Positions 1-33,168 of a stretch of 33,168 nt of DNA are shown here, piece by piece. Source of the stretch: Mycobacteriales bacterium (GTDB lineage Bacteria; Actinomycetota; Actinomycetes; JAFAQI01); NCBI GenBank assembly GCA_035550055.1, contig DASZRO010000026.1:1-33168 (forward strand). The letters are read 5' to 3'. Under the pieces are notes generated by a model that searched no databases, was not told the origin of the DNA, and saw only the letters and a program-made list of their open reading frames with translations. Positions within the stretch are counted from its first letter, which is position 1. Each line of letters begins with the position of its first letter. The position numbers and the translations under genes are program-made.

Positions 1-9
1 GGCCCACAA

Positions 10-54
10 CTGAAAAGCGGAAGGTCGGCGGTTCGACCCCGCCCCTGCCCACCA
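10..54 (+). tRNA. tRNA-Phe 3' half (partial; probable attachment-site remnant)
   Basis: Positions 10-16 form an anticodon loop CTGAAAA with anticodon GAA (Phe). They are followed by the 3' anticodon-stem strand (17-21), a five-base variable loop, a perfect T-stem (27-31 with 39-43) around the T-loop TTCGACC, a seven-base acceptor strand (44-50), discriminator A and an encoded CCA (52-54). The expected 5' anticodon-stem strand (5-9, CACAA) does not pair with GCGGA at 17-21; only one of five positions matches. The gene is therefore broken at the anticodon loop rather than simply cut by the window edge. Identity from the anticodon loop to the 3' end is a classic tyrosine-integrase attachment segment. 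The intact tRNA and the element would lie to the left. Confidence 0.75.
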
Positions 55-116
55 CTAGCGCGGATGTGCCACCGCTGCCGCTACAGCGCTACCGATGTGT
101 CATTCGCATCGCCGCG

Positions 117-122
117 TAGCCT
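117..122 (+). promoter_or_regulatory. possible -10 box (TAGCCT) for the secreted protein gene
   Basis: TAGCCT lies 8 nt before the GTG at 131. It resembles the TANNNT boxes found 6-7 nt before many starts in this window, although the spacing is one base long. It would give a leaderless or nearly leaderless transcript. No -35 element is clear. Confidence 0.3.
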
Positions 123-130
123 CGCTACTC

Positions 131-1003
131 GTGCCAGCTCTGCGTACCACCACCCTGATCGCCGGCGCCGCCGTCGTCGTGGCGCTGGCAGGCACCGGCG
201 TCGCGATCGGCCGCTCCGCCTCGTCCTCGTCAGGCTCCGCGACCTCCGGCCGCACGCCGGTCACCGCGCCTGCCACCCCGGTCTCGCCACCCAGCACCCC
301 GCCTGGCACCTCGTCGGTGGTCCCGGTCAGCCCGCCGCCGTCACCCGGTGGCGCCGGTACGACGCCGAGCGCACCCCCGACACCGACCACCAAGCTCGCG
401 ACCGAGCTCGCCGCCACCTTCCGGCGCGCGATCGCCCAGCACACCGTCCACACCGTCGCGAAGAACGTCTCCAAGAAGAGCGGCACCGCGACCTTCGACG
501 ACTACGACGGCGTACGGGTCGGCAGCCAACACATCACGATCAACGGCGGCAACGTGAAGGTGCGGGTCATCGGCCCGACGACCTACCTCAACGGCGACGC
601 CAAGGGCTTGGCGATCTACGGCATCACGCCCCAGGAGGTGCAGGCGCTGCACGGCCAGTGGCTGCCACTCGTCGCGGGTCAGGCCGGCTACCGGACGATC
701 ACCGCGGGTGTGACCATCTCCTCGACCCTGTACGCCGACGAGCTGAGCGGGCCGCTGACCCGCACCCCGACCAAGACCCTCGCGGGGGTGACGGTCTACG
801 GCATCTCCGGGGAGGGCACCGGCCCCGGCTCGCCGAAGGGGTCACACGCGACGCTGTGGATCAGCAAGCAGACGGGCCTGCCGGTCGAGTTCGACGCCGC
901 AAACCGCACCACGACGATCACCGAGACCTTCGAGGACTGGGGCAAGCCGATCCACGTCGAGACGCCGGCGAACGTCTACGGCCGTCCCGGACTGGCCAGC
1001 TGA
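131..1003 (+). CDS. secreted or membrane-anchored LppX/LprG-like protein
   Basis: A 290-residue protein. The N-terminus (MPALRTTT, then about 18 hydrophobic residues rich in Ala and Val) is a signal peptide or single membrane anchor without a lipobox Cys. A Ser/Thr/Pro-rich linker of about 70 residues follows. The folded C-terminal region has a beta-rich pattern ending in LWISKQTGLPVEFDA and a strand of alternating Thr/Ile. This resembles the LppX/LprA/F/G group of mycobacterial lipid-binding proteins, whose half-barrel ends with a similar 'TGLPV' turn. That assignment is an inference from pattern, and lipid binding is not shown. An in-frame ATG at 95 would add 12 residues. I prefer the GTG at 131 because of the TAGCCT box before it and the more typical signal-peptide start. 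The gene ends 17 bp before the convergent regulator gene. Confidence 0.7.
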   Translation: MPALRTTTLIAGAAVVVALAGTGVAIGRSASSSSGSATSGRTPVTAPATPVSPPSTPPGTSSVVPVSPPPSPGGAGTTPSAPPTPTTKLATELAATFRRAIAQHTVHTVAKNVSKKSGTATFDDYDGVRVGSQHITINGGNVKVRVIGPTTYLNGDAKGLAIYGITPQEVQALHGQWLPLVAGQAGYRTITAGVTISSTLYADELSGPLTRTPTKTLAGVTVYGISGEGTGPGSPKGSHATLWISKQTGLPVEFDAANRTTTITETFEDWGKPIHVETPANVYGRPGLAS

Positions 1004-1020
1004 CCGAACGCCGGTCACGG

Positions 1021-3744
1021 TCAGGGCCGGTACTCGGCCGCCAGGAGCGCGACGTCGTCGCTGAGCCGGCGGCCGGCGAAGCGGTGGAGCCGCTCGAGCA
1101 CCTCGTCGAGGGAGTACTGCAGGTCGCCTGACTCCAGCGGGGAGACCACCCAGTTGAGGTCGACGAAGGCTCCCGCCTCGTCCCGGGTCTCGTTGACCCC
1201 GTCGGTGTAGAGCAGCAGCCGGTCGCCGGGGTTGAGCCAGCCCGACGTCGCGGTGGGCGCGGCGCCGAGCCCGAGGGGCAGCGCGTGGACGACGGACAGC
1301 TCACCGCCGCTGCCCCCGACGAACAGCTGCGGCGCGGGATGCCCGCAGGACACGACCGAGTAGGCGCCGTCGTCGCGCACCTCGGCCAGAACCGCGGTCG
1401 CGAAGTCCTCCTCCGACAGGTACGGCCGCAGCCGGCGGTCCATCTGCCGTGCGACTTCGGCGAGGTCGGGCAGATCGGCCGCCGCGGCGCGGAACTCCCC
1501 CAACACGATCGTCGCGATCCGGATCGCGGTCAGTCCCTTGCCTCGCACGTCGCCGACCAGCAGCCGCACCGAGCCGGCGCGGGGAACCACCTCGAACAGG
1601 TCGCCGCCGATCAGTGCCTCGGCGCTCGCACTCACGTAACGACCGGCCAGCGACACCGCGCCGAGCCGCGGCGGCACGGGCGCGAGGATCGCGCGCTGCG
1701 TCGCCTCGGCGACCCGCCGTACGTCGGCGAGCCGGCCCGACTGCTCGCGGAACGTCTCCGCTGTCTCCAGCGCGACCGCCGCCCGTCGCGCGACGTCTTC
1801 GACGAACGACACGTCCTCCGGTGCGTACTGGCGCCCGGAGTCCGCGTAGAGCAGCGTGATCGCGCCGAACGTCCCGCTGCGGCCGGTCAGCGGGACCACC
1901 ATCGCGCTCGACATCCCGAGCGCGCGGATGACGTCGCGGTGCTCCTCCGACGTCGCCATCGCCGCGATGACCTCGGTGTCGAGGACGGGGAACAGCCGGC
2001 TCTCACCCGACGCGACGACCTCAGGCGCGCCTCCCGGACGGTTCCCGGCGAGCGGGAAGCGCCCGGCCATGCTCTTCGCCCAGGCGAGCTGTCCCGGATC
2101 GCTGTGGTAGAGCGCGGCGACCTCGAGCCCGTCGTCGGAGGCCAGCTGGATGATGCACCAGTCGGCGAGCGTCGGCACGAGCAGCCGCGTGACGGCGTCC
2201 ATCGTCGCCTCGAAGTCCAGGCTGGACGCGAAAGCGACGGAGGCCTCGGCCAAGAACGCGAGCCGGCGCCGGGCGGCGTCCGCCCGCTCCATGGCGAGCG
2301 CCCGCTCGAACGCCTGCGCCAGGGCGTCCGCCATCGCGCCGACGAAGCCGATCTGGGTTTCCTCGTCGACGTCGGTCACCGCTCCGAAGGCGATCGTCAG
2401 TACGCCGAGGATGTGCTCCCCGACCCGCAGCGGCGCGACGTGCAGGCTCGTCTCGTGCGGGTAGATGTTGGCGAGCTTCGGGAACCTGGCAGCGAGCTGG
2501 GCACGGTTGCGGAAGTACATCGCGGTCCCGGTCCGTACGACGAGCGGGCCGGGCAGGTCTGCGGCCAGCGGCAGCTCGCGGTACGCCGGGTCGCGCGACG
2601 CCGGGTTCTCCCCGCCGACGGCCGCCGATCGCAGTACGCCGTCCTCGCCGAGCAGATACACCCGGACGTTCTGCGCGTCGAGATCCCCGAGCGCATTGCG
2701 GGTGATGACCTCGGTGATGTCGGCGACCGTGGCCGCGCCGGTCAGCTCGCGCGTGATCCGTTGCAGCAGCTGCAACCGGTCCCACGTGTCGTCGAGCGAG
2801 GACAGTCGCTCCACCTCGGCGGCGAGCGCCTCGGGGAACGACGGCGGCGCAGGCGGCGGGTCGCCGCGCTCAGCCGCGCGCAGCTGCTCGATCAGCGCCT
2901 CGACGTACCAGCGACGGAAGACCCGGTGCAGCACGGGAGCGCTCATCGTGAGCAGCCGTGCCGCGCGCGCGTACCGGTCCGCCGCGTCCAACGCCTCCAG
3001 GTAGCGCTCGCCGGCGTCGGCGGCAGAAAGCGGCAGGGTCAGGACCAGCTCGACCTCACTGTCACCCCGGTTCGCCGCGGCCAGCGCCTGCCGCTTGATC
3101 TCCGCCCGGGCCTGGGCGAAGTCCTCCGTGACGACCTCCACCAACCTGGTGATCGGCTCGGGCATGACCCGGCCGGTCGCGGCCTGCTCCGCCTTGAGCA
3201 GGGTCATCTCGCGCACCACGTTGTCGATGTGCGCCTTCGCGGCGAGCAGCAGATCGGTCGACACCGCCCCGACCCGCACCGTGTAGTGCGGCTCCGGCTC
3301 GTCGTCGAAGATCGCGGTGAGATCCAGGTCGAGACCGCTCGCCGGCGCGTTCGACCCGCTTTCGGCGTCCTCGGGCCGATCGCTGATCTCGGCCCACACG
3401 ACCTTGCCGCCCGGCGACTCGGTGACGCCCCAGCCGCTGGCGAGCGCCGCGATGAGCGACAGCCCGCGACCGGTCATCGTGTCGACGCTGGCGCGCCCGA
3501 CGACCGGCAGCGTGCGCCCGGCGTCCTCCACCTCGAGCCGCAGCGCCGTGCCGGTACGCGACAGCCGCAGCGTGACCGGCTCCTTGCCGTGCAGGATCGC
3601 GTTGGTCACCAGCTCGGACACCACCTGCTCGGCATCGTCGACCAAGTGGGAAGGCTCGTCAGCGAACCACTGCGCGGTGAACCGCCGCGCCTTGGGAACC
3701 GCGTCCGGCTCGGTGCCGAGCGTCAGCTCACAGACGGGTAACAC
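1021..3744 (-). CDS. RsbW-like kinase / GAF / GAF / PP2C (SpoIIE-type) phosphatase regulator
   Basis: A 907-residue cytoplasmic partner-switching protein. Residues 1-120 form a GHKL ATPase domain of the RsbW/SpoIIAB type, with an N-box SELVTNA (43-49) and a glycine-rich lid TGRGLSLI (91-98). Residues 140-300 are an alpha-helical, charged region of unknown role. Two GAF sensor domains follow (about 317-480 and 490-665). Residues 690-905 form a PP2C/SpoIIE phosphatase with the metal-binding aspartates in GGDLFEV (D715), GDVRGKG (D732) and YTDGVNE (D848). Family knowledge predicts phosphorylation and dephosphorylation of an anti-anti-sigma factor, here by one polypeptide. No sigma factor or antagonist lies beside it. 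The GTG start has GAGG six bases upstream. The gene is divergent from the cupredoxin-protease pair across 224 bp. Confidence 0.88.
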   Translation of the reverse strand: MLPVCELTLGTEPDAVPKARRFTAQWFADEPSHLVDDAEQVVSELVTNAILHGKEPVTLRLSRTGTALRLEVEDAGRTLPVVGRASVDTMTGRGLSLIAALASGWGVTESPGGKVVWAEISDRPEDAESGSNAPASGLDLDLTAIFDDEPEPHYTVRVGAVSTDLLLAAKAHIDNVVREMTLLKAEQAATGRVMPEPITRLVEVVTEDFAQARAEIKRQALAAANRGDSEVELVLTLPLSAADAGERYLEALDAADRYARAARLLTMSAPVLHRVFRRWYVEALIEQLRAAERGDPPPAPPSFPEALAAEVERLSSLDDTWDRLQLLQRITRELTGAATVADITEVITRNALGDLDAQNVRVYLLGEDGVLRSAAVGGENPASRDPAYRELPLAADLPGPLVVRTGTAMYFRNRAQLAARFPKLANIYPHETSLHVAPLRVGEHILGVLTIAFGAVTDVDEETQIGFVGAMADALAQAFERALAMERADAARRRLAFLAEASVAFASSLDFEATMDAVTRLLVPTLADWCIIQLASDDGLEVAALYHSDPGQLAWAKSMAGRFPLAGNRPGGAPEVVASGESRLFPVLDTEVIAAMATSEEHRDVIRALGMSSAMVVPLTGRSGTFGAITLLYADSGRQYAPEDVSFVEDVARRAAVALETAETFREQSGRLADVRRVAEATQRAILAPVPPRLGAVSLAGRYVSASAEALIGGDLFEVVPRAGSVRLLVGDVRGKGLTAIRIATIVLGEFRAAAADLPDLAEVARQMDRRLRPYLSEEDFATAVLAEVRDDGAYSVVSCGHPAPQLFVGGSGGELSVVHALPLGLGAAPTATSGWLNPGDRLLLYTDGVNETRDEAGAFVDLNWVVSPLESGDLQYSLDEVLERLHRFAGRRLSDDVALLAAEYRP

Positions 3745-3968
3745 TCGGCCTCATCTCCGGGCGGTCGAGCCCGGCGCTTGTTCGGTCGGCATCGCTGCCG
3801 ATCTCCCCCAATCGTCCCTGCGACATCATGGCAGCGAAGCGAGCGAGTTGCGCACCGGGTCCGAACGACATCCGGACGCCCGGGCGTTTGAACGCCCACC
3901 GGTCTGGCCACGTTGATCAAGTCGATAGCCTCGACGCGCGCCGGCGCCCCACCCGCAGGAGTAACCAG

Positions 3969-4331
3969 ATGAGTCATGCGCGACGCCCTGCGACGTTCGG
4001 CATCGCAGTCCTGCTCGCGGTCGCCGTCGCCGGTTGCGGCGGATCGAGTACGCCGGGCGCCGCGGTCCACGTGTCCGGGCCGACCGTCACCATCAAGGAC
4101 TTCGCGTTCTCGCCGGACACCCTTCACGTGAAGGTGGGCGCCACGGTCACCTTCGTCGAGGAGGACACCGTGCCGCACAACGCCACCGGCTCGGGCGACG
4201 CGAGCTTCATCAAGTCGCCGACGCTGAGCAAGGGCCAGACCTACACCGTGACGTTCACCAAGCCGGGGACCTACCCGTACACCTGCACCATCCATCCGTA
4301 CATGCACGGCGCCGTCGTCGTCAGCAAATGA
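3969..4331 (+). CDS. plastocyanin-like copper-binding lipoprotein
   Basis: A 120-residue exported protein. Residues 1-22 are a lipoprotein signal peptide ending in VAVAGC, with C23 the expected lipidated cysteine. The remainder is one cupredoxin domain. The type 1 copper ligands are visible: H70 in VPHN, then C106, H109 and M112 in the C-terminal loop (YTCTIHPYM). Family knowledge predicts a small blue copper electron carrier or copper chaperone on the outer face of the membrane. The ATG is preceded by AGGAG at 8 nt. Longer upstream in-frame starts would destroy the signal peptide. The stop codon is 4 bp from the protease start, so the two are almost certainly cotranscribed. Confidence 0.9.
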   Translation: MSHARRPATFGIAVLLAVAVAGCGGSSTPGAAVHVSGPTVTIKDFAFSPDTLHVKVGATVTFVEEDTVPHNATGSGDASFIKSPTLSKGQTYTVTFTKPGTYPYTCTIHPYMHGAVVVSK

Positions 4332-4335
4332 GGAA

Positions 4336-7300
4336 ATGATGCGGCGTCTTGCGGTCTTCGGCGCGATTGTGGCGTCGGTGCTCGCCGGTGTCGCACCCGG
4401 CTACGCCGCGACGCGCTCGGCGCCGGCTGCCCCCACGCCGCTGCCGGTCGTCAGCACGATCACCCGCACGCTGCAGGACACCGTCCCCGCGCTGGTGCGC
4501 ACCGCGACCGACCTCGGCGCGCTGGCACCGCTCACCTCGCTTCAGGTCGCGTTGCCGCTCGCGCTGCCCGACGAGAGGGGCCTCAGCCGTTACGTCGCGG
4601 CCGAGTACCGACCGGGGTCAGCAGAGTTCCACCGGTTCCTGAGCCCGGCGCAGTTCGGTGCCCGGTTCGGCGCGCCGCAGCCGGAGCTCGCCTCCGTGGT
4701 CGCCGCGCTGCGGGGACTCGGCCTCCACGTCGACACGCCCGACCCCAACCGGCTGTTCGTCACGGCGTCGGGCCCGGCGCACCTGCTCGAAGACGTCTTC
4801 GGTACGGCGATCGACCGGTTCCGGTCCGGTGGCCGGTCGTTCTTCGCCAACACCGCCGACATCAGACTGCCGGCGAGCCTTGCCGACGCCGTCGCCGGCG
4901 TCATCGGCCTCGACGACGCCGCGCGACCCCAAGCGCGAGTCGTCGCCGGCCGGCCTGCCGCCGCCTCCTCACCCGCGGTCACGCCCGACCTGCTCACGAT
5001 CGGGCAGGACGGCGGCACGACGCCCTGCCCGGCCGCGATCGCGGGCGTCGGCTACACCGCACCCCAGCTGGCCTCGGCGTACGGGTTCGACGGCCTCTAC
5101 GCCAAGGGCTACCTCGGTCAGGGCATGTCCGCGGCACTCGTGGAGTTCGACGACTACCACGACAGCAACGTCGCGGGCGTGGAGTCCTGCTACCACCTGT
5201 CGACCCCGGTCACCCGCCGCCCGGTCGACGGCGGGTCGGGCGGCCCCCCGGCCGCAGGCGAGATCGAGGACATGGCCGACATCACGACGATGCTCGAGAT
5301 GCTGCCGAAGCTCGCGCACCTGTACGTCTACGTCGCGCCGAACACCGGGCTCGGCGAGGTCGACCTCTACAACCGGTTCGTCACCGACGACGACGCCCCG
5401 GTCATCTCCTCGTCGTGGGGCAGCTGCGAGGAGCTCGCCAGCGCTGCCGACAACCGCCTCTACGCGGCGATCACCGAGGAGGCCGCCGCGCAGGGGCAGC
5501 AGATCTTCCAGGCGAGTGGGGATGCCGGCGCGATCGACTGCAGCGGAGCCGTCCCGGCACCGACGGGGGACAGCATCAGCGTCGAGCAGGAAGCAAGCGT
5601 GCCGTGGGTGACCGGCGTGGGCGGGACGGACCTCGGGCAGCGGACCGCCAACGGACTGCCCGGTCCGCGCAGCGAGGCGACGTGGAACGACGAGGGCGCC
5701 GGTGGCGGCGGGGTCAGCTCGCTGTGGCGGATGCCCGCCTGGCAGCGTGCGCTGCCGTCGGCCCGCACCGCGCCAGGGCGCAGCGGCACCGCATGCGGTG
5801 CCCCACGCGGCCAGCTCTGCCGGGAGGTTCCGGACCTGTCGGCGGACGCCGACTTCGACTTCGGCATGCAAGGCGGCAAGTCACAGCTCGCGGGCGACGT
5901 CGGCTCGCCCGGCTACTCGATCTACTGCGCCACGTCGAACTGCTCGCTCGTCGGCAGCCTGCTCGGCCTGCCGCTGCCGCTGCCGCCGACGAGCGGAATC
6001 GGCGGATGGGAGCCGGTCGGCGGCACCAGCCTGTCGACGCCACTGACCGCGTCCGCGGCGGTGCTGTGGGACCAGGAGGCGAAGGCCGCGCAGCTGTCCG
6101 GGCTCGGCCTGGTCAACCCCTCGCTGTACCGGCTCGCGGCCGACCCTTCGTCGTACGCCAGGGACTTCCACGACATCACGACGGACAGCAACGACGCGCA
6201 GTACGCCGGGGACTGTCCGGTCGGCTGCAACCGCCACCACCTCTACGCCGCCGCCAAGGGCTACGACATGGCCACGGGCCTCGGCAGCTACGACGCCGCC
6301 GCCCTCGGCGCCGACCTGGTGAAGCTCGCCGCGCGGGTGAGCCTGCTGCCGGACCACGTGACGGTCTACGGCTACCACCACGGCGTCGCGACGACGGCGC
6401 CGGTCGCCGTGAGCACCGGGTTCCGCAGCGGCAGCTACGTCGCGAAGAGCGACGCCGGCTGGCTGCACGTCCGCCGAGGCCGCGCTCCGGGGAACCTCCA
6501 GTGGTCAGCGACGCCGGCCGGCCTGACGACGGGGACGCACGTCGGGCACATCACCGTCACGGTCGCCGGTCACACCTCGGTGCTGACCGTGAGCTACTCG
6601 GTGTCTCCCCGCGCCGTGATGAAGCTGTCGACGACGCACCTGCGCTTCCACGAGATCGCGCTGAACTCCTCCGGCAAAGCGACGATCGCGACCTGCGCCG
6701 GACCGCTGTGGAACGACGAGCTCTTCGACGCCGTCGACGGCTCGCCGTCCCAGGTGACGGACTCCCCGTCGAAGCAGACGCTGCGGATCACCAACACCGG
6801 ACCCGCCGGAAGTCAGCTGCACTGGCAGGCGGTCGCGACCACTCAGGTCGGCGCCTGGCTGAGCGTGGACCTCTTGCCCAAACACGCGACGGCGGCGCAG
6901 CGCCCCGCGCCCGCGCTCGTGCCGACCGACGGGACGCTGCCGGCCGCACAGCGCGCGACGCTGCCTCTGGTGTCCCTCGCCAACAGCAACGCGCTCGGCG
7001 GGTACCCGGCGATGCAGCAAGGCGTCTACCACGGGTCGGTCAAGGTCTACGACCTCGCGGACCCGCGCATCGTTCGCACCGTCCACGCCAGCCTCGTGCT
7101 CGGCAACGGCCACGGCACGCCGTACATCCGCAGCTACACCAAGTCCACGGCGCTGCACCTGGCGCGCGGTCAGCACAAGACCTTCACCATCCAGCTCAGC
7201 GACGGCAACGGCGCCTGCGGCTACCCCTACACCGTCGGCAGCGACGAGGACTGGGCGAGCCCGTCGTCAGCGACGTACGCCGGCACCGTGCCACCGACCG

Positions 7301-7440
7301 GGTCGCGCGCGGTGACGGTCAGCGTCTCGGCCAAGCACCTGAGCGCCGGACGGCACCCGTTCACGATCATCGTCCAGTCGCAGACCGCCGAGCCGAACCC
7401 CGACGTCATGCACTTCACGCTGACCGTCTCCCCGAAGTAG
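4336..7440 (+). CDS. secreted S53 sedolisin/kumamolisin-type protease with C-terminal beta-sandwich region
   Basis: A 1034-residue exported endopeptidase. A signal peptide (about 1-25) is followed by a pro-kumamolisin activation domain (about 60-190) and the S53 catalytic domain (about 230-665). The catalytic residues are visible: the Glu-Asp pair in EDMAD (E311, D315), the oxyanion aspartate in SGDAG (D396) and the nucleophile in GGTSLS (S565). The C-terminal calcium-site motif GYDMATGLG is also present. Sedolisins are serine-carboxyl proteases that usually work at acid pH. Residues about 680-1034 are extra and look like BACON/Ig-type beta repeats, perhaps for substrate or wall binding. GAGGA overlaps the end of the cupredoxin gene and serves as the ribosome site. 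The stop codon lies inside the left arm of a large hairpin shared with the convergent aminotransferase gene. Confidence 0.93.
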   Translation: MMRRLAVFGAIVASVLAGVAPGYAATRSAPAAPTPLPVVSTITRTLQDTVPALVRTATDLGALAPLTSLQVALPLALPDERGLSRYVAAEYRPGSAEFHRFLSPAQFGARFGAPQPELASVVAALRGLGLHVDTPDPNRLFVTASGPAHLLEDVFGTAIDRFRSGGRSFFANTADIRLPASLADAVAGVIGLDDAARPQARVVAGRPAAASSPAVTPDLLTIGQDGGTTPCPAAIAGVGYTAPQLASAYGFDGLYAKGYLGQGMSAALVEFDDYHDSNVAGVESCYHLSTPVTRRPVDGGSGGPPAAGEIEDMADITTMLEMLPKLAHLYVYVAPNTGLGEVDLYNRFVTDDDAPVISSSWGSCEELASAADNRLYAAITEEAAAQGQQIFQASGDAGAIDCSGAVPAPTGDSISVEQEASVPWVTGVGGTDLGQRTANGLPGPRSEATWNDEGAGGGGVSSLWRMPAWQRALPSARTAPGRSGTACGAPRGQLCREVPDLSADADFDFGMQGGKSQLAGDVGSPGYSIYCATSNCSLVGSLLGLPLPLPPTSGIGGWEPVGGTSLSTPLTASAAVLWDQEAKAAQLSGLGLVNPSLYRLAADPSSYARDFHDITTDSNDAQYAGDCPVGCNRHHLYAAAKGYDMATGLGSYDAAALGADLVKLAARVSLLPDHVTVYGYHHGVATTAPVAVSTGFRSGSYVAKSDAGWLHVRRGRAPGNLQWSATPAGLTTGTHVGHITVTVAGHTSVLTVSYSVSPRAVMKLSTTHLRFHEIALNSSGKATIATCAGPLWNDELFDAVDGSPSQVTDSPSKQTLRITNTGPAGSQLHWQAVATTQVGAWLSVDLLPKHATAAQRPAPALVPTDGTLPAAQRATLPLVSLANSNALGGYPAMQQGVYHGSVKVYDLADPRIVRTVHASLVLGNGHGTPYIRSYTKSTALHLARGQHKTFTIQLSDGNGACGYPYTVGSDEDWASPSSATYAGTVPPTGSRAVTVSVSAKHLSAGRHPFTIIVQSQTAEPNPDVMHFTLTVSPK

Positions 7441-7516
7441 CACACAACCACCCCACCGAACCGGACAGGAATGGCGGAACCCCGCCGCTTCCGGGGAGTT
7501 CGTGTGCTACTTCGGG
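7431..7516. terminator. large inverted repeat (family A, copy 1), probable bidirectional terminator
   Basis: The left arm (7431-7448, CCCGAAGTAGCACACAAC) pairs with the right arm (7498-7516), apart from one extra C. The roughly 50-nt interior holds a second hairpin, GGCGG/CCGCC at 7473-7486. The left arm contains the TAG of the protease gene, and the right arm ends one base before the stop of the convergent aminotransferase gene. A site filling the whole convergent gap suits termination in both directions. The arm sequence recurs at 22088-22170 and, diverged, at 21255-21342. Confidence 0.7.
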
Positions 7517-8731
7517 TCAGGGCTGGGTGTACGTGGACAGGAACTCGCCGATGCGGGTGATGGCGTCGGCGAGCACCTCGGCGTGCGGCAGTGTGACGAT
7601 CCGGAGGTGGTCGGGGTCCGGCCAGTTGAAGCCGGTGCCGTAGGTCACGAGGATCTTCTCCGCGCGCAGCAGATCGAGGGCGAACCGCTGGTCGTCCTTG
7701 ATCGGGTAGACCTCGGGGTCGAGCCGCGGGAAGGCATACAACGCCCCTTGCGGCTTCGTGCACGAGACGCCGGGGATGTCGTTGAGCATCCGCCAGGCGA
7801 CGTCGCGCTGCTCGCGCAGCCGGCCGCCCGGCAGGATCAGCTCGTTGATGCTCTGGTAGCCGCCGAGCGCGGTCTGGATCGCGTGCTGCGCCGGCACATT
7901 GGCGCACAGCCGCATGTTGGCGAGCAACGAGACGCCCGACACGTAGCTCTCGGCGTGCTGCTTCGGACCGCTGATGACCACCCACCCGGCGCGGAATCCG
8001 GCCACCCGGTAGGCCTTCGACAGGCCGCTGAACGTCAGGCAGATGACGTCGGGCGCAAGCGAGGCCAGCACCGTGTGCTCGGCGTCGTCGTAGAGGATCT
8101 TCTCGTAGATCTCGTCACTGAAGATGACCAGGTCGCGCTCGCGGGCGAACTGCACGATCGCCTCGAGGGTCTCCTTGGGATACACCGCGCCCGTGGGGTT
8201 GTTCGGGTTGATGACGACGATCGCCTTCGTACGATCGGTGACCTGCGCCGCCATGTGCTCGAGGTCCGGCTGCCAGTCCTGGGACTCGTCGCAGCGGTAG
8301 TGCACCGCGCGGCCGCCCGACAGCACCGTCGTGGCGGTCCACAGCGGGTAGTCCGGCGCCGGGATCAGCACCTCGTCGCCCGGGTTGAGCAACGCCTGAA
8401 GGGTCATTGAGATCAGCTCGCTGACGCCGTTGCCGAGATAGATGTCATCGACGGTGACGCCCTCGACACCCTTGAGCTGGTAGTACTGCTCCACCGCCGT
8501 ACGCGCGGAGTAAAGGCCCTTGGACTCGCTGTAGCCCTGCGCGGTGTGCAGGTTGCGGGTGATCGCCTGCAGGATCTCGTCGGGCGCTTCGAAGCCGAAC
8601 GGCGCGGGGTTTCCGATGTTGAGCTTGAGGATGCGGTGGCCCTCCTGCTCCATCCGGGCTGCCTCGTCCAGCGCCGGGCCACGTACGTCGTACACGACAC
8701 CCTGGAGCTTGTCGGACTGGCGCAGGTCCAC
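7517..8731 (-). CDS. PLP-dependent class I aminotransferase, alanine/aspartate type (AlaA/AspC-like)
   Basis: A 404-residue fold-type I aminotransferase, full length for the family. The substrate and cofactor motifs are in order: NPNNPTG (175-181), SDEIYE with the PLP-pyridine aspartate D206, and SGLSKAYRVAGFRAGW with the Schiff-base lysine K239. The last motif and the N-terminal LNIGNPAPFGF are typical of the AlaA-type alanine:2-oxoglutarate aminotransferases, annotated as AspC in mycobacteria. Substrate choice between alanine and aspartate cannot be settled from the sequence. The GTG start has AGAGGA almost touching it, so the ribosome site is unusually close and the true start remains a little uncertain. 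The gene is convergent with the protease gene. Confidence 0.9.
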   Translation of the reverse strand: MDLRQSDKLQGVVYDVRGPALDEAARMEQEGHRILKLNIGNPAPFGFEAPDEILQAITRNLHTAQGYSESKGLYSARTAVEQYYQLKGVEGVTVDDIYLGNGVSELISMTLQALLNPGDEVLIPAPDYPLWTATTVLSGGRAVHYRCDESQDWQPDLEHMAAQVTDRTKAIVVINPNNPTGAVYPKETLEAIVQFARERDLVIFSDEIYEKILYDDAEHTVLASLAPDVICLTFSGLSKAYRVAGFRAGWVVISGPKQHAESYVSGVSLLANMRLCANVPAQHAIQTALGGYQSINELILPGGRLREQRDVAWRMLNDIPGVSCTKPQGALYAFPRLDPEVYPIKDDQRFALDLLRAEKILVTYGTGFNWPDPDHLRIVTLPHAEVLADAITRIGEFLSTYTQP

Positions 8732-8843
8732 GTCCTCTACCCGCCCTCCACGCTGCTAGGAAGCCGGCCGCGCCGGCGCTGATGCGTCGAGGTTACGTGC
8801 GATGTGCAAGTGACGCCGCGCATTTACGGCGTGCCGGGACAGC

Positions 8844-8883
8844 ACAAGGCCGCGTCAACGCCGGAGTTGTGACGCGGCCTTGT
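8844..8883 (-). terminator. bldC transcription terminator hairpin
   Basis: A perfect 14-bp stem (ACAAGGCCGCGTCA at 8844-8857 with 8870-8883) closes a 12-nt loop, 40 bp after the bldC stop. There is no T-run on either strand, as is common in GC-rich actinobacteria. It also shields the aminotransferase promoter region from readthrough. Confidence 0.75.
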
Positions 8884-8922
8884 CGCGTCCGTCCCGCCGG
8901 CACTGGGCCCCGGCGGGACGGT

Positions 8923-9126
8923 TCAGAGCGAGCGCTGGTTCGGCAAGCCGGCAAGCAGCGCGCGAACCTCGCTCTCGCGGTAGCGACGGTGGCCGCCGAG
9001 GGTCCGGATGGAGGTCAGCTTCCCGGCCTTCGCCCACCGCGTGACGGTCTTCGGGTCGACACGGAACATCGTCGCGACCTCGGCTGGGGTGAGCAGGGGC
9101 TCGGCGTCTGCGGTACGGGTGGTCAT
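8923..9126 (-). CDS. bldC: developmental regulator BldC (MerR-like DNA-binding protein)
   Basis: A 67-residue protein consisting of a single winged helix-turn-helix. The block LLTPAEVATMFRVDPKTVT followed by RWAKAGKL and LGGHRRYRE is almost identical to Streptomyces BldC, where it represses early entry into sporulation by binding cooperatively to direct repeats. This is a transcription factor without an effector domain. The ATG has GGAG nine bases upstream. The neighbouring conserved hypothetical and amino-acid dehydrogenase genes also accompany bldC in Streptomyces. A strong hairpin follows the gene. Orthology is secure. Whether this organism sporulates cannot be judged here. Confidence 0.96.
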   Translation of the reverse strand: MTTRTADAEPLLTPAEVATMFRVDPKTVTRWAKAGKLTSIRTLGGHRRYRESEVRALLAGLPNQRSL

Positions 9127-9199
9127 CGTTTGGAACTCCGTTTCTGGGGACCGGATGCGCGGTCGACATTCATGGTGAAGATGTCGCGGGATATCCGGT

Positions 9200-9217
9200 A
9201 TGGCCCATCGGGACCAT
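9200..9217. promoter_or_regulatory. inverted repeat upstream of bldC
   Basis: Seven-base arms ATGGCCC and GGACCAT with one mismatch flank ATCG, about 75 bp upstream of the bldC start. The 237-bp region 9127-9363 has no gene. It is visibly richer in A/T near 9225-9260 and probably holds the bldC promoter. The repeat may be an operator, but nothing identifies its protein. Confidence 0.25.
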
Positions 9218-9363
9218 CTTTCGAACTACCAGTGACTAGTCCGAAAAATCGTCTTTAGTCCGCCGTTGGGTAGCGGATGAGGACGAGGTCCGTCATGTCC
9301 GGTACGGCTGCGGCGCCAGGGACGTTCACCGGCGCGGGCGCAGATCCGCGGTGCGGGTTCGCC

Positions 9364-10230
9364 TCAGTTCGCGTGCTCGAGGGAGGCGATCGAACGCCAG
9401 CGGCTGATGACCCGCTCGTAGCACTGCCCCGCCGCCGGCAGGTCGCCGGCGATGAGCCGCTCGAGCGCCTCTTCGAGGTCGGCCACCGACACGTCCTCGC
9501 TGAGCACCTCGTCGCTGACCAGATGCACCAGGCCGCCGTAGTCGAGCTCCACCAGCGAGTGCGGGTGGAACTCCTCGAGCCAGCGACCGACCTCTTCGAT
9601 GTTGGACGTCGCCGGGCCGTCGCCGAAGATCCGCTGCACGACCCGCAGCGACTTGGCGATCCGGCGGCGGGCGCGCGACATCGCGGTGAGGTAGATCAAC
9701 GCCCGATCGAGGCCGCCCTCCGGCGAGGCGTCGGTACGGCGCTCGCCGAGGACCAGGCGCCGCTCGCTGGCCTCGAAGGCGAGAAACCACGCGATCGGCA
9801 CCTGCCAGGTCGCGGTCAGGATCCCCGCGCGCAGCTGCGGGTTGCGCTCGCGCCACACGTCGCGCGCGTCCTCGGCCGCGGCGCTCAGCGCGGCGGGGAA
9901 GAACGCGTCGCGCAGCTCGTCCGGCAGCTGCGACCGGAAGCTGTCCATCGCGTCCCAGGCGCGCATCTGCAGCCGCCACGGGCAGACGTAGGTGAGCCCG
10001 TCCAGCTCGCGCACATACGCGTGGTCGCTGCCGTCGGAGAGGTCCAGCCGCGGTGGGATCGCCAACACCGCGGCGAGGGCGACCTGATGTTCACGCACCA
10101 TCTGCACCGGGCGGCTGGGTACGTCGCCGGCAGCGATGTAGGCCTGCCAACGGATGCGCTCCGTCTCCGCCAGACCCGACAGCGGCTCGTACACCCGCAG
10201 ATGCGCGGCGTACCCCATCACGTCAGCCAT
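9364..10230 (-). CDS. conserved actinobacterial hypothetical protein (bldC-dehydrogenase neighbour)
   Basis: A predicted 288-residue soluble protein, mostly alpha-helical, with many Arg, Glu and Trp residues and no signal peptide or membrane segment. I recognise no catalytic motif. Its place between bldC and the dehydrogenase matches a hypothetical gene conserved at this locus in Streptomyces (SCO4090 from memory). The reading frame stays open far upstream, but that part is Arg-rich shadow of the divergent dehydrogenase gene. The ATG at 10230 (MADVMGYAAHL) or at 10218 are the plausible starts. Only 26 bp separate it from the divergent dehydrogenase start, so the two promoters must overlap. 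Confidence 0.85.
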   Translation of the reverse strand: MADVMGYAAHLRVYEPLSGLAETERIRWQAYIAAGDVPSRPVQMVREHQVALAAVLAIPPRLDLSDGSDHAYVRELDGLTYVCPWRLQMRAWDAMDSFRSQLPDELRDAFFPAALSAAAEDARDVWRERNPQLRAGILTATWQVPIAWFLAFEASERRLVLGERRTDASPEGGLDRALIYLTAMSRARRRIAKSLRVVQRIFGDGPATSNIEEVGRWLEEFHPHSLVELDYGGLVHLVSDEVLSEDVSVADLEEALERLIAGDLPAAGQCYERVISRWRSIASLEHAN

Positions 10231-10237
10231 CCTGCCA

Positions 10238-10252
10238 CGACGACTAGCGTCG
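10238..10252. promoter_or_regulatory. inverted repeat in the 26-bp divergent promoter of the dehydrogenase
   Basis: CGACG (10238-10242) and CGTCG (10248-10252) are perfect five-base arms around ACTAG. They lie exactly where the -10 box of the dehydrogenase gene must be. A protein bound here would block both divergent genes. Confidence 0.35.
10245..10250 (+). promoter_or_regulatory. -10 box TAGCGT of a leaderless amino-acid dehydrogenase transcript
   Basis: TAGCGT ends 6 nt before the GTG at 10257. The gap to the divergent gene is only 26 bp and holds no ribosome-binding sequence, so a leaderless mRNA is the simplest reading. Confidence 0.55.
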
Positions 10253-10256
10253 GAAC

Positions 10257-11327
10257 GTGGGCGTCTTCGCGCAGGCTCCGGACCACGAGCAGGTCGTCTT
10301 CTGCCACGACCGGTCGAGCGGGCTGCGGGCGATCGTCGCGATCTACTCGACCGCGCTCGGTCCCTCACTCGGCGGCACCCGGTTCTACCCGTACGGCGAC
10401 GAGGACGCCGCGCTCGCCGACGTGCTCGACCTGTCACGTGCGATGGCCTACAAGAACGCCGTGGCCGGTCTTGCCCACGGCGGTGGCAAGGCGGTCATCA
10501 TCGGCGACCCGGCTACCGACAAGACCGAGCCGTTGCTGAGGGCGTACGGAAGCTTTGTCGCCTCGCTCGGCGGGCGCTACTACACCGCCTGCGACGTCGG
10601 GACCTACGTCGAGGACATGGACGTCGTCGCGCAGGAGTGCCGCTACACCACCGGGCGCTCGCCTGCGAACGGCGGCGCCGGCGACTCCTCACTGCTGACG
10701 GCGTTCGGGGTCTTCCAAGGGATGCGGGCAGCCGCCGACGCCGCCTGGGGCAGCCCGTCGCTGGCCGGGCGCCGGGTCGGGATCGCGGGCGTCGGCAAGG
10801 TCGGCCGCCGGCTGACCGAGCACCTGTTGGCGGACGGCGCGAGCGTGGTCGTGGCCGATGTCGATGCCGCGGCCGTCGTGAAGCTGCAAGCGGCGTACCC
10901 CTCGATCGACGTCGCGGCGCCCGACAACCTCGTCGACCAGGCGCTCGACGTGTACTCCCCGTGCGCGCTCGGCCACGCCCTCACCGACGACGTCGTCGTG
11001 CGACTGCAGGCCGAGATCGTGTGTGGCGGCGCCAACAACCAGCTCGACCACGCCGGGACCGAGGCCCTGCTCGCCGAGCGCGGCATCCTCTTCGCCCCCG
11101 ACTACGTGGTGAACGCCGGCGGGGTGATCCAGGTCGCCGACGAGGTCCACGGGTACGACGAGGCTCGCGCCACGGCCAAAGCCGCCGAGATCCTGGACAC
11201 CACCGCGGCGATCCTGGCGAGTGCGGCAAGCCAGGGAATCACCCCGTCTCAGGCTGCGGACACGCTCGCCGAGCAGCGGATGGCGGCGGCGGGCGGACGA
11301 CCCCTGCGGCTTCCCGGCGACCGCTGA
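10257..11327 (+). CDS. Glu/Leu/Phe/Val dehydrogenase family protein (branched-chain amino-acid dehydrogenase)
   Basis: A 356-residue NAD-dependent amino-acid dehydrogenase, which oxidatively deaminates a branched-chain amino acid to its 2-oxo acid and ammonia. The family signature [15 protein letters not shown] carries the catalytic lysine K78. A Rossmann nucleotide-binding motif (GIAGVGKVG) follows in the second half. The size and sequence fit leucine/valine dehydrogenases, and the position near bldC matches the Streptomyces valine dehydrogenase gene. Leu versus Val preference is not decidable by eye. The start is a GTG without a ribosome site but with a -10 box at 6 nt. This enzyme could feed acyl-CoA precursors or nitrogen catabolism. 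Confidence 0.92.
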
Positions 11328-11424
11328 TATTCTGTCCATCGGTCCGGTTGACCGGATTGTGTGACCTGAACCAGTTCCGTCTCGCCACCGGGGATGACCC
11401 GTGGCCTACGAGGGGGTCGAGCCA

Positions 11425-11628
11425 ATGGGGCGCGGCCGTGCCAAGGCAAAGCAGACGAAGGTCGCCCGCGAGTTGAAGTACTCCAGCGGCGGGACCGACC
11501 TGGACCGTCTGGCACAAGAGCTTGCCGCCGAGCGCGGCACAACGAGCTATGCCACGACCACCACGTCTTCTTCCGACAACGACGAAGACGACTACGACGA
11601 CCCCTACGCGTCCGACGACGACGAGTAG
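11425..11628 (+). CDS. DUF3073 small protein
   Basis: A 67-residue protein of a family found throughout actinobacteria. The basic N-terminus MGRGRAKAKQTKVAR, the block KYSSGGTDL and a strongly acidic Asp/Glu tail (DNDEDDYDDPY) are diagnostic. The function is unknown. The split basic/acidic composition suggests nucleic-acid or ribosome contact, which is inference only. The ATG at 11425 has GAGGGGG about 8 nt upstream. An upstream in-frame GTG at 11401 would place that ribosome site inside the gene and is less likely. The gene follows the dehydrogenase by about 100 bp and is convergent with purM across a palindromic terminator. Confidence 0.9.
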   Translation: MGRGRAKAKQTKVARELKYSSGGTDLDRLAQELAAERGTTSYATTTTSSSDNDEDDYDDPYASDDDE

Positions 11629-11648
11629 CTCACCCACCCTCTTTCCGT

Positions 11649-11706
11649 CGAGCCCAACCTTTTTGGTCTTTCAGGGCACCCCGAAAGACCAACAACGTTG
11701 GGCTCG
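11649..11706. terminator. 58-bp two-storey palindrome (family B, copy 1), probable bidirectional terminator
   Basis: The outer arms CGAGCCCAAC (11649-11658) and 11697-11706 pair perfectly over 10 bp. A 4x4 internal loop follows. The inner arms TTGGTCTTTC (11663-11672) and 11683-11692 again pair perfectly over 10 bp around a 10-nt loop. It lies between the stops of DUF3073 and purM, only 3 bp from the latter. A related 58-bp copy is at 32805-32862. Confidence 0.75.
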
Positions 11707-11709
11707 GCG

Positions 11710-12714
11710 TCAGGTCGGGGTGACCTCGCCGCAGACCCAGGCTTCGGTTTTCCTGCTCCGTAGGTGGTCGAGCGCTGCCTGAGCTGACGCCTCGGGTACG
11801 ACGGCGACCATGCCGACGCCCAGGTTGAACGTCCGCTCCATCTCCGCTGCCGCAACCTTCCCGCGATCGGCGATGAGCTGGAAGATCGGCGCCGGCGTCC
11901 AGGTCGTCGTATCGATTGCGGCCGACAGCCCGTCGGGCAGCACCCGCGCCAGGTTCGCCGTCAGGCCGCCACCGGTCACGTGGGAGAACGCGTGCACCTC
12001 GGTGGCGGCCGCCAGCGTGAGGCAGTCCTTCGCGTAGATCCGGGTCGGGGTCAACAGCACCTCGCCGAGCGGCGTACCGAGGTCGGCTGCCGACTCCAGC
12101 GGGATCTTCGAGACGGAGAGCAGCACGTGCCGGGCCAGCGAGTAGCCGTTGGAGTGCAGCCCGCTCGACGCCATCGCGATGACCACGTCCCCCGCACGCA
12201 CCCGCTCCGGCCCGAGTAGGTCCGCGTCGCGGACCATGCCGGTCGCCGCGCCTGCGATGTCGTACTCGTCAGGCCCGAGCAGCCCCGGATGCTCGGCGGT
12301 CTCCCCGCCGATCAGGGCACAGCCGGCCAGCGCGCAACCGGCGTCGATGCCGGCCACTATGTCGGCGATCCGGTCAGGTACGACGCGACCACACGCGATG
12401 TAGTCGGTCATGAACAGCGGCTCCGCGCCGCACACCACGATGTCGTCCACGACCATGCCGACGAGGTCGTGGCCGATGGTGTCGTGGCGGTCCATCGCCT
12501 GGGCGATCGCGACCTTCGTCCCGACACCGTCGGTCGAGGTCGCGAGCAGCCGCTCGGCGTCGATCCGGAACAGCCCGGCGAACCCGCCGAGCCCGCCGAC
12601 CACCTCCGGGCGGGTCGAGGTCAGCCGGCCCTTGATCAGCTCGACCGCACGGTCGCCGGCCTCGATGGACACGCCGGCGGCGGCGTAGGTGGCCGCGCCC
12701 TCGACCTCCGTCAC
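11710..12714 (-). CDS. purM: phosphoribosylformylglycinamidine cyclo-ligase (AIR synthetase)
   Basis: A 334-residue cytoplasmic enzyme that closes the imidazole ring: FGAM + ATP gives AIR (purine step 5). The N-terminal ATYAAAGVSIEAGDRAVELIK, the segment STDGVGTK and the block HVTGGGLTANLARVLP are hallmark PurM sequences of the AIRS/ThiL ATP-binding fold. Length is normal for the family. The start is the GTG at 12714, chosen because it forms a GTGA overlap with the purF stop. The frame remains open upstream only inside purF. It is cotranscribed with purF, and the 3' end is closed by a palindrome 3 bp past the stop. Confidence 0.97.
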   Translation of the reverse strand: MTEVEGAATYAAAGVSIEAGDRAVELIKGRLTSTRPEVVGGLGGFAGLFRIDAERLLATSTDGVGTKVAIAQAMDRHDTIGHDLVGMVVDDIVVCGAEPLFMTDYIACGRVVPDRIADIVAGIDAGCALAGCALIGGETAEHPGLLGPDEYDIAGAATGMVRDADLLGPERVRAGDVVIAMASSGLHSNGYSLARHVLLSVSKIPLESAADLGTPLGEVLLTPTRIYAKDCLTLAAATEVHAFSHVTGGGLTANLARVLPDGLSAAIDTTTWTPAPIFQLIADRGKVAAAEMERTFNLGVGMVAVVPEASAQAALDHLRSRKTEAWVCGEVTPT

Positions 12715-14231
12715 GGACGCGTGAGCGCGTCCGCCGCACCAACACCCGGCAACAGCTGCTCGCCCGCGACGTGGGCATCGGCCTCGACCACCCGGGAGAT
12801 GCCTTCCAACATGTGCTTGCCGAGCAGCTCCGGCGCAGGGAGGTCGATCGGGTACTGCCCGTCGAAGCAGGCGCGGCACAGCCGCTCACCCGGGATCGTC
12901 GTCGCCGAGATCAGCTCGTCGAGGGAGATGTAGCCCAGCGAGTCCGCGCCGATCGAGCCGCAGATCTGCTCGACGGTCAGCCCGTTGGCGATCAGCTCGG
13001 CGCGGGTCGCGAAGTCGATGCCGTAGAAGCACGGCCACTGCACCGGGGGCGAGGAGATGCGGACGTGCACCTCCGCCGCTCCCGCTTCGCGCAGCATCCG
13101 GACGAGTGCCCGCTGCGTGTTGCCGCGCACGATCGAGTCGTCGACGACGACGAGCCGCTTCCCGGCGATCGCGTTGCGCAGCGGGTTCAGCTTCAGCCGG
13201 ATGCCGAGCTGGCGGATCGTGTCCGACGGCTGGATGAAGGTCCGCCCGACGTAGGCGTTCTTCACCAGGCCGATGCCGTACGGGATCCCGCTCGCCTCGG
13301 CGTAGCCGACGGCGGCCGGCGTACCGCTCTCCGGCACCGGGATCACCAGGTCGGCATCCGCGGGGTGCTCCTTGGCGAGGCGGCGGCCGACCTCGACGCG
13401 CGTCTCCTGCACCGACCGCCCGGCGATCGAGGTGTCGGGGCGCGCCAGGTAGACGTACTCGAACAGGCACCCCTTCGGGGTCGCCTCGGCGTACCGCTGC
13501 GAGCGCAGGCCGTGCTCGTCGATCGCGATCAGCTCGCCCGGCTCGATCTCGCGGACGAACGACGCACCGACGATGTCGAGCGCGGCGGTCTCGCTGGCGA
13601 CGACCCACCCGCGCTCGAGCCGGCCGAGCACGAGCGGGCGCACCCCGTGCGGGTCGCGCGTGGCGTACAGGGTCTGCTCGTCCATGAACACCAGCGAGAA
13701 CGCGCCGACCAGCTTCGGCAGCACCTCCATCGCCGCGGCCTCCAGCGAGAGGTCCTGGTAGCCGGCGAGCATCTCGGTGATCAGGTCCGAGTCACTGGTG
13801 GCGCGCGGCTCGGCACTCGGCGCGTCCCGGTCGATTCCTGCCATCAGCGCGAGCTGTGCGGTGTTGGTCAGGTTCCCGTTGTGACCGAGCGCGATCCCGC
13901 CGCCCTGCGGTGAGGGCCGGTACGACGGCTGCGCGTTCTCCCAGGTGCACGAACCCGTAGTCGAGTACCGGTTGTGGCCGATCGCGAGATGGCCCGACAT
14001 CGCGCCGAGCGTCGGCTCGTCGAAGACCTGCGCGACCAGACCGAGGTCTTTGTAGACCACGACCGCGCGGCCGTCGGACACCGCCATGCCGGCGGCCTCC
14101 TGGCCGCGGTGCTGCAAGGCGTAGAGCCCGTAGTAGGTGAGCTTGGCTACCTCTTCGCCAGGTGCCCAGACGCCGAAGACGCCACACGCATCCTTGGGAG
14201 GGGCCTCATCCGGGATGTCGGCGTATCCCAC
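12711..14231 (-). CDS. purF: amidophosphoribosyltransferase (glutamine PRPP amidotransferase)
   Basis: A 506-residue enzyme of the first committed purine step: PRPP + glutamine gives phosphoribosylamine. A short propeptide precedes the nucleophile C16 in DACGVFG, so N-terminal processing as in the Bacillus-type enzyme is expected. The class II amidotransferase domain (LQHRGQE, GHNRYSTTG) is followed by the type I phosphoribosyltransferase domain with the PRPP loop VVVDDSIVRGNT. A C-terminal Cys pair in LCRACFDGQYP fits the iron-sulfur cluster form. The GTG start at 14231 lies 7 nt from a TAGACT box, which suggests a leaderless message. The long open frame upstream is shadow of the flavodoxin gene. 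The stop overlaps the purM start. Confidence 0.97.
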   Translation of the reverse strand: MGYADIPDEAPPKDACGVFGVWAPGEEVAKLTYYGLYALQHRGQEAAGMAVSDGRAVVVYKDLGLVAQVFDEPTLGAMSGHLAIGHNRYSTTGSCTWENAQPSYRPSPQGGGIALGHNGNLTNTAQLALMAGIDRDAPSAEPRATSDSDLITEMLAGYQDLSLEAAAMEVLPKLVGAFSLVFMDEQTLYATRDPHGVRPLVLGRLERGWVVASETAALDIVGASFVREIEPGELIAIDEHGLRSQRYAEATPKGCLFEYVYLARPDTSIAGRSVQETRVEVGRRLAKEHPADADLVIPVPESGTPAAVGYAEASGIPYGIGLVKNAYVGRTFIQPSDTIRQLGIRLKLNPLRNAIAGKRLVVVDDSIVRGNTQRALVRMLREAGAAEVHVRISSPPVQWPCFYGIDFATRAELIANGLTVEQICGSIGADSLGYISLDELISATTIPGERLCRACFDGQYPIDLPAPELLGKHMLEGISRVVEADAHVAGEQLLPGVGAADALTRP

Positions 14232-14238
14232 GGCGTCG

Positions 14239-14244
14239 AGTCTA
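14239..14244 (-). promoter_or_regulatory. -10 box TAGACT of a leaderless purF transcript
   Basis: Read on the minus strand, TAGACT lies 7 nt before the purF GTG. It sits in the 69-bp divergent gap with the flavodoxin gene. Confidence 0.55.
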
Positions 14245-14300
14245 GGGGCCCGCCGCGTTGCGGGATGACGACTGGCCGCAGTTCCGGCAACCTTGGCGCC

Positions 14301-15059
14301 GTGCAGGTGCTGGTGGTGTACGGCTCGACCCGCGGGGCAACCGCCGGGCTCGCCCACATGGTCGCCGACGCGTGCGCGACCCACGGCGTGGCCACGTCGG
14401 TACGCCGAGCCGTCGACGTACGCAGCATCAGCGGTGTGGACGCGGTCGTCGTCGGGGGCGCGATCTACGGCAACCGCTGGCACCCCGAGGCAACCGCGTT
14501 CGTCCGCCGCCACCACACCGCGCTGCGCGAACTTCCGGTGTGGTTCTTCTCGAGCGGGCCGCTCGACGACTCCGCGCGTTCGGGGGCGCTCGCGGCCTTG
14601 CCGCAGGTGAGCAGCCTCGCGCGTGAGATCGACATCCGCGGCCACATGACGTTCGGCGGCATGCTCGACCGCCGGCCTACCGGACTGCTGGCCATGTCGC
14701 CGTGGCGGACCCTGGGCGACTTCCGGGACCGCGACCACGTGGCCGAGTGGGTCGATCGCATCGCAGCCGAGCTAGCGGCGGGCGCGTCGAGTGAGTCGGA
14801 AGGCGCCGGGAGCAGGCACACCGGCAAATCGAAGCCGCGGCCGAAGAAGCCGAAGGTGGTGATCAAGCCGTTCGCGCCGGAGCCGCCGCGGCCGGCGTAC
14901 GACGAGATCGTGATCGCCAGCGAGCCGAGCGGCGAAGCGCGGCGGATGTCCCGGCTGCGCCGGTACCTGACGCTCGACCCGGCCAGGGATGACGACGACG
15001 AGGGCCTGGACCTGTTCACCGAGCTGACCGACTCCGAGCCGCTCGACGACCCGGTGTGA
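14301..15059 (+). CDS. flavodoxin-domain protein with charged C-terminal extension
   Basis: A 252-residue protein. Residues 1-155 form a flavodoxin fold. The FMN phosphate loop is VVYGSTRGAT near the N-terminus, and the later motifs GGAIYGNRWH and WFFSSGPLDD match the protoporphyrinogen-oxidase-like (HemG/flavodoxin_5) branch. Residues about 160-252 are not part of that fold: a Lys/Pro-rich segment around KSKPRPKKPK is followed by a strongly acidic tail. The electron partner is unknown. The GTG at 14301 gives a typical flavodoxin start. An ATG at 14265 would add 12 residues, and neither has a good ribosome site. The gene is divergent from purF. Confidence 0.85.
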   Translation: MQVLVVYGSTRGATAGLAHMVADACATHGVATSVRRAVDVRSISGVDAVVVGGAIYGNRWHPEATAFVRRHHTALRELPVWFFSSGPLDDSARSGALAALPQVSSLAREIDIRGHMTFGGMLDRRPTGLLAMSPWRTLGDFRDRDHVAEWVDRIAAELAAGASSESEGAGSRHTGKSKPRPKKPKVVIKPFAPEPPRPAYDEIVIASEPSGEARRMSRLRRYLTLDPARDDDDEGLDLFTELTDSEPLDDPV

Positions 15060-15090
15060 CGGCGGCCGACTGGTCCTTGGCTGCGCGCAG

Positions 15091-15495
15091 CTATCTCCCG
15101 CTCGCGGCAGCCAGCTTCGGCAACATCGTGGTCCAGCCGTCGAGATGGCTGTCGTACTCATCGGGCGGCAGGTCGCGGTGGACGAGCTCGACGACGGTCT
15201 GCGGCCCGTCCGCGGTCAGCGAGATCTCCACCGTCGAGGAGCCGGGTGGCATCGTGTCGTGGCCGGGGACGCCCCAGGTGAAGACGACGCGGTGCGGCGG
15301 GTCCACCTCGACGTAGGACCCGCGCACCGCAGTGCTGGCGAAGTCGAGCGCAAACGACCCGCCCGGCTGCGGATCGAGGTCGGCCCACTCGCCGATCCAC
15401 TCGACCATCAGCGCCGGGTCGACGAGGTAGGGGAAGACCGCTTCTGGAGGAGCCGAGATGCGGACCGTCGCTGTCAGTACGTCGGGAGACGTCAT
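15091..15495 (-). CDS. SRPBCC (AHSA1-like) protein
   Basis: A 134-residue START/SRPBCC-fold protein of the activator-of-Hsp90-ATPase-like group. The N-terminal ISAPPEAVFPYLVDP and the central EVDPPHRVVFTWG are typical. The fold makes a deep hydrophobic pocket for a small ligand, but the ligand is unknown. The ATG at 15495 overlaps the stop of the arsR-type gene (ATGA), so the two are translationally coupled. SRPBCC genes paired with ArsR regulators are common in actinobacteria. No catalytic residue can be named. Confidence 0.88.
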   Translation of the reverse strand: MTSPDVLTATVRISAPPEAVFPYLVDPALMVEWIGEWADLDPQPGGSFALDFASTAVRGSYVEVDPPHRVVFTWGVPGHDTMPPGSSTVEISLTADGPQTVVELVHRDLPPDEYDSHLDGWTTMLPKLAAASGR

Positions 15496-15866
15496 GGCTT
15501 GCCCCGGTTCGGCGACTGGGACTTGCGGCGCTGCTCCGCCTCGACCACCTGCTTGAGCCGCTGCAGTGTGGCGGGCCACAGCTCGGCGAGCACCCCTCTC
15601 ACCGGATCCAACCCGTGCGGGTCGAGCGCGTACAGCCGACGTACGCCGTCCCGCCGCTCGCTGAGCAGACCCGCCCGGGCCAAGACCTGGAGGTGGTGGC
15701 TGACCGCCTGCTGCGACGCGTCGAAGTGGGACGCGATCTCACCCGCCGCCAGCTCGCCGGTCCGCACCAACCGCAGTATCTGGCGGCGGTGCGGATCGGC
15801 GAGTGCGCGAAGAACGACGTCGGCCTGGTCATCGGGACCGATCGCCGAACTCGCTTCCGCGCGCAT
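15492..15866 (-). CDS. ArsR-family transcriptional repressor
   Basis: A 124-residue winged helix-turn-helix protein. RALADPHRRQILRLV opens the domain, and the recognition helix region is DASQQAVSHHLQVLARAGLL, the ArsR hallmark. It has no cysteine cluster of the metal-sensing branch, so it belongs to the SRPBCC-associated, non-metal group. It lies between two SRPBCC genes (12-bp gap upstream, ATGA overlap downstream). It probably represses its own operon, and perhaps the divergent exporter, through the palindrome at 16435-16452. Confidence 0.92.
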   Translation of the reverse strand: MRAEASSAIGPDDQADVVLRALADPHRRQILRLVRTGELAAGEIASHFDASQQAVSHHLQVLARAGLLSERRDGVRRLYALDPHGLDPVRGVLAELWPATLQRLKQVVEAEQRRKSQSPNRGKP

Positions 15867-15878
15867 CCGTCAACGATC

Positions 15879-16373
15879 TCAGGCCGCACCGACCGCAGAC
15901 GCGTTGGCGCGCGCCTCGCGACGGGCCAGATCCGCCGGCGAGCCGGTGGGGTTGCCGGTGCCGGTGTCGAGGTAGCTGCGCAAGCTCGGGATGAAGTGGT
16001 CCCAGCCGTTCTTGCAGTCGGCGTAGCACTCGAGCTTCGGGGTCAGTCCCTCGTGGCGGAACCTGATCTCAGCGCCCCCGCCGGGCAGCGCCTCAATCTG
16101 GAAGTGCTGGGTCGTGCCGACCCAGTCCTCGACCATGCAGGCGATGGTCGTCCACCGCACTCCGATGCCGCGCTGGGCGTCGTCGACGCGCATGACCGCC
16201 TTCGCCGTCTCGCTGAAGTGGAACGTGATCTCGCCGCCTGCGGTGGCATCTCCGGTCGCCGGAGTCCACCAGGCGCTGAGCCCCTCCAGGGTGGTCAGCG
16301 CGTCGTACACCTCGTCGGCCGAGACGGCGGTGACGATGCGCGCCTCGTAGTCGGATTCGGTCGTGTCGTTCAC
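15879..16373 (-). CDS. SRPBCC (AHSA1-like) protein, first gene of the ArsR operon
   Basis: A 164-residue START-fold protein. The segments SADEVYDALTTLEGLSAWWTP and FRHEGLTP are characteristic of the AHSA1-like group, with a helical C-terminus ending in an Ala-rich tail. It is a distant paralogue of the SRPBCC protein at 15091-15495. The ligand is unknown. The GTG start has AAGGAG five bases upstream, one of the best ribosome sites in the window. It is the first gene of the SRPBCC-ArsR-SRPBCC operon and faces the LysE exporter across a shared control region. Confidence 0.9.
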   Translation of the reverse strand: MNDTTESDYEARIVTAVSADEVYDALTTLEGLSAWWTPATGDATAGGEITFHFSETAKAVMRVDDAQRGIGVRWTTIACMVEDWVGTTQHFQIEALPGGGAEIRFRHEGLTPKLECYADCKNGWDHFIPSLRSYLDTGTGNPTGSPADLARREARANASAVGAA

Positions 16374-16434
16374 TTTCGCTCCTTCATGACGTCGGGATCG
16401 ATCGTCGGGATCGATCTATACCGAAGGCTACTTG

Positions 16435-16452
16435 TACAAAGCTTGATTTGTA
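16435..16452. promoter_or_regulatory. probable ArsR-type operator palindrome
   Basis: TACAAA (16435-16440), a 6-base spacer and TTTGTA (16447-16452) form a perfect inverted repeat in an A/T-rich island. It sits between the divergent SRPBCC-ArsR operon and the LysE exporter. Size, symmetry and position fit an ArsR dimer site. A direct repeat of GGGATCGATC nearby (from about 16394 and 16408) may also matter. Confidence 0.6.
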
Positions 16453-16480
16453 AAGGACCTATTTGTGAACTACGCGCCGA

Positions 16481-16486
16481 TAGAGT
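16481..16486 (+). promoter_or_regulatory. -10 box TAGAGT of a leaderless LysE-family transcript
   Basis: TAGAGT ends 6 nt before the GTG at 16493 and lies about 30 bp downstream of the TACAAA/TTTGTA palindrome. A repressor there would cover the -35 region. Confidence 0.55.
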
Positions 16487-16492
16487 CGCGGC

Positions 16493-17134
16493 GTGCCCTC
16501 CGGCGCCGACCTCCTCGCTTTCGCGATCACCGGCTTCGTGGTCATCGTGATCCCCGGCCCGAGCGTGCTGTTCGTCGTCGGCCGGGCGCTGTCGAGCGGT
16601 CGTCGGGTCGCGTTGTTGTCGATGGTCGGCAACTCCCTCGGGGTCTACGTGCAGACTGCGGCGGTCGCGTTCGGCATCGGGACCCTGGTCGAGGACTCGG
16701 TCGCCGCCTTCACCGTCGTCAAGATCCTGGGCGGCTGCTACCTGCTCTATCTCGGCGCCAAGACGTTCCACGCCCGCAAGTCGCTGGCCACCGCGATCAC
16801 CGGCTCGTACGCCGACCAGCGTTCCGACCGCAGAGCCTTCGTCGAGGGGATGACCGTCGGCGTCACGAACCCGAAGACGATCGTGTTCCTCGTCGCCGTC
16901 CTGCCCCAGTTCACCAGCCGCAGCGGCGGGAGCGTGCCGGTCCAGATCCTCGTTCTGGGCCTGATCTTCTCCGCCATCGCGCTGGTGTCGGACTCAGCGT
17001 GGATCACGGCGGCCAGCCGGGTGCGCGGCTGGTTCGCCCGCTCGCCGCGCCGGCTCGAGCTGATCGGCGGCACCGGAGGCCTGGCGATCATGGCGGTGGG
17101 TGCCGGCGTGCTCGCGACCGGCCGGAAGAGCTAG
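16493..17134 (+). CDS. LysE/RhtB-family amino-acid exporter
   Basis: A 213-residue integral membrane protein with about six hydrophobic segments. The N-terminal [22 protein letters not shown] contains the family's PGP motif, and [19 protein letters not shown] is the conserved cytoplasmic-loop signature. Family members export amino acids or homoserine-lactone-like compounds by proton antiport. The substrate is not predictable here. The start is a GTG without a ribosome site but with a -10 box at 6 nt. The TAG stop shares its bases with the opposite-strand stop of the next gene (CTAG, 17131-17134), so the convergent genes overlap by 4 bp with no room for a terminator. Confidence 0.92.
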
Positions 17135-17910
17135 GCCAGGACCGGCAGCGACCCGGAGAGGTCGGCTCGCTCACCACTGGCCCTCACCCGCCCGGCGCCG
17201 AGCGCCGCACTCCACGTGTCGCGCCCGGTCGCCAGCTCGATCCACGTGATCGGGTCGAGCTCGACCACGTTGGGCGGCGTACCGCGAGTGTGCCGCGGCC
17301 CGGCGATGCACTGAACCGCGACGTACGGCGGGACCCTGACCTCCACGCTGCGCCCCGGGACTCGCTCCGCGAGGATCGCCGTGAGCATCCGGACCGCAAC
17401 CGCCGTCGCGGAGCGGTCGAGCGCCACGGGCCCGACGTCAGGTACCGAGGCGGACAGGTCGAGTGAGTGCACGACGAGCTCGTTGACGCGGGTCACCATG
17501 AGATCGGACAGCCGTAACGGCCCGCGCCTGCCGGCGACCACCGGGTCACCTGCGACGCCGTCGAGGGCGGTGAGTAGGTCGGCTCGCGCGTCGGCTGCGT
17601 TCGCCAGCACCTCGGCCGGCGTCTTGCCAGCCGCTGCGTCGCGGTCACGTTGCGCGATCTCGGGCCCGGCGGCCGGCCACGCCGACGTGTAGGCAGCAAT
17701 CGTCAACGGCTTGTCACGCACCGCCCCTGCGTCGAGTGCACGGACGACGACAGCCGTCATGTCGGTGACGTGAAAACCGAGCTCGCGGACGGTCCAACCG
17801 GCAAGCCGCGACGGGCGCTCCCAGTCCGAAGCGGGCAGGGCGGTGAGCCAGTCGACAACGTTGTGCTGCTGTGCTTCGTACGCCGTACGAAGCATCGCGA
17901 GGTCAGGCAC
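17131..17910 (-). CDS. maleylpyruvate isomerase-like mycothiol-dependent protein with C-terminal sterol-carrier-like domain
   Basis: A 259-residue protein. Residues 1-155 form a DinB/MDMPI four-helix domain with the metal triad pattern H47, E144 and H148 (in ELGFHVTD and NELVVHSLD). Residues about 165-259 resemble the small SCP2-like C-terminal domain of this family. Family members use mycothiol, the actinobacterial thiol, for isomerase or transferase reactions. The substrate of this branch is unknown. It starts 9 bp after the purL stop and is probably the last gene of the purQ-purL transcript. Similar genes follow purL in other actinobacteria, from memory. The start is GTG, and an in-frame ATG five codons in is also possible. 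Confidence 0.85.
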
Positions 17911-17919
17911 GCGATAGAT

Positions 17920-20166
17920 CTACCCGAACAGCGCGGGCAGTGTCGCCTCGAATACGCCGCGCAGCTCGGGCAAGCCGACCGAGAACTGTCCGGCGATGGC
18001 GACGGACTCGCCGCCGGTCTCGCCGACCAGCCGCGCCGCAACGCCGTGCCTCGCCGCGAGGGCCAGCACGGCGTCGGCGTCCGTGGTGGAGACGAGCGCC
18101 CGGGCGGTGCTCTCGCTGAACAGGGCGACGAACGGGTCGCCCTCGAGGGTGACCGTCGCTCCTACCCCGCCGATCAGGCACGACTCGACGAGCGCCTGCG
18201 CGAGACCGCCGTCGGAAAGGTCGTGTGCCGAGGCCAGCAGGCGGTTGCCGGCAGCCTCGCCGAGCAGTCCGGCGAGGGCCACCTCCGCGGCCAGTCTCAC
18301 CGCCGGCGGACGGCCACCGAGATGGCGGTGGGCCACCCACGCCCACGCCGATCCGTCGAGCTCGTCCTCGGTCGCGCCGAGCAGCACGAGCTGGTGGCCC
18401 GCGGCGGCGAACCCGCTCGGCACTCGCTTGCTGACGTCGTCGATCACCCCGAGTACGCCGATGACGGGTGTCGGGTTGATCGCGGTCGACCCGGTCTGGT
18501 TGTAGAAGGAGACGTTGCCGCCGGTCACCGGCGTACCGAGCTCACGGCACCCTTCAGCAAGCCCGCGCGTCGCCTCGGCGAACTGCCACATGACCGCGGG
18601 GTCTTCGGGTGAGCCGAAGTTCAGGCAGTCCGTGACCGCGAGCGGACGAGCGCCCGTGCAGGCGACGTTGCGGTAGGCCTCGGCGAGGTTGAGCTGTGCG
18701 CCGGCGTACGGGTCGAGGCGGGCGAAGCGGCCGTTGCCGTCGAGCGAGAGCGCGATGCCGCGGGACGTCTCGTCGCCCAGCCGGATCACGCCGCCGTCGT
18801 GTGGCATCGCAAGGACGGTGCCGCCGATCACGTACCGGTCGTACTGCTCGGTGACCCAACGGCGACTGCACAGCTGCGGGGAGCCGACGAGCTGCAGCAA
18901 GGTTGCGCGAAGCTCGTCACCGGTCGATGGGCGCGCCAGATTGCCGGAGGTGTCGGCGATCAGCGCATCCTGCTCGACATCGGGGCGCGCGAACGGGCGG
19001 TGATAGACCGGACCGTCATCGGCGAGCGAACCGGGCTCGACGTCGACGATGGTCTCGCCGTGCCACGAGATCACCAGGCGGTCGCCGTCGGTGACCTCGC
19101 CCACCTCGGTAGCCAACGCGCCCCATTTGTGGCAGAGCTCGAGTGCCTCGGCGACGTTTTCTGGCGCCACGATCGCGAGCATCCGCTCCTGCGACTCGCT
19201 CATCAGGATCTCGACCGGCACCATCGACGGCTCACGAAGCGGGACCTTGTCCAGGTCGACCTTCATGCCGCCGTCGCCGTGGGCGGCGGTCTCGGCGAAC
19301 GCACACGACAGTCCCGCCGCGCCGAGGTCCTGGATGCCGGTCACCAGCCCCCGGTCGAAGAGCTCGAGGCAGCACTCGATCAGGATCTTCTCGGCGAACG
19401 GGTCACCGACCTGCACGCTCGGCCGCTTGGTCTCGCCTTCGGTCTCGAAGGTCGCACTCGCCAACACCGACGCCCCGCCGATGCCGTCGCGGCCGGTGAG
19501 GGCACCGATCAGTACGACGAGGTTGCCGGGCCCTTCGGCGCGCGCCAACTGCAGCCGGCTGTGCGGCAGCACGCCCACACACAGCGCGTTGACCAGCGGG
19601 TTGCCGGCGTACGTCGGATCGAAGCCGACCTCGCCGCCGATGTTCGGCAGGCCGAGGCAGTTGCCGTACCCGCCGACGCCGGCGACGACGCCCGACACGA
19701 GTCGCTTGGTGTCGGGCGCGTCCGCGTCACCGAATCGCAGCGAGTCCATCACCGCGACCGGGCGGGCACCCATCGTGAGGATGTCGCGCACGATGCCACC
19801 GACTCCGGTCGCCGCGCCCTGGTAGGGCTCGACGTACGACGGGTGGTTGTGGCTTTCGACCTTGAAGGTGACCGCGAGCCCGTCGCCGACGTCGACCACA
19901 CCGGCGTTCTCACCCATCCCGACGAGCATCGCGTCGCTGCGTGGCGGGTTCTCGGCGAACTGGCGCAGGTGCACCTTGCTCGACTTGTAGGAGCAGTGCT
20001 CGCTCCACATGACGGAGTACATCGCCAGCTCGGCATCGGTCGGCCGACGGCCGAGGATCTCGCGGACGCGGGCGTACTCGTCGTCCTTCAACCCGAGCTC
20101 GGCGTACGGCTGAGGCTGGTCGGGAGTGGCGGCGGCGTGGTCGACGGTGTCGGTCTGAGTCGTCAT
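17920..20166 (-). CDS. purL: phosphoribosylformylglycinamidine synthase subunit PurL
   Basis: A 748-residue large subunit of FGAM synthase (FGAR + glutamine + ATP gives FGAM, purine step 4). Its length is that of the small PurL type that works with PurQ and PurS. Recognisable blocks are [53 protein letters not shown] and, in the second ATP-like half, [14 protein letters not shown]. The ATG at 20166 overlaps the purQ stop (ATGA). A mycothiol-family gene follows 9 bp downstream. The glutamine-derived ammonia must come from PurQ, as no amidotransferase domain is present. Confidence 0.98.
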
Positions 20167-20846
20167 GCAGCGACGAGGTCCTTGATGACGGAGACGAACA
20201 TCGCCAGGCCGTCGGTCGAGGGCCCGGTCAGTACGTCGATCGCGTGCTCCGGGTGCGGCATCAGGCCGACGACGTTGCCGGCTGCGTTGCGGATCCCGGC
20301 GATGTCGTTGAGGGCGCCGTTGGGGTTGCCGTCGAGGTAGCGAAAGGCGACCAGGCCGTCCCGCTCGAGCTCCGCGACGGTCGCGGCGTCTGCGACGTAC
20401 CGGCCCTCACCGTGCTTGACCGGGATCACGATCTCGGCACCCTCGGCGTACTGACCGGTCCAACGTGTCGAGCTCGACTCGACCCGCAGGCGCTGGTCGC
20501 GACACACGAAGTGCAGCCCGGCGTTGCGGATCAGCGCACCGGGCAGCAGGCCCGCCTCGCACAGCACCTGGAAGCCGTTGCAGATCCCCAGCACCGGCAG
20601 GCCTTTGCCGGCCGCCGCGACGATCTCGGCGACGACGGGCGAGAAACGGGCGATGGCACCGGCGCGCAGGTAGTCCCCGTAGGAGAAGCCGCCGGGCAAG
20701 ACCACGGCGTCGACCCCATGGATGGTCGCGTCACCGTGCCAGAGGCTCACCGCCTGCGCGCCCGCGGCCTTGACCGCCCGAGCGGCGTCCCGGTCGTCGA
20801 GGGAGCCGGGGAAAGTCACCACACCGACGCGAGTGGTGGCTGGCAC
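20163..20846 (-). CDS. purQ: phosphoribosylformylglycinamidine synthase glutaminase subunit PurQ
   Basis: A 227-residue class I glutamine amidotransferase that supplies ammonia to PurL. The N-terminal [19 protein letters not shown], the nucleophile in GICNGFQVL and the His/Glu pair in MPHPEHA are all present. Two consecutive GTG codons (20849 and 20846) could start it. I chose 20846 because it is 6 nt from a TAGAAT box, the leaderless spacing used elsewhere in the window. It is cotranscribed with purL. Two plus-strand genes separate it from purS, the other partner subunit. Confidence 0.97.
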
Positions 20847-20852
20847 CACTCG

Positions 20853-20858
20853 ATTCTA
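20853..20858 (-). promoter_or_regulatory. -10 box TAGAAT of a leaderless purQ-purL transcript
   Basis: On the minus strand TAGAAT lies 6 nt before the second of two GTG codons of purQ. Since purS is about 970 bp upstream behind opposite-strand genes, purQ needs its own promoter. Confidence 0.6.
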
Positions 20859-20997
20859 GGTGGCGGGCCCGGCCGACCGGAGGCCGACGCGGGGACTAGT
20901 CATCTCACACCAGGCGAAACCGTCCTAAGAGGCGATAGCGGCAAATCGGACACGCGGCAACACTGCGAAGTATCCGAACCACCTCCAGGAGAACGCC

Positions 20998-21249
20998 ATG
21001 GCGGACGGCACACCCCACACGTACCGAGCGCTGGTGCTGTGCCCGATGCGCAACTGCCCGGCCTGCCAGCACGACGTCCTTGTCAAAGACGACCACTGCA
21101 CCGAGTGCGGCTCACACATCCCCAAGCCGCCGCCACGCATCCCGCGCCCTCGCAGGCCACTCCAGTCGATCCCCGCAATGGGATTCGGCCTCGAGCACGC
21201 CGCCGCCGCAATGACCCTCGACGTCGCAGCAATGCCCGGCATCAACTAA
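20998..21249 (+). CDS. small zinc-ribbon protein of unknown function
   Basis: An 83-residue protein. Four cysteines in two CxxC knuckles (C20/C23 in CPAC, C34/C37 in CTEC, 10 residues apart) make a zinc ribbon, with an extra C15 just before. A proline/arginine-rich stretch (KPPPRIPRPRRP) follows, then a tail rich in Ala and Met. There is no signal peptide. I do not recognise a family. The ATG has AGGAG at 6 nt, so it is very likely translated. It lies antisense to, and inside, the purine cluster. The DNA around it, especially 20905-20997, looks lower in GC than the flanking pur genes. It is followed by a large hairpin, its likely terminator. Confidence 0.7.
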   Translation: MADGTPHTYRALVLCPMRNCPACQHDVLVKDDHCTECGSHIPKPPPRIPRPRRPLQSIPAMGFGLEHAAAAMTLDVAAMPGIN

Positions 21250-21254
21250 CCGTC

Positions 21255-21342
21255 CCGAAGAAAACACAAACGTGGCGGGAGTCACGTTCTCGCGACGAGC
21301 GGGCCTCGCGGAAACGGGCTTTCGCAACGTTTGTGTTTCGGT
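21255..21342 (+). terminator. large inverted repeat (family A, copy 3), probable terminator of the zinc-ribbon gene
   Basis: The left arm from 21255 (CCCGAAGAAAACACAAACG) pairs with the right arm at 21325-21342 (CAACGTTTGTGTTTCGGT), with a two-base bulge. It starts 5 bp after the zinc-ribbon stop and ends 8 bp before the -10 box of the next gene. It is the most diverged of three similar elements. Confidence 0.6.
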
Positions 21343-21350
21343 ACGAACGT

Positions 21351-21356
21351 TATGGT
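21351..21356 (+). promoter_or_regulatory. -10 box TATGGT of a leaderless transcript for the PH-like gene
   Basis: TATGGT ends 6 nt before the GTG at 21363. It falls immediately after the right arm of the preceding hairpin. Confidence 0.5.
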
Positions 21357-21362
21357 CCCGTC

Positions 21363-21815
21363 GTGGTTTTTCGTGCGCCCTTTTCGCGGGTGTCTCGCGG
21401 ACTGATCTGCGTCGTACTTGCCCTTGGTATCGCCGGCGCACTGGTCGCCGAGATCACCACGCCCGGTATCAGTGCGCCGACGCGATGGGGGTGGGCCGCG
21501 GTCACCGTCTTGCTGGAGGCGGTCCTGCTCGGTGGGCTGCAGCGGCTGTGGGTGGTCTGCCTGGTCGTGACCGACTCGGACATCCTGGTACGCAACTTCC
21601 GCGGCGACATCCACTATCGGCCGAGTGAGATCAAGGGCGTCGTACGAGCGTCTGACTTCACGGGCTTCGGGGTGGCGCTGCGACTGAAGAGTGGCGAGGA
21701 CATGCGCCTCGACGGGCTGGCCTGGGTTACCCAGGCGCGTACCGATCGGGCGGTCGCCGAGATCAGCCGGGCGCTCGGCCTGGAGGCCGCCGACGCCTCG
21801 TCGGAGAACGGCTGA
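21363..21815 (+). CDS. two-segment membrane protein with PH-like domain
   Basis: A 150-residue protein. Two hydrophobic helices (about residues 11-30 and 40-60) are followed by a soluble region with the pattern VTDSDILVRNFRGDIHYRPSEIKGVV. This is the start of a bacterial PH (YdbS/DUF304-like) domain, whose strands continue through FGVALRLKSGEDMRLDG. Function is unknown; such proteins sit at the membrane. The open frame extends more than 1 kb upstream, but only as shadow of purQ. The GTG at 21363 gives a sensible N-terminus and has a -10 box at 6 nt. The gene ends just before the convergent purS stop. Confidence 0.75.
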   Translation: MVFRAPFSRVSRGLICVVLALGIAGALVAEITTPGISAPTRWGWAAVTVLLEAVLLGGLQRLWVVCLVVTDSDILVRNFRGDIHYRPSEIKGVVRASDFTGFGVALRLKSGEDMRLDGLAWVTQARTDRAVAEISRALGLEAADASSENG

Positions 21816-21819
21816 GCAG

Positions 21820-22056
21820 TCAGCCCTCGACGCGGACGGTGAAGTCCTCGATCGCCGGGTTCGCGAGCAGCTGCTCGGCCGCCTGCCGCGCAACCGCCTC
21901 GGCGTCGGCCCCGTCGATGTCGATCTCGAAGCGCTTGCCCTGGCGTACCGCAGTCACCCCGGTGAAGCCGAGCCCGGGCAGCGCACGCACGATCGCCTGC
22001 CCCTGCGGGTCGAGGATCTCCGGCTTCGGCATCACGTCGACGACCACCCGCACCAT
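21820..22056 (-). CDS. purS: phosphoribosylformylglycinamidine synthase subunit PurS
   Basis: A 78-residue small subunit that joins PurL and PurQ into the FGAM synthase complex. MVRVVVDVMPKPEILDPQGQ is the characteristic N-terminus, and the length is normal. The ATG at 22056 is favoured over an upstream in-frame start because it opens directly with the conserved strand and has TAGGGT 7 nt before it. In many relatives purS overlaps or abuts purQ. Here it is separated from purQ by the zinc-ribbon and PH-like genes on the other strand, and from purC by a large hairpin. Confidence 0.96.
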   Translation of the reverse strand: MVRVVVDVMPKPEILDPQGQAIVRALPGLGFTGVTAVRQGKRFEIDIDGADAEAVARQAAEQLLANPAIEDFTVRVEG

Positions 22057-22063
22057 GGCGCTC

Positions 22064-22069
22064 ACCCTA
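22064..22069 (-). promoter_or_regulatory. -10 box TAGGGT of a leaderless purS transcript
   Basis: On the minus strand TAGGGT lies 7 nt before the purS ATG, downstream of the purC hairpin. No ribosome-binding sequence is present between them. Confidence 0.55.
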
Positions 22070-22087
22070 CCGACCGCGACCTCTGCT

Positions 22088-22170
22088 CGAAGTAGCACAC
22101 AACCCGGTGCGGTACGCGGCTTATGTCCGATTTGGCCGCCCGCCGGGACCCGGTTGTGTGCTCCTTCGGG
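22088..22170 (-). terminator. large inverted repeat (family A, copy 2) between purC and purS
   Basis: One arm (22088-22108, beginning CGAAGTAGCACACAAC) pairs with the other (22148-22168) at 19 of 21 positions around a loop of about 40 nt. It begins 7 bp after the purC stop and ends about 19 bp before the purS -10 box. The arm is identical to copy 1 over 17 bases. It most likely ends the purD-purB-purC transcript. Confidence 0.65.
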
Positions 22171-22176
22171 GAAAAG

Positions 22177-23070
22177 CTAGGAGGCGAATGGGCGGCCGGT
22201 GAGGCGCTCGTAGGCGTCGACGTACTTCGCGCGGGTGCGCTCGACCACGTCGTCGGGCAAGGCGGGAGGTACGCCGCCGGCGGCCCGGTCCCAGCCGGAC
22301 TCGTGCAGCAGCCAGTCCCGGACGTACTGCTTGTCGTACGACGGCTGGGCGCCCCCGGGCGCCCAGGTCTGGGCCGGCCAGAACCGCGAGGAGTCGGGAG
22401 TGAGCACTTCGTCGCCCAACACCAGCGCACCGGAGTCATCCCGGCCGAGCTCCACCTTCGTGTCAGCCAGCAGGATCCCGGCCCGCTCTGCCAGGTCCCG
22501 GCCACGCTCGTAGACGGCAAGGGTCAGCGACCGCAGCTGTTCGGCGGTCTCGAACCCGACCTCGGCGACCACCTCCTCGAAGGTCATCGGCGCGTCGTGC
22601 TCGCCGACCGGAGCCTTCGTGGTCGGAGTGAAGATCGCGTCGGGCAGCCGAGACCCGTCGACCAGACCGGCCGGCAGCGGTACGCCGCACACCGATCCGC
22701 TCCGCTCGTAGTCCGCGACGCCGCTCCCCGCGAGGTAGCCCCGCGCGACGCACTCGACCGGGACCATCTCCAGCCGGCGGCACAGCACCGACCTGCCACG
22801 CAGCGCATCGGCGTACGACGAGAACTCAGCCGGGTAGTCGGACACGTCGCTGGCCACGACGTGGTTGGCGACCACGTCAGCGAGCTGTTCGAACCACCAC
22901 AGCGACAGCTGCGTCAGCACCACACCCTTGTCCGGGATCTCGGTGGGAAGGATGTAGTCGAACGCCGAGATGCGATCGCTGGCAACCATCAGCAGCAGGC
23001 CGTCGCCCGCGTCGTAGAGATCGCGGACCTTGCCCGAGTGGATGTGCCGGTCGGCCAGCCCGTCGATCAC
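22177..23070 (-). CDS. purC: SAICAR synthetase (phosphoribosylaminoimidazole-succinocarboxamide synthase)
   Basis: A 297-residue enzyme that joins CAIR and aspartate with ATP (purine step 7). HSGKVRDLYDAGDGLLLMVASDR at the N-terminus is the nucleotide-binding signature. ECVARGYLAGSG and LADTKVELG follow in the correct order. Its length is that of the longer eukaryote/actinobacterial type. The GTG at 23070 overlaps the purB stop (GTGA), which fixes the start. The longer open frame lies within purB. It is translated from the purD-purB-purC message and followed by a large hairpin. Confidence 0.97.
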   Translation of the reverse strand: MIDGLADRHIHSGKVRDLYDAGDGLLLMVASDRISAFDYILPTEIPDKGVVLTQLSLWWFEQLADVVANHVVASDVSDYPAEFSSYADALRGRSVLCRRLEMVPVECVARGYLAGSGVADYERSGSVCGVPLPAGLVDGSRLPDAIFTPTTKAPVGEHDAPMTFEEVVAEVGFETAEQLRSLTLAVYERGRDLAERAGILLADTKVELGRDDSGALVLGDEVLTPDSSRFWPAQTWAPGGAQPSYDKQYVRDWLLHESGWDRAAGGVPPALPDDVVERTRAKYVDAYERLTGRPFAS

Positions 23071-24374
23071 GTGAGTGCGGCAACCCGGTCGAAGACCGCC
23101 GCGAGCCGTTCGAGGTAACGCTCCGGACGGCACACCTCGTCCAGCCGCGCCTCGTCCAGCGTCTGCCCGCGGTCGGCCGCGTGCTTGCGCAACGTGTCGC
23201 GGAACGGTACGCCGGACGACCACGTCTCCATCGCCGCTGCCTGCGTGAGGGCGTACGCGTCCTCGCGCGACAGACCGGACTCGACGAGCTCGAGGAGCAC
23301 CGTGCTCGAGTAGATCAGGCCTCCCGTCGCGTCGAGGTTGAGCTGCATCCGCTCGGCGTCGACCACCAGCCCGTTCACCAGCCGCGACGTCAGATGCAGC
23401 AGGTAGTCCGTGCCGATCGCGGCGTCCGGCAGCGCGATGCGCTCGACGGAGGAGTGCGAGATGTCGCGCTCGTGCCAGAGCGGGATGCCCTCCATGACCG
23501 GCACGATCTGGGCTCGTACGACGCGCGCCAGGCCGCAGATCCGCTCACACATGATCGGGTTGCGCTTGTGCGGCATCGCACTCGAACCCTTCTGCCCCGA
23601 CCCGAACGGCTCGTTCAGCTCACGTACCTCGGTGCGCTGACCGTGCCTGACCTCGAGCGCGATCGCCTCGCACACGGAGGCGATGACGGCCAGCGCCGAC
23701 ACCCATTCGCTGATCCCGTCCCGCATGACGACCTGGGTCGCGACGTCCGCCGCGCGCAGACCCAGCGCCGATGCGACGTGCTGCTCGATCGCCGGGTCGA
23801 TGTTGGAGTACGTGCCGACGGCGCCGGAGATCTTGACGACACCGACCGCGTCACGCGCCGCGACCAGCCGATCGCGCGAGCGCGCCATCGCGAATGCGAA
23901 GTCCGCGACTCGGTGGCCCCACACGTCCGGCTCGGCATGTACGCCGTGGGTCCGGCCCACCCGCACCGTCGCGCGGTGGGTCAGCGCGTGGTCGCGCAGC
24001 GACTCCACCAGCGCCGTCGCCTTGGCGACCAGCAGGTCGGTGGCCTCGGTGAGCTGTACGGCGAGGGCGGTGTCGAGCAGGTCGGAGGACGTCATGCCGT
24101 GGTGCACCCACGCCGCCGCTTCCCGCGGTGTCGTGTTGTCGGCCCACGCGGTCAGGAAGGCGATCACGTCGTGCTGGGTGACGGCTTCGACCGCGGCGAC
24201 CGCCTCGGGAGTCGGCGCGGGCGCGGCCAGCACCGGCGCGACCACGTCGGCGGGCACCGTGCCGGCGGCGGCGTGGGCCTCGAGCACGATCGCCTCGACG
24301 CGGCACCACAACTGGTACTTGTGCGCCTCACTCCACACCTGCCCCATCTCGGGAAGGGTGTAGCGCTCGATCAT
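23067..24374 (-). CDS. purB: adenylosuccinate lyase
   Basis: A 435-residue homotetrameric lyase acting twice: SAICAR to AICAR, and adenylosuccinate to AMP, releasing fumarate each time. The fumarase/aspartase-superfamily signature GSSAMPHKRNP is intact. HHGMTSSDLLDTA and GRTHGVHAEPD carry the other conserved active-site regions. The ATG overlaps the purD stop (ATGA), and the stop overlaps the purC start (GTGA), so the three genes are translationally coupled. With purA in the same window, both reactions of the AMP branch are encoded here. Confidence 0.98.
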   Translation of the reverse strand: MIERYTLPEMGQVWSEAHKYQLWCRVEAIVLEAHAAAGTVPADVVAPVLAAPAPTPEAVAAVEAVTQHDVIAFLTAWADNTTPREAAAWVHHGMTSSDLLDTALAVQLTEATDLLVAKATALVESLRDHALTHRATVRVGRTHGVHAEPDVWGHRVADFAFAMARSRDRLVAARDAVGVVKISGAVGTYSNIDPAIEQHVASALGLRAADVATQVVMRDGISEWVSALAVIASVCEAIALEVRHGQRTEVRELNEPFGSGQKGSSAMPHKRNPIMCERICGLARVVRAQIVPVMEGIPLWHERDISHSSVERIALPDAAIGTDYLLHLTSRLVNGLVVDAERMQLNLDATGGLIYSSTVLLELVESGLSREDAYALTQAAAMETWSSGVPFRDTLRKHAADRGQTLDEARLDEVCRPERYLERLAAVFDRVAALT

Positions 24375-25615
24375 CGGGACTCCTCCGCCGCCTTGCGAAC
24401 AGCTTCACTGGCGCGTAGCGCTATGTCAGTGCGGTAGTGCGAACCGTCGATCCGGACGTGCCCGACAGCCTCGTACGCCGATTGTCTCGCAGCCGCGAGA
24501 TCCGCGCCGACCGCGGTCACCGCCAAGACCCGGCCACCGCTGGTCACCAGCCGGTCGTCGACGATCGCCGTACCGGCGTGGAGCACGTCGACGTCGATGA
24601 TGTCGTCGAGGCCGTCGATCAGGTCGCCGGTCCGCGGACTATCGGGGTAGCCGTGCGCCGCGACGACCACGGTGACGGCCGAGCCTTGCCGCCAGCGAAG
24701 CGGCGGGTGCGCGTCGAGGGTTCCGGTCGCCGACGCCTTCAGCAGCTCACCGAGCGGCGAGGCGAGCAGCGCGAGGACCGACTGGGTCTCCGGGTCGCCG
24801 AACCGCGCGTTGAACTCGACCACCTTCGGTCCCTGCGAGGTGAGTGCGAGTCCGACGTAGAGCAGACCCGAGAACGGCGTGCCACGGTCGGCCATCTCGG
24901 TGAGTGTCGGGTGAACCACGCGGGCGACGACCTCATCGACGAGGTCCGGCGGCGCCCACGGCAACGGCGCGTAGGCGCCCATCCCTCCGGTGTTCGGCCC
25001 TTCGTCGTCGTCGCCCACTCGTTTGAAGTCCTGAGCCGGCACCAACGGCAGGACCGAGACCCCGTCGGTCACGCAGAACAGCGACACCTCCGGCCCGTCC
25101 AGATACTCCTCGACGACGACGGTGTGCCCTTCGGCGTGGGCGAGCGCGACCGCGCGGTCCTCGGTGACGACGACGCCCTTTCCGGCCGCGAGCTCGTCGT
25201 GCTTCACGACGTACGGCGGGCCGAACTCGTCCAACGCGGACGCGACCTGCTGCACGTCGGTGCACCGTCGGTAGCCGGCCGTCGGCACGCCCGCAGCGGC
25301 CATGACCTCCTTGGCGAAGGCCTTGCTGCCTTCGAGCTGCGCGGCGGCCGCACTGGGCCCGAACACGTCGAAGCCTGCCGCACGCAGCTCGTCCGCGGCG
25401 CCCGCGACGAGCGGCGCCTCCGGGCCGATCACGACGAGGTCGGCGGCAGCGATGTGCGCGGCAGCCAGCCAGTCGCCGCCCGGCAGCAGCATCGCGACAC
25501 CGGCGATCCCCGGGTTGCCCGGAGCGCAGAACAACGCCTCGACCGAGGAGTCGGCGGACAGCGCAAGGCAGAGCGCGTGCTCGCGCCCGCCGCCGCCGAT
25601 CACGAGAACTCGCAC
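24371..25615 (-). CDS. purD: phosphoribosylamine-glycine ligase (GAR synthetase)
   Basis: A 414-residue ATP-grasp enzyme (phosphoribosylamine + glycine + ATP gives GAR, purine step 2). It opens with MRVLVIGGGGREHAL and contains FGPSAAAAQLEGSKAFAKE, GPNTGGMGAYAP and VVEFNARFGDPETQ, which bind ATP and Mg. Length is normal for the family. The GTG start at 25615 has TAGCCT at 6 nt and no ribosome site, so the message is probably leaderless. It heads the purD-purB-purC unit. Confidence 0.98.
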   Translation of the reverse strand: MRVLVIGGGGREHALCLALSADSSVEALFCAPGNPGIAGVAMLLPGGDWLAAAHIAAADLVVIGPEAPLVAGAADELRAAGFDVFGPSAAAAQLEGSKAFAKEVMAAAGVPTAGYRRCTDVQQVASALDEFGPPYVVKHDELAAGKGVVVTEDRAVALAHAEGHTVVVEEYLDGPEVSLFCVTDGVSVLPLVPAQDFKRVGDDDEGPNTGGMGAYAPLPWAPPDLVDEVVARVVHPTLTEMADRGTPFSGLLYVGLALTSQGPKVVEFNARFGDPETQSVLALLASPLGELLKASATGTLDAHPPLRWRQGSAVTVVVAAHGYPDSPRTGDLIDGLDDIIDVDVLHAGTAIVDDRLVTSGGRVLAVTAVGADLAAARQSAYEAVGHVRIDGSHYRTDIALRASEAVRKAAEESR

Positions 25616-25621
25616 GTCGCG

Positions 25622-25627
25622 AGGCTA
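25622..25627 (-). promoter_or_regulatory. -10 box TAGCCT of a leaderless purD transcript
   Basis: On the minus strand TAGCCT lies 6 nt before the purD GTG, in the 35-bp gap after the membrane-protein gene. The identical hexamer precedes DedA and pyrE at 6-7 nt. Confidence 0.55.
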
Positions 25628-25650
25628 CTGATCGCGTGCGAGGGGACGCG

Positions 25651-26187
25651 TCAGTCGACGCAGCTGCCGGACTGGCCGAGCAGGATCGTCACGGCGGTGC
25701 CGGCGTGCGATCGCTGCACGAACGCCTCCGCCTGGTAGCCGGCCACCTTGCCGAGCACCGGGAACAGCCCGTCGTGCATGCGACCGCCCGCGCACGGCCG
25801 CTGGTCCGGGTGACCGTGGATCATCGACTCGACCAGCGGCAGCACCTGAGCCGGCGCGAGCGCCGAGGTGGCGCACGCGTATCCGACCAGGCCGCATCCG
25901 GTCGGTGCGGTCGTCTTGGCGAGACCGGCGGGGAACGACACCCCGGCGAGGGCGTCCTCTGCGGTGGTGAGCCCGTCGTGGTCGTACGCACTTCGTACGT
26001 CGAGGGCGACGTCGACCGCCCCGAAGCCCACCAGCCCGATCACCACTACCAGCAGCACGGCGCTGGCGGCCTCGACGATCGTCACGAACCGCGGCGGCAG
26101 GGGTCTGCGACGCGCGGCCACGTGCATCGACGCCAGGACCGCGGCGGCAACCAGCAGACCCGCAGCGACTACGACGACGCGCGCCAT
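25651..26187 (-). CDS. membrane protein of unknown function
   Basis: A 178-residue protein. Two hydrophobic helices (about residues 3-22 and 36-60) are joined by a short Arg-rich loop. About 115 residues of soluble C-terminal region follow. It contains four cysteines (in GCGL, YACA, RPCAGG and GSCVD) that could form disulfides if exported. I recognise no family. It lies 24 bp downstream of the GNAT gene and 35 bp upstream of purD on the same strand, so readthrough is possible although purD has its own promoter box. No clear ribosome site precedes the ATG, leaving the start uncertain. Confidence 0.7.
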   Translation of the reverse strand: MARVVVVAAGLLVAAAVLASMHVAARRRPLPPRFVTIVEAASAVLLVVVIGLVGFGAVDVALDVRSAYDHDGLTTAEDALAGVSFPAGLAKTTAPTGCGLVGYACATSALAPAQVLPLVESMIHGHPDQRPCAGGRMHDGLFPVLGKVAGYQAEAFVQRSHAGTAVTILLGQSGSCVD

Positions 26188-26211
26188 AGCCAGTTGATCG
26201 GCCCGGCGAAG

Positions 26212-26817
26212 CTAGGACATGAGACGTGCTTCGAGGCCGCTTTTGACCTGCGGCCAGTCGTCGATGATCACCGAGTAGATGACCGAGTCACGCCAGGTCC
26301 CGTCGCTTCGGCGCAGGTGGCGCCGCGCCACGCCTTCGCGGGTGGCGCCGAGCTTCGCGATCGCCGCTTGTGAGCGGACGTTGATCACATCGGTGCGTAG
26401 CTTCACGCGTCCCAGGCCACAGTGCTCGAAGCAGTGCCAGAGCAACAGCAGCTTGCACTCCGGGTTGACCGAGGTGCCCCAGACCTGCGGGGTGTAGGCG
26501 GTCCAACCGAGGTGGACCTTCTCGTTGGCAAGGTCCAGGTCACCGAGACTCGTCGTACCCAAGATGCGGCCGTCGCGAGGGTTGCCGGGCTCGATGGCAC
26601 GCACGACGTACTTCACCCGACCCTCCGCCGCCGCCCGCGCCATCACTTCACGCCAGCCGGCAGGCGACGTCGGGCGGCCCATCGAGCCGCCGTACCCCAT
26701 CTCCCACACCCGGTCGTCGTCGAGTGCGGCGAACAGTCCCTCGGCATCCTGCTCGGAGGCGACATCGAGTCGAACGGTCCGGCCGACCAACGAACGGCCG
26801 TCGGGAGCGATCGCCAT
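26212..26817 (-). CDS. GNAT-family N-acetyltransferase (RimJ/RimL-like)
   Basis: A 201-residue acetyl-CoA-dependent acyltransferase. The N-terminal LVGRTVRLDVASEQDAEGLFAAL and the C-terminal RTDVINVRSQAAIAKLGATREGVAR are the usual start and acetyl-CoA-binding end of the RimJ/RimL type, which acetylates protein N-termini or small amines. The actual substrate is unknown. The gene starts 11 bp after the purA stop, with GGAG just before the ATG, so it is probably cotranscribed with purA. The A motif is less obvious than in canonical members. Confidence 0.87.
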   Translation of the reverse strand: MAIAPDGRSLVGRTVRLDVASEQDAEGLFAALDDDRVWEMGYGGSMGRPTSPAGWREVMARAAAEGRVKYVVRAIEPGNPRDGRILGTTSLGDLDLANEKVHLGWTAYTPQVWGTSVNPECKLLLLWHCFEHCGLGRVKLRTDVINVRSQAAIAKLGATREGVARRHLRRSDGTWRDSVIYSVIIDDWPQVKSGLEARLMS

Positions 26818-26828
26818 CTCCCGGACCC

Positions 26829-28112
26829 CTACACCAACGGACGTACGACGATGGTCTGCTCACGGCCGGGGCCGACGCCGACCACCGACATCGGCGCGCC
26901 CGACATCGTCTCGAGCGCATCGACGTAGGAGCGGGCCGCCTTCGGCAGGTCGTCGAGCGAACGGGCGCCGGTGATGTCCTCGTCCCACCCCGGGAAGAGC
27001 TCGTAGACCGGCTCGGCGTGATGAAACTCGGTCTGCGTCATCGGCATCTCGTCGAGGACCGTGCCGTCCACGCGGTAGCCGGTGCAGACCGGGATCTGCT
27101 CCAGTCCGGTCAGCACGTCGAGCTTCGTCAACACGAAGTCGGTGACCCCGTTGACGCGCGCTGCGTAGCGCGCGACGACCGCGTCGTACCAGCCGCACCG
27201 ACGTGGCCGGCCGGTCGTGACGCCGTACTCGCCGCCCACTGTCCGCAGCCGCTCGCCCTGCTCGTCGAGCAGCTCGGTCGGCATCGGACCGGACCCGACC
27301 CGGGTGGAGTACGCCTTCACCACCGCGACCACGCGGTCGATGCGGGTCGGCGGGATGCCCGAGCCGGTGCACGCGCCGCCGGCGGTTGCACTCGACGACG
27401 TCACGAACGGGTACGTGCCATGGTCGACGTCGAGCATGGTCGCCTGTCCGGCCTCGAGCAGGACGAGCTTCCCGTCGTCGAGCGCCCGGCTGAGCAGCAA
27501 CGAGGTGTCGGCGATCATCGGGCGCAGCCGCTCGACGTACCCGAGCAGCTCGTCAACGATCGCGTCGACCGCGACCGCCTTGCGGTTGAAGATCTTGACG
27601 AGGACCTGGTTCTTCCCGTCGAGTGCGCCCTCGACTTTCTGTCGCAGGATCTTCTCGTCGAGCAGGTCCTGCACGCGCACTCCGAGCCGCGACATCTTGT
27701 CGGCGTACGCCGGACCGATGCCCCGCCCGGTGGTGCCGATCTTGGCGTTGCCGAGGAAGCGTTCGCTCACCTTGTCCATCAGCACGTGGTACGGCGTGAT
27801 GACGTGCGCGTTGGCTGACACCACCAGCTTCGAGCAGTCGATCCCGCGCGGCTCGATGGCGTCGATCTCGCTGAACAGCACGCCGAGGTCGACCACGACG
27901 CCGTTGCCGATCACCGGAGTCACTCCTGGCGTGATCACCCCGGAGGGGAGCAGGTGCAGCGCGTAGGTCTCGCCGTCGACGACGATGGTGTGGCCGGCGT
28001 TGTTGCCGCCGTTGAACTTCACGACGAAGTCGGCGTGCTCACCGAGCAGATCCGTGGCCTTGCCCTTGCCCTCGTCGCCCCACTGGGCACCGAGCAGCGC
28101 AATCGCCGGCAT
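26829..28112 (-). CDS. purA: adenylosuccinate synthetase
   Basis: A 427-residue enzyme that couples IMP and aspartate with GTP to form adenylosuccinate, the first step toward AMP. The GTP loop [13 protein letters not shown] and the IMP-binding NGGNNAGHT are at the N-terminus. [14 protein letters not shown] and the C-terminal segment [10 protein letters not shown], followed by the usual [11 protein letters not shown], complete the set. The ATG has GAAGGG 8 nt upstream, so unlike the other pur genes it has a leader with a ribosome site. The 178-bp upstream region holds two interlocking stems. The GNAT gene follows. Confidence 0.98.
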
Positions 28113-28168
28113 CCCGCATTCCCTTCAGTGCACGACCCGCAGGCTTCGCATCCCGCAGACCGCACGAA

Positions 28169-28204
28169 AGGCCCCGGGCCGCAAGCGACCGGAGCCTCTT
28201 GCGG
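28169..28204 (-). promoter_or_regulatory. interlocking hairpins in the purA leader (terminator/attenuator-like)
   Basis: Stem A pairs AGGCCCCGG (28169-28177) with CCGGAGCCT (28189-28197), with one G-U pair on the RNA. Stem B pairs CCGCAAG (28179-28185) with CTTGCGG (28198-28204) perfectly. Each stem encloses one arm of the other, so they either exclude one another or form a pseudoknot. On the minus strand stem A is followed by TTTC. The site lies 78 bp after the DUF3151 gene and 56 bp before purA. Confidence 0.5.
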
Positions 28205-28290
28205 AAAAAGGCTACAAGGATTTGGGCGGTCGCGCAGGCCGGTTGTCCGTGGCTGCGGTCGCTATGACAGCCGCAGCCCAGGACACGGGG

Positions 28291-28710
28291 TCAGGAGGCG
28301 AGCGCTTCCGCGGCGGCCGGGTCGCTGTCGGTCAGGAACTGGGCGCAACGCCTTGCCTCATCGGTTTCCCCGATCGCCTTCGCCGCTCGCGCGAGAGCGT
28401 GCAGGCAGCGCAGGAAACCGCGGTTGGGCTCGTGCGACCACGGCACCGGACCGTGCCCCTTCCAACCTGCGCGACGAAGCGCGTCGAGGCTGCGGTGATA
28501 GCCGGTCCGCGCGTACGCGTAGGACTCGATGATCGACCCCGCAGTGAACGCCCGGTCGGCGAGCGCGGCCCACGCCCCGGGGTACGCCGGGAACGCCGCG
28601 GCAACCTGCGCCGGGTCGTCGCCGCGGTCGAGCGCCTCGCGCGCGGCAGGGGTGTCGGTCAGGAAGGTCGGCGGCGGACCACCGAGCAGGTCTTGATGAG
28701 AGTGGGTCAC
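28291..28710 (-). CDS. DUF3151 protein
   Basis: A 139-residue soluble, mostly helical protein of a family restricted to actinobacteria. The diagnostic block is AFPAYPGAWAALADRAF followed by ESYAYARTGYHRSLDALRRAGWKG. The sequence resembles a helical-repeat (TPR-like) fold; no catalytic residues stand out and the function is unknown. Members commonly sit beside purA or the fructose-bisphosphate aldolase gene, as here. The GTG start lies 12 bp after the L,D-transpeptidase stop, which suggests cotranscription. The terminator-like stems downstream separate it from purA. Confidence 0.9.
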   Translation of the reverse strand: MTHSHQDLLGGPPPTFLTDTPAAREALDRGDDPAQVAAAFPAYPGAWAALADRAFTAGSIIESYAYARTGYHRSLDALRRAGWKGHGPVPWSHEPNRGFLRCLHALARAAKAIGETDEARRCAQFLTDSDPAAAEALAS

Positions 28711-28722
28711 CCGGTCAGTGGA

Positions 28723-30390
28723 TCACTTGGCGTGTGAGTTCGCGTAGTAGATCCACACCGGAACGCCCACCGCAAAGACGTCGTAGTACCGGTCGACCGC
28801 GCTGTCGGTGATCCGCACGCAACCGTGGCTGGCCGGATACGGCGGGACGTTCGACCCGCTGTTGGTGTCGCCTTCACCGTGGATCGCGTCGCCGTCGCTG
28901 TCGAAGTACGACGGGCGGAACAGCGTGCCCAGCTTGTCGGTGACCAGCTTGTCGATCTTGTACTGGATGTGGAAGTAGCCGGTCGGGGTGATCGCGGTCG
29001 CGGCGTAGCCGGCCGAGTCGGTGTAGGTGTAGCCGCCGGCGGTCGAGGTGTCGAGGATGCGCCAGATCTTGCCGTTCTTGGCGATCATCAGGATCTGACT
29101 GGTCAGGTTGACCTCGACCGACGTACCCGTGACGTGCGGGTGGACGAGGTGGGGCGCCTTCGGGTGGGCGAGGTGCGACCACGTGCTCGCTGTCGCGACG
29201 CCGGTGCGGTCGAGGCCTTGCACCTTCTGGAAGGCGGTCACGGCGTGAAGCAGGTCCCAGCCGTAGTACGACGACTTCGCGCCGACGTCGTAGTGGAGCG
29301 CGCGAAGTCGCTTCTGCAACGCGAGGACGTCGGGGCCTTCCGAGCCGTAGCCGAGATCGCGGTGCAGCACCTGGATGTTGAGCACCCGGCTGGTCGCCGT
29401 GGTGTGCGTCAGGTCGCCGGGACGGACGACGCGTTCGTGCAGCGGCGCGTAGCCCGACGGCGTGATCGTGAAGCTGAAGTGCCCGCCCTCGATCTGAGTG
29501 CGCTTGATGCGGTGCCACTTCCTGCCGTGGCGCCGTTCGAGATAGATCGGACCGGTGAGCCGCGGCTTGATCGACCCGGTGATGTGGGTCGGGACCATCG
29601 CCGGCGCGGACCGAAGCGGAGTGACCTTGATCTGCGGCCGGACCGCCAGCGGCAGCGGGGTGCTCGCCGAGGACCCGAACTGCGCCGTCTGGTCGAACTC
29701 GACGCGGTACTCCCCGTTGGCCGCCGGTCGCAGCCGCCAGCTCACCCGGCCGTCCGCCGTCGTGGTCTCGGGCGAGGCGCCGCGCGCGTTGTGCCAGCTG
29801 GCGCTCGGCGAGGACCGGTACTGCAGCACGGCGAGCACTCCGGCCACCGGCCCGTTGACGATTCCTGACGTCGTCAGCTGCGCCCCGATGGTCGTCATGT
29901 GCCCGAAGATCAGTGACGACGGACTCAGCGAGGCGAACCACGACGTCGGCTGCTGAAGCGTGAACGTCGGGCCGGGATAGGTCGTCGCGTCCGCCACGAC
30001 CTCGACCGGGCCCGAGGTGGCCCCGCTCGGTACGACCACGTCGAGCTGGGTCGCGCTCACCGCTGCGACGGCGCTGGCCTCGACGTCGTTGAACCTGACG
30101 GCCGCCGTACCGTCGGTGGGGAACGTCGCGCCGTCGGCCGCGGTCAAGACGACGGTCTGGCCGACCTGCGCGTAGGCGGGGGCCATCGAGAAGGCCTGCG
30201 AGCCGGACGGGTCGCTCGACGGCGAGCCGGTCGGCGGCGTAGCGATCGGAGCAGGGGCCGGAGTGGACGTCGAGGTCGGCGTCGGCGTGGGAGTGGCGTC
30301 AGCGAACGCCGAGGGCGCGCCGATCACCGCCGACGCGCACAGCAACGCCGTGCACCCGGCGGCGGCTGCGCCGCGCAGCCCGCGGGACAT
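28723..30390 (-). CDS. secreted L,D-transpeptidase (YkuD) with Ig-like and peptidoglycan-binding domains
   Basis: A 555-residue exported cell-wall enzyme. A signal peptide (about 1-30) is followed by a Thr/Pro-rich linker (33-60), an IPT/TIG-like beta domain (about 70-150) and two further beta-sandwich regions (about 150-345). Next come a PG_binding_1 domain (GYGSEGPDVLALQKRLRAL) and a C-terminal YkuD domain. The catalytic motif is IHGEG plus SHGCVRI, with nucleophile C524. Such enzymes form 3-3 peptide cross-links in peptidoglycan and resist most beta-lactams. The ATG has GGGGGAG at 7 nt. It lies downstream of the aldolase on the same strand, 69 bp apart, probably with its own promoter. DUF3151 follows at 12 bp. 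Confidence 0.93.
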   Translation of the reverse strand: MSRGLRGAAAAGCTALLCASAVIGAPSAFADATPTPTPTSTSTPAPAPIATPPTGSPSSDPSGSQAFSMAPAYAQVGQTVVLTAADGATFPTDGTAAVRFNDVEASAVAAVSATQLDVVVPSGATSGPVEVVADATTYPGPTFTLQQPTSWFASLSPSSLIFGHMTTIGAQLTTSGIVNGPVAGVLAVLQYRSSPSASWHNARGASPETTTADGRVSWRLRPAANGEYRVEFDQTAQFGSSASTPLPLAVRPQIKVTPLRSAPAMVPTHITGSIKPRLTGPIYLERRHGRKWHRIKRTQIEGGHFSFTITPSGYAPLHERVVRPGDLTHTTATSRVLNIQVLHRDLGYGSEGPDVLALQKRLRALHYDVGAKSSYYGWDLLHAVTAFQKVQGLDRTGVATASTWSHLAHPKAPHLVHPHVTGTSVEVNLTSQILMIAKNGKIWRILDTSTAGGYTYTDSAGYAATAITPTGYFHIQYKIDKLVTDKLGTLFRPSYFDSDGDAIHGEGDTNSGSNVPPYPASHGCVRITDSAVDRYYDVFAVGVPVWIYYANSHAK

Positions 30391-30459
30391 GTCCGGACTC
30401 CCCCACCTGATGAGACTGAAGTGCTCTCACGATACGGGTGGGAGAGCCGGTTCGGCGGG

Positions 30460-31485
<1,026 letters not shown>

Positions 31486-31559
31486 GGCTCTGGCTCCTCG
31501 ATCGAAGTGCTGGCTCGAGATCCGACTCGAGGCTGATTCTGCCCGCAAGTGTGCACCGA

Positions 31560-31565
31560 TAGCCT
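31560..31565 (+). promoter_or_regulatory. -10 box TAGCCT of a leaderless DedA transcript
   Basis: TAGCCT ends 6 nt before the GTG at 31572, with no ribosome-binding sequence. The hexamer and spacing are the same as those before purD. Confidence 0.55.
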
Positions 31566-31571
31566 TCGGCG

Positions 31572-32207
31572 GTGCAGCACCAGTACGCGCTCCTGTCCTC
31601 GATCTCGGCCAGCCATCTGCTGTCGACGTTCGGGGTCCTCGGCGTACTTGTCATCATCTTCGCCCAGACCGGCTTGCTGGTCGGCTTCTTCCTGCCGGGT
31701 GACTCGCTGCTGTTCCTGGCCGGGTACGCGACCGACCGTCACAACAACCTGCATGTCCACATGCCGTTGGGATGGCTGCTGGTCGCTGCCGCTGGCGGGG
31801 CGATCGTGGGCGGCCAGCTGGGCTACGAGGTCGGACGGCGGGCGGGGGCCTCGCTCAACGAGCGCCGGTCGCGGTTCTACAAGCGGGAGTTCGCCGAACG
31901 GGCCGAGCGCTTCCTCGACCGGTTCGGGGCGGGCAAGGCGGTGACGCTTTCGCGGTTCGTCCCCGTCGTACGCACCTTCACCTCGCCGATCGTCGGCGTC
32001 GCCGGCGTCGGCCGGAGCCGCTATCTGGTCGCGAACGTCGTGGGCGGGCTGATCTGGACGGTGCCCATCGTCGTACTCGGCCACTTCCTCGGGCACGTGT
32101 CGTTCATCCGCAAGTACGTCGAGATCATCGCGGTCGCGGCCGTCGTACTGTCCGTCATCCCGGCCAGCATCCACATGTTGCGCGCCCGCAGAGCGAATGG
32201 CACATAG
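31572..32207 (+). CDS. DedA/SNARE-associated family membrane protein
   Basis: A 211-residue polytopic membrane protein. The motif FAQTGLLVGFFLPGDSLLFLAGYA and the block GQLGYEVGRRAG are the two conserved halves of the DedA (VTT) domain. RFVPVVRTFTSPIVGVAGV carries the conserved Arg-Pro-Arg-type loop that is diagnostic of the family. DedA proteins include undecaprenyl-phosphate or phospholipid flippases, so a role in lipid-carrier recycling is likely but not proven. The start is GTG with a -10 box at 6 nt. The stop is inside a hairpin shared with the convergent pyrE region. Confidence 0.93.
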   Translation: MQHQYALLSSISASHLLSTFGVLGVLVIIFAQTGLLVGFFLPGDSLLFLAGYATDRHNNLHVHMPLGWLLVAAAGGAIVGGQLGYEVGRRAGASLNERRSRFYKREFAERAERFLDRFGAGKAVTLSRFVPVVRTFTSPIVGVAGVGRSRYLVANVVGGLIWTVPIVVLGHFLGHVSFIRKYVEIIAVAAVVLSVIPASIHMLRARRANGT

Positions 32208-32233
32208 CTACTGCCCCAGCAATGCACATTCGC
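32193..32233. terminator. hairpin between convergent DedA and pyrE genes
   Basis: GCGAATG (32193-32199) pairs perfectly with CATTCGC (32227-32233). A one-base bulge is followed by a further GCA/TGC helix. The DedA stop is inside the structure, and the pyrE stop is 10 bp away. It fits a terminator for both genes, without a T-run. Confidence 0.5.
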
Positions 32234-32243
32234 CCGCTGCCCG

Positions 32244-32780
32244 CTAGTCGAGGCCGAGGTCTGCGAGAGAGTACGCCGCGCGGTAGTCGAGACCGGCCGC
32301 TGCGACCGCGTCCGCGGCACCGCGCTCGACGATGACCGCCACGCCGACGACTTCGGCGCCGGCCTCCCGCAGCGCCTCGACCGCGGTCAGCACCGACCCG
32401 CCGGTGGTCGAGGTGTCCTCCACCGCAAGCACCCGGCGGCCGGCGACGTCCGGGCCTTCGATCCGTCGCTGCAGCCCGTGCGCCTTGCCCTCCTTGCGCA
32501 CGACGAAGGCGTCGAGCTTGTCCCCATCCGCCGCAGCAGCGTGCAGCATCGCGGTCGCAACCGGATCAGCGCCGAGGGTCAGCCCGCCCACGGCGTCGTA
32601 GTCGAGGTCGGCGGTCAAGGTGCGCATCACTCGCCCGACCAGCGGGGCGGCCTCGCCGGACAACGTCACCCGTCGCAAGTCGACGTAGTAGTCGGCCTCA
32701 CGGCCGGATGACAGCGTCACCTTGCCGTGCACGACCGCATCGGCCTTGATCAGCTCCAACAACGCTTCCGCATCAGCCAC
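32244..32780 (-). CDS. pyrE: orotate phosphoribosyltransferase
   Basis: A 178-residue enzyme joining orotate and PRPP to give OMP in pyrimidine synthesis. The PRPP-binding loop VLAVEDTSTTGGS and the segment SSGREADYYVDLRRVTL are diagnostic, and the length is that of the short actinobacterial form. The GTG at 32780 is preceded by TAGCCT at 7 nt and no ribosome site, so a leaderless message is likely. The open frame upstream passes through the repeat and is not coding. The -35 position of its promoter would fall inside the 58-bp palindrome at 32805. Confidence 0.96.
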   Translation of the reverse strand: MADAEALLELIKADAVVHGKVTLSSGREADYYVDLRRVTLSGEAAPLVGRVMRTLTADLDYDAVGGLTLGADPVATAMLHAAAADGDKLDAFVVRKEGKAHGLQRRIEGPDVAGRRVLAVEDTSTTGGSVLTAVEALREAGAEVVGVAVIVERGAADAVAAAGLDYRAAYSLADLGLD

Positions 32781-32787
32781 GGCAGGG

Positions 32788-32793
32788 AGGCTA
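32788..32793 (-). promoter_or_regulatory. -10 box TAGCCT of a leaderless pyrE transcript
   Basis: On the minus strand TAGCCT lies 7 nt before the pyrE GTG and 11 bp from the family B palindrome. Confidence 0.5.
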
Positions 32794-32804
32794 CCGACCC
32801 CCGC

Positions 32805-32862
32805 CGAGCCCAACCTTCTTGGTCTCTCAAAGGGGGTCGAAAGACCCAAAACGTAGGTCTCG
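32805..32862. repeat. 58-bp imperfect palindrome (family B, copy 2)
   Basis: It aligns without gaps to 11649-11706, with 45 of 58 bases identical. The outer arms (32805-32814 and 32853-32862) match at 8 of 10 positions, and the inner arms carry one mismatch and one inserted C. It lies between the divergent pyrE and hydrolase starts, so it is not placed as a terminator. An operator or an RNA element is possible. Confidence 0.65.
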
Positions 32863-32922
32863 GCGCGAAGAGTTGGTCTGCTGTTGTGACTGTCGAGGTG
32901 CCGCGCTGCCGATCTTGAAGGG

Positions 32923-33168
32923 GTGAGAGTACGTAGCCGCTTCACCGCGCTTGGCGCGATCGTGCTGGCCGGCGTCATCGCCGCGTCCGCTTCCACGGTG
33001 CCGGCGGCAGCCTCCGCGTCCGGGCCGACCCAGATTCCGTTTCTGAGCCACGGCGTGGTCTCTTCCCACAACGTCATGTCCGGGCCGCTCGGCCCGCGAA
33101 AGGGAAAGTCTCCCTTCGGCTGGGTGATGGTGATCCACGGCGGCGGCTGGCAGATGGTCGGCCGCGAC
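32923..33168 (+). CDS. secreted alpha/beta-hydrolase (esterase/lipase-like), 5' part only
   Basis: The first 82 codons, cut by the window end. A signal peptide (MRVRSRFTAL, then a hydrophobic Ala/Val core ending near ASASTVPAAA) is followed by a mature start with PFLSHGVVSSHN. The last visible segment, VMVIHGGGWQM, is the oxyanion-hole motif HGGGW of the esterase/lipase branch of alpha/beta hydrolases. The nucleophile and catalytic acid lie beyond the edge, so activity is an inference. The GTG has GAAGG just upstream. Divergent from pyrE. Confidence 0.75.
   Translation, partial: MRVRSRFTALGAIVLAGVIAASASTVPAAASASGPTQIPFLSHGVVSSHNVMSGPLGPRKGKSPFGWVMVIHGGGWQMVGRD

Follow-up and report, generated by a model that had tools for sequence, protein, structure and literature searches.

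A partial tRNA-Phe at a contig edge as the probable attR core of an 8.9-kb integrative element with a divergent IetA/IetS pair

Results

A tRNA-Phe fragment at the left edge of the window

The window analysed here (33,168 nucleotides) is the whole of contig C26 of the source genome, G000, which comprises 3,535,489 bases in 122 contigs. Positions 10-54 of this window are very probably the right-hand attachment core (attR) of an 8.9-kb site-specific integrative element that entered a tRNA-Phe gene when a tyrosine integrase recombined attP with attB. The element bears putative paired arm sites at its ends, an excisionase-type (Xis) gene and a cargo made up of an IetAS gene pair and MMPL/TetR genes.

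The core is the 45-bp 3' part of tRNA-Phe, running from the anticodon loop (CTGAAAA) through the stem strand GCGGA, the variable loop AGGTC, the T-arm (GGCGG/TTCGACC/CCGCC) and the acceptor strand CCTGCCC to A and CCA. Positions 1-9 lie outside the tRNA part, bases 5-9 (CACAA) cannot pair with 17-21, and ARAGORN called no tRNA in the window. A first-pass annotation had described this perfect 3' part and the unpairable bases in front of it, and the letters read as it said. It had also taken the edge to be the chromosomal end of the element. The junction is real, but the left edge of the window is simply the end of the contig; hence the element's share of the window amounts to bases 1-9 only.

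All 45 bases match bases 33-77 of the genome's intact tRNA-Phe, with the match ending abruptly on both sides. The 17-mer CTGAAAAGCGGAAGGTC, with which the segment starts, occurs at three sites in G000 (C26:10, plus strand; C12:132 and C12:9073, minus strand); its reversed sequence, used as a control, occurs at none. The final 141 bases of the C12 minus strand are exactly identical to window positions 1-141. Because the ends of C12 and C26 overlap in this way, two of the three sites represent one and the same junction. Judged by this exact contig-end overlap and by the synteny described below, C12 and C26 are joined here. The right end of the window has no match elsewhere in G000.

Across the join, the intact and the partial tRNA-Phe share exactly 45 bp as a direct repeat, the copies being 8,941 bp apart. 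The intact gene marks attL, where the att copy brought in by the element has made it complete again. These results agree with what had been anticipated from the window: that the element would stretch leftward from position 9 (as it does, on C12), that an intact tRNA-Phe with the same 45-bp segment would stand at its far end, within 100 kb, and that an integrase gene would lie beside one copy. A tyrosine integrase gene is indeed found next to the intact tRNA-Phe. Neither of the outcomes named beforehand as contrary to this reading, an intact tRNA-Phe at this position or the lack of a second copy within about 100 kb, was encountered. The possibility of a tRNA intron was dropped because the intact tRNA-Phe is uninterrupted and the sequence to the left of window position 10 leads into a TetR gene rather than a tRNA 5' half. 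A nucleotide search of plasmids with window positions 1-1003 returned four records, three of them short matches to the tRNA part and the fourth a 77-bp match elsewhere.

Table 1. Features of the element and its right flank (window positions refer to C26).
Feature	Location	Strand	Basis or remark
Intact tRNA-Phe	C12:9105-9029	minus	ARAGORN
Integrase	C12:7583-8944	plus	ORF; Pfam Phage_integrase E 4e-23 and SAM-like domain; PHROG integrase E 3e-70
ORF without family match	C12:7952-7227	minus	No match in Pfam, PADLOC, NCBIfam or PHROG
HTH_17/excisionase-family protein	C12:6959-6711	minus	TIGR01764, 49.9 bits against a cut-off of 28.8
IetA, AAA ATPase	C12:6701-5733	minus	PADLOC E 2.5e-82
IetS, subtilisin-like S8 protease	C12:5696-3300	minus	PADLOC E 2.6e-76
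MMPL transporter	C12:1037-3343	plus	Pfam family search
TetR regulator	C12:1128-352	minus	Pfam family search
Last 9 bases of the integrated element	window 1..9	plus	Remainder on G000:C12, 9028 down to 133, minus strand
45-bp attR core (displaced tRNA-Phe 3' part)	window 10..54	plus	45/45 to intact tRNA-Phe
Start of chromosomal flank, right of insertion	window 55..94		Repeat identity ends at 54/55
Flank gene, 302 aa, predicted secreted (N-terminus judged by eye)	window 95..1003	plus	46.8% over 297 aa to L011:1164-1997
Next chromosomal gene, 907 aa	window 1021..3744	minus	71.5% over 828 aa at L011:6966-4510

The uninterrupted site in a sister genome

Only one other genome of the genus, G001, was among those searched. 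Its contig C14 (locus L011) carries the empty site. The left-flank gene has a counterpart there (62% over 269 aa), the tRNA-Phe at 990-1066 is intact, and the first two genes of the window are likewise represented by homologues, that of the 302-aa flank protein following directly after the tRNA. No such element lies between the tRNA-Phe and the flank genes there. The gene order of G001 thus matches both sides of the C12-C26 join, and the order in G000 is most simply explained as the ancestral one plus 8.9 kb. The 302-aa flank protein itself gave no Pfam match. Further to the right, window positions 11700-28100 hold a run of genes resembling purine-biosynthesis genes, named from a reading of their translations and looking like ordinary chromosome. 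G001 also contains 14 stretches matching the element's integrase (on contigs C42, C51, C60, C134, C146, C154, C175, C213 and C214), a number that suggests, on sequence similarity, many integrated elements in that genome.

Gene content of the element

Seven ORFs (Table 1) fill 91.7% of the non-core element when the integrase is taken from 7715 and the unmatched ORF up to 7590. The true integrase start is probably later than 7583, near 7715. The integrase motifs are intact (LRQGE, HDARHT and a tyrosine at residue 431), and its stop codon lies 85 bp from the 3' end of the tRNA. At 67.4%, the GC content of the element is a little below that of the flanks (about 70%). Searches with Pfam, PHROG and tblastn with the proteins of plasmid pMR2 found no Rep, FtsK or phage structural families among the element's genes. 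In particular, none of the seven proteins matched PHROG families of the structural, packaging or lysis types that would mark a prophage.

A tandem GTCTCA pair at the element ends

Both ends of the element bear the tandem motif GTCTCA-N6-GTCTCA, with half-sites 12 bp apart. In the 49,140-bp joined region the 19-mer GGTCTCAGTTTTGGTCTCA has exactly two sites, one at either end of the element and both oriented alike; the next-best match is 14 of 19. It starts 69 bp from the end of the 45-bp core, as compared with 71 bp in the related genome G011 (see below); on the far side, pair and core of the element are 150 bp apart.

A class-wide search found relatives of the integrase (E ≤ 1e-40) in 57 of 296 genomes, the source genome included. 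A GTCTCA pair (at least 11 of 12) lies within 400 bp beside the integrase end at 16 of the 29 loci other than our own, and at 18 of them when a 900-bp stretch is considered; six of the remaining 11 have instead a GGCAGCCA pair with the same 12-bp period. Reversed sequences used as a control gave no GTCTCA pair in 233,696 bases. Sixteen longer stretches were picked from the 29 loci after the near-side motif had been seen, so its occurrence on the integrase side in 16 of 16 reflects selection. This does not apply to the far side: a second tRNA-3' core (at least 43 of 45) was present in 13 of the 16, with none in the other three within the fetched stretch, and 12 of them, L110 being the exception, have a second GTCTCA pair at 122-133 bp inward from that core. 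From its position, repetition and conservation, the GTCTCA pair is probably an arm-type site of the integrase. It is not diagnostic on its own, since among 56 stretches of viral contigs with such a pair only two encode an integrase relative, one of them within 500 bp of the motif. Our literature searches turned up no description of an integrase site made up of the GTCTCA pair; such searching is weak for sequence letters, and no claim of absence is made.

Integrase relatives and their tRNA targets

In a tree built from 32 integrases, one change is enough to account for either label, GTCTCA or GGCAGCCA, with 100/100 support; five of the 32 rows are without either label, and tRNA labels denote the nearest tRNA, that of plasmid pCM32 having been assigned by eye. 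In the GTCTCA group the closest tRNA is Phe, Ser or Cys, and in the GGCAGCCA group Lys or Met. With the midpoint root as drawn, the element's own integrase falls beside the GGCAGCCA group, and the GTCTCA group is therefore one side of a branch and not necessarily a clade. The GGCAGCCA pair and its 12-bp period were seen at L082, L084-L087, L091 and L059, where integrases lie near tRNA-Met or tRNA-Lys; L059 belongs to the sister genome G001 and is at tRNA-Lys. A contig scan with the element's integrase gave three distant loci, 27-28% identical, in Dehalococcoidia and SAR202. A study of actinomycete integrative and conjugative elements (AICEs) states that their tyrosine integrases sit mostly at tRNA 3' ends and that close integrases can use different tRNA genes, for example tRNA-Lys versus tRNA-Met (PMC3218068).

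Other tRNA-Phe insertions in the order

When the 17-mer was searched (allowing one mismatch) in 13 genomes of the order, ten had a single match; a second, truncated copy was present in G000, G011 and G012. In G011 (L058; C103:24000-43000), an intact tRNA-Phe at 5228 is followed by a second copy, identical at 45 of 45 positions, at 8811. Between the two, at 7221-7589, is a fragment 63% identical over 123 aa to the pMR2 integrase. Beyond them, at 11756-12065, is the relic of an integrase 69-77% identical to that of the element, and the arm 19-mer occurs at 8926 and 13903. No second core was found at the far arm pair, the best match (25 of 45) being elsewhere in the stretch. The region from 5228 to 13921 looks like two tandem elements after tRNA-Phe. 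G012 has its intact and its truncated copy on separate contigs (L093, C101:2064; L094, C56:15911), and the sequence beyond both copies also agrees over at least 15 bp.

Comparison with AICEs

The element has the direct repeat with one intact tRNA, the adjacent tyrosine integrase and the empty site in a relative that are looked for in tRNA-borne elements; it also has a tyrosine integrase and Xis at a tRNA 3' end, as AICEs do. Like those of the AICEs pMR2 (Micromonospora rosaria, NC_006910) and pCM32 (Saccharopolyspora endophytica, NZ_KM260754; presumed here to be an AICE), the integrase gene ends beside a core formed by a tRNA 3' part and is preceded by an excisionase-type gene. The tRNA-Phe core of pMR2 is 95% identical and its Xis 56% identical to ours, whereas its integrase is only 26% identical and no GTCTCA pair is present at a threshold of at least 10 of 12. 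In pCM32 the integrase is 49% identical, and on this circular plasmid GTCTCA pairs at 14,308 and 14,089 flank a T-arm-like stretch near the integrase end.

Unlike in AICEs, no Rep or FtsK-type Tra was found, and the cargo consists of IetAS and MMPL/TetR. The pMR2 Rep gave no tblastn match in C12, the RepSA, RepAM and Prim-Pol Pfam domains are absent from the seven element proteins, and an FtsK/SpoIIIE-type Tra was not found in the element by Pfam or by tblastn of C12. Since neither Rep nor Tra was found, we do not class the element as an AICE. With the same pMR2 proteins (tblastn, E ≤ 1e-5), six of the 16 longer stretches yielded a Rep relative and six an FtsK relative; C12 yielded neither. 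The element is a small non-conjugative integrative island of a known kind, with an AICE-like integrase-excisionase module.

The IetA/IetS pair

The ietA and ietS genes are adjacent on one strand, as expected of an IetAS pair, and the Walker A motif of IetA (GPPGCGKT) and the IetA/IetS motifs DDG, HGTN and GTSFA are all present. Scores stay under the NCBIfam equivalog cut-offs for both proteins (224 of 510 bits for IetA, 97 of 900 bits for IetS), and the top IetS match in a plasmid search was 33% identical. By these sequence comparisons the two proteins form a divergent pair of their families. The tblastn search of the 16 longer stretches around related integrases detected no IetA or IetS relative.

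SGI1, an integrative mobilizable island, and pTiC58, a plasmid, both carry an AAA-ATPase/subtilisin toxin-antitoxin pair. The likeness to SGI1 with its SgiAT lies in a chromosomal island bearing an ATPase-protease pair of the same families; host and island type differ from those of SGI1/SgiAT and pTiC58 IetAS, and no mobilization genes were seen here. According to one report, pairs of these families act as a toxin-antitoxin system that stabilises SGI1 in the presence of an IncA/C plasmid (SgiAT; PMC5006074). In a study of Pf phages, IetAS is linked to phage resistance by a mechanism that its authors call unknown (PMC11878078). The IetAS anti-phage system, as modelled in PADLOC and as described on Pf phages in that study (PMC11878078), likewise has IetA and IetS adjacent on one strand; it differs in that the element's pair is divergent and scores below the equivalog cut-offs. 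The putative pair likely serves either phage defence or self-maintenance, in the manner of an island-stabilising toxin-antitoxin system.

Discussion

The direct repeat, the intact tRNA-Phe, the integrase, the empty site in G001, the families of the cargo genes and the return of the arm pair in relatives are observed; we infer the recombination chemistry, as well as the functions of the arm sites and of the excisionase, present-day mobility and the role of IetAS. The integrase would have recombined two sites, attP, which is the copy of the 45-bp tRNA-Phe 3' part on a circular element, and attB, which is the tRNA-Phe gene of the chromosome, by a crossover inside the shared 45 bp, which starts at the anticodon loop. 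Such an event would make the tRNA-Phe whole again at attL, on the left; the 3' part that the gene had originally would end up on the right, at the start of the window. The GTCTCA pair at each end most likely binds the integrase as its arm-type site, and the HTH_17/excisionase-type protein likely acts as a directionality factor.

A truncated copy that ARAGORN does not call could also be a decayed tRNA-Phe pseudogene or a random duplication unrelated to any mobile element. We consider this extremely improbable, given a match that includes CCA over 45 of 45 positions and stops sharply at the anticodon loop, an integrase gene adjoining the other copy, and the uninterrupted site in G001. That the left edge might be an assembly artefact, a chimera or contamination at a contig end, is suggested by the start of the window at such an end, by the occurrence of the same 141 bp on two contigs and by the lack of a similar overlap at the window's right end. 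This, too, seems very improbable: exact end overlaps of this sort presumably arise between adjacent contigs in k-mer-graph assembly, gene order over the join agrees with that of G001, and C12 by itself holds both tRNA copies as well as the integrase and the chromosomal gene on the left.

The element could also be described as an AICE or prophage that has decayed and lost its mobility, with cargo as what persists. This description is compatible with the origin by site-specific integration favoured here and differs from it only as to present mobility. Rep, FtsK and phage structural genes were not found, the seven ORFs leave little room for others, and AICE genes do accompany related integrases. 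The element does, however, retain the integrase with its motifs intact, the excisionase-type gene and, at either end, a core and an arm pair, and we regard degradation as possible though somewhat doubtful.

Mobile islands of this kind inserted in tRNA genes are well known. What goes beyond expectation is the conservation of the arm pair across changing tRNA targets and the presence of IetAS on an 8.9-kb island without transfer genes. A broader reading, which we think about equally apt to hold or to fail, is that a group of actinobacterial integrases keeps an arm-type site (a GTCTCA half-site repeated after 12 bp, in the same orientation at both ends) while switching among tRNA-Phe, tRNA-Ser and tRNA-Cys, with a sister group using GGCAGCCA at tRNA-Lys and tRNA-Met. 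If so, recognition of the arm and recognition of the core would evolve independently of each other, the pair together with the integrase would serve as a tag for element ends, and IetAS would be a keeper that kills or poisons cells losing the island.

A truncated tRNA, spotted by eye within 54 bases, correctly foretold an element on another contig, with its att sites, its integrase and its empty-site ancestor. The island provides an example of a putative defence or addiction pair that sits, in the absence of transfer genes, together with an integrase and an excisionase-type gene. The arm pair, by its recurrence, offers a testable rule for locating element ends in related actinobacteria and for distinguishing the arm from the core specificity of tyrosine integrases.
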